Positions 1 to 49,650 of a stretch of DNA of 49,650 nt are shown one piece after another. Numbering within the stretch: position 1 is the first letter of the stretch; the number at the start of each line of letters is the position of its first letter. A model generated the notes under the pieces. It had not been told where the DNA came from. It did no database searches and worked only from the letters and a program-made list of their open reading frames with translations. A program made the position numbers and the translations under genes. The DNA comes from Algibacter pacificus (GTDB lineage Bacteria > Bacteroidota > Bacteroidia > Flavobacteriales > Flavobacteriaceae): positions 1-49,650 of the forward strand of contig NZ_VOGY01000016.1 in the NCBI RefSeq assembly GCF_008033385.1, in the 5' to 3' direction.

Positions 1-27
1 CCTGAAATTTTAAGTGTATAAAAATAG

Positions 28-54
28 AAACCGTCTCTAAAGACGGTTTTTAAT
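28..54. terminator. Rho-independent terminator hairpin
   Basis: A 9-bp perfect stem (28-36 with 41-49) and a 4-nt loop are followed by a T-run. It probably ends transcription of a gene lying left of the window, and it marks the left side of the accessory cluster at 144-1334. Confidence 0.7.
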
Positions 55-143
55 TATAGTTATACTATTTATTACGGGCTTGTGCAACGGTTACCATTGT
101 TGGCAGTAGTTTTTATTTTCTTATGTTTGTTTAAAAATTATTG

Positions 144-730
144 ATGACGAATAAGTTCAAAGGTTATCATGGAACAAGTATTTCTTCAGCAAAAGAAATA
201 CTCAAATCTAATTATGATTTATCCATAGGTGATAAAGAGTGGCTAGGTAATGGGGTTTATTTTTTTATTGAAGGAATTAGTTCAAAACCTAATGGACAAG
301 CAAAAAATTGGGCAATTGCTCAATCTTGGGATAATGTAAATAAAAAAAATAAATATAAAGAATATTGTGTTATTAAATCTAATATAGAAGTAAGTGAACA
401 TAATTTATTAGATTTAACAAAAGAGGAAGGAGTTAATGTTTTGGAATATCTTCTAGAGTGTTTTGAAAAAAAGATTCAAAATATTAATAAAAAACTTGAT
501 TTTATTGATGGGTTATTGATGGGTTATTGATTAATTTAGCAAGAGGAGAAGGTATTTTGCCTATTGATGTTGTAAAAGGGAATTTTTACATTAAATTTGC
601 AAAAGAAAGAATACAAAGAATTAACTTAAGAACTCCAAATTGTACTATTTGTACAGTTTTTAAACCAAATGAAAATATAGTAGACTCTACTATATTAACT
701 ACAGGAGATATAAAAGATGAAACTGGATAA
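144..730 (+). pseudogene. ADP-ribosyltransferase-fold-like toxin, frameshifted
   Basis: Two open segments (144-530 and 527-730) form one protein of about 190 residues if an 11-bp duplication at 502-531 is ignored. The N-terminus has an HGTS motif (about residues 9-12), then a WLGNGVYFF stretch and an AKNWA stretch. This pattern is typical of small DUF3990-like or PARP-like ART-fold toxins. After the duplication, the reading frame moves to MGY-stop. The restored reading would run ...FIDGLLINLARGEG. ATG at 144 is chosen over the TTG at 141. The stop overlaps the next gene by 14 bp, so the two are an operon. With the small protein and the SecB-like gene downstream it resembles a toxin-antitoxin-chaperone locus. 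The toxin assignment rests on motif recall only. Confidence 0.6.
502..531 (+). repeat. 11-bp tandem duplication that breaks the toxin gene
   Basis: Bases 502-531 have a perfect period of 11 nt (about 2.7 units of TTGATGGGTTA). Removing one unit restores a continuous frame through 730. The extra unit is therefore the direct cause of the frameshift. It looks like a slipped-strand or short tandem duplication event. Confidence 0.85.
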
Positions 731-941
731 AAACATAAAGGATAAAATTGATAATTATTTTCAGAATATTACTGCTGAAGAGCTTTGTAATATTGCTGTT
801 AATAAATATGGATTTAAAGTAAATATTGATATTGAAATTGATAATCAATCTTTTAATGTAATTGAGCAAAATTTTTATGTTTCAAATACTGATAATAGTA
901 TTGATGTTAATACTATTAATTCAATGCCTTTAGCAGCTTAA
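717..941 (+). CDS. Small protein in a toxin-chaperone operon, candidate antitoxin
   Basis: This intact gene encodes 74 residues, is acidic, and matches no family I recognise. It starts inside the end of the ART-like gene (14-bp overlap) and stops 1 bp before the SecB-like gene, so all three should be co-transcribed. In known toxin-antitoxin-SecB (TAC) systems the middle partner is the antitoxin and its C-terminal tail makes it chaperone dependent. Here the C-terminus is a low-complexity polar stretch ending SMPLAA. The antitoxin role is inferred from position alone. Confidence 0.5.
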   Translation: MKLDKNIKDKIDNYFQNITAEELCNIAVNKYGFKVNIDIEIDNQSFNVIEQNFYVSNTDNSIDVNTINSMPLAA

Positions 942-942
942 T

Positions 943-1334
943 ATGAAAATACAGTTAGAAAATTGGAAAGTTCTTAAATTAAATTTTTCCTTTAATGAGG
1001 ATGAAGTTAATAGAAAAGAAAATTCGTTTGACTTAAGTACAGGTCATTTTTTTCCTGAAGATAATCCTGATACTTTCGGTATAGGTTTTGAGATTGTGAG
1101 ATTGAAATAAAAGATAAAAAATTCGATTTAAATGTCGAAACTATTTTTATGTTTAAATTAGATAAAGATATTTCAGAAGAATTTAAATTATCCGATTTCC
1201 CTAAAATTAATGCTCCTGCAATTGCTTTTCCTTATTTACGAGCATATATATCAAATTTAACATTACAGTCTGGTTTCGAACCTGTAATGTTACCTTCTAT
1301 AAATTTTGTGAATTTAGCTAAAGAGAAAGAGTAA
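943..1334 (+). pseudogene. SecB-like chaperone, frameshifted
   Basis: The C-terminal segment (from about 1149) carries the SecB signature NAPAIAFPYLRAYIS followed by a GFEPVMLPSINF stretch, which matches the conserved core and C-terminal part of SecB export chaperones. The N-terminal segment (943-1110, starting MKIQLENWKV) ends early at a stop. The two frames join if one copy of an 8-bp duplication (1089-1104) is removed, giving GFEIEIKDKKF and a protein of about 127 residues. SecB homologues beside small toxin/antitoxin pairs usually act as TAC chaperones that stabilise the antitoxin. Its predicted partners are the two upstream genes. Confidence 0.75.
1089..1104 (+). repeat. 8-bp tandem duplication that breaks the SecB-like gene
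   Basis: TGAGATTG occurs twice in a row (1089-1096 and 1097-1104). Deleting one copy restores the SecB-like reading frame. It is the second frameshifting duplication in the same short operon. Confidence 0.85.
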
Positions 1335-1372
1335 GTAAATTACTGCCAACTCCGGGATAAAAACAATTTCAG

Positions 1373-1552
1373 GCATGTTCGCATCAAACGCTTCCTTAAA
1401 TATTCAATTTCTAATTAGTAAAATTTAACTTACACACCTTAAAAGGTTGTTAACACGAAGTAAACAAAAGCAAACTGATAAAACAGGGTTTGCAGAATTA
1501 ATATAGCGGGTTTTAACTATTATAATTTCTACTGGCGTAAGCAATCACAAAA
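1373..1552 (+). repeat. Diverged ~180-bp direct repeat, copy A
   Basis: This non-coding block aligns by eye with 2178-2355. Shared landmarks are AAATATTCAATTTC, CCTTAAAAGGTTGT, CAACACGAAGT-like and CAGAATTAATATAGCG. The end of the block can fold: AGCGGGTTTT pairs with AAAACCCCG about 45 bases later. Bases 1335-1372 and 1553-1628 hold no gene, but ACCCC...GGGGT at 1552-1570 can form a small hairpin. Confidence 0.6.
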
Positions 1553-1628
1553 CCCCGTACTTAAGGGGGTGCGAGAGGCGCGCTCCAACTGTTTTAGCTA
1601 GAGCCTTCTACGTGATTGGTTGTAGTTT

Positions 1629-2132
1629 TTATTTCAGTTCTTTTTCATAAAGATTATATATCGATAAAGGTAATTTCTTTATTCCTACTTTTTTAAACCC
1701 TAAATTTTCATAGTATTTACAAAGTTTTGGGTTTTGGGAGTCTGAATCAAGTCTTAAATATTTACAATTTTCTTTTTTTGCATTATTCTCTATTTTTAGT
1801 AATACCTTAGAGCCGTATCCTTTTCCATTGTATTTTTCTTTTATAACTAGAGAATGAATATATTTTGCTTTATGTTCTTGTTTACCCCAATATAAGATGT
1901 CTTCATTTAGTATTCGAACCATTCCCAAATTTTCGTTATCCATAGATTCTATAAAGAAAAATTCATTATTATTAATACCTTCTTCAACCCATTTTATTTT
2001 TTCGATAGGAGGATTTTTCCAGTATTGCCAGTGGTCAATATTCTTTTGACTAATTTTTTCAGCAGTCTCTTTGAATAGTTCTAAAACGGTGTTTCTATCT
2101 TTATTTTCTATTTGATTAAAATTAAGTTTCAT
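1629..2132 (-). CDS. GNAT family N-acetyltransferase
   Basis: The 167-residue protein has a GNAT core: a central HSLVIKEKYNGKGYGSKVL segment gives the acetyl-CoA pyrophosphate loop (R/Q-x-x-G-x-G/A equivalent, here YNGKGYG), followed by LRLDS and a C-terminal YYENLGFKKVG, the usual GNAT motif B. The longer in-frame extension to 2192 runs into repeat copy B, so ATG at 2132 is preferred. The gene is flanked by two copies of a 180-bp repeat, like a mobile cassette. The substrate is unknown. Confidence 0.8.
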   Translation of the reverse strand: MKLNFNQIENKDRNTVLELFKETAEKISQKNIDHWQYWKNPPIEKIKWVEEGINNNEFFFIESMDNENLGMVRILNEDILYWGKQEHKAKYIHSLVIKEKYNGKGYGSKVLLKIENNAKKENCKYLRLDSDSQNPKLCKYYENLGFKKVGIKKLPLSIYNLYEKELK

Positions 2133-2177
2133 TATTTTTTTTAAAATTATATCCAACTCCAAGAAAGATACTTTTCT

Positions 2178-2355
2178 GCATGCTGACATCAAAGACTTCC
2201 CTAAATATTCAATTTCAAATTTAGTGAATTTTAATCTACAAACCTTAAAAGGTTGTCAACACGAAGTGAATAAAAGCAACCTGATAAAATGCGGGTACAG
2301 AATTAATATAGCGTGTTTAACTATTAGCATTTCGATTACTGTAAGCAAACACAAA
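2178..2355 (+). repeat. Diverged ~180-bp direct repeat, copy B
   Basis: This is the second copy of the block at 1373-1552, on the other side of the GNAT gene. Its terminal hairpin arms differ in sequence but still pair (TAGCGT near 2308 with ACGCTA near 2355), which suggests that the fold is under selection. Bases 2356-2445 show no gene. Confidence 0.6.
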
Positions 2356-2445
2356 CGCTAGGTTGTTTTATGGTTTAAAATGATGAGATTTCTCTTATCG
2401 TCGAAATGATATTTAGGCTAGTTTGGTAAGGAACAGTTCTCCCAA

Positions 2446-2724
2446 TTAAAACACTTCAATCACCGGAGCACTAGCCAACAACGGCGTAATATCACTTACA
2501 AATTTTTTAAAATGTTCCGATGCATTATGAATTTCAATAGCTTCGGCATTTATATATTTTTCATGAAAAAGGAATTCCGTTTCTTTATCCACTTCGTTTA
2601 AAAGTCGGTAATGTAAACAGCCTGCTTCGGCATTACTTTCTGCCACCATGACTTTGGCTAACTTTAAAAATTCAGCTATTTTAGATTCTTGAACACTAAT
2701 TTGGGCAATAATTACTTTTTCCAT
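2446..2724 (-). CDS. Antibiotic biosynthesis monooxygenase (ABM) domain protein
   Basis: This 92-residue single-domain protein begins MEKVIIAQISVQESK and contains EAGCLHYRLL and FLFHEKYINAEAIEIHNAS. That is the usual ABM/YgiN pattern of a dimeric ferredoxin-like fold that oxidises quinone-like or aromatic substrates, or acts on small electrophiles. ATG at 2724 is preferred because the upstream in-frame extension has no ABM homology and crosses a terminator hairpin. It lies downstream of the SDR gene on the same strand, but a terminator separates the two. Substrate unknown. Confidence 0.8.
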   Translation of the reverse strand: MEKVIIAQISVQESKIAEFLKLAKVMVAESNAEAGCLHYRLLNEVDKETEFLFHEKYINAEAIEIHNASEHFKKFVSDITPLLASAPVIEVF

Positions 2725-2771
2725 GTTATCAGGTTTAGGTGCTATGTTGTAAAGGTAAACTTTCAACTGCG

Positions 2772-2815
2772 TATAAAAAAATATGGCGGAATTCTCCATA
2801 GAAAATTCCGCCATA
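2772..2815 (-). terminator. Terminator after the SDR gene
   Basis: A perfect 12-bp stem (2782-2793 with 2804-2815) is followed on the minus strand by a run of Ts. It lies 21 bp after the SDR stop and before the monooxygenase start, so the two genes are probably separately transcribed or partly attenuated. Confidence 0.75.
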
Positions 2816-2836
2816 CATAATAAATTTATGTAATAA

Positions 2837-3547
2837 TTATGGATTTGTAGACCATAAGGCTGCGCTTTTAAGCATGGCGCGTCTTGGTAATTTTAAGCCT
2901 GCAACAATAAGTTCGGCAAAATCTTCGGGTTGTAAAACACTATCTTCAGAATCTTTAGTCGCAATGCCTAAATCGATAGACATATCCGATGCAATGGTAC
3001 TTGGGGTTAAAGTACACACGCGGATATTGTTTTTACGAACTTCTTTCATTAAAGATTCCGACAGACCAATAACAGCAAATTTAGAAGCCGAATACGCCGA
3101 TGTTGTAGCATTTCCGCTTAATCCAGCAGTAGAGGATACATTAATAATATCACCTTCATTTTTTTCAATTAAATAAGGTAACACTTCTTTGGTTACGTAA
3201 TACATCCCCATAACATTGGTTTGCATAATTTGGCTCCATTGCTCAACTGGCATGTCGTTAAAGGTTCCAAAAGCAGCAATTCCTGCGTTGTTTACTAAAA
3301 TATCTACAGTGCCAAGGGTATCAATAATACTTTTAATCCCTGTTTTTACGGCTTCATAATTTCCAACATCGAAAACTGAATAGGTGGCTTTTACACCGTA
3401 AGTTTCTAATTCCGAAACAGTTTCTTTTAAAACGGCTTCATTTCTGCCTGTGATAGCGACGTCGATACCTTCTTTTGCAAAGGCTATAGCTGTTGCTTTT
3501 CCTAAACCACGGCCACCGCCTGTAATGATTGCTTTTTTATTTTTCAT
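2837..3547 (-). CDS. SDR oxidoreductase, 3-ketoacyl-ACP-reductase type
   Basis: This is a 236-residue classical short-chain dehydrogenase. Visible motifs are the NAD(P)-binding TGGGRGLG near residues 7-14, NNAG, the catalytic Ser in INVSS and the YSASK catalytic Tyr-Lys. The length is typical for the FabG-like subgroup. ATG at 3547 (MKNKKAIITGG) is chosen because the usual first beta strand starts there. An Arg in TGRNEA after the second strand suggests NADPH preference. The physiological substrate cannot be told, since FabG-like SDRs of this kind are numerous in flavobacteria. Confidence 0.9.
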   Translation of the reverse strand: MKNKKAIITGGGRGLGKATAIAFAKEGIDVAITGRNEAVLKETVSELETYGVKATYSVFDVGNYEAVKTGIKSIIDTLGTVDILVNNAGIAAFGTFNDMPVEQWSQIMQTNVMGMYYVTKEVLPYLIEKNEGDIINVSSTAGLSGNATTSAYSASKFAVIGLSESLMKEVRKNNIRVCTLTPSTIASDMSIDLGIATKDSEDSVLQPEDFAELIVAGLKLPRRAMLKSAALWSTNP

Positions 3548-3666
3548 ATTATTTTTTTTGACTATATATTTAATGTTTGAGATCGAAAGAACTTTAGAAA
3601 TCCTCACTAATATTTAGTAAAAGGAAAACTAAGAAAAAATGCTTAGAAATGGATAAGTGGTATATT

Positions 3667-3706
3667 AAATAAAGGTAACCAATTTTGACGTTGATTACCT
3701 TTATTT
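3667..3706. terminator. Strong hairpin, probable terminator of the ars operon
   Basis: A perfect 12-bp inverted repeat (3667-3678 with 3695-3706) lies in the 247-bp gap between acr3 and the SDR gene. On the minus strand the 3' arm ends in a U-rich stretch, which fits termination of the leftward arsenic operon. The remaining gap also holds the SDR promoter. Confidence 0.65.
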
Positions 3707-3794
3707 GCGATATCGATTATCAAATAGGTTAACAAAATTAGTTAAACCCAAAGATAAAATCAAGTATCTATTTTAATATTTAGAGGGATAATTT

Positions 3795-4853
3795 TTAATG
3801 CGCTGGCACAGACTTTTTATCATAGTATTTTTTCTTCAACCAAAACGACACGCGTACTAATAAAATAAGCGCAGGCACTTCAACCAAAGGTCCGATTACT
3901 CCTGTAAACGCTTGCCCAGAATTTAATCCGAAAACGGCGATAGCGACAGCAATGGCCAATTCAAAATTATTTCCGGCAGCAGTAAAAGCTACAGCAGCGG
4001 TTTTATCGTATGTAGCCCCAGTGGCTTTGGTAACGAAAAAACCAATGATGAACATAATGGTAAAATAGATAAGTAAAGGCACAGCAATGATTAAAACATC
4101 CATCGGGATTTCTACAATAAGTTCGCCTTTTAAAGAAAACATCACCACAATAGTAAATAAAAGCGCAATTAAAGTTAAAGGAGAAACGGTTGGAATAAAG
4201 GTGTTGTTATACCACGTTTCACCTTTAAGTTTTACTAAAAAGTAGCGACTTAAAATCCCTAAAATAAACGGGAGCCCTAAATAGATAGCGACACTTTCGG
4301 CAATGGTCGCAATGGAAATATCGACTATAGCACCTTCAAAACCAAAGTAGGGCGGGAGCACGGTAATAAAAAGCCAAGCATAAAAACTGTATGCAAAAAC
4401 TTGAAAAATACTGTTTAGAGCTACTAAGCCGGCACCGTATTCACTACTACCGTCGGCGAGATCGTTCCAAACTAAAACCATAGCAATACAACGCGCGAGA
4501 CCTATTAAAATAAGGCCTACCATGTATTCTGGGTAATCGTGCAGAAAAATAATAGCAAGAAAAAACATTAAAACTGGTCCAATAATCCAATTTAAAAGGA
4601 GTGAAATGGATAGCAGTTTGGTGTTTTTAAAAACCATAGGTAATAGTTTGTAATTCACCTTGGCAAGTGGCGGATACATCATTAAAATTAAACCAATGGC
4701 AATGGGGATATTGGTTGTGCCACTGCTCATATTATTAATTAAATCGGGGAACGTTGGGATAAAATACCCAATGCTAACACCAATAGCCATAGCCACAAAA
4801 ATCCAAAGGGTTAAATTTTTATCGAGGAAACTGAGTTTTTTAGACTGTGCCAT
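3795..4853 (-). CDS. acr3: ACR3-family arsenite efflux transporter
   Basis: This inner-membrane carrier of 352 residues has about ten hydrophobic segments. It exports arsenite, As(OH)3, using the proton motive force. The ACR3 hallmarks are present: the [12 protein letters not shown] segment with the essential Cys (C122) and the [11 protein letters not shown] segment with the conserved Glu (E298). It is the last gene of a leftward operon and starts 3 bp after the arsC-like stop. In the cell it completes detoxification after arsenate is reduced by the upstream gene. Confidence 0.95.
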
Positions 4854-4856
4854 GTT

Positions 4857-5474
4857 TTAAGCTTCTATTTGTGAGAATACGTAAAATAATTCGGTTGCAA
4901 TTTGTATGCTGCGTTCTTGATATTTTTCAGCCTGTTGTGGCGTGTTATCAAAAGCTTTGGGGTCTTCAAAAGTGATAGGAATTCGTTTTTCGGCACCTGC
5001 AATAAACGGACAACCATTATCGGCTTGGGAGCACGTCATGATGGCTGCAAAGTGTGCTTTAGGATTAAATTCACTATCCAATTTTTTTGAAAAACCAATA
5101 ATTGGGTGTGAATTATCGGAATATTTTATGCTATAAACCGGATTGCTAGTTTCTGCAATTTTATTGATTTTAAAACCAGCGTTCACTAAAGTCTCTGCCA
5201 CCATTGGGAAAAGCGCCGTAGCTTCTGTACCTCCCGAATAACAAAACACATTTTTAATATTGAAATAATACGCCATGGTTTGTGCCCAAACTTGAGATAA
5301 ATGACTTCGTCTGGAGTTGTGCGTGCAAATAAAATTAATGCGAATGTCTTCTTTGGTATTTACTTTTAATTGAATAAAATCGATTAAAGGTTTTAATGTT
5401 TCTTTTCGTGAATCTGTGATGCTGTCAACCTTTAGTGTTGAAATTACGCTATTGATGTCGTTATATACAGTCAT
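4857..5474 (-). CDS. Arsenate reductase-like low-molecular-weight phosphatase
   Basis: The 205-residue protein has the CX5R phosphate-loop motif CTHNSRR (C50 to R56) followed by SHLSQVWA, as in LMW tyrosine phosphatases and thioredoxin-coupled ArsC enzymes. Further on it has TCSQADNGCP with two extra Cys and the TFEDPKAFDNTP segment containing the general-acid Asp region. It should reduce arsenate to arsenite, or less likely dephosphorylate proteins. It is larger than the 130-140-residue ArsC, as is usual for the Bacteroidetes form in ars operons. It lies between DUF6428 and acr3. Confidence 0.88.
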   Translation of the reverse strand: MTVYNDINSVISTLKVDSITDSRKETLKPLIDFIQLKVNTKEDIRINFICTHNSRRSHLSQVWAQTMAYYFNIKNVFCYSGGTEATALFPMVAETLVNAGFKINKIAETSNPVYSIKYSDNSHPIIGFSKKLDSEFNPKAHFAAIMTCSQADNGCPFIAGAEKRIPITFEDPKAFDNTPQQAEKYQERSIQIATELFYVFSQIEA

Positions 5475-5511
5475 AAAATGATTTAAAAATTATTGATGAA
5501 TAGATTAAAAT

Positions 5512-5979
5512 TTAGCAACAACCACTTCCTGGTTTGCAAGATTGCCCAGTTGGAATTTCCGAGAATTGTAATTTTGGTTTTTCAGCAGGAACACCACATT
5601 GGTCTGGTGCTAAACAATCGGTTTGTTTGGTAGTTAATAAAAAGTTTGTCCCGTCGAAATCTAAGCCGAATTTCCCGATAGTTTCACCTTGATATTCTAC
5701 TTCAATTTCCAAATCTTCAATACCTAAAGTTTTTTCAGACAGTTCAATAATGTTTAATAATTTTTCGGGATGTAATCTATGGTCGTAATCGTTGGCATTC
5801 CAAAGTTGAAAGTTTACAACGTTTTCTTTTCTTACGGTACCACCACAATCAATAAAGTGTTTTGTTATTTTTCCAACTTCAGTAACGTGAAAATGATTCG
5901 GTACTAATTCACCATTTGGCAATTTAAAAGCAATTTGATTCAAGGTGCTTAACTCTTTTTTTATTTCTGATAGTTTCAT
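5512..5979 (-). CDS. DUF6428 family protein of the arsenic operon
   Basis: This 155-residue soluble protein has no catalytic motif that I can identify. The C-terminus is Cys-rich (DCLAPDQCGV, then SCKPGSGCC), which could bind arsenite or a metal. I recognise it as the DUF6428 protein that sits between arsR and the arsC-like gene in many Bacteroidetes ars operons. An ATTAATCGTA element lies about 25 bp upstream of its start and also upstream of arsR, so it may have its own regulated promoter. Function unknown; an arsenic chaperone is an inference. Confidence 0.8.
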   Translation of the reverse strand: MKLSEIKKELSTLNQIAFKLPNGELVPNHFHVTEVGKITKHFIDCGGTVRKENVVNFQLWNANDYDHRLHPEKLLNIIELSEKTLGIEDLEIEVEYQGETIGKFGLDFDGTNFLLTTKQTDCLAPDQCGVPAEKPKLQFSEIPTGQSCKPGSGCC

Positions 5980-6003
5980 AATTCAATTTGTTTATTGTGA
6001 TAA

Positions 6004-6013
6004 TACGATTAAT
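6004..6013. promoter_or_regulatory. Candidate ArsR half-operator upstream of the DUF6428 gene
   Basis: TACGATTAAT is identical to the core of the palindrome upstream of arsR and sits at a similar distance (about 25 bp) from the downstream start codon. The matching half-site is degenerate here. Confidence 0.45.
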
Positions 6014-6028
6014 GTGTTCAAATTTTTT

Positions 6029-6358
6029 TTAGCAGCAATCCGTTTTAGGTAAATCTTGATTTAAAAAGGTATTCATAACGGCTTTCATTTTTGTCCAGTT
6101 TTCGGCATCTATACAGTAGCAAACGCTAGTGCCTTCTACATTCCCTTTTATTAAGCCTAAAAGTTTTAACTCTTTTAAATGCTGAGAAATGGTGGGTTGG
6201 GCTAAGCCAATTTCGTTAACCAAATCGCCACAAACACAAGAGTTTGTGTTAAATAAATGCTCTAAAATGGCAACGCGTGCGGGGTGGCCAAAAGCTTTGG
6301 CAAATAAGGCAATCTCGTTTTGTGAGTCGGAAAAAATTTCGGTTTTAGCTAATCCCAT
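6029..6358 (-). CDS. arsR: ArsR/SmtB-family arsenic-responsive repressor
   Basis: This is a 109-residue winged-helix repressor. Recognition-helix region: QPTISQHLKELKLLGLI (about residues 54-70). The thiols include CVC (C41, C43) just before GDLV, as in As(III)-sensing ArsR proteins of the ELCVCDL type, plus C80, C82 and a terminal CC. Loss of DNA binding upon arsenite binding should switch on the operon. It is the first gene of the leftward ars operon, and a palindrome lies 22-39 bp upstream of its start. Confidence 0.92.
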   Translation of the reverse strand: MGLAKTEIFSDSQNEIALFAKAFGHPARVAILEHLFNTNSCVCGDLVNEIGLAQPTISQHLKELKLLGLIKGNVEGTSVCYCIDAENWTKMKAVMNTFLNQDLPKTDCC

Positions 6359-6379
6359 AGTTCTTTATTGTTTCATTGC

Positions 6380-6397
6380 AATATTACGATTAATATT
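6380..6397. promoter_or_regulatory. Candidate ArsR operator
   Basis: AATATTA-CGAT-TAATATT is a perfect 7-bp inverted repeat with a 4-bp centre, 22 bp upstream of the arsR start. The inner TACGATTAAT is repeated at 6004-6013 in front of the second gene of the operon. Confidence 0.55.
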
Positions 6398-6498
6398 TAA
6401 AACGAAAAAATATTGTCTATAAAATCCCTTTATCTCTAAATAAGTTTTATCGTTCTTGGAAGATGAAAAAGACCAGTTTTCTAATTTATCTTTGACCT

Positions 6499-7149
6499 AT
6501 GAAAATCGAAGAAATCATATTATTCACGAATCAAATAGAAAAACAAAAACAGTTTTATCAACAGGTTTTAGAGTTGGATTTGGTTTTTAATTCCGAAGAA
6601 AAAATTACTTTTAAAGCGGGCTGTAGCTTATTAACTTTTCAATATAAGAAAGACGTTAAGGCAGCGCATTTTGCATTCAATATTCCGTCGAATAAAATTG
6701 ATGACGCCTTAGTTTGGTTGAAAAAGCGGGTGTATATTTTGTCTGATGGTGAAACTGAAATTTCAAATTTTGAAAGTTGGAATGCTAAAGCGGTTTATTT
6801 TTATGATGCTGATAATAATATTGTAGAATGTATTGCAAGGCGCGATTTAAATATAGAATCATCGGTAAGCTTTTCATCAAAAAGTATACTATATATAAGT
6901 GAAATGGCTATAGCTACTGCGGATATTTCTGCTGTGTATCAAGCTATTTCAAACATAAAATCCATTCCCATTTTCGATGGGGATTTTAATAGGTTCTGTG
7001 CTTTAGGGAATCATGAAGGTCTGTTAATTTTAATAGATAAAACCGTTAAAACCTGGCAGCCAACCGGAGAAATGGCGCATACCGCCGATTTTATAATGAG
7101 AGGCGATTACAACTTTAGTTTTATAGATGGCGAAGTCCTTTCAACTTAA
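6499..7149 (+). CDS. VOC (glyoxalase/dioxygenase-fold) family protein
   Basis: The 216-residue protein has two beta-alpha-beta-beta-beta modules. The first starts with the VOC signature (IEEIILFTNQIEKQKQFYQQVLELDL) and ends with VYFYDADNNIVECIARRDL. The second (about residues 130-210) is a degenerate repeat. The usual metal-ligand His/Glu set is incomplete, so the enzyme class cannot be assigned. It stands alone and is divergent from arsR. The name 'glyoxalase-like' would be generic. Confidence 0.75.
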   Translation: MKIEEIILFTNQIEKQKQFYQQVLELDLVFNSEEKITFKAGCSLLTFQYKKDVKAAHFAFNIPSNKIDDALVWLKKRVYILSDGETEISNFESWNAKAVYFYDADNNIVECIARRDLNIESSVSFSSKSILYISEMAIATADISAVYQAISNIKSIPIFDGDFNRFCALGNHEGLLILIDKTVKTWQPTGEMAHTADFIMRGDYNFSFIDGEVLST

Positions 7150-7218
7150 AGAAATATTGTAATTTAGAAGTTTAAAAAAAGAATAATATCTCAAGTATTT
7201 GAGTTAAAATATAAAGAC

Positions 7219-7977
7219 ATGAAATTAGTAATATCACCAGCAAAATCATTGGATCTGGAAACCCCATTGCCAACAAAACAATTCACGGAAGGCCAATTTT
7301 TAAAACAAGCAGCCCGCTTAAATAAAGTGCTTAAAAAGAAATCGGCTAAAAATTTATCCGAACTTATGAGCATTTCTCCAAATTTGGGACAATTAAATTA
7401 TGAGCGCAACCAAGATTGGGCATTACCATTTACACCAGAAAATGCAAGGCCTGCAGTTTACGCTTTTAATGGCGATGTATATCGTGGTTTGGATGCTTAT
7501 AATCTTCCTGAAAATAAGTTAGAAACCATGCAAAACACCGTGCGTATACTTTCTGGTCTATATGGCGTATTAAAACCATTGGATTTAATGCAGCCTTACC
7601 GTTTGGAAATGGGAACCAAACTACCCGTTGGAACCCATAAAAATCTTTACGAATTTTGGAAAAAGGATATTGTAAAAGCCTTAAATGAAGAGTTGGAAGA
7701 TGGCGAGTTGTTTTTAAATTTAGCGAGTAACGAATACTTTAAAGCCCTAGATAAAAAGGCCTTAAAAGTACCCGTGGTTACTGCAAATTTTAAAGAATTT
7801 AAAAACGGAGCCTATAAAATTATTTCATTTTATGCTAAAGAAGCGCGTGGGCTTATGGCGCGTTATATTATAGATACCAATGCGCAAACGGTAGACGATT
7901 TAAAAGGATTTAATTATAGCGGTTACAGCTTTAGCGAAGAGCTATCTAAAGACAACGATTTAATTTTTATTCGATAA
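7219..7977 (+). CDS. yaaA: Peroxide stress protein YaaA (UPF0246)
   Basis: The 252-residue protein has the family hallmarks: an N-terminal ISPAKSLDLE, a central PAVYAFNGDVYRGLDA, LSGLYGVLKPLDLMQPYRLEMG, and a C-terminal FNYSGYSFSEELS. In E. coli YaaA lowers free iron and protects against oxidative DNA damage, and the fold includes a helix-hairpin-helix DNA-binding motif. Full length and intact. Start at ATG 7219. Confidence 0.95.
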   Translation: MKLVISPAKSLDLETPLPTKQFTEGQFLKQAARLNKVLKKKSAKNLSELMSISPNLGQLNYERNQDWALPFTPENARPAVYAFNGDVYRGLDAYNLPENKLETMQNTVRILSGLYGVLKPLDLMQPYRLEMGTKLPVGTHKNLYEFWKKDIVKALNEELEDGELFLNLASNEYFKALDKKALKVPVVTANFKEFKNGAYKIISFYAKEARGLMARYIIDTNAQTVDDLKGFNYSGYSFSEELSKDNDLIFIR

Positions 7978-8051
7978 ATCAGCCTCCAGTTTTTATGGTG
8001 GTCAAAAACAGAAACACTAAATTTGAACAATAACTCAGGATAAATTCATAA

Positions 8052-8777
8052 ATGACTTACTACCTTATTATTGCTTTTCAAATCTATTGTATCTATCACA
8101 TGTACAAAAACGGGAACTCCTTTTATTGGGCCATTCTTATCTTTTTTGTTCCGGTTATAGGTTGTATTATTTACTTGTTCACTCAGATTTATAATAAGCG
8201 TGACGCAGAAAAAATAACTAGTGAAATTACCGATATTATAAATCCGACTAAGAAAATTAAGGATTTAGAAAAGAAGCTGGAGTTTTCAGAATCTTACCAA
8301 AATAGGGTGAATTTAGCCGATGCTTATTTGGCGAATAAAGATTATAATAACGCTCTTACACATTATTTAAAAACCTTTAAAGAAGGGTATGAAAATGATT
8401 TGTATGTGAATAGTAAACTGGTTGAAACATATTTTTTACTTGAAGACTATAGCCGCGTGATTTTCCATGCTGAAAATATAAAAGACAAGTTAGAATATAA
8501 AAAATCTAAAACTCAATTTATTTGCGGATTGGCACATGAAAAATTAGGCGATTTTGAAGCTGCAGAGCAGAATTTGCGTGAAATAGATATTCGTTATTCT
8601 TTTTATAACGAACGCTTAATTTTTGCCGAGTTTTTAATACATAGAGATAAAAAAGAAGAAGCGAAATCTATTTTAGAAGACATAAAAAAAGAATCGCAAA
8701 ATATGACGAAGACGAACCAAAAACTTTACCGAAGTACAGTGTCTCAAGTAGAAAAACTGTTATCCGAACTTAATTAA
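8052..8777 (+). CDS. Membrane-anchored tetratricopeptide-repeat protein
   Basis: The 241-residue protein begins with two hydrophobic segments (about residues 1-45, including YWAILIFFVPVIGCIIYLFT, which resembles a PLDc_N-type membrane anchor). Several TPR-like helical pairs follow, with motifs such as NLADAYLANKDYNNALTHYLK and GLAHEKLGDFEAAEQNL. The repeats should face the cytoplasm as a scaffold. Similar standalone proteins are common in flavobacteria, and no partner is evident from the context. Confidence 0.75.
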   Translation: MTYYLIIAFQIYCIYHMYKNGNSFYWAILIFFVPVIGCIIYLFTQIYNKRDAEKITSEITDIINPTKKIKDLEKKLEFSESYQNRVNLADAYLANKDYNNALTHYLKTFKEGYENDLYVNSKLVETYFLLEDYSRVIFHAENIKDKLEYKKSKTQFICGLAHEKLGDFEAAEQNLREIDIRYSFYNERLIFAEFLIHRDKKEEAKSILEDIKKESQNMTKTNQKLYRSTVSQVEKLLSELN

Positions 8778-8780
8778 AAC

Positions 8781-8915
8781 CTATTTAACAGTTGCTTTTT
8801 TAGAAATATCAATTTTAGTTTCTATAGATGGTTTTTTCTTAATTCGGGGTCTTCGAGCACCAAAAGTCCCTCTGTTTATTTTGCCTCGTTTTGTTTTTTT
8901 ATCACCTTTTCCCAT
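8781..8915 (-). CDS. 30S ribosomal protein THX
   Basis: This is a 44-residue, strongly basic protein beginning MGKGDKKTKRGKI, then GTFGARRPRIKKKPS. THX binds near the top of the 30S head in Thermus and in Bacteroidetes. It is short and easily missed. It is encoded convergently with the TPR gene (3 bp separate the stops). Start ATG at 8915, stop TAG at 8781-8783. Confidence 0.9.
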   Translation of the reverse strand: MGKGDKKTKRGKINRGTFGARRPRIKKKPSIETKIDISKKATVK

Positions 8916-8980
8916 ATTAATATTGTTTTAAATGTTATTGAAATAATATACTGAATTTTAAATTAAAAGTCAAGTAAAAC

Positions 8981-9658
8981 GTGTTTAAACATCGGCACCC
9001 TTATCCTCCGTTTATAAAAAATGACACCACCAAATTGATTGTGGGCACGTTGCCGCCTCCAAGGTTTTCAACGGGCGATCTTTTAGAAAAGGATGTCGAT
9101 TTTTGTTACGGGAGTTATTACAATTCCCTTTGGTTGTATTTGGATAAAATTCATGATTTGGGACTAAAATTCGATAATTCGGAAGAGGCGATTGCCCAAC
9201 GAAAACAATTTTTAATCACTCACAAAATAGGTGTTTGCGATATTGTCGAGAGCTGCGAACGTGATAAAATTGATGCTTCAGATTTAGGGATGAAAAACAT
9301 AAAACTTCGCGATCTAATCGGTTATTTAAAGCAATTTCCAACTATTGATACCCTTTTATTTACGGGCGGAAATAGTAAAAATGGCCCCGAATATTTTTTC
9401 AGAAAACATATAAAGGATTATCACTTAAAACTGGAATTGGTTTCTAATGAAGTTCCTAGAATCCATCAGTTTGAAATGCCAAATCATTTAGAAAATACAG
9501 AGAAAACCCGCATCATTAAAACGGTATCCTTAACCTCGTCTTCGGGTTCTGCAAATCGAGCCATTGGTAGTATGCCTCTTTATAAACAGTTAAAACAGCG
9601 GGATCCTAAATTTAATACTTTCGATTTTAGGGTGATGCAGTATCGTGAGTTTTTTTGA
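8981..9658 (+). CDS. Uracil-DNA glycosylase family protein
   Basis: The 225-residue protein matches the flavobacterial 'uracil-DNA glycosylase family' pattern: an N-terminal KLIVGTLPPPRFSTGDLL segment (the GxxPG-like water-activating loop, here GTLPPP), then DFCYGSYYNSLW, IGVCDIVESC and LLFTGGNSKNGPEYF, with a C-terminal SLTSSSGSANRAI segment equivalent to the uracil-binding HPS loop. The canonical UDG motifs are altered, so it could act on another damaged base. The start is GTG at 8981. No ATG lies near. Confidence 0.75.
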   Translation: MFKHRHPYPPFIKNDTTKLIVGTLPPPRFSTGDLLEKDVDFCYGSYYNSLWLYLDKIHDLGLKFDNSEEAIAQRKQFLITHKIGVCDIVESCERDKIDASDLGMKNIKLRDLIGYLKQFPTIDTLLFTGGNSKNGPEYFFRKHIKDYHLKLELVSNEVPRIHQFEMPNHLENTEKTRIIKTVSLTSSSGSANRAIGSMPLYKQLKQRDPKFNTFDFRVMQYREFF

Positions 9659-9758
9659 AGTATGCTGGTCTCAAATGCAGTTAACATGATGGCTTTAGCT
9701 TATAAAAAAATAGCCACGAATACACGAATTAATTAGTTATGTTTCACGAATTTCACCT

Positions 9759-9777
9759 AGCAGACTTTTAGTCTGCT
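9759..9777. repeat. Intergenic hairpin in the 9659-9884 gap
   Basis: AGCAGACT-TTT-AGTCTGCT is a perfect 8-bp stem. The gap (226 bp) also holds an ATAGCCACGAATACACGAATT-type stretch, of which an ATAGCCACGAA fragment recurs near 11765. No gene is seen in the gap. Confidence 0.5.
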
Positions 9778-9818
9778 AACCTAAGAGCTTCCAGTTCATA
9801 GTGGTTTAGTTCGGGGAT

Positions 9819-9860
9819 AAAAAAAGACCTATTACATTTAAAACGAACAGGTCTTTTTCT
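9819..9860. terminator. Bidirectional terminator
   Basis: AAAAAGACCT (9821-9830) pairs with AGGTCTTTTT (9849-9858). The A-run on one side and T-run on the other allow termination in both directions, for the UDG-like gene (+) and the aminopeptidase gene (-). Confidence 0.8.
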
Positions 9861-9884
9861 TTAATACGCGGTTGTATTTTGAAA

Positions 9885-11741
9885 TTATTCTGGGTTATAT
9901 CCCAACATATCATCAATAGTATTCGCAGTTACCGAATGATAATTTTTACGTGCATATTTATAAATGGCTAAAGCTTCGTCTGTCTTGTTATTGTTTTTAA
10001 AGGCTTTATAAATGGTTGAAACATACCAACGACGGCCCACTTGGGTTAAAAATACTTCTATGTTTTTATCAATATTGTTACCGTGGTAATCGTGGTTTAT
10101 GGCTTGCTCGTACCAAACCATGGCAATATAGGAATTGCTAGAATTGGTTAAATTGAATGTTTTATCAAGTGTTTTTATTTGTTCAACAGACATATCTTCT
10201 GGGAAATTACGAACAAAATGTACCCATTCTTGTGGTGTCCAACCGGTTGTAATGGCTTGGTCTATGGTATTTGTTTTTACAAAATCTTGAACTGTTTTTT
10301 CGACCTTTTCAAATTTATCAGAAACAATAATAGCTTGGTTTTCTGGAAGGCCAGGCTCATAAATCCATTCGGCAGTGTTGAACGTGATACCGTTTTTATC
10401 TAATAAATTTTCATTTAAATAATCAATAAATTTTTCAGTATTAGTTGTTGAAAACGCATGGGATTGGAAATAACTTTTCAGAAAAGCATCAAATTTTTCA
10501 CGACCAACGCTTTCTTCTAAAGTTCTTAAAAATAGATAGCCTTTATCATAAGCAATACTGTTCATCCCATCGTCAGGATTTCTTCCTTTTAAATCTAATT
10601 TCAGTTTGGTATCCTCTGGTGCGTCCTTAAAACCTTCCAATTCTTCTTCTAAATCTTGTCTTCCAATTCGGGCTAACATATTGGCACGGTCTTTTCCGTA
10701 AAGGGCCTCCATAATGCGCATTTCAAAATAAACGGTAAAGCCTTCGTTAAGCCAAAAATCGTCCCAAGTGGCATTGGTCACTAAGTTTCCAGACCAAGAA
10801 TGCGCCAACTCGTGCGCAATAAGTGAGGTTAAACTTTTATCACCAGTAATTACCGTTGGTGTGGCAAAAGTTAAACGCGGATTTTCCATACCTCCAAAAG
10901 GGAAACTTGGTGGTAATACAATCACATCAAACTGTTCCCAAGCATATTTTCCATAAAGTTTTTCTGCGGAAGCGACCATGTTTTCCATGTCTGAAAATTC
11001 ATAAACGGCTTTGTCTAATAAGGATGGTTCAGCATAAATACCAGTACGATTACTGATGGGGTTATATGCGATATCCCCAACAGCAATGGCTATTAAATAA
11101 GGAGAAATGGGTTGTTTCATTTTAAAATGATACACACCATCTGGTGTTTTTTCTTTGGGGTTTTCGGCACTCATAACCGCCATAAGTTGTGCTGGTACTT
11201 GCACTTTGGCATTGTAGGTTAGCCTAATTTGCGGACTGTCTTGAATAGGAATCCAAGTTCGTGTTAGAATAGCTTGTCCTTGTGTAAATAAAAACGGCGC
11301 TTTTTTATCGGCAGTTTGCTGAGGTTTTAACCATTGCAAGGCTTCCGTTTTATTGGTGGTTTTATAAAATACCGTAATTTGTTTCGTGTCTTTTTTTATC
11401 GAAATTGTTAAAGGGTTTCCAAGTATTTCATCAAAATCACCTAAGGTAAAGTTGGTGTCTTTTCCATCGGCTTGTACCTTTTCAATATCTAAAAATTTGG
11501 AGTCGAGTATAATTTCCGAGGCATCGTTATTCGTTATTAAATAGGAAGCGCTTCCCGAAATGATTTCCGTTTCAAAATCCACATTAATATCTAAATCTAA
11601 ATGGGTAATGACTGCTTTATTTGGTTTTGCGTAAGAGTGTGGTTCTTCAATATAAGTCATTAAAGGGTCTGTTTTTTTAGTGTTTTTACAGCTTATGAAT
11701 AGGAGTAGGGCACAGCTAAAAAGAGATGTGAGGGTTTTCAT
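9885..11741 (-). CDS. M1 family metallo-aminopeptidase, lipoprotein
   Basis: The 618-residue zinc aminopeptidase removes N-terminal residues from peptides. Visible motifs: GGMEN exopeptidase loop near residue 282, zinc site HELAH near 309 and the third ligand in WLNEGFTVYFE about 18 residues later. The N-terminus from ATG 11741 has a lipoprotein signal peptide (LLLFISC lipobox), so the enzyme is likely anchored in the periplasm or on the outer membrane. The C-terminal helical domain (HEAT/ARM-like) resembles LTA4 hydrolase. The gene is monocistronic, with a bidirectional terminator downstream. Confidence 0.93.
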   Translation of the reverse strand: MKTLTSLFSCALLLFISCKNTKKTDPLMTYIEEPHSYAKPNKAVITHLDLDINVDFETEIISGSASYLITNNDASEIILDSKFLDIEKVQADGKDTNFTLGDFDEILGNPLTISIKKDTKQITVFYKTTNKTEALQWLKPQQTADKKAPFLFTQGQAILTRTWIPIQDSPQIRLTYNAKVQVPAQLMAVMSAENPKEKTPDGVYHFKMKQPISPYLIAIAVGDIAYNPISNRTGIYAEPSLLDKAVYEFSDMENMVASAEKLYGKYAWEQFDVIVLPPSFPFGGMENPRLTFATPTVITGDKSLTSLIAHELAHSWSGNLVTNATWDDFWLNEGFTVYFEMRIMEALYGKDRANMLARIGRQDLEEELEGFKDAPEDTKLKLDLKGRNPDDGMNSIAYDKGYLFLRTLEESVGREKFDAFLKSYFQSHAFSTTNTEKFIDYLNENLLDKNGITFNTAEWIYEPGLPENQAIIVSDKFEKVEKTVQDFVKTNTIDQAITTGWTPQEWVHFVRNFPEDMSVEQIKTLDKTFNLTNSSNSYIAMVWYEQAINHDYHGNNIDKNIEVFLTQVGRRWYVSTIYKAFKNNNKTDEALAIYKYARKNYHSVTANTIDDMLGYNPE

Positions 11742-11829
11742 ATAATGTTGAAATAGGTTGAATATAGCCACGAAGTTACTCGTTTTTGTTTAAATTTAAT
11801 AAATAAACTGCGGTCGAATAAATAAAACG

Positions 11830-11919
11830 TACATTTGCAGCTTAATAATTCGAGGTGATGTTTTATAAATAATTTGTCATCTCTACGGCTCGAACAAGAG
11901 GGCCGACTAAACAATTTAT
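11830..11919 (+). promoter_or_regulatory. Promoter and long leader of the DEAD-box helicase gene
   Basis: TACATTTG (11830-11837) matches the Bacteroidetes -7 element TAnnTTTG. Transcription from just downstream would give a 5' leader of about 80 nt with a GC-richer segment (CGGCTC...GAGGGCCG, near 11885-11905) that can pair. Long structured leaders are common in cold-inducible RNA helicase genes. A regulatory role is inferred. Confidence 0.5.
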
Positions 11920-13212
11920 ATGTCATTTCAATCTTTAGGCTTATCCGAAGCCTTGCTAAAAGCGATTAGCAAAAAAGGATATACTACCCCAAGTCCAATT
12001 CAAGAAAAAGCGATTCCTCCAGTTTTGGAAGGACACGATGTTTTAGCTTCGGCACAAACGGGAACCGGTAAAACAGCAGGTTTTACTTTACCGCTTTTAC
12101 ATATTTTATCGGAAAATCCGAAAGCAAAATATAGACCCATACGGGCTTTAATTTTAACGCCAACGCGTGAGTTAGCGGCACAAGTTTATGCCAATGTGAG
12201 AGAATATAGTGAGTTTTTAAATTTACGTAGCGCCGTTATTTTTGGCGGTGTAAACCAGAAACCACAAGTAGCCACCTTGCGCCAAGGTATTGATGTTTTG
12301 GTAGCGACTCCGGGTCGTTTATTAGATTTACAAAATCAAGGTTTACTATCATTGAAACGTGTGGAGATTTTTGTTTTAGATGAAGCGGATAGAATGCTCG
12401 ATATGGGGTTTTTACGCGATATCGAAAAGGTTATAAAATCGATGCCAGAAAAGCGTCAGAATTTGATGTTTTCAGCAACGTTTTCAAAAGATATTAAAAA
12501 GTTAGCTCACGGGATTTTAAATCATCCGGTACAAGTTGAGGCTACTCCAGAAAACACAACGGTTGATGCGATTACTCAAAAAGTATATCGTGTAGCAAAA
12601 GGTTCTAAAACCGGATTAATTATTAAATTAATTTCTGAAGGAAACTGGAAACAAGTTTTAGTGTTTACTAGAACAAAACATGGGGCCAATAAACTTTGTG
12701 AAAAAATGGATAAAGCAGGAATTACTGCCGCAGCCATTCACGGAAATAAGAGTCAAGGCGCGAGAACAAAGGCTTTAGCTGGTTTTAAAAGCGGACGCAT
12801 TCGTGTGTTAGTGGCGACAGATATTGCGGCACGTGGATTGGATATTCCATTATTACCACATGTTATTAATTTTGAAATTCCGAATATCCCTGAAGATTAC
12901 GTACATAGAATTGGTAGAACGGGTAGAGCAGGAGCCAATGGTGTTGCTTTATCTTTGGTGAGTGCCGATGAAACGTCTTTTTTACGAGCTATTGAAAAAC
13001 TGATTGAAATGAAACTTCCTATTGAAATTATGGAAGGTTTTGAACCCGATCCAAATGCTTCAACAGCACCTATAAAACAAGGGCAAGGGCGGCGAAATAG
13101 AAATTCTAGAAATTCAAATTCTAGATCTTCTAATAAATCGGGAGGAGCTTCAAATAGAAATTCTAATAGTAACTCAAGACGTCCAAAACGTAATTCTGAC
13201 CGAAGAAATTAG
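11920..13212 (+). CDS. DEAD-box ATP-dependent RNA helicase
   Basis: The 430-residue RhlE-type helicase has all the core motifs: Q motif (TPSPIQ), Walker A AQTGTGKT (45-52), [17 protein letters not shown] (154-157), SAT (near 185), ARGLD and HRIGRTGR. It unwinds short RNA duplexes in ribosome assembly and at low temperature. The C-terminal tail of about 55 residues is rich in Arg, Asn, Ser and Gly (a disordered RNA-binding tail). Two small genes follow closely downstream (3 bp, then an overlap) and may be co-transcribed. Confidence 0.95.
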
Positions 13213-13215
13213 AAT

Positions 13216-13440
13216 ATGCAGCAAGTTTTAAAAGATAAAATTATTGAGGTTTGCGATAAAAAGATAGCAGCAAAAGGAGACACCGTTGGTGTTTCCTTTT
13301 ATGCGTTTTTTAAAAACAAAAATGATAATCCAGCATTGTTAATGGAAGCCGCTACGTGGTGGATAGAAACCCATAAATTGGATCATTTTGAAAAAGCAGT
13401 TAAAATAAAAGCATTAGTCAATGGAATCGCAACCAAATAA
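13216..13440 (+). CDS. Hypothetical small protein
   Basis: This 74-residue mostly helical protein ([16 protein letters not shown], then [21 protein letters not shown]) starts 3 bp after the helicase stop and overlaps the VF530 gene by 20 bp, so it belongs to the same transcript. I do not recognise the family. Small proteins of this type follow DEAD-box helicase genes in flavobacteria, which hints at an RNA- or cold-related role, but nothing in the sequence proves it. Confidence 0.7.
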
Positions 13441-13651
13441 TCCGTTACACGGTATAAAGTTAGAACAAATAATTAACGATTTGGTCGAACATTATGGTTG
13501 GGAATATATGGGACATACCATAAATATTAAATGTTTTAATGATAATCCTTCGGTAAAATCTAGTTTGAAATTTTTACGAAGAATGCCCTGGGCACGCACG
13601 AAAGTGGAGAACATGTATTTAAATATGCTGAAGAATAAAAATAGAAACTAA
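13421..13651 (+). CDS. VF530 family (DUF2132) DNA-binding protein
   Basis: The 76-residue protein has the family pattern [22 protein letters not shown], then [30 protein letters not shown]. The structure of the Vibrio family member VF530 shows a small alpha-helical DNA-binding fold. It overlaps the preceding gene by 20 bp. Role unknown; probably a nucleoid-type protein. Confidence 0.85.
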
Positions 13652-13680
13652 GCCATTCTAAAACATTACTGAACTCTTAG

Positions 13681-15267
13681 CTAAATCTTTTCAAAAGCTA
13701 AAGCCTTGGTGATTTCACCTAAAGTCGCGCGTTCTTGAGCAGCTTCAATAGCTAAGGTTAATAAATTATTTTTTCCTGTTTGTGCAGCTTCAGATAAACG
13801 TTGTAAAGTTGTTTTTACCTTTTCGGAATTTCTATGGGCTTTTATTTTTTGTAACTGTTCTGTTTGATATTTTCTAACGGCTTCGGTGTCAACTTTAAGA
13901 GTGGGAATAGGTGTTTCCTTTTCAAGTACATATTTGTTCATTCCAACAATAATATCCTGTTTTGTTTTTTCGCAAGCAGAAGGTTCTGCTATTTTAATTT
14001 TTGGTAGTCCTGCTGCTTCAATATCTTTAATTAAAGTCCACGCTTTTTCTGCAATCTCAGCGGTTAATTTTTCAATACCATAACTTCCAGCCCAGGGGTC
14101 AACGGTTTTGGTTATATGTGTTTCTTCTTGTAAATAGAGTTGCGTGTTTCGTGCTATGCGTTCCGAAAAATCGGTTGGTAAAGCCACGGCATGATCTAGC
14201 GCATTGGTATGTAAACTTTGCGTGCCTCCAAATACTGCGGCGGCGGCTTCAATAGTGGTTCGTGCCACGTTATTAAATGGATCTTTTGCTGTTAAACTCC
14301 TTCCAGATGTTTGGCAATGCACACGTAGCAAAAGAGATTTGGGGTTTTTTGGATTAAATTGTTGTACCAGTTTTGACCATAACATTCGGGCGGCTCGCAT
14401 TTTAGCAATTTCTGTAAAATGATTCATGCCAATGCTCCAAGAAAAGGAAAGGCGTGGTGCAATCTTATCGATTTCTAAACCAGCATCAAGTCCTTGTTTA
14501 ATATACTCCAAACCTTTAGCCAACGTATAAGCAAGTTCCGTAGCACAGGTGTCATCGGCTTTTTTTGTGAGGTTACCCGAAATACTTATGCCGTTAAATT
14601 TCGGAAGGTATTTGCTTGCATATTCCAAAATATCTAAAACAATTCGCATTGATGATTTTAGAGGATAAATAGCAGTTTTATTCAACATAAACTCCTGTAA
14701 AATATCATTTTGGATGCTTCCCGATAGTTGTTCGGGTTTTACACCTTGTTCTTCGGCTGCTACGATATAAAAGGCCATAATAGGCAAAACAGCGGTATTT
14801 ATGTTTAGGGAAACCGAGATGTCCTCAAGTGGAATTTGGTCGAAAAGTAGTTTCATGTCTTCCACAGAATCTATGGCAACACCTGTTTTTCCAACCTGGC
14901 CAATGACCTTTTCGTGATCGGAATCGTATCCGCGATGTGTGGCTAAATCGAAAGCAACCGATAGGCTTTGTTGTCCTGCTTTTAAATTTCGTTTATAAAA
15001 CGCATTGCTATCTTTAGCTGTAGAAAACCCGGAGTTTTGTTTAATAATCCATGGTTTTGTAACATACATGGTACTATATGGACCGCGTAAATAAGGTGGG
15101 ATTCCAGCCGTAAAATGGAGATGTTCTAAATCTTCAATATCCTTTTTTGTATAGGTTGATTTAAACAGAATACCTTCGGGGACGGTAGATGGTTCATTTT
15201 TATCTAACCCAAAACCTTGGTTTTCTGTTTGTTTTTTTAAAGTGATATGTTGAAGATTTTTTCTCAA
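13681..15267 (-). CDS. scpA: Methylmalonyl-CoA mutase large subunit, lacking the B12 domain
   Basis: The 528-residue protein matches the catalytic TIM-barrel part of methylmalonyl-CoA mutase, which interconverts methylmalonyl-CoA and succinyl-CoA: GIPPYLRGPYSTMYVTKPW, SLSVAFDLATHRGYDSD, QNDILQEFM, RVHCQTSGRSLTAKDPFNNVARTTIEA and LPTDFSERIARNTQ. It ends at GEITKAL-AFEKI-stop, exactly where the linker to the C-terminal cobalamin domain normally begins. The DxHxxG B12 motif (with about 180 residues) is absent here and on both strands nearby. A separate B12 subunit elsewhere, or loss of function, must be assumed. It follows the small subunit, 77 bp apart. Confidence 0.85.
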   Translation of the reverse strand: MRKNLQHITLKKQTENQGFGLDKNEPSTVPEGILFKSTYTKKDIEDLEHLHFTAGIPPYLRGPYSTMYVTKPWIIKQNSGFSTAKDSNAFYKRNLKAGQQSLSVAFDLATHRGYDSDHEKVIGQVGKTGVAIDSVEDMKLLFDQIPLEDISVSLNINTAVLPIMAFYIVAAEEQGVKPEQLSGSIQNDILQEFMLNKTAIYPLKSSMRIVLDILEYASKYLPKFNGISISGNLTKKADDTCATELAYTLAKGLEYIKQGLDAGLEIDKIAPRLSFSWSIGMNHFTEIAKMRAARMLWSKLVQQFNPKNPKSLLLRVHCQTSGRSLTAKDPFNNVARTTIEAAAAVFGGTQSLHTNALDHAVALPTDFSERIARNTQLYLQEETHITKTVDPWAGSYGIEKLTAEIAEKAWTLIKDIEAAGLPKIKIAEPSACEKTKQDIIVGMNKYVLEKETPIPTLKVDTEAVRKYQTEQLQKIKAHRNSEKVKTTLQRLSEAAQTGKNNLLTLAIEAAQERATLGEITKALAFEKI

Positions 15268-15344
15268 ATTAGGTTTATTAAGCGTTAATCGTTTATGGTA
15301 ATTTTATGGATTGTTACAACGGTTTTTTTAGAAAGACAGCTTAT

Positions 15345-16709
15345 TCATCTTCCTTTTTTAAGCCTTACTTGCTCTACTTGTTCTGCTAACCGTTTTTCTA
15401 TAATGGGCGCAATTAATGTTTTTCTTCGATTTGTTTTTACAAAAGGGTAAAGTTGTAAGTCCTGCGCCATAGTATCATTTGGATTGCAGAATTTATTTAT
15501 ACCCACTAAAATAGCTTCCCCGTTATTAAATTGTAGCTGCTCTTTGTCTGCACTTTCTTTAATTTTTCGTTGAATGGTGCCCGATTTTAACTGATTTAAA
15601 AACCCGCCGTTACGTTCAATATCCTTAAATACATCGAGTGCTTTTTCTGCTAATTGATGCGTTAAAGATTCTATGTAATAACTACCGTCTGCAATGGTAT
15701 TGACTTTATTAAAATGACTTTCGTGTTTTAAAATAAGTAATTGATTTCTTGCGATACGCTCACTAAATTCGTTGGTTTTACGGTGAATAGCATCGTGAGG
15801 TAAATTGTAAACGGTATTGGCACCACCTAAAATAGCGCTCATACATTCGGTGGTAGTACGCAGCATATTGGTATTGTAATCGTATAGCGTTTTGTTGCGT
15901 TTTGTAGGTGTGGCGTTAATGTGGCAATCGATATGTATGTTGTATTCTTCAGCTAAAGTTTCCCAAAGTAGGCGCAATGCTCTAAGTTTTGCGATTTCGA
16001 AAAAATAATTTGAACCTATAGCAACATTGAAAGAGATTTGACTACCAACAAGCGATTCTGGTTTTAAAGCATGCAGGTATTCGTTAGCATGAGCCAAAGC
16101 ATAGGCCAATTGCTGAACCATATTGGCACCTGCGTTTTGATATACCGCTGTGTTTATCGTTACAGATTTTGATGTTTGAAGGCTGGTTTCAAATGTTGAA
16201 AAATCATGGTTTAGACTTTGAAACCAATTGCCAGATTTGGCAAGATTACCAATAATATCAACCGCTACGGTAATGTTGTTTTTCCCCGTAAGGGTTATTA
16301 GTTTTTTTATGAAATTTACAGATAAAAACTGTAATTCAAAATGAATGGAAACAGTTTCTGTATTGATGTTTTTAAGTAAATCTTCAATAGAAATAGCGTC
16401 TTCTGAGGGTATAATAAAATGAATAGATTCCGCTCCGCCTTTAATCGCGTTTAAGGCATTTACATTCGATTTTTCTACATGGGCAACAAATATGCTTTGT
16501 CCAATGTGCCATGGAGACGTACTTGCGGTTGATGTAAGGGCGAGGTTCTCTAAATCGTCGGCATTATAAAATGGTTTTACGGCAATATCGTCGTTTGAAT
16601 TCCAAATAAGGGTATCGTTAAAATCAGCTCCATTTAAATCGAACTGGATTTTTTGTTTCCATTGTTTTGTAGAAACCGCATTGAAAGTTTCGAATAAACC
16701 ACTACTCAT
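15345..16709 (-). CDS. Methylmalonyl-CoA mutase small (beta) subunit
   Basis: The 454-residue protein is homologous to the mutase barrel but degenerate. It keeps IARNQLLILKHESHFNKV and ADGSYYIESLTHQLAEKAL, and lacks any B12-binding domain. In Bacteroidetes the non-catalytic small subunit pairs with the large subunit in a heterodimer. It overlaps the FtsB/DivIC-like gene by 8 bp and precedes the large subunit, so the order udk - ftsB-like - small - large forms one leftward operon. Confidence 0.88.
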   Translation of the reverse strand: MSSGLFETFNAVSTKQWKQKIQFDLNGADFNDTLIWNSNDDIAVKPFYNADDLENLALTSTASTSPWHIGQSIFVAHVEKSNVNALNAIKGGAESIHFIIPSEDAISIEDLLKNINTETVSIHFELQFLSVNFIKKLITLTGKNNITVAVDIIGNLAKSGNWFQSLNHDFSTFETSLQTSKSVTINTAVYQNAGANMVQQLAYALAHANEYLHALKPESLVGSQISFNVAIGSNYFFEIAKLRALRLLWETLAEEYNIHIDCHINATPTKRNKTLYDYNTNMLRTTTECMSAILGGANTVYNLPHDAIHRKTNEFSERIARNQLLILKHESHFNKVNTIADGSYYIESLTHQLAEKALDVFKDIERNGGFLNQLKSGTIQRKIKESADKEQLQFNNGEAILVGINKFCNPNDTMAQDLQLYPFVKTNRRKTLIAPIIEKRLAEQVEQVRLKKGR

Positions 16710-17034
16710 TATTTTTTACGTTTAAACTATCTTCATATTCGATAATATAAATGTCTTCATTTTCACGTTTCATATAATAGGTTTCGCGAGCAAATTTTTC
16801 TAAGCCTACTTCGGAACTTATTTTTTTAATTGCTTTCTTATCTTTTTCAATTTCACGTTTATAGTATTCTTTTTCGTTTTCTAGCGCTTCAATATCGTTG
16901 TTTAATTCATGGTGAATAAGCCAAGAATTAGCATCGAAAAATATCATCCAAATTAGGAATCCCGCAGAAATTAGGATAAACCAATTTTTGAAAGGTTTTA
17001 GATATTTGCTTGTATTTTTATTGAATTTTGCCAT
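16702..17034 (-). CDS. Septum formation initiator (FtsB/DivIC) family protein
   Basis: The 110-residue bitopic protein has a short cytoplasmic N-terminus, one membrane segment (about residues 16-34, WFILISAGFLIWMIFF), then a coiled coil rich in Glu and Lys (about 45-75) and a short tail. This is the FtsB/DivIC architecture; such proteins bridge FtsL and FtsQ in the divisome on the periplasmic side. It begins directly after udk (no gap) and overlaps the mutase small subunit by 8 bp. Confidence 0.88.
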   Translation of the reverse strand: MAKFNKNTSKYLKPFKNWFILISAGFLIWMIFFDANSWLIHHELNNDIEALENEKEYYKREIEKDKKAIKKISSEVGLEKFARETYYMKRENEDIYIIEYEDSLNVKNNE

Positions 17035-17640
17035 TTATAGTCTGTCGTTGATAATGGTACGCACAATATCCACAGCCACCGTATTATACTTATTATTTGG
17101 TATAATGATATCGGCATATTCTTTCATAGGCTCGATAAATTGGTCGTGCATAGGTTTTAGCGTAGTTTGGTAACGGGTTAACACTTCATCAATATCACGT
17201 CCGCGCTCGGAGATATCGCGTCTTAAACGACGAATTAAACGCTCGTCGGTATCGGCATGCACGAATATTTTAATATCAAACATATCTCGTAATTCCGGAT
17301 TTGTTAAAATTAAAATCCCTTCAACAATCATAACTTTCCGCGGATGCGTTAAAATAGAATCTCCCGTTCTATTATGGTTTACAAAAGAATACACGGGTTG
17401 ATGGATGTTTTTTCCTTTTTTTAGCGCTTTTAAATGCGAGGTTAGTAAATCGAAATCGATAGAGCGTGGGTGATCGAAATTTATATTAACACGTTCATCA
17501 AAAGATAGGTGAGAGGTGTCTTTATAATAAGAATCTTGGGAAATAATACCCACTTCACCTTCGGGTAATTCGTGGAGAATTTGGTTTACAACTGTTGTTT
17601 TTCCGCAGCCTGTACCGCCTGCAATTCCTATTATTAGCAT
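17035..17640 (-). CDS. udk: Uridine kinase
   Basis: The 201-residue kinase phosphorylates uridine and cytidine in pyrimidine salvage. P-loop GGTGCGKT at residues 8-15; further motifs are SQDSYYKD, NFDHPRSIDFDLL, YSFVNHNRTGDS, VEGILIL and RLIRRLRRDISERGRD. Full length and typical. It is the first gene of the leftward cluster with ftsB-like and the mutase genes. Confidence 0.97.
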   Translation of the reverse strand: MLIIGIAGGTGCGKTTVVNQILHELPEGEVGIISQDSYYKDTSHLSFDERVNINFDHPRSIDFDLLTSHLKALKKGKNIHQPVYSFVNHNRTGDSILTHPRKVMIVEGILILTNPELRDMFDIKIFVHADTDERLIRRLRRDISERGRDIDEVLTRYQTTLKPMHDQFIEPMKEYADIIIPNNKYNTVAVDIVRTIINDRL

Positions 17641-17691
17641 GAATTTTTAATTTTCTGCAAAGTTAATTAAATGTAAAGGTTTCCGGAATCT

Positions 17692-18108
17692 TTATTTTTT
17701 AATTTTTGAAACTTCGTCTTTGGTAATCATTTTGTCATTCTTATTGCCCCAAGAATTGGTAATGTAGTTCATAACATCGGCAATTTCATCATCGCTTAAA
17801 CCTAAAGGCATCATGGTGCCGTTGTACACCACATCATTTACAACCATACGACCTGTTTGCCCAAATTTTATGGCTTTAATGCTCGCTATTCTTTCTTTTT
17901 GTAGAAAATCCGATTTTGCTAAGGGCGGATAAATGCGCTCTACGCCTTTACCATTTGGTAAGTGACAAGACACGCAGAAATCGTTATAAATTTCGCGACC
18001 ACGAACCTTGCTTTCTTTTAGAGGATCTGCTTGTTGTGCACTTAAAGGCGTTAGGATGGTGCTGTATATAGAACAGCCCATTATAATACAATATGCAATT
18101 AATTTCAT
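17692..18108 (-). CDS. Class I cytochrome c, exported
   Basis: The 138-residue protein has a signal peptide (about residues 1-24, ending PLSAQQA), one CVSCH haem-attachment site (C45, C48, H49) and a distal Met candidate in GTMMPLG. It is likely the electron acceptor for the upstream PQQ-dependent dehydrogenase, whose stop lies 10 bp before this start. ATG at 18108 is preferred over an upstream extension without signal-peptide character. Confidence 0.9.
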   Translation of the reverse strand: MKLIAYCIIMGCSIYSTILTPLSAQQADPLKESKVRGREIYNDFCVSCHLPNGKGVERIYPPLAKSDFLQKERIASIKAIKFGQTGRMVVNDVVYNGTMMPLGLSDDEIADVMNYITNSWGNKNDKMITKDEVSKIKK

Positions 18109-18118
18109 AATATTTATT

Positions 18119-19243
18119 TTATTTATTCGGAATAATTTTAACAATACCTGTGCCTTCTATAGCAACATAAATATAACCATCTGGAGCTTGAATGACGTTG
18201 CGTACACGTCCCATATCTTTAAATAAAATCTCGCGTTTTATCACGGTATTATTCTTAAGTACTAAGCGTTCTAAATATTGAAACTTTAGCGAGCCCACCA
18301 AGATGCTGTTTTTCCAATCGGGATACTTGTCTGACGTAACAAAAGCCATACCACTTGGTGCAATAGAAGGTACCCAGTAAAAAATAGGTTGTTCCATGCC
18401 TTCTTTTTTTGTCAGCTCTGTAAAGGGCGTACCGCTATAATTGATGCCATAGGAAATTACTGGCCAGCCGTAGTTTTTACCTTTTGCAATGCTGTTAATT
18501 TCGTCGCCACCTTTCGGGCCGTGCTCATTCACCCAAATAGCGCCTGTTTTTGGGTGTATGGCCATGCCTTGTGGATTGCGATGTCCGTAACTAAAAACAG
18601 CAGTTTTGGCGTTGGAGCTGTTTACAAAAGGGTTATCGGCAGGGATGCTTCCGTCATCATTTAAACGGTATATTTTTCCACCATCTCGAGTAATATCTTG
18701 TGGATTTTCATCGCGATTGCCACGTTCGCCAATAGAAAAATAGAGGTAACCATCCTTGTCAAATTCAATTCGGGAACCAAAATGTTGACCTTTTTTAGTG
18801 TTTGGTGTGGCTTTGTATAATAGTTGTTTTTCAACAAAAGCGTTATTTTTTAATTTGCCACGCATTAGGGCGGTATTACCACCATCGCCTTCACCTTCCG
18901 CGGAAGCGTATGTTATGTAAATCCATCCATTATTTTTATAATTAGGATGAATTTTAATATCTAATAAACCGCCTTGTCCACGAAGGTAAACTTCGGGTAG
19001 GCCAGCTATATTTGTTTTTTGTCCATCTTTAAAATGAATAAGTTCGCCCGCTTTTTCTGTAATAAGCATGCTGCCGTCGGGTAGAAAATCCATACCCCAA
19101 GGAATGTTAATTCCTGGAACTACAATTTCTGTAGTGTAATTTAATGTTGTAGGTGTTTTTGCCTCTACTGAAGATGCTAATGGTTGTGCACAACATGTTA
19201 AAGTAATGAGTGTGACAAATAGGCTATACAGGGTAAGTTTCAT
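18119..19243 (-). CDS. PQQ-dependent sugar dehydrogenase (Gdh/YliI-type)
   Basis: The 374-residue six-bladed beta-propeller protein belongs to the glucose/sorbosone dehydrogenase family: IPWGMDFLPDGSMLITEKAG, RGQGGLLDIKIHP, FGSRIEFDKDGYLYFSIGERG, YGHRNPQGMAIHP with the catalytic His, and NEHGPKGGDEIN. A signal peptide with a possible lipobox (LTCCAQ) suggests periplasmic location. It oxidises aldoses with PQQ and passes electrons to the adjacent cytochrome c. Its substrate is not determined by sequence. Start ATG at 19243. Confidence 0.92.
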   Translation of the reverse strand: MKLTLYSLFVTLITLTCCAQPLASSVEAKTPTTLNYTTEIVVPGINIPWGMDFLPDGSMLITEKAGELIHFKDGQKTNIAGLPEVYLRGQGGLLDIKIHPNYKNNGWIYITYASAEGEGDGGNTALMRGKLKNNAFVEKQLLYKATPNTKKGQHFGSRIEFDKDGYLYFSIGERGNRDENPQDITRDGGKIYRLNDDGSIPADNPFVNSSNAKTAVFSYGHRNPQGMAIHPKTGAIWVNEHGPKGGDEINSIAKGKNYGWPVISYGINYSGTPFTELTKKEGMEQPIFYWVPSIAPSGMAFVTSDKYPDWKNSILVGSLKFQYLERLVLKNNTVIKREILFKDMGRVRNVIQAPDGYIYVAIEGTGIVKIIPNK

Positions 19244-19419
19244 TTTCAAGGCTTTTTATGCTTCTCAAATTTAGGTTAAAATAATATATTTTATTTGAAT
19301 TAGAGATTAAGTCTGTTCTTTTTTTTTGTTTAATGTATAGTAAATCAATGGTTTATGTTATTTGGTTTTTTGGGTTAAAAATTATTTTAATTTTAAAGGA
19401 AAAAATAAAGTGAAATAAA

Positions 19420-19449
19420 TTTGAATATTCAAAAAAAGCTTTATATTTG
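19420..19449 (+). promoter_or_regulatory. tRNA-Pro promoter
   Basis: TTTG (19420-19423) and TATATTTG (19442-19449) are separated by 18 bp, matching the Bacteroidetes sigma-ABfr -33/-7 consensus. The tRNA begins 23 bp downstream. Confidence 0.8.
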
Positions 19450-19472
19450 CACCCCGTTATAGATAGCTAATT

Positions 19473-19547
19473 CGGGGTGTAGCGTAGCCCGGTTATCGCG
19501 CCGCGTTTGGGACGCGGAGGTCGCAGGTTCGAATCCTGCCACCCCGA
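19473..19547 (+). tRNA. tRNA-Pro (anticodon UGG)
   Basis: A complete cloverleaf can be drawn: acceptor CGGGGTG (19473-19479) with CACCCCG (19540-19546), discriminator A19547, anticodon stem CCGCG/CGCGG around TT-TGG-GA, and T-arm GCAGG-TTCGAAT-CCTGC. CCA is not encoded. The 3' end is the left attachment site of the integrative element, and the gene stays whole after integration. Confidence 0.97.
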
Positions 19548-19548
19548 C
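19533..19548 (+). repeat. attL core repeat
   Basis: This 16-bp sequence spans the 3' end of tRNA-Pro and one extra base, and is repeated exactly at 49195-49210. Integration at a tRNA 3' end with regeneration of the gene is typical of tyrosine recombinases. Confidence 0.88.
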
Positions 19549-19571
19549 AAAAATTAATACCAATAGAAACT

Positions 19572-19605
19572 AAAACCTTGTAAATCGTATGATTTACAAG
19601 GTTTT
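19572..19605. terminator. Terminator downstream of tRNA-Pro, element-borne copy
   Basis: AAAACCTTGTAAATC (19572-19586) and GATTTACAAGGTTTT (19591-19605) form a perfect 15-bp stem with a GTAT loop. A near copy stands at the same distance after attR (49221-49256). The element therefore brings a replacement terminator for the tRNA it occupies. Confidence 0.8.
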
Positions 19606-19646
19606 ATGGTTTTTGGGCTATCATAAGAATTGAATTAATATGACTT

Positions 19647-19701
19647 AATTCGGTTCACAATTCGGTTCACAGTTTCAAAACACAAAAAGTGTGAACCGAA
19701 T
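19647..19701. repeat. Candidate integrase arm-type sites
   Basis: AATTCGGTTCACA occurs twice in tandem with a 12-bp period (19647-19659, 19659-19671), and its 12-bp reverse complement TGTGAACCGAAT lies at 19690-19701. A related AATTCGGTTAACA lies inside the right end (about 49124-49136). Their location between att core and integrase gene fits arm-type binding sites. Confidence 0.6.
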
Positions 19702-19779
19702 AGATGCTTAAAATACTGTAATTGAAATAGTTGATTTGACTTTCGTCTTGAATGAATGTTTAACTAAAAGACGACAACT

Positions 19780-21018
19780 ATGCAATCACAAACCACTTTT
19801 ACCCTGTCATTTTGGGTTAATGCCACTCGTATTAAAAATAATCAAGTTTCAGTTTTTGCGAGAGTTACCGTAAACGGAAAACGAGCAAATATCAGTTTAC
19901 AAAGAAAAGTAGTACTTTCCGAATGGGATTCTAATAAAGGAAGAGCAAGATGCAACAAACAAGAATCACGGCTACTCAACAGATATTTAGACCAGGTTAA
20001 AAATAGAATCTATGAAGCTCACGATCAACTTGTAAAAGAAAAAGCGTTTATTTGTGCCCAATCCATTAAAGCAAGGTTTCTAGGAGAAGATAACGAAGAA
20101 TATTCTCTACTTACATTGGTTGATTATCACAACACCCAAATGAGTGAATCATTAAGTTACGGTACTTTAAAGAATTACTTTACTACCCAAAAGTATATCA
20201 AACTATTCCTAACCAATAAGAAAATACAAGATATCTATTTGTCTCAATTAACATTCCGTTTCCTGGTTGACTTCGAAAAGTTCTTGCGTTCTTATGTTCC
20301 GGAGGACCACCAAAAGCAAATGGAAAACAATACGGTTATGAAGCATATTCAAAGACTTCGTAAAATGGTTACGTTGGCTTATAAGATGGAATGGATAGAT
20401 AAAGACCCTTTTATAAAATTCAAGCCTACTTATATCAAAAACGAGCGTGAATTTTTAAGAGAAGATGAATTGCAGAATATTATTAATAAGGAATTCGAAA
20501 TTGAAAGATTAGAGCTCGTAAAAGACTTGTTTGTGTTCAGTTGCTATACAGGCTTATCGTACATTGATGTAATGAACCTCAACGAAGATAATATCACTTT
20601 CGGTATTGATGGTGGAAAATGGATAATCACCAATAGACAAAAAACACATAACAAAGTAAAAATCCCATTACTTACAGTCGCTGAAGAATTAATTCAAAAA
20701 TACAAACACCATATAAAAGCAAAGAAAACAAAAACCTTATTCCCTAATATTTCAAATCAAAAGCTCAACGCATATCTAAAAGAAATTGCTGATTTATGCA
20801 AAATCAAAAAGAACTTAACATTTCATATAGCAAGACATACATTTGCTACTACAATCACTTTGAGTAATGGTGTGCCCATAGAAACAGTGTCAAAGTTACT
20901 TGGACATTCTAAAATTGCTACTACTCAAATATATGCTAAAGTAGTTGAAAGAAAAGTGAGTGAGGATATTGGATTGCTTAAGGCAAAATTGAATATAAAG
21001 AAAAGTAAGATTAATTAA
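19780..21018 (+). CDS. Tyrosine recombinase (integrase) of the element
   Basis: The 412-residue protein has the Bacteroidetes integrase layout: an N-terminal arm-binding domain (about 1-90), a SAM-like core-binding domain (about 105-200) and a C-terminal catalytic domain. Catalytic residues seen: H349-x-x-R352-H353 in FHIARHTFAT, then LGHSK, and the nucleophile Y385 in TTQIYAKV. The position of the first catalytic Arg is Ser (CYTGLSYIDV, S260), as in the IntDOT family of Bacteroides conjugative transposons. It lies 170 bp after terminator and att site, reading away from the tRNA. Confidence 0.95.
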   Translation: MQSQTTFTLSFWVNATRIKNNQVSVFARVTVNGKRANISLQRKVVLSEWDSNKGRARCNKQESRLLNRYLDQVKNRIYEAHDQLVKEKAFICAQSIKARFLGEDNEEYSLLTLVDYHNTQMSESLSYGTLKNYFTTQKYIKLFLTNKKIQDIYLSQLTFRFLVDFEKFLRSYVPEDHQKQMENNTVMKHIQRLRKMVTLAYKMEWIDKDPFIKFKPTYIKNEREFLREDELQNIINKEFEIERLELVKDLFVFSCYTGLSYIDVMNLNEDNITFGIDGGKWIITNRQKTHNKVKIPLLTVAEELIQKYKHHIKAKKTKTLFPNISNQKLNAYLKEIADLCKIKKNLTFHIARHTFATTITLSNGVPIETVSKLLGHSKIATTQIYAKVVERKVSEDIGLLKAKLNIKKSKIN

Positions 21019-21328
21019 TATGTTTATTGCCAAAATCGTCTAGAGTTTTTAAAAGGTTTCCTAGTTCTTTTGCTTCTTCATGGATTTTATAAAACACCTT
21101 TGGAGGAAAGTCATTAAATTCTATTCGTTCAATAATATTATTTTCTTCTAGCTGTTTTAATTGTTCCAACAAAACTTTTTTTGATACCCGTGGCATTTTA
21201 CGCCATAATTCAATAAACCGTATTTCTTTTTCTTGGAATAGATGATGCAAAATCAAGGGTTTCCATTTACCTGAAAGTAAATCTAAACTTCGCTTTACTC
21301 CGCAATTTTCAAACTCATTATAATTCAT
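21011..21328 (-). CDS. HxlR-family winged-helix regulator
   Basis: The 105-residue protein has the HxlR signature: C near the N-terminus (FENCGVKRSLDLLSGKWKPLIL), then RFIELWRKMPRVSKKVLLEQLKQLEENNII. C9 could be a redox or electrophile sensor, as in YodB/HypR. Its 3' end overlaps that of the integrase by 8 bp (convergent). It is divergent from the MBL-fold gene and probably controls it and itself through the palindrome at 21349-21374. Confidence 0.9.
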   Translation of the reverse strand: MNYNEFENCGVKRSLDLLSGKWKPLILHHLFQEKEIRFIELWRKMPRVSKKVLLEQLKQLEENNIIERIEFNDFPPKVFYKIHEEAKELGNLLKTLDDFGNKHIN

Positions 21329-21348
21329 AATTAGGTTTTTAAGTGGGT

Positions 21349-21374
21349 TACTTAAAGGTAAACTTCTTTAAGTA
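21349..21374. promoter_or_regulatory. Candidate HxlR operator
   Basis: TACTTAAAG (21349-21357) and CTTTAAGTA (21366-21374) form a perfect 9-bp inverted repeat with an 8-bp spacer, in the 101-bp gap between the divergent HxlR and MBL-fold genes. Confidence 0.65.
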
Positions 21375-21429
21375 TACATAACGTGTCACTAATTTAGTGA
21401 ATATAAATTATTCATAAAAAACAAACACT

Positions 21430-22194
21430 ATGGAAGTTCAATTATGGCGAAATGCAACAGTATTACTACATATAAAAAACATAAAGTTTTTAATAGATCC
21501 TATGCTGGGGAAAAAATCTTCGTTTGGAGTTTTTCCTTGGACTCAGGACAATAAACCGAATCCCTTAGTAGATTTACCGTTTGACACAAAAGAGTTAGAC
21601 AATTATTTAGCAAGTATAGATGCGGTTGTAGTAACCCATCTTCATCCAGACCATTGGGATAAAGCGGCTATAGAGCGTTTAGATAAAAACCTGCCTATTA
21701 TTTGCCCTATTGCTATTGCAGAAACGATTGCAAACTATGGCTTTAAAAACATAAAAAGCTTTGAAAACAATATGCTATTTAAAGAAATTTCCATATCACT
21801 CACGGAAGGCTTGCATGGTACTGGAGAAATCGGAAAAAAAATGGGAACCGTAAATGGTTTTGTCTTTTCAACAAATGAAGAGTGTATTTATTTTGCCGGC
21901 GATACCATCTGGTGTAAAGAAGTAAAAGCGGTAATAAACTTATACAATCCACAATATGTGGTAGTAGCAGGTGGTGCAGCTACATTTGCAATTGGTGCAC
22001 CTGTTACAATGACATCAGAAGATATAGTAGCATTATGTAAAACCTTTCCAGAAATAAAAGTCCTTGTAACACATCTGGAAGCTATTAGTCCATGTAAAGA
22101 AACCAGAGAATATATTTCTAAAAAAGTTTTAGAGAATGGATTTTCCAATAGATGTTATATTCCAGAGGATGGAGAAAGCTTCATTTTCGATTAA
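21430..22194 (+). CDS. MBL-fold metal-dependent hydrolase (UlaG-like)
   Basis: The 254-residue protein has a metallo-beta-lactamase fold with the metal-binding motif THLHPDHW (H70, H72, D74, H75), a further His in LHGTGE and a Asp in IYFAGDTIW. UlaG-type hydrolases of this kind cleave lactones or phosphodiester bonds. Divergence from an HxlR regulator suggests an inducible detoxification role. The substrate is unknown. Its stop overlaps the convergent racemase gene by 4 bp. Confidence 0.88.
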   Translation: MEVQLWRNATVLLHIKNIKFLIDPMLGKKSSFGVFPWTQDNKPNPLVDLPFDTKELDNYLASIDAVVVTHLHPDHWDKAAIERLDKNLPIICPIAIAETIANYGFKNIKSFENNMLFKEISISLTEGLHGTGEIGKKMGTVNGFVFSTNEECIYFAGDTIWCKEVKAVINLYNPQYVVVAGGAATFAIGAPVTMTSEDIVALCKTFPEIKVLVTHLEAISPCKETREYISKKVLENGFSNRCYIPEDGESFIFD

Positions 22195-22880
22195 TTTTCA
22201 TCCAAAATAAAATCTAAAATAGCTTGCACGTGAATCTTGGTGGTATCAAAAACAGGGGTTGAATTAAAGTCTTTTTCGCTAATTAAAAGTGGGATTTCAG
22301 TACAGCCTAGAACAATACCTTGTGCCCCTTTTTGTATAAGATCTTCAGAAAATTTAACGAACTCCTTTTTCGAACTTTCTTTGATAATACCTTTGCCTAA
22401 CTCTTCTTTTACGATATAATGAATACGCTCAATATCAGAAAGTGTTTCAGGTATAAGCACTTCTATTTGGTGTTCATTTAATTTTTTTCGGTAAAAATCC
22501 ATTTCCATTGTAAACTTTGTTCCCAATAAACCTATTTTATCTATTTTCCTTGAATTAACCTCCTGTGCAGCTGCGGTTATTATACTGATTATTGGAATAT
22601 TGATTTTTTTCTGAATTTCATCGGTAAATAAATGTGCTGTATTGGCACATAAAGCAATGCCGTCAACGTTGCTTTTTTCCAATTCTTTACTAGCTTTTAA
22701 AAGCAAATCAAAAGAATTTAACCATCCTTTGTCTTGTATATCAGCGAAGTTCAGAGAATAAAGAATAATTTCGGCAGAATGTAAACCTCCTAAAGCTTCA
22801 TTAACACCTTCATTGATGTATTTATAGTAATCCAAGGTTGATGTCCAACTGATTCCACCAACTAATCCTATTTTTTTCAT
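22191..22880 (-). CDS. Aspartate/glutamate racemase family protein
   Basis: The 229-residue protein has the two catalytic Cys motifs of cofactor-independent racemases: ALCANTAHL (about C78) and VLGCTEIPLL (about C190), with N-terminal GLVGGISWTSTLDYYKYIN. It should interconvert L- and D-amino acids such as aspartate. It lies 5 bp after the GNAT gene on the same strand, so the two form a pair. Its role on the element is unclear, possibly cell-wall or D-amino-acid metabolism. Confidence 0.92.
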   Translation of the reverse strand: MKKIGLVGGISWTSTLDYYKYINEGVNEALGGLHSAEIILYSLNFADIQDKGWLNSFDLLLKASKELEKSNVDGIALCANTAHLFTDEIQKKINIPIISIITAAAQEVNSRKIDKIGLLGTKFTMEMDFYRKKLNEHQIEVLIPETLSDIERIHYIVKEELGKGIIKESSKKEFVKFSEDLIQKGAQGIVLGCTEIPLLISEKDFNSTPVFDTTKIHVQAILDFILDEN

Positions 22881-22885
22881 TTGTG

Positions 22886-23422
22886 TTATTCTTCTGTTAT
22901 TTGTAAATCTTTTTTCATTACAAAAAAACGAAAGTTTTCCCTACCAATTTGAAAATCATGTTCACCAATTTTTTCAAATCCACTTTTGTTATAAAAACTT
23001 ATAGCCCTAGTGTTTTCTTGGAGTACCGAAAGCCAGATTTCTTTAAAACCCAAATGTTTTGCTTTTTTTAGTAGATGATGTTGTAATTCACTCCCTATTT
23101 TCATAGAAAGGAAATCTTTAAGAACATATATTTTTTGAAGTTGACATACCTGGTTGGCTAGGGTAAATTCTGATGCCGAATTTAATTTAAGTTTGGCATA
23201 GCCAACAGGTAAATTATTAACTGTAGCTATCCAATATTTATTATTAGGTTTATCGATGCTATTTTCCATTTTATCAAGAGAAAAAGTAGCTTCAAGATAA
23301 TCAAGTAAATCCTGCTCATAGCTAAAATAATGAGCAAAGGTTTCAGAGAATGTTATTCTACCTAAAAGTGCTATGAATTTAACATCTTTTTTACTTGCCT
23401 GCCGGATTTCAATTGTATTCAT
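22886..23422 (-). CDS. GNAT family N-acetyltransferase
   Basis: The 178-residue protein begins MNTIEIRQASKKDVKFIALL (typical GNAT beta1) and carries LQKIYVLKDFLSMKIGSELQHHLL, i.e. motif A with the loop replaced by LSMKIGS, then EIWLSVLQENTRAISFYNKSGFEKIG (motif B). It resembles spermidine/RimI-like acetyltransferases. ATG at 23422 is chosen because the sequence upstream belongs to a broken older gene (23430-23599). It is co-directional with the racemase. Confidence 0.85.
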   Translation of the reverse strand: MNTIEIRQASKKDVKFIALLGRITFSETFAHYFSYEQDLLDYLEATFSLDKMENSIDKPNNKYWIATVNNLPVGYAKLKLNSASEFTLANQVCQLQKIYVLKDFLSMKIGSELQHHLLKKAKHLGFKEIWLSVLQENTRAISFYNKSGFEKIGEHDFQIGRENFRFFVMKKDLQITEE

Positions 23423-23429
23423 TTTAAGC

Positions 23430-23599
23430 TCAATTCTTTTGTTCATTATTTCTATAAACTCCAAAGTTTATAGAAGTTTTCAATACTTTTTGTATCTGCT
23501 CAATTGTTCTCCCTTTTCCCAATAGGAATTGGATATAAAATCAATTATAAACCGGGTATCCAATTTATTCTTTCTGATGTCGATTGTTATTGCTTTCAT
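23430..23599 (-). pseudogene. Remnant of another GNAT gene, N-terminal part only
   Basis: From ATG 23599 the minus strand reads MKAITIDIRKNKLDTRFIIDF, then SNSYWEKG, an N-terminal pattern common in GNAT proteins (the family usually continues with SYWxKGRTxE). A one-base deletion near 23508-23515 shifts the frame; in the other frame RTIEQIQKVLKTSINFGVYRNNEQ continues to a stop at 23430. The rest of the gene is missing and the intact GNAT gene begins immediately after. Confidence 0.6.
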
Positions 23600-23616
23600 T
23601 TTCTAATTCATTTGCT

Positions 23617-24258
23617 TTATTGAAAAGCATCTTTAATGGTTTTTAATGTTAGCTTTTTGTTTTCACTTTCATTGATAAGGGAAGCGATGGCAATACCGTG
23701 TATTCCGACTGAAAGAAGCGGTGTAATATCATCTAACCGTATCCCTCCGATAGCCAATAGAGGAATCGTTGGAGTATCCATTTTCTGTAGAGTTGTAACC
23801 AGCTGACCAATCTCATCCAAAGATAAAAAAAAATCAATTTCAGGCTTGGTTCTTGTTTTACGAAAAGTCCCTAGTCCAATATAATCGGCAATACCATTTG
23901 ATTGATGAAACTTGGCTTCTCTTTCATTATAGGCGGTTGCTCCAATAATCTTATCAACTCCAAGTTCTTTTCTAGCAATCTTATGATCCATATCTCCATT
24001 CCCTAGGTGAACACCATCTGCATCAATCTCAAGAGCAATATCCAAATGATCGTTAATTATTAAAGTAGCATCAAAAAGGTTACAAATTTTTTGGGTTTCC
24101 AATGCGATATCAAGCATTTCCGACCTTTCCATATCTTTGAGTCGAAGCTGTACCAAATCAACACCGGCTTCACAGGCTTCAAGTGCCAATTGCTGATGTG
24201 TTTTATGGGGCATATTTTGAGTGATAAAATGAATTTTGGATATTCTATTCTGTGTCAT
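23617..24258 (-). CDS. thiE: Thiamine phosphate synthase
   Basis: The 213-residue TIM-barrel enzyme joins hydroxymethylpyrimidine diphosphate with the thiazole phosphate to give thiamine phosphate. Motifs: VQLRLKD, NDHLDIALEIDADGVHLGNGD, GATAYNEREA, a substrate-binding TKP-like TRTKPEID and AIGGIRLDDI. It is the last gene of thiC-thiD-thiE, 11 bp after thiD. The thiazole branch genes (thiG, thiH, thiS, thiF) are not in the window. Confidence 0.93.
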   Translation of the reverse strand: MTQNRISKIHFITQNMPHKTHQQLALEACEAGVDLVQLRLKDMERSEMLDIALETQKICNLFDATLIINDHLDIALEIDADGVHLGNGDMDHKIARKELGVDKIIGATAYNEREAKFHQSNGIADYIGLGTFRKTRTKPEIDFFLSLDEIGQLVTTLQKMDTPTIPLLAIGGIRLDDITPLLSVGIHGIAIASLINESENKKLTLKTIKDAFQ

Positions 24259-24269
24259 AGCGTATTTGT

Positions 24270-26854
<2,585 letters not shown>

Positions 26855-26876
26855 TCATTAAATCACTATAAGTAAG

Positions 26877-26921
26877 ATAGTATAAGTTGGACATTAGACT
26901 AAAATGTCCAACTTATACTAT
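26877..26921. promoter_or_regulatory. 19-bp-arm palindrome between thiC and the reductase gene
   Basis: ATAGTATAAGTTGGACATT (26877-26895), a 7-nt loop, and AATGTCCAACTTATACTAT (26903-26921) form a perfect inverted repeat. It lies 40 bp from the thiC start and 53 bp from the divergent reductase start, where both promoters must be. An operator or a two-way attenuator is possible. Repeat length suggests a strong dimeric site. Confidence 0.7.
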
Positions 26922-26974
26922 TTAAAATAGTGTGTTTTAACGTAATTTGTTGTTTATGTAAAATCAAAAATATA

Positions 26975-27892
26975 ATGACTATATATATAATAGGCGCAGG
27001 AGCAATTGGTAAGGCATTGGCCGTTTGCTTAACACGACATGGTAGAGACGTTCACCTTATTCGCGGACGCGTGGATGATGGTAGTTCGTATAGTGAAAAA
27101 ATAACATTGAAACTTAAATCAGGTCAAGAGTTGACAACGGATATAAGGTTTAATTCTTTATGTAACTTTTCTGACTTAAATAATAGTCTAGTTGTACTAA
27201 CCAACAAATCTTTTGGTAATAAGGAGCTTGCCAAAAAGTTAAAAAGCAAAGCTATTAATTCTCCAATACTTATCTTGCAGAATGGTTTAGGTATAGAAAG
27301 ATCATTTATCGAGCATGATTTTCAAGAGATTTATAGATGCGTACTTTTTGCAACCAGTCAAAATATTTCAAAAAATGAAGTAAGCTATAAGCCTGTAGCG
27401 GAATCTCCCATTGGTATAATCAGGCAAAATAATACAGTTTTAGAAACAATTGTAAGGGAAATGGATACACCAGAATTCAGATTTATTTCTGAAAAACAAA
27501 TCGATAAAACAATATGGAAAAAGGCGATTGCAAATTGTGTGTTCAATTCCATATGTCCTTTATTGGACGTTGATAATGGGATTTTCCATAGAAATACTGA
27601 AGTCTTTTACCTAGCGAGGAGAATCATTAAGGAATGTGTGCTTATCTCCAAGAAAAAAGGGATTGCTTTGGAAGCTAAAGAAGTCGAGGATCAGGTGATT
27701 TCAATCAGTAAAATGTCCGATGGACAATTTATTTCCACATTACAGGATATTCGAAATAAAAGGGAAACTGAAATAGACACCCTCAATTTTGAAGTTGTAA
27801 GGATAGCAAAGCAAATGAACCTAGAGGCACAAGTCCAAGAAACAAAGTTACTTGGGGAGTTGGTAAAAATAAAATCAAAATTAAATAGATAG
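26975..27892 (+). CDS. Ketopantoate reductase (PanE/ApbA)-like protein
   Basis: The 305-residue protein starts with a Rossmann fold (IIGAGAIGKALAVCLTRHG, GAGAIG at 7-12) and keeps the later family motif WKKAIANCVFNSICPLLDVDNG with the catalytic Lys and Asn. It should reduce a 2-keto acid with NADPH; ketopantoate in pantothenate synthesis is the family reaction. The ApbA name came from an effect on thiamine pyrimidine synthesis in Salmonella, which fits the location opposite thiC, but the link here is an inference. One base separates it from the AraC gene. Confidence 0.82.
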   Translation: MTIYIIGAGAIGKALAVCLTRHGRDVHLIRGRVDDGSSYSEKITLKLKSGQELTTDIRFNSLCNFSDLNNSLVVLTNKSFGNKELAKKLKSKAINSPILILQNGLGIERSFIEHDFQEIYRCVLFATSQNISKNEVSYKPVAESPIGIIRQNNTVLETIVREMDTPEFRFISEKQIDKTIWKKAIANCVFNSICPLLDVDNGIFHRNTEVFYLARRIIKECVLISKKKGIALEAKEVEDQVISISKMSDGQFISTLQDIRNKRETEIDTLNFEVVRIAKQMNLEAQVQETKLLGELVKIKSKLNR

Positions 27893-28666
27893 ATGTATCA
27901 AATATTTTCCCCACCAGAACATTTACGTCATATAATACGCTATTATTGGCTACTTGATTTAAGCATAAAAGAGTGTGGAGTGACGGAATATATTTTTGCC
28001 TATCCCTACGTGAACTGGGTGTTTACCCTTGGGTCTCCATATACAGTTAAAGATAATCAGTCGGGGTCTCTAGTTATAAAAGATACACGCATTCTAGGGC
28101 CAAGAACCAATTTTGCAGAATATGTACACCCCAAAGGAAATCTGGCTTTTGGAGTGACCTTTCAATTTGGAAGTACACTGCCTATTTTCAAGGAAGAAAC
28201 AAGTCTATTAACCAATAAAATTATTTTACAGGAAGAGATATTACCTGCTTTCAATTGGTTGACACCTTTCTTTGAAGAAGTCCAACCAGATATTTTTATG
28301 AATACTTTTAATCATCAAATTGAAAAAATTTCTTGTGGAAAGGATAGAAATGGGCAAGTTCTATGGAACCAATTTTTAGAACTCATCATAGGCGGAAAAA
28401 ATTATGCATCATCTGCAAGTCGAATGTCAAGAATGCTCCAAATAAGTCAAAGGCACCTTCAAAGAATAACTATGCAATATGCCGGATTATCTCCAAAACA
28501 GGTACAATCAATGATTCGCTGTAGATTAGCAATTAAACATATTCATACAACAGGATGTACCCCTGATTTTTTTCACTATGGTTTTTACGATCAGAATCAT
28601 TTTATTAAAGAGGTAAAAAGATGGTCAGGATATACACCTAACACGCTTCTATCCTTACTCAACTAA
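27893..28666 (+). CDS. AraC-family transcriptional regulator
   Basis: The 257-residue protein has an N-terminal DUF6597-type sensor domain (RHIIRYYWLLDL) and a C-terminal double HTH: SASRMSRMLQISQRHLQRI, YAGLSPKQVQSMIR, and DFFHYGFYDQNHFIKEVKRWSGYTP. It starts directly at the stop of the reductase gene and is co-expressed with it. It is the only regulator in this part of the element and a candidate controller of the divergent thiCDE operon. The ligand is unknown. Confidence 0.9.
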   Translation: MYQIFSPPEHLRHIIRYYWLLDLSIKECGVTEYIFAYPYVNWVFTLGSPYTVKDNQSGSLVIKDTRILGPRTNFAEYVHPKGNLAFGVTFQFGSTLPIFKEETSLLTNKIILQEEILPAFNWLTPFFEEVQPDIFMNTFNHQIEKISCGKDRNGQVLWNQFLELIIGGKNYASSASRMSRMLQISQRHLQRITMQYAGLSPKQVQSMIRCRLAIKHIHTTGCTPDFFHYGFYDQNHFIKEVKRWSGYTPNTLLSLLN

Positions 28667-28731
28667 TAATCTTATTAAGAATTGATTTGATTAGTGTAAA
28701 GAAGCAAAAAGTTTAATTAACACAGGAAATA

Positions 28732-29601
28732 TTGAATGAAAAAGCAAGACTAAAAATTGAAAAAGTACTTAATACCTTCAAAAAAAGTATTAAGGAAATC
28801 GAAAGATCTGATCTTTCTGTAATCATAAATTCTTCAAAAGGGATACAAGTATCTAGAGATTGCCTACACCAATTAAGGTTAATTGTAAGAGTTAATCAAT
28901 TTGATTCTATTCAAGAAGAAATAATTTTTTTTAAAGAACAAAAACCTTTTGTTTATGGTAGGTTGAAATTTTTTGTAAAAATTCATAAAAGTATTTTAGA
29001 AAGACCTAAAACATCTTTAGAAAGACAACGTAAATTTATTGACCAGCAACTTGAGGAATTAGACAGGCGCAGAAAAGCCTATCTTGATTTTGAAAAATAT
29101 TATTTACAAAAAGAAACTAAATTAGACAAGTATTATTTCGTTAGAGGGAAAGATTCTTCAGAACTTATTTCTGACACCTCTCATTATTATACAGATCCAG
29201 AGTTCTCAACAAGTCATGATAATATGGTTGCGCAAATCATTGCTTCAGAGTTATTAATTAATCACTTTAATTCAGAATTACACTTTTTGCGTAGAAAAGA
29301 GCTACAGCCTTTCAAAGAAACCCTAACTATAATGCCATTAGATAATTCCGTTTGGACAGGAAGTAAAACCGATTTAGTGGAGCTTATATATGCGTTACAA
29401 GCATCGGGAGCTATTCAAAACGGAAAGGCAGAAATTAAACAGATGGCTACTATTTGCGAAGAGATATTTTCAATAGACCTTGGTAATTTTTATAGAACAT
29501 ATTTAGAAATTAGAGAACGTAAAATGGATAGATCTCGTTTTATCAAACATCTAAAAAAATGTCTTGACCAAAAAATGGAGAATGATGATCAGAAATATTA
29601 A
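28732..29601 (+). CDS. RteC domain protein
   Basis: The 289-residue protein has the RteC pattern: an N-terminal helical region, IDQQLEELDRRRKAYLDFEKYY, then FSTSHDNMVAQIIASELL, and a C-terminal winged-helix-like DNA-binding part (LEIRERKMDRSRFIKHLKKCLDQKM). In CTnDOT, RteC activates the excision operon. Here it is without RteA/RteB partners. The start appears to be TTG at 28732 (no in-frame ATG nearby, AGGA 9-12 bp upstream). It marks the start of the mobility module. Confidence 0.88.
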   Translation: MNEKARLKIEKVLNTFKKSIKEIERSDLSVIINSSKGIQVSRDCLHQLRLIVRVNQFDSIQEEIIFFKEQKPFVYGRLKFFVKIHKSILERPKTSLERQRKFIDQQLEELDRRRKAYLDFEKYYLQKETKLDKYYFVRGKDSSELISDTSHYYTDPEFSTSHDNMVAQIIASELLINHFNSELHFLRRKELQPFKETLTIMPLDNSVWTGSKTDLVELIYALQASGAIQNGKAEIKQMATICEEIFSIDLGNFYRTYLEIRERKMDRSRFIKHLKKCLDQKMENDDQKY

Positions 29602-29631
29602 ATCTAAAACTGTTAAAATTCTTCCCAACCC

Positions 29632-29648
29632 ATTCCCAACTTGGGAAT
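29632..29648. promoter_or_regulatory. Short palindrome upstream of the HTH gene
   Basis: ATTCCCAA-C-TTGGGAAT is a perfect 8-bp inverted repeat, just after rteC, in the 211-bp gap before the HTH protein. A second CCCAACCCA lies beside it. It could be the binding site of RteC or of the HTH protein. Confidence 0.5.
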
Positions 29649-29812
29649 ATAACTTATCAATTCACTTCATATTTGCCAAACGAAAGTCAAATCGACAGAT
29701 TCATGAACACATATTTATTAAAATGTGAAAGTTCGTGAGCTAAATCACATTAATAGCTACTGCTACGAATGTATATTCAAAGCGGTAGCTATTTTAAACA
29801 AAATCGTTTACT

Positions 29813-30091
29813 ATGGCAGCAACAATTATCACAACAGAAGATCTTCGAGAGTTCAAATTAGAATTATTAGAAGACATCAAAGCAATAATCAATCATCAAT
29901 CAGGTTTCGCACCTAAAAAGTGGCTCAAGTCACCAGAAGTTCGAGACCTCTTAAGTATCTCACCAGGAACATTACAAAATCTTCGTATCAATGGCACATT
30001 ACCATACACAAAAGTCGGTGGAGTCATCTATTACGACTACGAAGAAATCCTCAAAGTAATGGAAGAAAACCGAATCCATAACAAATTTTAG
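29813..30091 (+). CDS. Excisionase-like helix-turn-helix protein
   Basis: This is a 92-residue protein with an acidic N-terminal helix and a MerR/Xis-like winged HTH: WLKSPEVRDLLSISPGTLQNLRINGTLPYTKVGGVIYYDYEEI. Proteins of this form in Bacteroides elements serve as excision factors or control factors. Start ATG at 29813. It lies just before the replication-type gene, separated by a REP-like repeat. Confidence 0.82.
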   Translation: MAATIITTEDLREFKLELLEDIKAIINHQSGFAPKKWLKSPEVRDLLSISPGTLQNLRINGTLPYTKVGGVIYYDYEEILKVMEENRIHNKF

Positions 30092-30092
30092 T

Positions 30093-30128
30093 GTCATTGC
30101 GAGAAGCGTAGCGACGTGGCAATCTCAC
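30093..30128. repeat. REP-like intergenic repeat, copy 1
   Basis: GTCATTGCGAGAAGCGTAGC... with ATTGC at the left and GCAAT at the right pairs over a stem-loop. The related CATTGCGAAC...GAAGCAATCTC lies at 30810-30835. These repeats are common in Bacteroidetes intergenic regions. Confidence 0.65.
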
Positions 30129-30165
30129 TCATATGCAAGAAGTAAACTACAGGATCGAGCGTTTA

Positions 30166-30188
30166 AAAAACATCCAGTGGATGTTTTT
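30166..30188. repeat. Hairpin upstream of the replication-type gene
   Basis: AAAAACATCCA-G-TGGATGTTTTT is a perfect 11-bp inverted repeat, with GCGTTTAAA on both sides (about 30159 and 30214). It may be a terminator for the HTH gene or an operator for the next gene. Confidence 0.55.
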
Positions 30189-30235
30189 AGCGGAGAGGCC
30201 AGCTGGTGCATTGGCGTTTAAACTATAGAACTAAT

Positions 30236-30772
30236 ATGCAAGACGTTAATTATATTAAACATCTAAATTCAATCTTTGTCCAATTCTCAAAAGATAATCG
30301 ATTAAATCCAACCCACATAAGCTTATACATAGCATTATTTCAGTTGTGGAATTTAAATCGATTTTTAGAAGAGTTTTATATAAACCGCGATGAGGTTATG
30401 CAATTATCTAAAATTGGTTCTAAATCTACCTATCACAGATGCATCAAGGAATTAAACCATTGGAAATATATCTTGTATTTCCCATCTCACAATCCTTATC
30501 GCGGAAGCAAAATTAAGATGTTCAAATTCGGGACAAGCTCTGGACAAGTAGTGGGACACAGCTCTACTCAAATCGAGACAAGCACTGGACAAGCACTGGT
30601 ACCTATATATAAACATATACAAACTATAAAAAACAAAAACATTCATAAACAGGAAAATTTAAAAAATTCAGATTTAGAAGATTTTGAAAACAAGGAAAAA
30701 CCTAATCGAGCTGTTCCAAATACAGACAACCTAAAGACTACTAAAAACAAAAACTACAATGAACCACTTTAA
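30236..30772 (+). CDS. Winged-helix protein of mobile elements, replication-type
   Basis: The 178-residue protein begins MQDVNYIKHLNSIFVQFSKD and has a winged-HTH region (PTHISLYIALFQLWNLNRF, INRDEVMQLSKIGSKSTYHRCIKELNHWKYI) like primosome/DnaD- or Rep-type DNA-binding domains, followed by a polar, disordered tail. It is always found next to a DnaC-like ATPase in related flavobacterial elements as far as I recall. I infer it recruits the loader to an origin. ATG at 30236 chosen. Confidence 0.65.
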   Translation: MQDVNYIKHLNSIFVQFSKDNRLNPTHISLYIALFQLWNLNRFLEEFYINRDEVMQLSKIGSKSTYHRCIKELNHWKYILYFPSHNPYRGSKIKMFKFGTSSGQVVGHSSTQIETSTGQALVPIYKHIQTIKNKNIHKQENLKNSDLEDFENKEKPNRAVPNTDNLKTTKNKNYNEPL

Positions 30773-30778
30773 TTTTTT

Positions 30779-30838
30779 GTCATTCTGAACTTGATTCAGA
30801 ATCTCATCGTCATTGCGAACAAAGTGAAGCAATCTCAT
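30779..30838. repeat. REP-like intergenic repeat, copy 2
   Basis: A hairpin ATTCTGA (30782-30788) with TCAGAAT (30796-30802) precedes ATTGC...GCAAT at about 30811-30832. Together they form a two-hairpin unit that fills the 76-bp gap before the ATPase gene. Confidence 0.6.
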
Positions 30839-30848
30839 AAATACAAAT

Positions 30849-31511
30849 ATGAACACAAATCAACCTCACATAATCATTGAGAAAGGCGTTCAATACAAAC
30901 TTGGCGAACTCAAAGACAATCATATCCATTATGATTTCAAAAGTATTCTCATTTACCTCAATGCAAAAGGAAAGTTGTTATTTGGCAAAAACTTCAAGAT
31001 TTATGAAGAAGATAAGGTAGTGCTTTACAAATTATGCATTTATTTTATTCGCGATTTTGAAGCTTGCGAAAAACTAAATATAGATCCAAATAAAGGTATT
31101 CTATTGTCTGGTCCTGTAGGTTGTGGTAAAACCAGTTTAATGAAACTGTTAAGGCATATTGTATCACACCATAAACCCTATGAAGTTATTCCTGCAAGAA
31201 ATATCACGTTTGCATTTAACAATATTGGATATAAAACCATTCAAGAATATGGAAACAGTAATTTCTATTGTTTTGATGATTTAGGAGTAGAAACAACCGG
31301 TAGACATTTTGGAAAGGACTGCAATGTTATGGGCGAAATCCTCTTATCGCGTTACGATCTATTCCTTCAGCGTAAAATAAGAACCCACGCAACCACAAAC
31401 CTTAATGCTCAAGAGTTAGAAGAACGATATGGTAATCGTGTACGTTCCAGAATGAGGCAACTCTTTAATTTGATTGCTTTTGATAAGGAAAGTAAGGATA
31501 AGAGAATATAA
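30849..31511 (+). CDS. DnaC/IstB-like AAA+ ATPase
   Basis: The 220-residue protein has Walker A GPVGCGKTS (88-96), Walker B FYCFDDLGVE, sensor-type TTNLNA and the C-terminal RYGNRVRSRMRQLFN, the arrangement of helicase loaders. It probably loads the host replicative helicase on the element with the preceding DNA-binding protein. It is the last gene of the mobility/replication module and is followed by a terminator. Confidence 0.82.
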   Translation: MNTNQPHIIIEKGVQYKLGELKDNHIHYDFKSILIYLNAKGKLLFGKNFKIYEEDKVVLYKLCIYFIRDFEACEKLNIDPNKGILLSGPVGCGKTSLMKLLRHIVSHHKPYEVIPARNITFAFNNIGYKTIQEYGNSNFYCFDDLGVETTGRHFGKDCNVMGEILLSRYDLFLQRKIRTHATTNLNAQELEERYGNRVRSRMRQLFNLIAFDKESKDKRI

Positions 31512-31615
31512 CTTTGAAACAAATTTTAACAAAATGAGGTAAACCGTAATAAAACAAATACATAATTTGTATATTTAGTGTGTAAAAAAATCCCTAAGCA
31601 CTCAAAGTTTTTAAT

Positions 31616-31646
31616 AGCTAATGATATTTCATTGGCTTTTTTATTT
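31616..31646 (+). terminator. Terminator before the defence operon
   Basis: AGCTAATGA (31616-31624) pairs with TCATTGGCT (31629-31637) through a TATT loop, with one G-U pair, and a T-rich stretch follows. It lies 25-55 bp upstream of gajA, and separates the defence operon from the replication module or attenuates transcription into it. Confidence 0.7.
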
Positions 31647-31670
31647 ACTCAAAAAATAAATTAATAATAA

Positions 31671-33593
31671 ATGTATCTATCTAAATTATATATAAAAAAT
31701 TTTAGAGGAATTAAAGAAATGACCCTTAGCTTCAATCGTAGTATCAACATTTTGATTGGGGAAAACGGAAGTAACAAATCAGCGGTGATAGATGCCATAA
31801 GATTGCTTTACAATATGGGAGAACCCATTCGAGATATTTCAGTAAGTTTTGCAGACTTTCACGAAAGTGTGGCGTACGATGAAGATGAGAAAATTACTAT
31901 AACAAGAACTGATAAGATTACTATAGTTTTTCAGTTTAAGGGGCTTTCCGCTTCTCAAAAAGGTGCTTTATACGAGTATATGGTCATCGACCCCGATGGC
32001 GAAAACGAATATGCGCAGGTAACGCTAACCTATGAAAATAAAGGTGGTAAATACCCAATTTCATCATATTACACAGGCAATGTTGAAGGTCAAAAAGCCG
32101 ATTATAATACATTCGCAATTTTTCAACACTACTATTTAAGTGGCTTAAGAGACAGTACCCGAGATTTATTAACCAGCAGAGGTAATGTATTGGGACGTGT
32201 CATTAAAAGACGGGTAGAAAAAAACGAAACAGAGGATGTTATAGAAGGTATTATGCGGAATGCTAATGATGAGCTTTTGGCACAATCAGAAGTTTCAGAG
32301 ACACGTGATGGTGTCAACGATAATCTTACAGGGATATACCAACGTTTTAAAGATAATCAAATTGGCCTTCAAATAGAGCAATCCAAAACTGAATACATTG
32401 TTAACGCTATAAAACCGTTTTTACCTCACGATAGGGTTAGTTTAGCTGGGGATGGATTTTCACTCTGGCAAAATAGCTTAGGGCAAAATAATCTCATATA
32501 TATAGCAACAGTTCTCGGTGACATCAAGGATCAAATCAAAGAAAACAAAGTTCCTCATTTTGCTCTACTGATTGAAGAACCTGAAGCTCACTTGCATCCA
32601 CAACTTCAATTAAGCTTATATAGTTTTTTAAGAGATTCAAGCACTTCAAAAAATAGCCAATTATTTATCACGACACATTCGCCTACTCTTACATCGAAAG
32701 TACCACTCAAAAATTTGATTTTATTGGATGGTAAAGCGTTTCAATTAAGTAAACAGTTTAAGCAAAGGGTTTCTGAAGAAATTGTTGAAGATACTGTAAA
32801 AAACAATAAACTGACCAGCTCGAACTTTAGATTTAGAAGAAAACAACTTGAAAGATATATTGACGTAACAAAATCTCAACTACTATTTGCAAAAGCAGTT
32901 CTTTTTGTTGAAGGTATTTCTGAAGAACTTTTAATTACAGCCTTTGCAGCAGTCAAAAAATATCGTTTAGAGGATTACAGAATTGAATTAGTGAATATTG
33001 GTGGGACGAGTTTTTACCCATTCATCCATTTGTTTAACTCAAATCAACCTAGCAGGTCTATCAACAAGCCTGTTTCAATTTTAACTGACAATGACAGGTT
33101 TCCTGAGTCTAAGAAAAAAGAATTTTCTTTTAAAAAATTGATTGAGGATGATTATGCTAAACTTGATGAATTGGACGCTTCAATTCAGGTAGCGGAAGTA
33201 TCATCAAGGATACCCAACATTACTTCGGCTATTAATGGTAAAGACACCATTAAAGTTTTTCCGGCAGAAAAAACTCTTGAATACGAATTGGCTCTTGCAA
33301 ATATTCCGAAGACAAAAGGAGGTATCGAAGCCAACTTTTTATTCAAATACATTGCTAAAAATAGGTCTGAAAAAGCAGAAGCTATACTTACCTATGTGGA
33401 TTCAGTTATAGATGGTGAACTTTCTGAAGAGCAGCAAAGAAAGACTGCTATATTGTTGTGGAAGTCGTTTCCTTCAAAAGGTACATTTTCACAAAACTTT
33501 TCTCTTTACATTCTCAAAAACTTAAGGCGAGCTCGGAAAGAATTTGTAATCCCAAAATACATACGTAAAAGTTTAAAGCACTTAAAAGGATAA
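31671..33593 (+). CDS. gajA: Gabija GajA-like OLD-family nuclease
   Basis: The 640-residue protein has an N-terminal ABC-type ATPase and a C-terminal Toprim nuclease. Motifs: Walker A region GENGSNKS (30-37; the usual sixth Gly is N35), Walker B IEEPEAHLHPQL near 300, H-loop-like TTHSP, then Toprim Glu in LFVEGIS (E414) and the DND acidic pair (D473, D475). GajA nicks DNA when nucleotide levels fall in phage infection and works with GajB. The typical GajA is about 580 residues. It begins an operon of eight genes; its stop is 2 bp before gajB. Confidence 0.88.
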   Translation: MYLSKLYIKNFRGIKEMTLSFNRSINILIGENGSNKSAVIDAIRLLYNMGEPIRDISVSFADFHESVAYDEDEKITITRTDKITIVFQFKGLSASQKGALYEYMVIDPDGENEYAQVTLTYENKGGKYPISSYYTGNVEGQKADYNTFAIFQHYYLSGLRDSTRDLLTSRGNVLGRVIKRRVEKNETEDVIEGIMRNANDELLAQSEVSETRDGVNDNLTGIYQRFKDNQIGLQIEQSKTEYIVNAIKPFLPHDRVSLAGDGFSLWQNSLGQNNLIYIATVLGDIKDQIKENKVPHFALLIEEPEAHLHPQLQLSLYSFLRDSSTSKNSQLFITTHSPTLTSKVPLKNLILLDGKAFQLSKQFKQRVSEEIVEDTVKNNKLTSSNFRFRRKQLERYIDVTKSQLLFAKAVLFVEGISEELLITAFAAVKKYRLEDYRIELVNIGGTSFYPFIHLFNSNQPSRSINKPVSILTDNDRFPESKKKEFSFKKLIEDDYAKLDELDASIQVAEVSSRIPNITSAINGKDTIKVFPAEKTLEYELALANIPKTKGGIEANFLFKYIAKNRSEKAEAILTYVDSVIDGELSEEQQRKTAILLWKSFPSKGTFSQNFSLYILKNLRRARKEFVIPKYIRKSLKHLKG

Positions 33594-33595
33594 GT

Positions 33596-35419
33596 ATGAA
33601 ACTGGATATTACAGATGAATTACAAGCGTATTTTGATGCCAAAGGTAAAGTAGTTTTAAATGCTTGTCCAGGCAGTGGAAAAACTACGGCAATTGCCCAA
33701 AAAGTCATTCACCTTGAAGATGCATATAAAAGTACTTACGGTAATCACTCAGGTATTGCCTGTATCTCATTTACCAATGCAGCAAAAGATGAACTTAACC
33801 ATACATACAATTTACTTTCGGGTAATACTCTTCAATATCCAAATTTGGTTAGCACAATTGATAGCTTTATCAACACCTTCATTACATTGCCCTTTTATTA
33901 CCTTTTAGAAAGGAATTTTGCTAGACCGCAAATTTTAGAAAACAACGCCCGTTTAGATACATTTTGGAAAACCAAGTACAAGAATAGAAGTGGTAAGTTG
34001 GTTGATGGTCTTAAAAACCCTATGAACTCTTTTAAAGCCAAAACTGGCAGAAGCATATACTATCAATATTTACCATCCTCTATAAGATTAGAACCAGATG
34101 GTAGCTATACCGTAAATGGAAATGCACCTTCAGAAGATAAAGTAGATTTAGATGTCTTTGAAAAATATTGTAAATATATCAAAGGATGGCAGTTTGAAAA
34201 AGGTTTAATTACTACTAACGACTCAGCGTTTATTGCACTTAGGCTTCTTAGAAATAACCAAAAAATAAGCAAATGGCTTGGACAAAGGTTTCCTCACATA
34301 ATCGTCGATGAAGCACAAGACAATTCACTTATGCAACATCGAATTTTCGAAGAACTCAATAATCAAGGATTAGTGAATATCGAATTCATTGGCGACCCTT
34401 ATCAAAGTCTTTATGAGTTTAGAGATGCCAACCCACAGCTATTCTTGGACAAGTATGAAGGAGATGATTATGTTAGCCTGGATTTATCAAATAACAGAAG
34501 GTCCCCACAACGTATTATAGACTGTTTTTCACTACTAAGGTCACAAGATAAACGCACAATCAAAACAGCCTGTGAAACCGATTTAAAAGAGCCGATACTT
34601 ATTTACAGGTACAAAGCCGATGGCAGAAGTGATATCATAAGTCATTTTGAAGAATATTGTATCAGTAAGGGATTTAATAAAAATAAGGTGGTGGTGCGAG
34701 GTAATAGTATAAGGAACAAAATGCTTGGTCGGGATGCACAACAAAGACCTTGGCACAACCCCTTGGTTTATGACCTAATCACTGCAAAGATTGAATATGA
34801 TGACAAAAATTTAAAGGATGCCATAAACATAGCAAGGAACATTGTTATTCGATTAGAAAATAGAGGACTCTCTTTTGTAGAATTTGGTCATTTGCGAGCT
34901 GAACTTAAAACTGATTACCAACTCAATGCGCGAGTAATATGGTTTGTTGAAGGATTGCCAGAACTCTCTAATACGGTTGAAGAATGGTCAAAACTATGTC
35001 CCGCATATATAAAGAAAGCTTTAAACCTTGACTATGATTTAGATTTCGGTTTAAAAAAGACCTCAAAATATTTTGCTAAGGCTACACGCACCAACCCAGT
35101 ATCAATGCACTTCAATCGAGTGGATATTGATAAAACCAGTTCACTTACAACAATTCATCAAGTTAAGGGAAAAACATTGGATGCAATTTTGATTTTTTTT
35201 GACGAAAACAACCACGCAAGTAATATTAATTTCAGGGATTTAGAGCCTGATGAGGATGGCTTTATTAAAGAAAAGAAACGTATAATTTATGTAGCAATGT
35301 CAAGACCTAAACACCTTTTAGCAATCGCATTTCCTGAGAAAATCACAGAAGCTCAGATAAAAGAAAAGTTAGGGAGCGATATATTGGTAGTGGTAGTTTC
35401 GGATATTGAAAAAAAGTGA
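33596..35419 (+). CDS. gajB: Gabija GajB-like UvrD/Rep helicase
   Basis: The 607-residue superfamily 1A helicase has Walker A ACPGSGKT (23-30), SFTNAAKDEL (motif Ia), IIVDEAQD (motif II, 236-242), the NNRRS motif, HQVKGKTLDAIL (motif V) and YVAMSRPK (motif VI). GajB binds GajA and activates the complex when it meets damaged or unwinding DNA. It is longer than the canonical GajB of about 490 residues. The gap to jetA is 5 bp, and no promoter is evident. Confidence 0.9.
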   Translation: MKLDITDELQAYFDAKGKVVLNACPGSGKTTAIAQKVIHLEDAYKSTYGNHSGIACISFTNAAKDELNHTYNLLSGNTLQYPNLVSTIDSFINTFITLPFYYLLERNFARPQILENNARLDTFWKTKYKNRSGKLVDGLKNPMNSFKAKTGRSIYYQYLPSSIRLEPDGSYTVNGNAPSEDKVDLDVFEKYCKYIKGWQFEKGLITTNDSAFIALRLLRNNQKISKWLGQRFPHIIVDEAQDNSLMQHRIFEELNNQGLVNIEFIGDPYQSLYEFRDANPQLFLDKYEGDDYVSLDLSNNRRSPQRIIDCFSLLRSQDKRTIKTACETDLKEPILIYRYKADGRSDIISHFEEYCISKGFNKNKVVVRGNSIRNKMLGRDAQQRPWHNPLVYDLITAKIEYDDKNLKDAINIARNIVIRLENRGLSFVEFGHLRAELKTDYQLNARVIWFVEGLPELSNTVEEWSKLCPAYIKKALNLDYDLDFGLKKTSKYFAKATRTNPVSMHFNRVDIDKTSSLTTIHQVKGKTLDAILIFFDENNHASNINFRDLEPDEDGFIKEKKRIIYVAMSRPKHLLAIAFPEKITEAQIKEKLGSDILVVVVSDIEKK

Positions 35420-35424
35420 TAGTT

Positions 35425-36744
35425 ATGAATAGCTTTAACCTATATAGAGAAGCAAAAGATCAGTATGAAAAATTAATCCCCGATAAAATCGACGGTTTAA
35501 TTCTTCTGTCTCTATACGCAAAGTATAAGGATAAAGACTTTACTGAAGAGAATATTATATCAACGATTAATAAAGTATTTAAAGATCAAGGTAATGACAG
35601 CTCTAGAACAGAATACAATAGAAATAATTCTATAATTTTAAGATTCCAGGAATCCTTCCTTTGGAGAAATGCTTCAAAGAAAACTTATCAGTTTAAAAAA
35701 TACGGTCTGGAGCTTTGTCAGAATATTGAAAAACGTTTAATCGAAAAATACAATCCTGCTAAAATTAAACGATTTTTTGATGAATTGCATAAAAGTCTCA
35801 CTGAAAACATTGAGCAAAACAAAGATTTTAACGAATGGATTGAAGATCATTTTGAGATTAGACTTCCTGAACTTACTTCACAAATAGAAATTTTAGACCA
35901 GCAGGTTAACGAATCGGTAAAAGATTTTAAAACAGGAATAAATTCTAGGAATCAAGACATACTTGATGTCCTTAAAGGTATTGAAATACGTCTTGAAGTT
36001 ATTAAAGAACAAGCATCCGAGTTAAGAAATGCATTTCAAATCTCATATGATATAGATGACCTTTTACTAGGATTACTAGAAGAAAACAAGGGGCAAAACT
36101 ATATCGCAAATATTCACAGAGTTCAAACTTTTCACGATAATTCTAGAAGTCAATTAGAGCAAGTAAGTAAAAGAATTGAAAAAATTAAACCAAGAATTAG
36201 AGAGTTCATTTATGATTTCAATAAAAAGAACTTCGATAGGAAAACAAACAAGTTTATTGACTATTTACTACAACAATCTGTAGTAATTAGAGAAGGGGGA
36301 GCAAAAAAAATTAAACTTCCAGATAACCTGCCAGAATTATTGGTTAAATCTACAGAACATAATCTCAAATTTAATGTTATACCAATAAGAGAAATAAGTC
36401 CAAAACTACCTATTAAAGTAACAGAAAGAAAGATTAATGTAAACAAAAGAAGAGAGCTATTAGAAAAGACACTAAAATGGAAACAGGACAAAGAAAGAAT
36501 ACGTTACTGGACCAATTTGGCATTTAAAGAATTGGAAGAAAAAGGTACTTTTAACTTCACACCTTTTTTCTTTAAAATTCTAGAAGAAGATCAGCTCACA
36601 ATTGCTGTTAAAACAGCTCATAGTATTATAAGAAAGAACATTATAAGTAGAACTAAATATAATGTGGCTATCAAAAAAGAACCAATATACGGCGCAACAA
36701 AAAAAGGAATATCCTTATGGCAAATGACAATACGGAAAGAATAG
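35425..36744 (+). CDS. jetA: Wadjet JetA-like (MukF/MksF kleisin-type) subunit
   Basis: The 439-residue protein has an N-terminal winged-helix region (about 1-85; LILLSLYAKYKDKDFTEEN), a long coiled coil (about 90-240) and a C-terminal region. This is the kleisin layout of MukF and JetA. It should link JetB to JetC in a condensin-like loop extruder that finds circular plasmids. ATG at 35425 is preferred over GTG at 35416. The closest family is weakly conserved, so the assignment depends on the neighbours. Confidence 0.75.
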   Translation: MNSFNLYREAKDQYEKLIPDKIDGLILLSLYAKYKDKDFTEENIISTINKVFKDQGNDSSRTEYNRNNSIILRFQESFLWRNASKKTYQFKKYGLELCQNIEKRLIEKYNPAKIKRFFDELHKSLTENIEQNKDFNEWIEDHFEIRLPELTSQIEILDQQVNESVKDFKTGINSRNQDILDVLKGIEIRLEVIKEQASELRNAFQISYDIDDLLLGLLEENKGQNYIANIHRVQTFHDNSRSQLEQVSKRIEKIKPRIREFIYDFNKKNFDRKTNKFIDYLLQQSVVIREGGAKKIKLPDNLPELLVKSTEHNLKFNVIPIREISPKLPIKVTERKINVNKRRELLEKTLKWKQDKERIRYWTNLAFKELEEKGTFNFTPFFFKILEEDQLTIAVKTAHSIIRKNIISRTKYNVAIKKEPIYGATKKGISLWQMTIRKE

Positions 36745-37397
36745 AATCATATAGTTTTTTGTATAATAAGAAAGCAAAAAACACCTTTGCAAAACTTGAT
36801 TATGCTCTTCGAAGCGGTATCCATATTCAAAGAGAGTACCCTTTGAATGCAAACTTATATCGATTTTTAAGTGAATCAGAAAACTATGAGTCGCTTAAAG
36901 ATTACTATAAGAACTTCTTCAACTTAAATCTCATAAAAGAAGGTAATGATTTCGATAATTACTATTATTTAAATTTCAATGAAGATGGTAAAGGAAATGT
37001 ACCTTCTGATAATCGCGATTACTTAAAAAGCGAATACATTATTATCGGGATGCTATTCTTAAAGATGTATAAGCTAGATGGAAATATTGAACTAGACAGT
37101 GTGTCTGAATTTACCACACTATTATATGAGGAATATGAAGAACAGAAAAATGCATTGAGGAAACTTATTAATGATAATTCTTCTGATAAAAGTACAGATT
37201 TGGGTGATCAAAGATTCGAAACCGTTATAATGAAATCTTTTGAAAAGTTTGGAGATTTAGGGTGGTTAATATGGGAAAGGGAAGATGAAAAAGATAAATT
37301 TAAAATAATGCCATCTTTTGAACGCTTGCGAATTTACTATCAACCACAGATTGAAACCATTGATGATTTAATAAAGGAAGTGAAAGATGCTGAATAA
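36717..37397 (+). CDS. jetB: Wadjet JetB-like (MukE/MksE) subunit
   Basis: The 226-residue protein has paired winged-helix features and the C-terminal FGDLGWLIWERE followed by FKIMPSFERLRIYYQ, which resembles MksE/MukE. It overlaps jetA by 28 bp and jetC by 11 bp, so translation is coupled. It binds the kleisin subunit in the condensin complex. Confidence 0.78.
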   Translation: MANDNTERIESYSFLYNKKAKNTFAKLDYALRSGIHIQREYPLNANLYRFLSESENYESLKDYYKNFFNLNLIKEGNDFDNYYYLNFNEDGKGNVPSDNRDYLKSEYIIIGMLFLKMYKLDGNIELDSVSEFTTLLYEEYEEQKNALRKLINDNSSDKSTDLGDQRFETVIMKSFEKFGDLGWLIWEREDEKDKFKIMPSFERLRIYYQPQIETIDDLIKEVKDAE

Positions 37398-40300
37398 TTA
37401 TCCTCGTATATATAGTTTGTCAACAATAGGTATTAAACAACATTTTAATGCCGATTATCTTTTCCATCCATACAGAACAGATTTTAGTGGCGAAAGTGGT
37501 AGTGGAAAGAGTATGATAGCCGATATGATACAATTAGTTCTTGTTGGATCAAGTGAGTTTAAATCTGCGACAGAAAGCAATAAGATTAGAGATATCAAAG
37601 GAATGTTAATTACCCCAAAAGGTCATTCAACATCTAGAGGTTATATTTTTTTAAATATTGAAGTCAATCCAAAAAAATACATTGTTATTGGTGCTTATAT
37701 TGAGGGAACGAGTAATGCTGCCGAAATGTTTATTATTCAAAACGGTTATGATTGGGAGAACCCTACTGCATTAAGCAAACCGATTTTTTATAAGGATTTA
37801 TTACTGGACAATAAAGTTGATACATTAAATAGCCTTTGTGAAAAGATTGAATTTGTTAGAATGAAATCTTTCAGGAGAAAGCAATACCATCAAATTCTTT
37901 ATGATAATTCAATCCTATCTTTAAATTTGACTAAAAATGAAACCCTCAAAACATATGCAAATATCTTGAGGTCATTTTCAAGGGGAAAAGGTTTTAAAAC
38001 CGAATCTGAAGATTTAAAAAAATTCCTCTTTGGAGATGATGAAAAAAATGCCATAATTGAAAAATATAATGAAGAAGTCGAAAATATAAGCAATGATTTT
38101 CACGAGCATAAAAGATATACTGAAGAGATAGAGCTCATCAATAATAAGCAGGATTTATTAAAGACGGCATTAAAAAAACAAAAGGAATATAAATCTGTAT
38201 ACACAGAATATTTAATAAAAAAATATAGTTATTGGAATAGCTTCAAAAAGAAAACTACAGAGTTGAAGTTCAAAATAAATGAGCAATTAAATGTAAGAAA
38301 ACGTGAATTGCAATTTGTCGAAAATGAACTTTTGGAAATAAAAATAGAGGAGCTTAAAGAGTTGTCAGATATTAAAATTAAAGTTGCGGAGTTAACTAAA
38401 GTTGATAATTCTAAACACGATATTGAAAGTAAGTTTATAAATATTAGTAACGCCAAAAGACAAGTTGATATTGTAGAGAAATGGCTTACGTCTAACAATA
38501 ACAATATTGAGAAAGTAAATACCTGGTTTAAACAACAATATGAAGAAACTAATAATAGAACAGCTTTACAAGAATTTACAAAACATCTCTCGACTCATAA
38601 TGTATTAGATGTATTTAAAGTATCCAACTGGTTAATCGATTATAAGAAAGAAAGTAAAGCATATTCAAAAAAAATTGAAGCTTTAAAGAAAGAAGTAAAC
38701 GAACTTGAATCTTTATCACGATTTTCAGATTTAAATAATCCAGAGTCTTTGGTAAATTGGGCTATAGATAACCTAAAGTTTCCTCTATCGCATAATCTTG
38801 AAAGTATTTTAATTTATTATCAAAAGTTTGGTAAGATTAAACCTTCAGAAGAAAATGCGAATAGATATGTCCCATTTCCAGAGCAACTTTTTCACAATAT
38901 AGCCTCAAATATTAAGGATAAAACTGAAAATGGATTTTGGCTCAATCTAGATGGTGTTTATGAATTTATCTCATATTCAGAGCATCAGGTTCTCGACGTT
39001 GATAAACCAGAGGATATTGTAAAATCCTTATCAAAATTGAAAGAAAGTGTTGAAGAAAAACTGTCTAAACTTATCGCTAAAAAACAAAGTGAAGAGCACC
39101 TTAAAGATACACTGTTTGAATATAGCAATCTTGAAAAGCATATAGAGCTTTTTAAAAGAAAAGACCAGTTACTTAATTTCAATATAGATGATAGTATAAA
39201 AGATATAACAGAAGATACTTTTAAAGTATATATAAAGTCTTATGAAGACAAAACAAGTATCCTAAAACAATACAATTCTTTAAAGAAAAGATATGACGAA
39301 AATATAAATAGAAAGACCCTAATACAAAATCATCAAAAAAGAATTAAAGAGTTACGGTCAGACCTTTTTGAAAATAACGATTTGATTAATAATAAATTAT
39401 TAAATGAAAGGATAGAGATAGAGAAACAACATTTGAAGATTCAGGAAGAAAACTTAAAAGAAAAGAACTTTGATGAAAAGTTGTTCAAAGAAACGTATGC
39501 CAAAGACAATAACAATAAATCTAAACTTTCTTTATCAAGCTTAAAACATCAATTTTTAAATTCTATAAAAGATTTAGAAAGGGAGATACAACAAAAAGAA
39601 GAACAATTTACTTTGGCAAAAGACCAAATAATGGAAACCCAAAATTTGAACGAACAGCTTTTTAAATCAAAGATTAGGTTTGATGAAAATATTGAAGAAA
39701 CACTAAACCCTGATGATGGTGGTGACAATTCCTTTCAGGAAAAAGCAAAAAAAGTACAACGTGCTTATTTTGAATATTTAAAAATCATAACCAAAGACCT
39801 TCCTTATGATGAAACAGCATCAATAGGACAATTAGCAAATTACCTTCTACCTACTGTTTTTCCAACAATAAATGTTGATGAAGATTTAATTGAAAATGAC
39901 ATAGTTGAAAGATTAAATAAATTGACTCTTGATATTCAGGAAATAGGTTCTAGAAAAGTTGAGATTTTAGGTAGCATATTTAATGATGTATATAAAGTTT
40001 ATACTGGATATTTAACAAAAATTAATGAAATTAACAGCTACCTTAAAAAAGGAAATAGAGGTATAACGGGTGGGAATAAGGCATCATTATCTTCAAAAAA
40101 ATCAATTCATTACCCAGAAAACTGGCTTACTACTTTTAGAAAACAGTTGCATAATCAACTAAGTTATACAGGTTTATTTAGTGAACTTCGAGAAGAAATT
40201 GACATTAATGAAATGATGATTAAAGCATTTCAAAAGCTTGGTGGAAGTTCTAAAGTTGAACCAGAGGAATTAATGAACCCAAAATCCTATTTTGACTTGA

Positions 40301-40689
40301 CATTTGAATTAAAACTCGAAAACGAAGAGGTTAATTCTGGTAGTAATGGGCAGACCTATGCAGCCAATGCTTTATTATGTTTGGCTAGACTATCACTAAT
40401 TGAAGAAGGAGATAAAAAAGGATTAAAAATTATGCCTATAGACGAAGCGGAAGGTTTAGGAAGTAATTATGATATGTTGCACGAACTTGCTAAAAAAGAA
40501 AGATATCAAATTATAACTATGGCAATTGAGACCGCAGGAGAAATCACAGATAACGGTCAATACATCTATGTTATGAATATGAATAACTTGGCTGATGTTG
40601 ATAGCTACGTACCACCTTTAGGAATTTTTTCTGAAGATGTGACTGAAGACATCGACCAATACATACAATCTCTATCTAGTAATGAATAA
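37387..40689 (+). CDS. jetC: Wadjet JetC-like SMC ATPase (MukB/MksB type)
   Basis: The 1100-residue protein has an N-terminal Walker A GESGSGKS (35-42), a long coiled coil interrupted by a hinge-like region, and a C-terminal ABC half with signature SGSNGQ (about 983-988) and Walker B PIDEAEG (about 1014-1020). It is the motor of the loop-extruding complex that recognises small circular DNA. The size agrees with JetC (about 1100). A repeated Glu-Lys-rich composition suits the coiled coil. Confidence 0.9.
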   Translation: MLNNYPRIYSLSTIGIKQHFNADYLFHPYRTDFSGESGSGKSMIADMIQLVLVGSSEFKSATESNKIRDIKGMLITPKGHSTSRGYIFLNIEVNPKKYIVIGAYIEGTSNAAEMFIIQNGYDWENPTALSKPIFYKDLLLDNKVDTLNSLCEKIEFVRMKSFRRKQYHQILYDNSILSLNLTKNETLKTYANILRSFSRGKGFKTESEDLKKFLFGDDEKNAIIEKYNEEVENISNDFHEHKRYTEEIELINNKQDLLKTALKKQKEYKSVYTEYLIKKYSYWNSFKKKTTELKFKINEQLNVRKRELQFVENELLEIKIEELKELSDIKIKVAELTKVDNSKHDIESKFINISNAKRQVDIVEKWLTSNNNNIEKVNTWFKQQYEETNNRTALQEFTKHLSTHNVLDVFKVSNWLIDYKKESKAYSKKIEALKKEVNELESLSRFSDLNNPESLVNWAIDNLKFPLSHNLESILIYYQKFGKIKPSEENANRYVPFPEQLFHNIASNIKDKTENGFWLNLDGVYEFISYSEHQVLDVDKPEDIVKSLSKLKESVEEKLSKLIAKKQSEEHLKDTLFEYSNLEKHIELFKRKDQLLNFNIDDSIKDITEDTFKVYIKSYEDKTSILKQYNSLKKRYDENINRKTLIQNHQKRIKELRSDLFENNDLINNKLLNERIEIEKQHLKIQEENLKEKNFDEKLFKETYAKDNNNKSKLSLSSLKHQFLNSIKDLEREIQQKEEQFTLAKDQIMETQNLNEQLFKSKIRFDENIEETLNPDDGGDNSFQEKAKKVQRAYFEYLKIITKDLPYDETASIGQLANYLLPTVFPTINVDEDLIENDIVERLNKLTLDIQEIGSRKVEILGSIFNDVYKVYTGYLTKINEINSYLKKGNRGITGGNKASLSSKKSIHYPENWLTTFRKQLHNQLSYTGLFSELREEIDINEMMIKAFQKLGGSSKVEPEELMNPKSYFDLTFELKLENEEVNSGSNGQTYAANALLCLARLSLIEEGDKKGLKIMPIDEAEGLGSNYDMLHELAKKERYQIITMAIETAGEITDNGQYIYVMNMNNLADVDSYVPPLGIFSEDVTEDIDQYIQSLSSNE

Positions 40690-41623
40690 AAATATCACTT
40701 GGAAAGAATTAAAAGCACTAGATGATATCTATAGATTTAAAAAGACTAGAGCTAGTATTCAAAAACATCCTTATATCAATTATTTAATAAATGAAAGGAG
40801 AATTTTGGATTTAAAACCAGATAACATAAAAGTCATTGTTACTACTGATGAGTATGAAGAATTTTATGAACAGGAATTTAAAATCCAATATGAAGAAGCT
40901 AAAAAGTTCTTAGTTAAAAACGGAATTGAGCCATCAGCTAAAAAGAGTTTTACATTAGAAGATGTTAAAACATTGATGTTGATTAATGAAAATAAAGAAG
41001 AATTAAAAAATAACCCAACCAATATCGAAGATTTTTCAAATGAATTTTTTGAAATATCTAAATATTTAAAAGAGAAGAAAAGCGTTAGAGAGGCAGTCTT
41101 TTCTATTTTGGGTATTGATCAGTTCCCCCTAGATAAAAAAGAAAATCAATGGAGGTTAGTCGTTGATTATAAAAATCCAAAAGCAATTGTTTTATGTGAA
41201 AACAAATCATTTTTAAAACAACCTTGGATTGCTAGAAATACAGAAGTTAAAATGTGGTATGTTGGAGGGAATAACATAAAAATATTAGATGACATTGACG
41301 AAGTTGAACTATCTAAACCTATATATTATTCCTGTGATTGGGATTTAGCTGGTTTACAGATATATTCTAGAGTTAAGGGAAAGTTAAAAGATAGAAATAG
41401 TGATATTATGCTTCTATATCCAAACATACCACATAAAAGAATTAGTTCTTATATAAATTATCACAATAGTCATTGGGAATTAACGAAAACATTATCTGGT
41501 TTAAAACCGGAATTTTTTTCCAAGAAAGAACTATTACTAATAACAGACTTAATTCAGAGTGAAGAGTGGATTGAAGAAGAATCAACGGATCTGGAATTAA
41601 TGATAAAAGGGACCCTAAATTAA
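40682..41623 (+). CDS. jetD: Wadjet JetD-like Toprim nuclease
   Basis: The 313-residue protein has a Toprim-like C-terminal half with E173 (VLCENKSF) and the DWD pair D219/D221 in CDWDLAGLQIYSRV, as in DUF2220 nucleases. JetD cuts the DNA when the SMC complex has extruded a closed circle. The N-terminal half (about 130 residues) is shorter than in JetD of type I systems (about 380 residues in total), so a type II or III is likely. Overlaps jetC by 8 bp. Confidence 0.85.
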   Translation: MNKNITWKELKALDDIYRFKKTRASIQKHPYINYLINERRILDLKPDNIKVIVTTDEYEEFYEQEFKIQYEEAKKFLVKNGIEPSAKKSFTLEDVKTLMLINENKEELKNNPTNIEDFSNEFFEISKYLKEKKSVREAVFSILGIDQFPLDKKENQWRLVVDYKNPKAIVLCENKSFLKQPWIARNTEVKMWYVGGNNIKILDDIDEVELSKPIYYSCDWDLAGLQIYSRVKGKLKDRNSDIMLLYPNIPHKRISSYINYHNSHWELTKTLSGLKPEFFSKKELLLITDLIQSEEWIEEESTDLELMIKGTLN

Positions 41624-41634
41624 ATTATAGAAGT

Positions 41635-43848
41635 ATGAGCAACTTTAGATTATTATCAATTATACCTTTTAAAGGATGTGATGAAAAATTTAGTAAAAAT
41701 TTGATAATTGGTAAACCCTATAAATTTACAGAAGAGTACTCTATAGAGCTTAATAAAGATAATAGTAAAATTGAAAAAGTTATTAGTGTCAATAAAATTG
41801 ATGGTAATAACATTTATAAGCTCAAAAATGGTATCAATATAGAGATATCTGCAGTTGTTGGTTTAAATGGTTCAGGGAAAAGTGCTCTAATAGAGCTTCT
41901 GTATTACTTAATTTATGCTTTAAGTATCTATAATAAAAAACAAAAACTATTAGATGAACATTCTGAAGTATTGGATCCTCAAATAGATAAAGCTCAAAGT
42001 GATGCAAGAAAACTCGAAAACCAAAAAAATAAGAATTTAAGAACAATAGAATTGTTAAAGTTTATAAACGACAATAAGTTAATATTTGATAAAAAAGATT
42101 TACAAGGTATAACAAATGGACAAACTCTTATTAAGAGTTTATTTAGGAAAAGATTAGAGTTTTTATTGGGTCAACAGCAGGATGATTTAAAAATTGAACG
42201 TTTAATAAAAAATAATCTAGCTGCTAGTATAGTATATATAGATTCTGATATTGTTTACTCAGTTAGTTTTTCTAAGAGAGGTAAGTTAGAGTTCTACGAA
42301 TATAGTCTAGAAGGTAAACCGATAAGGAAGGATGATTTCTTTTTTGATCCCTTTTTCTACTCAATATGTTTGAATTATTCTCATCACTCATTAAACTCTA
42401 AAGTAATGGGTAATTGGATCAATAGTCTATTTCATAAAAATGATGGTTATACAACACCGGTAGTTATTAATCCAATGAGAGATGAAGGTAATTTTAATAT
42501 TAATAGAGAATTACATTTATCAAAAGAAAGGATAATGTCTAATTTATCCTTTGATGTTGTTCTCAACAAAAAAGTGTCTTTACTAGAAAAGTATGAGCTT
42601 AAAAAGTTCTTATATTTTACAAAGAAAGATTTTGAATTAATTAAAAGAGCAGGTTTTGAAGATAAAGATGAAAGATTAAAATATACTAATACAAGATACT
42701 TAGATATTGATGATTTTGATAGTTTAAAATCTGTAAAGTTGGTTCGATCTATATTAGGGAACAATTATTTAAGGAAATACACAAACTATCAAGACTACGC
42801 TCTAGGCTATTTAGAGAAAAAGATAGATAGAATAAAAGATAACTATTCTCATTTATTTAGAGATAAAAACTTAAATCATAACAATAATAAGTTTATGGCT
42901 TTTTTAAGAAATGATAGAAGTCATATTACAAGAAAGTTAAGACAAACTATAAATTTTATAAAATATACAAACGAACCTAATTCCATATGGAATACCCGTG
43001 GTCATCATTCATACAGAGAGTTGACCCCAGATGATTTAAAAATTTGGATTAATGAGTGTAATTTAGATGAAAAAAAGCTTACCCCTTCTTTATTAATGGA
43101 TTATGCGTTACCTGGCTTTTTCAATATTGACTTTGAAGTATCTGTAAATAAAGGGAAAAACTTAAAATTAAGTGAGCTAAGTTCGGGAGAACAACAAATG
43201 ATTTTTAATATCAATACAATAACCTATCATCTATATAATTTACATTCAGTTCATTTTTCTGAAGAAAACACTGATGTAACAAGAATAGCTTATAAAAATG
43301 TAGCAGTTATTTTAGATGAAGTAGAGATCTATTATCATCCCGATATGCAAAGGGAACTTACAAGCAGTATTTTAAATGCTTTAGAAAATATAAAAAGAAA
43401 AGGACAAAAAGGTGTTGAATCTATTCATCTAATTTATTTAACTCATTCACCTTTTATTTTATCCGATATAATTTCGTCGAATATTTTGAGGTTAGATAAT
43501 GGCAAAATAAAAACTATAGAGGAACAGACTTTTGGTGCTAATATTCACGATTTATTAGCAAATGATTTTTTCTTGAAAAATGGATTTATGGGTGAGGTTG
43601 CAAAGGAGAAAATTAATGAAGTTGTTGAAATTATGAAAGATATTCAGGATGGGGAATATCTAAAAGATACTATAGATAACTTAAGAGTAAAATGTAAAAC
43701 CATAATTAACATTGTTGGTGAACCAATTTTATATATGAGTTTAATGGATTTATATACTGAAACATTTAAGGATTCTAAAATAGAGTTTATAGATGAACAA
43801 ATAAAAAAACTAGAACAACTTAGGAATGATAGCAATTCATCAAAATAA
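41635..43848 (+). CDS. Septu-like ABC-type ATPase (PtuA-like)
   Basis: The 737-residue protein has Walker A GLNGSGKS (76-83), an internal coiled region with a Lys-rich charge pattern, signature LSSGEQ (about 515-520), Walker B VILDEVE (about 560) and H-loop LTHSPF (about 601). This is an SMC/Rad50-like AAA_21 type. With the HNH nuclease that overlaps it downstream by 23 bp it matches the two-gene plan of Septu (PtuA-PtuB). Septu PtuA is usually near 500 residues, so the large insert (about 110-500) is unusual. Only 11 bp separate it from jetD. Confidence 0.7.
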   Translation: MSNFRLLSIIPFKGCDEKFSKNLIIGKPYKFTEEYSIELNKDNSKIEKVISVNKIDGNNIYKLKNGINIEISAVVGLNGSGKSALIELLYYLIYALSIYNKKQKLLDEHSEVLDPQIDKAQSDARKLENQKNKNLRTIELLKFINDNKLIFDKKDLQGITNGQTLIKSLFRKRLEFLLGQQQDDLKIERLIKNNLAASIVYIDSDIVYSVSFSKRGKLEFYEYSLEGKPIRKDDFFFDPFFYSICLNYSHHSLNSKVMGNWINSLFHKNDGYTTPVVINPMRDEGNFNINRELHLSKERIMSNLSFDVVLNKKVSLLEKYELKKFLYFTKKDFELIKRAGFEDKDERLKYTNTRYLDIDDFDSLKSVKLVRSILGNNYLRKYTNYQDYALGYLEKKIDRIKDNYSHLFRDKNLNHNNNKFMAFLRNDRSHITRKLRQTINFIKYTNEPNSIWNTRGHHSYRELTPDDLKIWINECNLDEKKLTPSLLMDYALPGFFNIDFEVSVNKGKNLKLSELSSGEQQMIFNINTITYHLYNLHSVHFSEENTDVTRIAYKNVAVILDEVEIYYHPDMQRELTSSILNALENIKRKGQKGVESIHLIYLTHSPFILSDIISSNILRLDNGKIKTIEEQTFGANIHDLLANDFFLKNGFMGEVAKEKINEVVEIMKDIQDGEYLKDTIDNLRVKCKTIINIVGEPILYMSLMDLYTETFKDSKIEFIDEQIKKLEQLRNDSNSSK

Positions 43849-44794
43849 AGTAATTAATGCTCAATCTTTATTCCAACCTGAAATAGAGAGCCAAAGAAAA
43901 AAGGCCTTAACCAAGCTAAAAAAAATTAATAAAAATCAATTTAATACGAATGAAAAGGATTATTTAAGAGAAGTTATAAGTTTGTTTGAAGATAATTCTT
44001 CAATAAAAATTATAGAATGTAATCCTAGTTATTTATCAAGTTTAGTATCTTCAATTGGGATAATTCCACCTAATTCAAGATTCTATAAAAATGGTAAGAC
44101 TAAAAAAAAATTAAAACAATTTATCCTTGAGGCACTTAACTACTCATACTTGAGAAGTTCTTTTTACCCTAAATACTTTAGAGAAATAGGTGTAAAATCA
44201 TGTGTGTATTGTAATTCTCAATTGTCAATTACTGCAGTTAAATCAAGAGATGTCTATTCGGCAAAATTTGATGTAGATCACTATTATTCAAAAGATGAAT
44301 ATCCTTTTTTAAGTATTTCACTTTTTAACTTATACCCGGCTTGCTCATCTTGTAACAGAGCAAAAAGCAATAATAAAATTGAGTTTGAATTATATACATC
44401 AAATCATAAGAATACAACAAAATCAAATTATAATTTTAAACTAAGCCCATATTCTAAATCTAAGTATTTAACCACTAGAGATTCTATGGAAATTGATTTT
44501 TATTTTACAGAACCCATTTATCTTAATCCTAGTACTAAGAAATTTAATGATGTTTTTCATATTGAAAGTATTTATGAGACTCAGAAAGATTTAATAGAAG
44601 AATTAATTATTAAAAGCCAAATTTATAATAAATCATACTTAAAAGCTTTGAAGTATAATTTTAGCAAGCTCTCATTACATCCAGAATTATTCAAAAGGAC
44701 ATTAGTTGGAAATTATACCCAAGATAAAGATATTCACAAAAGACCTATGAGCAAAATTGTTATGGATATAGCTAAGGATCTAGATTTAATATAA
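43826..44794 (+). CDS. HNH endonuclease (PtuB-like)
   Basis: The 322-residue protein has an HNH zinc-finger nuclease core: C126-x-x-C129, then FDVDHYY with H152, N168 in LFNLYPACSSCNRAKSN, Cys pair C173/C176 and N177. The zinc knuckle and the HNH motif are complete. It is larger than canonical PtuB and has an extra N-terminal domain (about 1-120) and a long C-terminal part. It should cut nucleic acid when released or guided by the upstream ATPase. It is the last gene of the operon. Confidence 0.75.
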   Translation: MIAIHQNKVINAQSLFQPEIESQRKKALTKLKKINKNQFNTNEKDYLREVISLFEDNSSIKIIECNPSYLSSLVSSIGIIPPNSRFYKNGKTKKKLKQFILEALNYSYLRSSFYPKYFREIGVKSCVYCNSQLSITAVKSRDVYSAKFDVDHYYSKDEYPFLSISLFNLYPACSSCNRAKSNNKIEFELYTSNHKNTTKSNYNFKLSPYSKSKYLTTRDSMEIDFYFTEPIYLNPSTKKFNDVFHIESIYETQKDLIEELIIKSQIYNKSYLKALKYNFSKLSLHPELFKRTLVGNYTQDKDIHKRPMSKIVMDIAKDLDLI

Positions 44795-45365
44795 TTCCCT
44801 ACAAACCAAAATTCAGTTTATTGCTGTCGCAACAATCCTCTGTCTTTTGGTTTGTTCCGCTAGCCAACGCTCATGCAGTTTTTAGCTGCCAACCCTCACA
44901 CAGCACATTGCTTGTTTTGTTAGATTGTATATTTTAATAAGAAGTACAACAAAAAATCAAAGAGCTGTTCCCAACACTCACGCCAAAAACTACCCAAAGC
45001 TATGTTTACATAACGGGTAGTTATAGTAGCATTCATTCACTTTCTGTACTATAACGCCATTATGTAAAATATCCGCTCACCAGCCGCCAATTACGAACTA
45101 ACATTGAAGTTTAGAACACACAATTTTTCCATCTTTTCCCCACCACCCATTTCAACGGTGTAAGTTCCAGCAATTTTTAAAAGTTTCCATGTGTCTGCGG
45201 TAGGATGCATTACATTCACTCAATCCCTTATCAGGGTATCACTCATTACATTTACTCACCTCAACACCGCGCATAAAAAAAGAGCATTTCTTAAAAAATG
45301 CCCTTTATTTATCTTTTCCTTACGCCACTTTTAAAAATCACTTCCGCTTACGACACTTTGCCCCG
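44795..45365. other. Gene-free region after the defence operon
   Basis: No coding region is evident in this 571-bp stretch. It holds CATTACATTCACTCA (45208-45222) and CATTACATTTACTCA (45244-45258), an ACTATAACGCC / GGTAGTTATAGT-like inverted pair (about 45010-45058), and a terminator at 45276-45308. It looks like debris between inserted modules. Confidence 0.5.
45276..45308 (-). terminator. Terminator of the hipBST operon
   Basis: AAAG-A-GCATTT (to 45289) pairs with AAATGC-C-CTTT (45296-45306) with one mismatch, flanked by an A-run on the left that gives a T-run on the minus strand. It is 58 bp after the HipT stop. Confidence 0.7.
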
Positions 45366-46304
45366 TTAAGTGAGTCGTTCATATCTTGTTTCTAAAATAC
45401 CTTTGTAAGCAGTTTTCATATCATCCGATAAAAAGGAATTATCAATCCATTTTATAGCTTTATATTTATTTTTGAGCATACGCTTAAAAACACCTTGTAT
45501 TTGTCTATCAGTTAATCCAAGTCCTTGACCTAAATGCTCAAAATGGGCTTTTTTAAGTTTTCGCTTTTTCCCTTCAAGGGTGAGTGCCAATTCTTCAGTA
45601 TCTTCAGGAAGAACAATAGACACATTTAACAAATCATATGCAGGAGCTAATATCCAACCTGAAGGACTTTCTATCATGGAAAAGTTTTTCAAATGCATAT
45701 CATTGTTTCCCGTGAGAAAACTAAAGATAGCCAATTCAAAATAGAAGATTTTATCCAACAAAGTATTATTAGAATAACTGTCCAAGGCTTTACCAACTTT
45801 TTCCATGGAGCTTTTATACTTATCAAAAGCTTCCGTTATTTGAAACATATCCAACATATGGATTTTCTTTCCTTTTTCAGTCCTATCGATACGTTTGGTA
45901 ACATAAGACAATTCACCCGAAGACAATTTTATCAAACTAGAGGGAACAACCCGTATGCCAAAAGCTTCCGCAATCCGCATAGTCAAATGTTCGTTCTCTG
46001 GCATTTCCGGAAATTGATGGGATGGTGGTTTAAATATATACTGGCCACCAAGTGCACCAACAACTGTTAACCGTGTGTCGGCTTGTTCTTGCGTTTCTTT
46101 TATCAAGGACATTGATAATTTAGGTTGCACACCTGGTACAGCAACACTGCGCTCAACAACACTCTTTGCCAATTCTGCCATTTGGTCTATAGTGTATGGG
46201 ATTATTGGAGGTGTTGTAGTGCCAAAGAATTCCATAGAACATTTTTCATGAAAATCAGTTTCATTTTCAAGTGGCTCATAACAATATAAACATCTATTCT
46301 TCAT
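45366..46304 (-). CDS. hipT: HipT-like serine/threonine kinase toxin
   Basis: The 312-residue HipA-type kinase lacks its own N-subdomain 1, which is a separate gene upstream. Motifs: an N-terminal zinc-ribbon-like C5-x2-C8-x10-H19-x2-C22, the nucleotide loop AVPGVQPKLSMSL (about 55-67), catalytic TGNNDMHLKNFSM and metal-binding APAYDLLN. HipT in E. coli O127 phosphorylates TrpS. The start ATG 46304 overlaps hipS by 11 bp. No HipA-like Ser150 loop can be confirmed from this sequence alone. Confidence 0.88.
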   Translation of the reverse strand: MKNRCLYCYEPLENETDFHEKCSMEFFGTTTPPIIPYTIDQMAELAKSVVERSVAVPGVQPKLSMSLIKETQEQADTRLTVVGALGGQYIFKPPSHQFPEMPENEHLTMRIAEAFGIRVVPSSLIKLSSGELSYVTKRIDRTEKGKKIHMLDMFQITEAFDKYKSSMEKVGKALDSYSNNTLLDKIFYFELAIFSFLTGNNDMHLKNFSMIESPSGWILAPAYDLLNVSIVLPEDTEELALTLEGKKRKLKKAHFEHLGQGLGLTDRQIQGVFKRMLKNKYKAIKWIDNSFLSDDMKTAYKGILETRYERLT

Positions 46305-46629
46305 GGTTATCAGTTTTAGGTACAACGCTTACTGCCCCAATACAATTCTGGCAACAAGCCAATAATAATCCCATACGATCATTTCGGTTTATTTTCCAGT
46401 TTTTTGATGCTATATCCAATAACCAACCTTCAGGGATCAAACCTTCAAAAAAAGGAAATAGTTTATTATCAGTATAAGCTTCTTTCCTAACAGGCATGGT
46501 AAACGTTATAAATTCAAAAGGATGGGTTTCTATATAAGTTGCATCGTACTGAAAAACATAATCACCTTCGCCAGTTTCGGTAATAGTTCCTGCCAAATAA
46601 TCTTTATAATATACGTTACCTTGTCTCAT
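46294..46629 (-). CDS. hipS: HipS-like HipA N-subdomain protein
   Basis: The 111-residue protein corresponds to the HipA N-terminal (couple_hipA) subdomain: GNVYYKDYLAGTITETGEGDYVFQYD, then FEGLIPEGWLLDIASKNW and a C-terminal NDRMGLLLACCQNCIGAV. In HipBST systems HipS is the antitoxin that neutralises HipT. It overlaps hipB by 14 bp and hipT by 11 bp, so the three genes form one tight operon. Confidence 0.88.
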   Translation of the reverse strand: MRQGNVYYKDYLAGTITETGEGDYVFQYDATYIETHPFEFITFTMPVRKEAYTDNKLFPFFEGLIPEGWLLDIASKNWKINRNDRMGLLLACCQNCIGAVSVVPKTDNHEE

Positions 46630-46834
46630 TGTTCAATGCTTTACTATTTACAGGGGCTAACTCATGCCCAAACATAGCAAGAACAAGATTAACCTTTTCC
46701 ATATTAAGCTTGGTCTTACCTTGTTCTATTTTTCGTACCACAGTTAAAGCAACACCAGCTCTGTCGGCAAACTCTTCTTGTGTGAGCCCAACTTCTTTTC
46801 TTCGTTCTTTAACAAATTCTGCTAATGATTTCAT
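46616..46834 (-). CDS. hipB: HipB-like Xre-family repressor
   Basis: The 72-residue protein has a single Xre HTH (LAEFVKERRKEVGLTQEEFADRAGVALTVVRKIEQGKTKLN). It should bind the palindromes upstream (46853-46951) and repress its own operon. As in HipBST, the order is repressor, N-subdomain, kinase. Confidence 0.9.
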   Translation of the reverse strand: MKSLAEFVKERRKEVGLTQEEFADRAGVALTVVRKIEQGKTKLNMEKVNLVLAMFGHELAPVNSKALNNETR

Positions 46835-46852
46835 CTTATATTTATATTATGA

Positions 46853-46951
46853 TTATATGCTTTTACATATAATTTTAAGCAAATATACATAATTATATGC
46901 TTTTACATATAATTTAAATAAAAAAGACGCAATTATATTCTTTTGCATATA
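46853..46951. promoter_or_regulatory. Three HipB operator sites at 40-bp spacing
   Basis: TATATG-N6-CATATA palindromes lie at 46854-46871 and 46894-46911, and TATATT-N6-CATATA at 46934-46951. Starts are exactly 40 bp apart (about four helix turns). They sit 20-117 bp upstream of the hipB start, and so cover the promoter. Confidence 0.8.
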
Positions 46952-46998
46952 AAATTAGGGATAGGTTTTAAAATTAAGTGAAGAGGTTAAGTATAAGA

Positions 46999-47021
46999 AA
47001 GCCCAGAAAGATACTGGGCTT
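46999..47021 (-). terminator. Terminator of the small-gene cluster
   Basis: AAGCCCAG (46999-47006) pairs with CTGGGCTT (47014-47021) over a 7-nt loop. It follows the last gene of the leftward cluster by 5 bp. The T-run is weak. Confidence 0.65.
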
Positions 47022-47025
47022 ATAT

Positions 47026-47205
47026 TTACATTTTAAGATTTTTAATAAACTTAACAATGGATTTGAACAACATCGAGGCAATAAAACTGACCAAAGCCCC
47101 AACAAATGCCAAAACAATAGTGGTAACCAAATCCTCAACACCAATATTGACGATTGATGAAAAGAAAGTACCACCAATAATGGCAGATTTGGTGTTATAA
47201 TCCAT
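47026..47205 (-). CDS. Small membrane protein, holin-like
   Basis: The 59-residue protein has one or two hydrophobic segments (IIGGTFFSSIVNIGVEDLVTTIVLAFVGALVSFIASML) and a Lys-rich C-terminal tail (KSIVKFIKNLKM). Charge and size fit a phage holin or membrane anchor, but no family is recognised. ATG at 47205 overlaps the previous gene by 11 bp. It is the last gene of the four-gene cluster. Confidence 0.6.
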   Translation of the reverse strand: MDYNTKSAIIGGTFFSSIVNIGVEDLVTTIVLAFVGALVSFIASMLFKSIVKFIKNLKM

Positions 47206-47437
47206 CGTCATTCTCATCAGTTTCAGTGTTTTCATCATCAGTAACTACGGCTTGACTTACTGCGGTGGCCACAGTACCAGCAACAGTCATATAAGTAGCA
47301 ATGGTTACCACAATGGCAGGCATACTAATCGGTGCAGCTATGATAGCACCACCTGCAGTAGCAAGGGCAATACCAATATTTCGTAAAGTCTTGAAAAATT
47401 TAGGAGTTGGTTTTTTATAACGTTCTACAATGTTCAT
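47195..47437 (-). CDS. Small membrane protein, Gly/Ala-rich
   Basis: The 80-residue protein has a basic N-terminus (VERYKKPTPKFFKTLRN), two hydrophobic Ala/Gly/Thr-rich stretches (about residues 20-65) and an acidic tail (DDENTETDENDDG). It overlaps the DUF5675 gene by 23 bp and the next small gene by 11 bp. Function unknown; a membrane channel or scaffold is possible. Confidence 0.6.
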   Translation of the reverse strand: MNIVERYKKPTPKFFKTLRNIGIALATAGGAIIAAPISMPAIVVTIATYMTVAGTVATAVSQAVVTDDENTETDENDDGL

Positions 47438-47837
47438 AATTCTGTGATTTAATAGTTAATAAAATAGGTTCTTTTCGGTCTTTAGCTTGGTACACCAAAG
47501 ACAACAGTTTTTGCATAGCGCTTTTAGAGTAAACACCTTTGCCAATACCACTCAAATACGTTACTGGAGCAATACACCCTTGAAGCTCTTTTAAGGCATC
47601 ATTGGCAGGATGAAACAGTATAAAACTTCTGCCTTTTACATCCTTCAAAATCAGATGGTTCTTAAACCGTTTTGAAAAACGTGGTTCAACTTTATAAGTG
47701 CCTTCGGGAATGCAGGAAATGTTTCGCTTGTTATCGTTCCAGGGCAATTCAATGGTGTGACAAAGAAACTTACCAGAATTAAAGAGAGCACCATTGGTGC
47801 CCTCTTCAAAATAGGCTCTATGCAGCACTAATTCCAT
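47415..47837 (-). CDS. DUF5675 family protein
   Basis: The 140-residue protein carries the family pattern: ELVLHRAYFEEGTNGALF, CHTIELPWNDN, IPEGTYKVEPRFSKRF, SFILFHPANDALKELQGCIAP. The HPAN...GCI arrangement is reminiscent of a catalytic His/Cys pair in YkuD-like peptidoglycan enzymes, but this is only a resemblance. It starts 2 bp after the preceding gene stop. It belongs to a four-gene leftward cluster near the right end of the element. Confidence 0.8.
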   Translation of the reverse strand: MELVLHRAYFEEGTNGALFNSGKFLCHTIELPWNDNKRNISCIPEGTYKVEPRFSKRFKNHLILKDVKGRSFILFHPANDALKELQGCIAPVTYLSGIGKGVYSKSAMQKLLSLVYQAKDRKEPILLTIKSQNYEHCRTL

Positions 47838-47839
47838 AC

Positions 47840-48595
47840 TTACGGAGTATCTACAATAACAATTGCCAAAGCGTTGTAAGCACCGTTCTTAAGCTCGTAC
47901 ATTTGTCCGTTTACCTCTTGGTAAAACTCAACACCAAGCACCTGAACAACAGGAAGCGTTGAGTTAGCAGTCAACGAAGCTGTTAAGGCAATGGCAGCAG
48001 TATCAGCAGCAGTGTAAGGAAGAATGGCAGTCTCATCATTTTCAAAAGTTGAGGTTTCATTTGCAAAATCCAATTCAGCAGCACCCATTACCACTTTAAA
48101 ATGGGTTGTTCCAGTCGGAGCTGCAATTCTAACCGTTGGAGAAAATGCATCAAGGTTAACCGTAGCATCACCAGAAACACGGTCAAAAGCATTCGTAAAC
48201 GGAGCAAAAAGCGTTGTGCCTAACTTTCCATTCAAATTGAATTCAAAGCTATTTAACAAGCTTAAATCGCCATCTTGCAAGGTTCTTAAACCTCTCTCAT
48301 TGGTTGTATCTGTTTTGGTTACTGCAACAAGCGTTTTCGTCAAACGAGAAACCACACGTTTATCCTTTGCATTTTGCAAAAGAATACGAATAGCATTTCG
48401 CAAGAGCTTGCCACCTTTACCAGCTCGCCCAAATTCAGACCCATTTTCACGTGTTCTTTGAAACGCAGGATCATTCGCAATACGATTGCCATCAACACCG
48501 CCTTTTTCACGGGCTAAATGGCCATCAGTTGTTTTGTAAAAGGAAATACCACCTATAGTTCCTTTCAGTTTAATAATACCAGTTTGTTTTGCCAT
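47840..48595 (-). CDS. Conserved hypothetical protein of flavobacterial elements
   Basis: The 251-residue protein starts MAKQTGIIKLKGTIGGISFYKTTDG, then a conserved-looking basic segment (RIANDPAFQRTRENGSEFGRAGKGGKLLRNAI), and ends with a beta-rich C-terminal half with two Thr/Ala-rich repeats. I recognise the N-terminus from flavobacterial accessory regions, but no function is known. ATG at 48595 is preferred over the upstream extension. It heads the cluster; the next gene begins 3 bp later. Confidence 0.7.
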   Translation of the reverse strand: MAKQTGIIKLKGTIGGISFYKTTDGHLAREKGGVDGNRIANDPAFQRTRENGSEFGRAGKGGKLLRNAIRILLQNAKDKRVVSRLTKTLVAVTKTDTTNERGLRTLQDGDLSLLNSFEFNLNGKLGTTLFAPFTNAFDRVSGDATVNLDAFSPTVRIAAPTGTTHFKVVMGAAELDFANETSTFENDETAILPYTAADTAAIALTASLTANSTLPVVQVLGVEFYQEVNGQMYELKNGAYNALAIVIVDTP

Positions 48596-48644
48596 AATAA
48601 TTCGTTTTTTGATTAATGAAACCAAAACACGTAATTTTATAGCA

Positions 48645-48748
48645 CGTTGTTAAAAACCCAATGCCGTTTTCGGTCATCCATTCCGATATAACCAAAAACG
48701 TCATTAAAATATTGAAAACCCATTCGGGTTTCCAACATTTTAACAACG
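48645..48748. repeat. Structured inverted-repeat region
   Basis: CGTTGTTAAAA (48645-48655) and TTTTAACAACG (48738-48748) form 11-bp outer arms. Between them are CCG-TTTT-CGG, TCGG...CCGA and AAACCC-ATTC-GGGTTT hairpins. The region lies in the 223-bp gap between two divergent small genes. A structured origin, attachment or RNA element is possible. Confidence 0.5.
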
Positions 48749-48818
48749 CATCATCATCACCATAATGACAAAACAATGAAGTATGGATGATGTACGGATA
48801 AAGCATAGATAAAGTATT

Positions 48819-49016
48819 ATGACCCCAAAAAGAGCTTGCATATACCCAAAAGATATTCAGCGTATCACAGGACGTAGTGAACGTTATGGGCGTAAGCTTT
48901 TAAACGATATTAGAAACTACTTTGGAAAGGAATCTTACCAATTTGTCACAATCAAAGAATTTGTTGAATACAGCGGAATAGAAGAAGAAATTGTCAACAA
49001 ATATTTAATAGATTAA
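48819..49016 (+). CDS. Small DNA-binding-like protein at the right end
   Basis: The 65-residue protein has a helical N-terminus (YPKDIQRITGRSERYGRKLLNDIRNYFGKES) that looks like a short HTH, followed by VTIKEFVEYSGIEEEIVNKYLI, a second helix pair. It reads toward attR. Proteins of this form stand at the ends of flavobacterial elements near the MAKQTG-type gene. A role in excision or control is inferred only. Confidence 0.65.
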   Translation: MTPKRACIYPKDIQRITGRSERYGRKLLNDIRNYFGKESYQFVTIKEFVEYSGIEEEIVNKYLID

Positions 49017-49035
49017 TCATAATATTTGATGCAAA

Positions 49036-49071
49036 TTGACTGGTTTTAATGGAGTTAAAATCGTAAATTTG
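49036..49071 (+). promoter_or_regulatory. Possible promoter pointing to the right end
   Basis: TTGAC (49036-49040) and TAAATTTG (49064-49071) match the -33/-7 pair, with a spacing that is a little long. It would transcribe toward attR, where there is no gene except the truncated tRNA end. Confidence 0.35.
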
Positions 49072-49123
49072 TAGTAAGACGTTCAGATAAATAATACTAT
49101 TTCAAACTAACAGATAGGTCTAC

Positions 49124-49136
49124 AATTCGGTTAACA
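49124..49136 (+). repeat. Right-end copy of the arm-type repeat
   Basis: AATTCGGTTAACA here matches AATTCGGTTCACA at 19647 and 19659 except for one base. It lies 59 bp before the attR core. Confidence 0.55.
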
Positions 49137-49194
49137 CTGTTTTAGTCTATTTCTAAAAGTATTGATTTTACAGCATAGTGGCGGTATAGTTCAC

Positions 49195-49210
49195 ATCCTG
49201 CCACCCCGAC
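49195..49210 (+). repeat. attR core repeat
   Basis: ATCCTGCCACCCCGAC is an exact copy of 19533-19548. Upstream GTTCAC is the degenerate remains of GTTCGA in the tRNA T-arm, so this is not a functional tRNA gene. Confidence 0.88.
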
Positions 49211-49220
49211 TTTAAAAAAT

Positions 49221-49256
49221 AACCTTGTAAATTTTATGTTTACAAGGTTTTTTTTG
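49221..49256 (+). terminator. Chromosomal tRNA-Pro terminator, displaced
   Basis: AACCTTGTAAA (49221-49231) and TTTACAAGGTT (49239-49249) form an 11-bp stem followed by a T-run of eight. It is homologous to the hairpin 19572-19605 behind the intact tRNA, and was probably the original terminator. Confidence 0.75.
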
Positions 49257-49289
49257 TTTGTATTTTTTATGTAGCACATTTTAGCGTCC

Positions 49290-49322
49290 CCCATTAAAGC
49301 GCTTTTATGGCGCATTAATGGG
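49290..49322. repeat. Structured intergenic repeat
   Basis: CCCATTAAAGCGC (49290-49302) and GCGCATTAATGGG (49310-49322) pair with one mismatch. It is followed by GTCGGGCTTTCCGC and, about 110 bp later, GGATGCCGCATCAATCCC (49436-49453). I recall such sequences near tRNA genes in flavobacteria. The stretch 49257-49616 has no gene. Confidence 0.5.
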
Positions 49323-49616
49323 TCGGGCTTTCCGCTATATCTTTTTTTTAGGGCCGTTTTGTATTTATATAATATAGGTCTATAATAAAGATCCTTCCAA
49401 ACCTACCAATATATTACAGTTAAGACCAAAAAAAGGATGCCGCATCAATCCCTTACGCGGGAGCAGTCAACCAAAAACAGAACAAACCCATAAATAAAAA
49501 GCCAGTCAGCCATAGACGATGCTAAAAAACATAAATAAAACAACAATCTAAAACCTTAAAAATAAAAGCATTAAGCAAAAGGATAAATAAAACTCTAAAA
49601 AAGACCACAAAACCTC

Positions 49617-49646
49617 TTGCCAGAATCAAAAAGGCATGTATATTTG
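49617..49646 (+). promoter_or_regulatory. tRNA-type promoter at the window end
   Basis: TTG (49617-49619) and TATATTTG (49639-49646), followed by CACC, repeat the promoter of tRNA-Pro (TATATTTGCACC at 19442). A stable RNA gene probably starts right after the window. Confidence 0.65.
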
Positions 49647-49650
49647 CACC

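Follow-up and report, generated by a model that had tools for sequence, protein, structure and literature searches.

Defence islands are usually described as neighbouring systems, each under its own control. A locus in the genome of Algibacter pacificus raises the question of whether several immune systems can stand behind one control region and, if so, whether they also work together. In the stretch of DNA analysed here (the window, a whole contig of 49,650 nucleotides), ORF calling gave a same-strand run of eight plus-strand ORFs spanning positions 31671–44794. The original prediction, made from the letters of the window, had described this run as three anti-mobile-element systems fused in one operon, co-regulated and perhaps cooperating.

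Gene content and spacing of the operon

The ORF list agreed with the prediction on all eight genes, their common strand and their positions (Table 1), and the recomputed junctions of +2, +5, −28, −11, −8, +11 and −23 bp were identical to those it had given. Because the genes were delimited with a simple ORF caller, some start codons are uncertain. By itself, tight same-strand spacing is ordinary: in the flanks of related loci, 45% of 636 adjacent ORF pairs were equally tight. This favours a reading in which three separately transcribed systems were packed by chance in a defence island, with promoters in the 3′ ends of gajB and jetD; that every junction in the window overlaps or nearly touches argues against it. 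The claim that there is no room for internal promoters or terminators went too far, since coding sequence could itself hold promoters and jetD contains a terminator-like site (41495–41511), a second point for separate transcription. Terminator-like sites numbered 10, against 7.6 expected in shuffled sequence (sd 2.9), and Rfam gave no match up to E 0.1 over 31000–45400. Base composition steps at the module borders, from 34–35% GC in gajAB to 27–30% in the Jet genes and 25–26% in the last pair, and two genes outside the operon, thiC and GSDH, have 39–40%.

Table 1 Features of the operon and of its 5′ flank in the window (L numbers denote compared loci)
Feature	Coordinates	Strand	Basis
HTH_17 protein, presumed backbone	29813–30091	+	Pfam; 79% identical in L139
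188-aa backbone gene, no Pfam match	30206–30772	+	68% identical in L139
p220, ATPase-like backbone gene (220 aa), 5′ edge of cargo slot	30849–31511	+	phmmer 5.2e-100 to L061 p220
Leader: TATATTTA promoter-like box (31570–31577), terminator-like hairpin (31616–31637) and T run	31535–31646	+	Leader comparison
gajA, OLD-like ATPase with TOPRIM domain (640 aa)	31671–33593	+	PADLOC, Pfam, motifs
gajB, UvrD-like helicase (607 aa)	33596–35419	+	PADLOC, Pfam, motifs
jetA, kleisin-like (439 aa)	35425–36744	+	Fold search: MukF, Wadjet JetA
jetB, MksE/MukE-like (226 aa)	36717–37397	+	Pfam MksE
jetC, MukB/SMC-like ATPase (1100 aa)	37387–40689	+	MukB profile match, motifs
jetD, TOPRIM-type nuclease subunit (313 aa)	40682–41623	+	Invariant acidic residues, fold search
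PDC-M62A-like ATPase (737 aa)	41635–43848	+	PADLOC; homologue in L020
PDC-M62B-like HNH nuclease (322 aa)	43826–44794	+	PADLOC, Pfam HNH; homologue in L020

The first two genes are a Gabija pair by PADLOC, Pfam and motifs, an ATPase-TOPRIM GajA adjoining a UvrD helicase GajB. GajA matched the PADLOC model PDLC00083 over its full length (2.8e-284) and carries the motifs GENGSNKS and LTDND; GajB matched PDLC00138 (3.3e-101) and carries GSGKT and DEAQ.

The next four genes have the JetA-B-C-D order of Wadjet but are divergent in sequence. JetA and JetB matched no PADLOC model at E 0.001, and JetC and JetD matched their best models weakly (JetC1, 1.2e-7; JetD3, 5.7e-4), so that the set falls short of the type I–III Wadjet models. 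JetA had no match in Pfam or NCBIfam either, and JetB matched Pfam MksE at 1.4e-18. JetC matched the profile of MukB (1qhl, 3.5e-6) and is of the SMC type, with a Walker A motif, GESGSGKS, and the sequence GSNGQ, which we take to be the SMC signature motif. JetD has TOPRIM features with conserved acidic residues, as in Wadjet: E173, D219 and D221, the acidic residues expected of a TOPRIM domain, are invariant in 49 aligned sequences. Fold searches pointed the same way. The predicted model of JetA, of modest quality (pLDDT 77, pTM 0.35), was nearest to MukF (7.7e-8) and Wadjet-II JetA (6.6e-6) at low TM-scores, which suggests the kleisin fold of a Wadjet JetA; sequence and profile searches of the PDB with JetA returned unrelated helical proteins and no Wadjet chain. 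For JetD the predicted model was good (pLDDT 92.8) and the fold match weak: the nearest folds were the topoisomerase VI A subunit and P. aeruginosa JetD, with none below E 1e-3 (best 1.4e-3; JetD 9.2e-3) and low TM-scores, and sequence profiles of JetD against the PDB gave one chance-level match and no Wadjet chain. We regard jetABCD as a divergent Wadjet-like set with a putative anti-plasmid activity, by analogy with the named family.

The last two genes matched PDC-M62A and PDC-M62B at 8.5e-43 and 2.9e-49, the best models for both proteins, and PtuA and PtuB at 1.2e-13 and 2.1e-8. Because the PDC-M62 models score so far above those of PtuAB, we rejected the identity of this pair as Septu, which it resembles in layout. 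Of the three systems originally named, Gabija stands, Wadjet stands in a divergent form and Septu gives way to PDC-M62.

Exchange of partners around the Jet core

When 84,980 species genomes were scanned with a JetD alignment, 127 relatives emerged, and 80 of them were retained as loci. All 80 are Bacteroidota by their record titles, the phylum from which the seeds came. JetA was called in 72 of them; the other eight read as contig edges or damaged copies. In a phylum sample of 395 genomes, JetC was present in three, the window's own counted, and ordinary Wadjet (JetD_C above cut-off) in 52. In a set of 20 ordinary Wadjet loci, profiles of the branch matched a single gene, the jetD of L125 (1.3e-5). 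Plasmids yielded no JetC, and viral contigs one JetD (L088).

The Jet core behaves as a ~6-kb block that begins at the jetA start and ends close to the jetD stop, and its close copies adjoin unrelated neighbours. Compared with L008, L010, L014, L017 and L018, the window is at background (36–53% identity per 100 bp) up to position 35424, reaches 80–85% over the first 100 bp of jetA and returns to background after jetD; in L020, similarity to the window continues through the M62 pair. The block is bounded on the 5′ side by the jetA start codon and on the 3′ side by the end of jetD. L009 and L011 share 6171 bp at 93.0% identity, a stretch that opens with the jetA start codon and breaks off ~30 bp short of the jetD stop; L080 and L082 share 6045 bp at 91.2% identity, with no further match longer than 100 bp reported at E 1e-10 in these two pairs. 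L048 and L051 are a counter-example to such clean borders: their Jet blocks are 84% identical, the shared DNA already begins 45 bp ahead of the called jetA start, and they also have common stretches 3′ of jetD.

What precedes the block varies from locus to locus. The upstream neighbour lies on the same strand in 62 of 71 loci and within 60 bp in 24 of those 62. After two small ORFs were set aside (60 aa in L079, 75 aa in L087), 22 of the 71 loci have a gene of at least 300 aa within 60 bp 5′ of jetA, and 49 do not. All 22 tight partners sit in defence-gene runs and are of nine kinds: Gabija (L008, L017, L020, L029, L030, L081, L082), Lamassu (L009, L032 and, as a fragment, L028), DRT UG10 (L011), RT UG6 with nitrilase (L051), Avs4 (L035, L037), HerA with a nuclease-like gene (L043, L052), M62 (L048, L050, L067), partial Ppl matches (L018, L061) and Hachiman (L080). 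The kinds were assigned by PADLOC, and by similarity only in L029, L030, L032, L050 and L052; in L043 the immediate neighbour of Jet has no PADLOC match and the HerA beside it has one.

Closely related Jet cores can have different partners. L009 stands behind Lamassu and L011 behind DRT; in another close group, L080 has Hachiman, L081 and L082 two Gabijas, and L086 Tiamat at +68 bp, just beyond our 60-bp limit and labelled as a partner on the JetC tree. That tree, a quick one with long-branch warnings and a 'none' state that includes loci with more distant partners, requires at least 16 partner-state changes over 69 rows, or 11 when partner-labelled rows are counted. Re-pairing also runs the other way. 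L029 and L082 have similar Gabijas (GajA 86%, GajB 78% identical) and JetCs of 26–27% identity, and L018 and L066 have Ppl genes 68% identical and JetCs 30% identical.

Genes of at least 300 aa flank Jet tightly on both sides in five loci (L008, L011, L020, L050, L061). Among the 80 kept loci, the Gabija-Jet-M62 order recurs once, in Tenacibaculum agarivorans (L020), where the homologues of the M62 ATPase and HNH nuclease are 78 and 80% identical to those of the window and the ATPase gene again follows jetD. Its Gabija differs: GajB belongs to another PADLOC subfamily, and gajA is cut by the contig end. Since this locus alone repeats the three-system order, we rejected conservation of the whole operon. 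An order unique to this genome, with the modules independent elsewhere, had been named as grounds against the operon, and half of this holds: the order recurs, with a Gabija of another subfamily, and the modules are otherwise freely recombined. The M62 pair, for example, lies 3′ of Jet in the window and L020 and 5′ of it in L048, L050 and L067, where the HNH gene precedes the ATPase gene.

These patterns bear on a reading in which the Jet condensin-nuclease and its 5′ partner cooperate, through shared substrates or licensing, and the operon is kept for that purpose. Re-pairing in both directions (the Gabijas of L029/L082, the Ppl genes of L018/L066), the defence-gene setting of all 22 tight partners and the double occurrence of the three-system order are in its favour. 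Yet the tight partners are of nine kinds, 49 of 71 Jet cores have none, and partners differ completely between closely related Jet cores, which leaves cooperation with little support. Relatives of the partners also occur without Jet: four of four Ppl relatives (33–36% identity) have no Jet within 1.5 kb, and profiles of the window's Jet branch found none of its genes in 20 Gabija comparison loci (20 of 24 GajA places other than the window's own). The closest GajA in that set, in L089, is 63% identical to the window's and stands without a Jet gene in the 20 kb read, a further reason why cooperation is little supported, as is the difference in base composition among the three modules.

Controls on tight stacking argue in the same direction. 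The rate of 22 in 71 Jet loci compares with 2 in 14 readable ordinary Wadjet loci (p = 0.33) and with 4 in 34 pooled comparison ends (p = 0.05); on these values, an enrichment in the Jet branch was set aside, and tight stacking is not clearly commoner there than in ordinary Wadjet. The ordinary Wadjet loci, 20 in all, were picked for contig room and variety; jetA was unreadable in six (L109, L112, L113, L118, L121, L122) and was assigned by length and position, not by profile, in the other 14. The two tight neighbours among them are a type III restriction-modification pair (L126) and a 1431-aa protein with partial PADLOC matches (L120). In the Gabija comparison set, a tight gene of at least 300 aa follows the gene after GajA in 1 of 20 loci (L099). 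GajB of the L029 type was absent at 1e-60 from 395 order genomes, a search run with no positive control. On this balance we consider a functional hybrid of Jet and its partner quite improbable.

The leader and its presumed mobile-element backbone

Three genes upstream of gajA, encoding an HTH_17 protein, a 188-aa protein and p220, are presumed to belong to the backbone of a mobile element. All three have homologues in L139, a locus directly upstream of L014, where the gene order is that of the window (p220 at 72% identity; the others in Table 1), and there, too, p220 is followed by a leader and gajA. Homologues of p220 lie beside Jet in 10 of 80 loci, and homologues of TraG and of an amidase, named by Pfam in L013, in 12 loci each. 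Neither TraG nor amidase homologues were found in the window, and a complete mobile element is not seen because the window is the whole contig. In plasmids, p220 gave weak matches in four records, at no more than 76% query coverage. Viral contigs held no confirmed p220 and no exact match to the leader hairpin.

Between p220 and gajA, 146 bp can be aligned with the interval between p220 and jetA of L083, at 89% identity; the JetC of that locus is only ~30% identical to the window's. The leaders have in common the invariant TATATTTA box and a hairpin composed of AGCYRATG, five bases and TCATTGGCT, with a T run. All five leaders tried folded into the hairpin, with modest z-scores (−1.5 to −3.5); its pair changes are one-sided, and no covariation was found. 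The box may be a promoter and the hairpin an attenuator.

Searching with a model of six leaders gave, at E ≤1e-5, ten places in 9 of 82 sources: those six, L024, L066, L008 and a second copy in L083. The L024 leader locus is nearly the same as that of L013. Among 12 whole genomes searched, that of L014 added one leader, and those of L018, L061 and L020, all with partner-Jet operons, yielded none. The 46 comparison loci gave no match below E 0.1 and one at 0.2. Weak matches in L143–L145, whose surroundings read as housekeeping-like genes, and a minus-strand match in L010 (E 0.11) were dropped.

Where found, the leader stands at the front of the gene run. It precedes gajA in the window, L008, L014 and L017, ppl in L066, and jetA in the partner-free loci L010, L013, L024, L065 and L083; the second copy in L083 precedes a Drt3a-Drt3b pair. 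None of the leaders found lies between a partner and jetA. This position, before the partner or before jetA and never between them, gives comparative support to one shared control region. In L014 and L066, the upstream gene is more than 60 bp from jetA.

The same observations weigh on separate transcription. Most Jet loci lack the leader, and many Jet cores in other loci lie at least 100 bp from the upstream gene, as separate promoters would allow. A scan for Bacteroidetes-type promoters was uninformative, with no difference between the upstream regions of fused and free jetA (p = 0.71). Against separate transcription, the leader fronts either jetA or the first gene of the partner, with no second copy before jetA. 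We judge three independent transcripts unlikely, if less so than cooperation of the modules.

In 10 of 10 aligned leaders (nine by script, L065 by reading), the ATG in the left arm of the hairpin opens a short frame, M-x-x-H-W-L-F. A constant hairpin geometry without translation could also explain this. A speculative extension, to which we give little credence, goes further: the Jet core, as a machine that extrudes loops and cuts circular DNA, would be a general downstream partner that cooperates with any sensor-nuclease inserted between leader and jetA, and one attenuator, whose hairpin overlaps the frame, would release the whole set.

Probable co-regulation and autonomy, and relation to known systems

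The most likely reading, to which we assign a probability of roughly two-thirds, is that the window holds autonomous defence modules behind one control region in the cargo slot of a mobile element. Separate promoters rank second and true cooperation last. The original proposal of co-regulation is supported comparatively by the position of the leader, in a minority of Jet loci, and cooperation, its second half, finds little support.

Under autonomy behind a shared leader, the locus would be a mosaic of defence systems in one operon, carried in the cargo slot of a conjugative-type element of Flavobacteriia. Transcription would start in the conserved leader just 3′ of p220, pass the intrinsic terminator, which is probably attenuating, and run on as a single transcript through gajAB, jetABCD and the M62 pair. 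Each module would then act alone. Gabija would be directed at phage DNA and the Wadjet-like condensin-nuclease at small circular DNA, and the ATPase-HNH pair would counter some other class of invader. The anti-phage and anti-plasmid activities in this scheme are taken from the named families.

The unit of exchange is a complete system, with its edges on or close to the start and stop codons, which is fitted into one gene run behind an apparent mobile-element leader. If transcription confirms this, it would explain in concrete terms how a mobile element can load, swap and switch several immune systems at once. The natural matched pairs, with the same Jet core and different partners, could be used to test whether stacked systems cooperate, and the comparison brings to light a Wadjet-like branch that largely escapes PADLOC-DB 2.0.0.

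The component systems are of known kinds. Whole-system exchange at gene borders behind a shared leader was not met in the literature searched, as far as titles and abstract openings go, and no Jet hybrid operon appeared among the matches listed, which were mainly open papers, without bioRxiv preprints. As in Gabija, GajA and GajB are matched over their full length and adjacent at +2 bp; the window pair differs in being joined to the Jet operon at +5 bp. The Jet core shares with Wadjet (JetABCD; background in the available text of PMC10586767) and MksBEFG the order of kleisin, KITE, SMC ATPase and TOPRIM nuclease and the nearest folds of JetA and JetD, and it differs from Wadjet in its absent or weak PADLOC matches. 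The last pair has the order common to PDC-M62 and Septu, an ATPase gene and then an HNH nuclease gene, and differs from Septu in scoring as PDC-M62. Modular defence hotspots are known from genomic islands of Pseudomonas (PMC12629846), where, in the available text, clustered defence modules are likewise exchanged in fixed island slots; in operons of the window's type, by contrast, systems are exchanged within a single run of genes, with borders on or close to start and stop codons and, where a leader was found, behind it.

Leader copies and neighbours of the Jet core

In L083, a related locus, an extra copy of the leader (the promoter-like box and terminator-like hairpin) lies ahead of a Drt3a-Drt3b reverse-transcriptase pair; this stretch (11059-14971) immediately follows the Jet core, jetABCD of the divergent Wadjet-like branch. 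Because this second copy precedes Drt3a-Drt3b, the leader also stands at the front of non-Jet defence cargo. In L059, L062, L069, and L070, a Shedu-like gene follows Jet and TraG is on the opposite strand, as is p220, the ATPase-like gene of the presumed mobile-element backbone, in L059, L069, and L070. The core is also carried by a contig of the viral collection IMG/VR (L088), with JetC split over two ORFs and three matches to a tyrosine integrase. In L007 (genome G002), the core comes directly behind putative reverse transcriptase and nitrilase-like genes, themselves preceded by a putative helicase-like gene.

Spare jetD ends in ordinary Wadjet

The comparison locus L110 contains an extra copy of the 3' end of an ordinary jetD, kilobases away from the complete gene; the two copies (6691-6813 and 15391-15513) are 88% identical over 123 bp. 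Partial JetD C-terminal matches were also observed in several genomes of the ordinary-Wadjet survey, a 395-genome sample of the phylum. Such recurrence might mean that JetD ends are exchangeable.

Flanks of the defence operon

Shortly beyond the operon's end lie HipA-type genes (window 45366-46629). On the other side, the tRNA-Pro and tyrosine integrase (window 19473-21018) form a possible integration site. An RteC-family gene is also found upstream of the cargo slot.

Features flanking the operon
Feature	Window position	Strand	Remark
tRNA-Pro	19473-19548		
Tyrosine integrase	19780-21018		after tRNA-Pro
RteC-family protein	28732-29601		upstream of cargo slot
HipA_C gene	45366-46325	minus	HipA-type
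Couple_hipA N-terminal part	46294-46629	minus	HipA-type; separate gene

In Bacteroides, conjugative transposons are known to carry regulators of the RteC kind.
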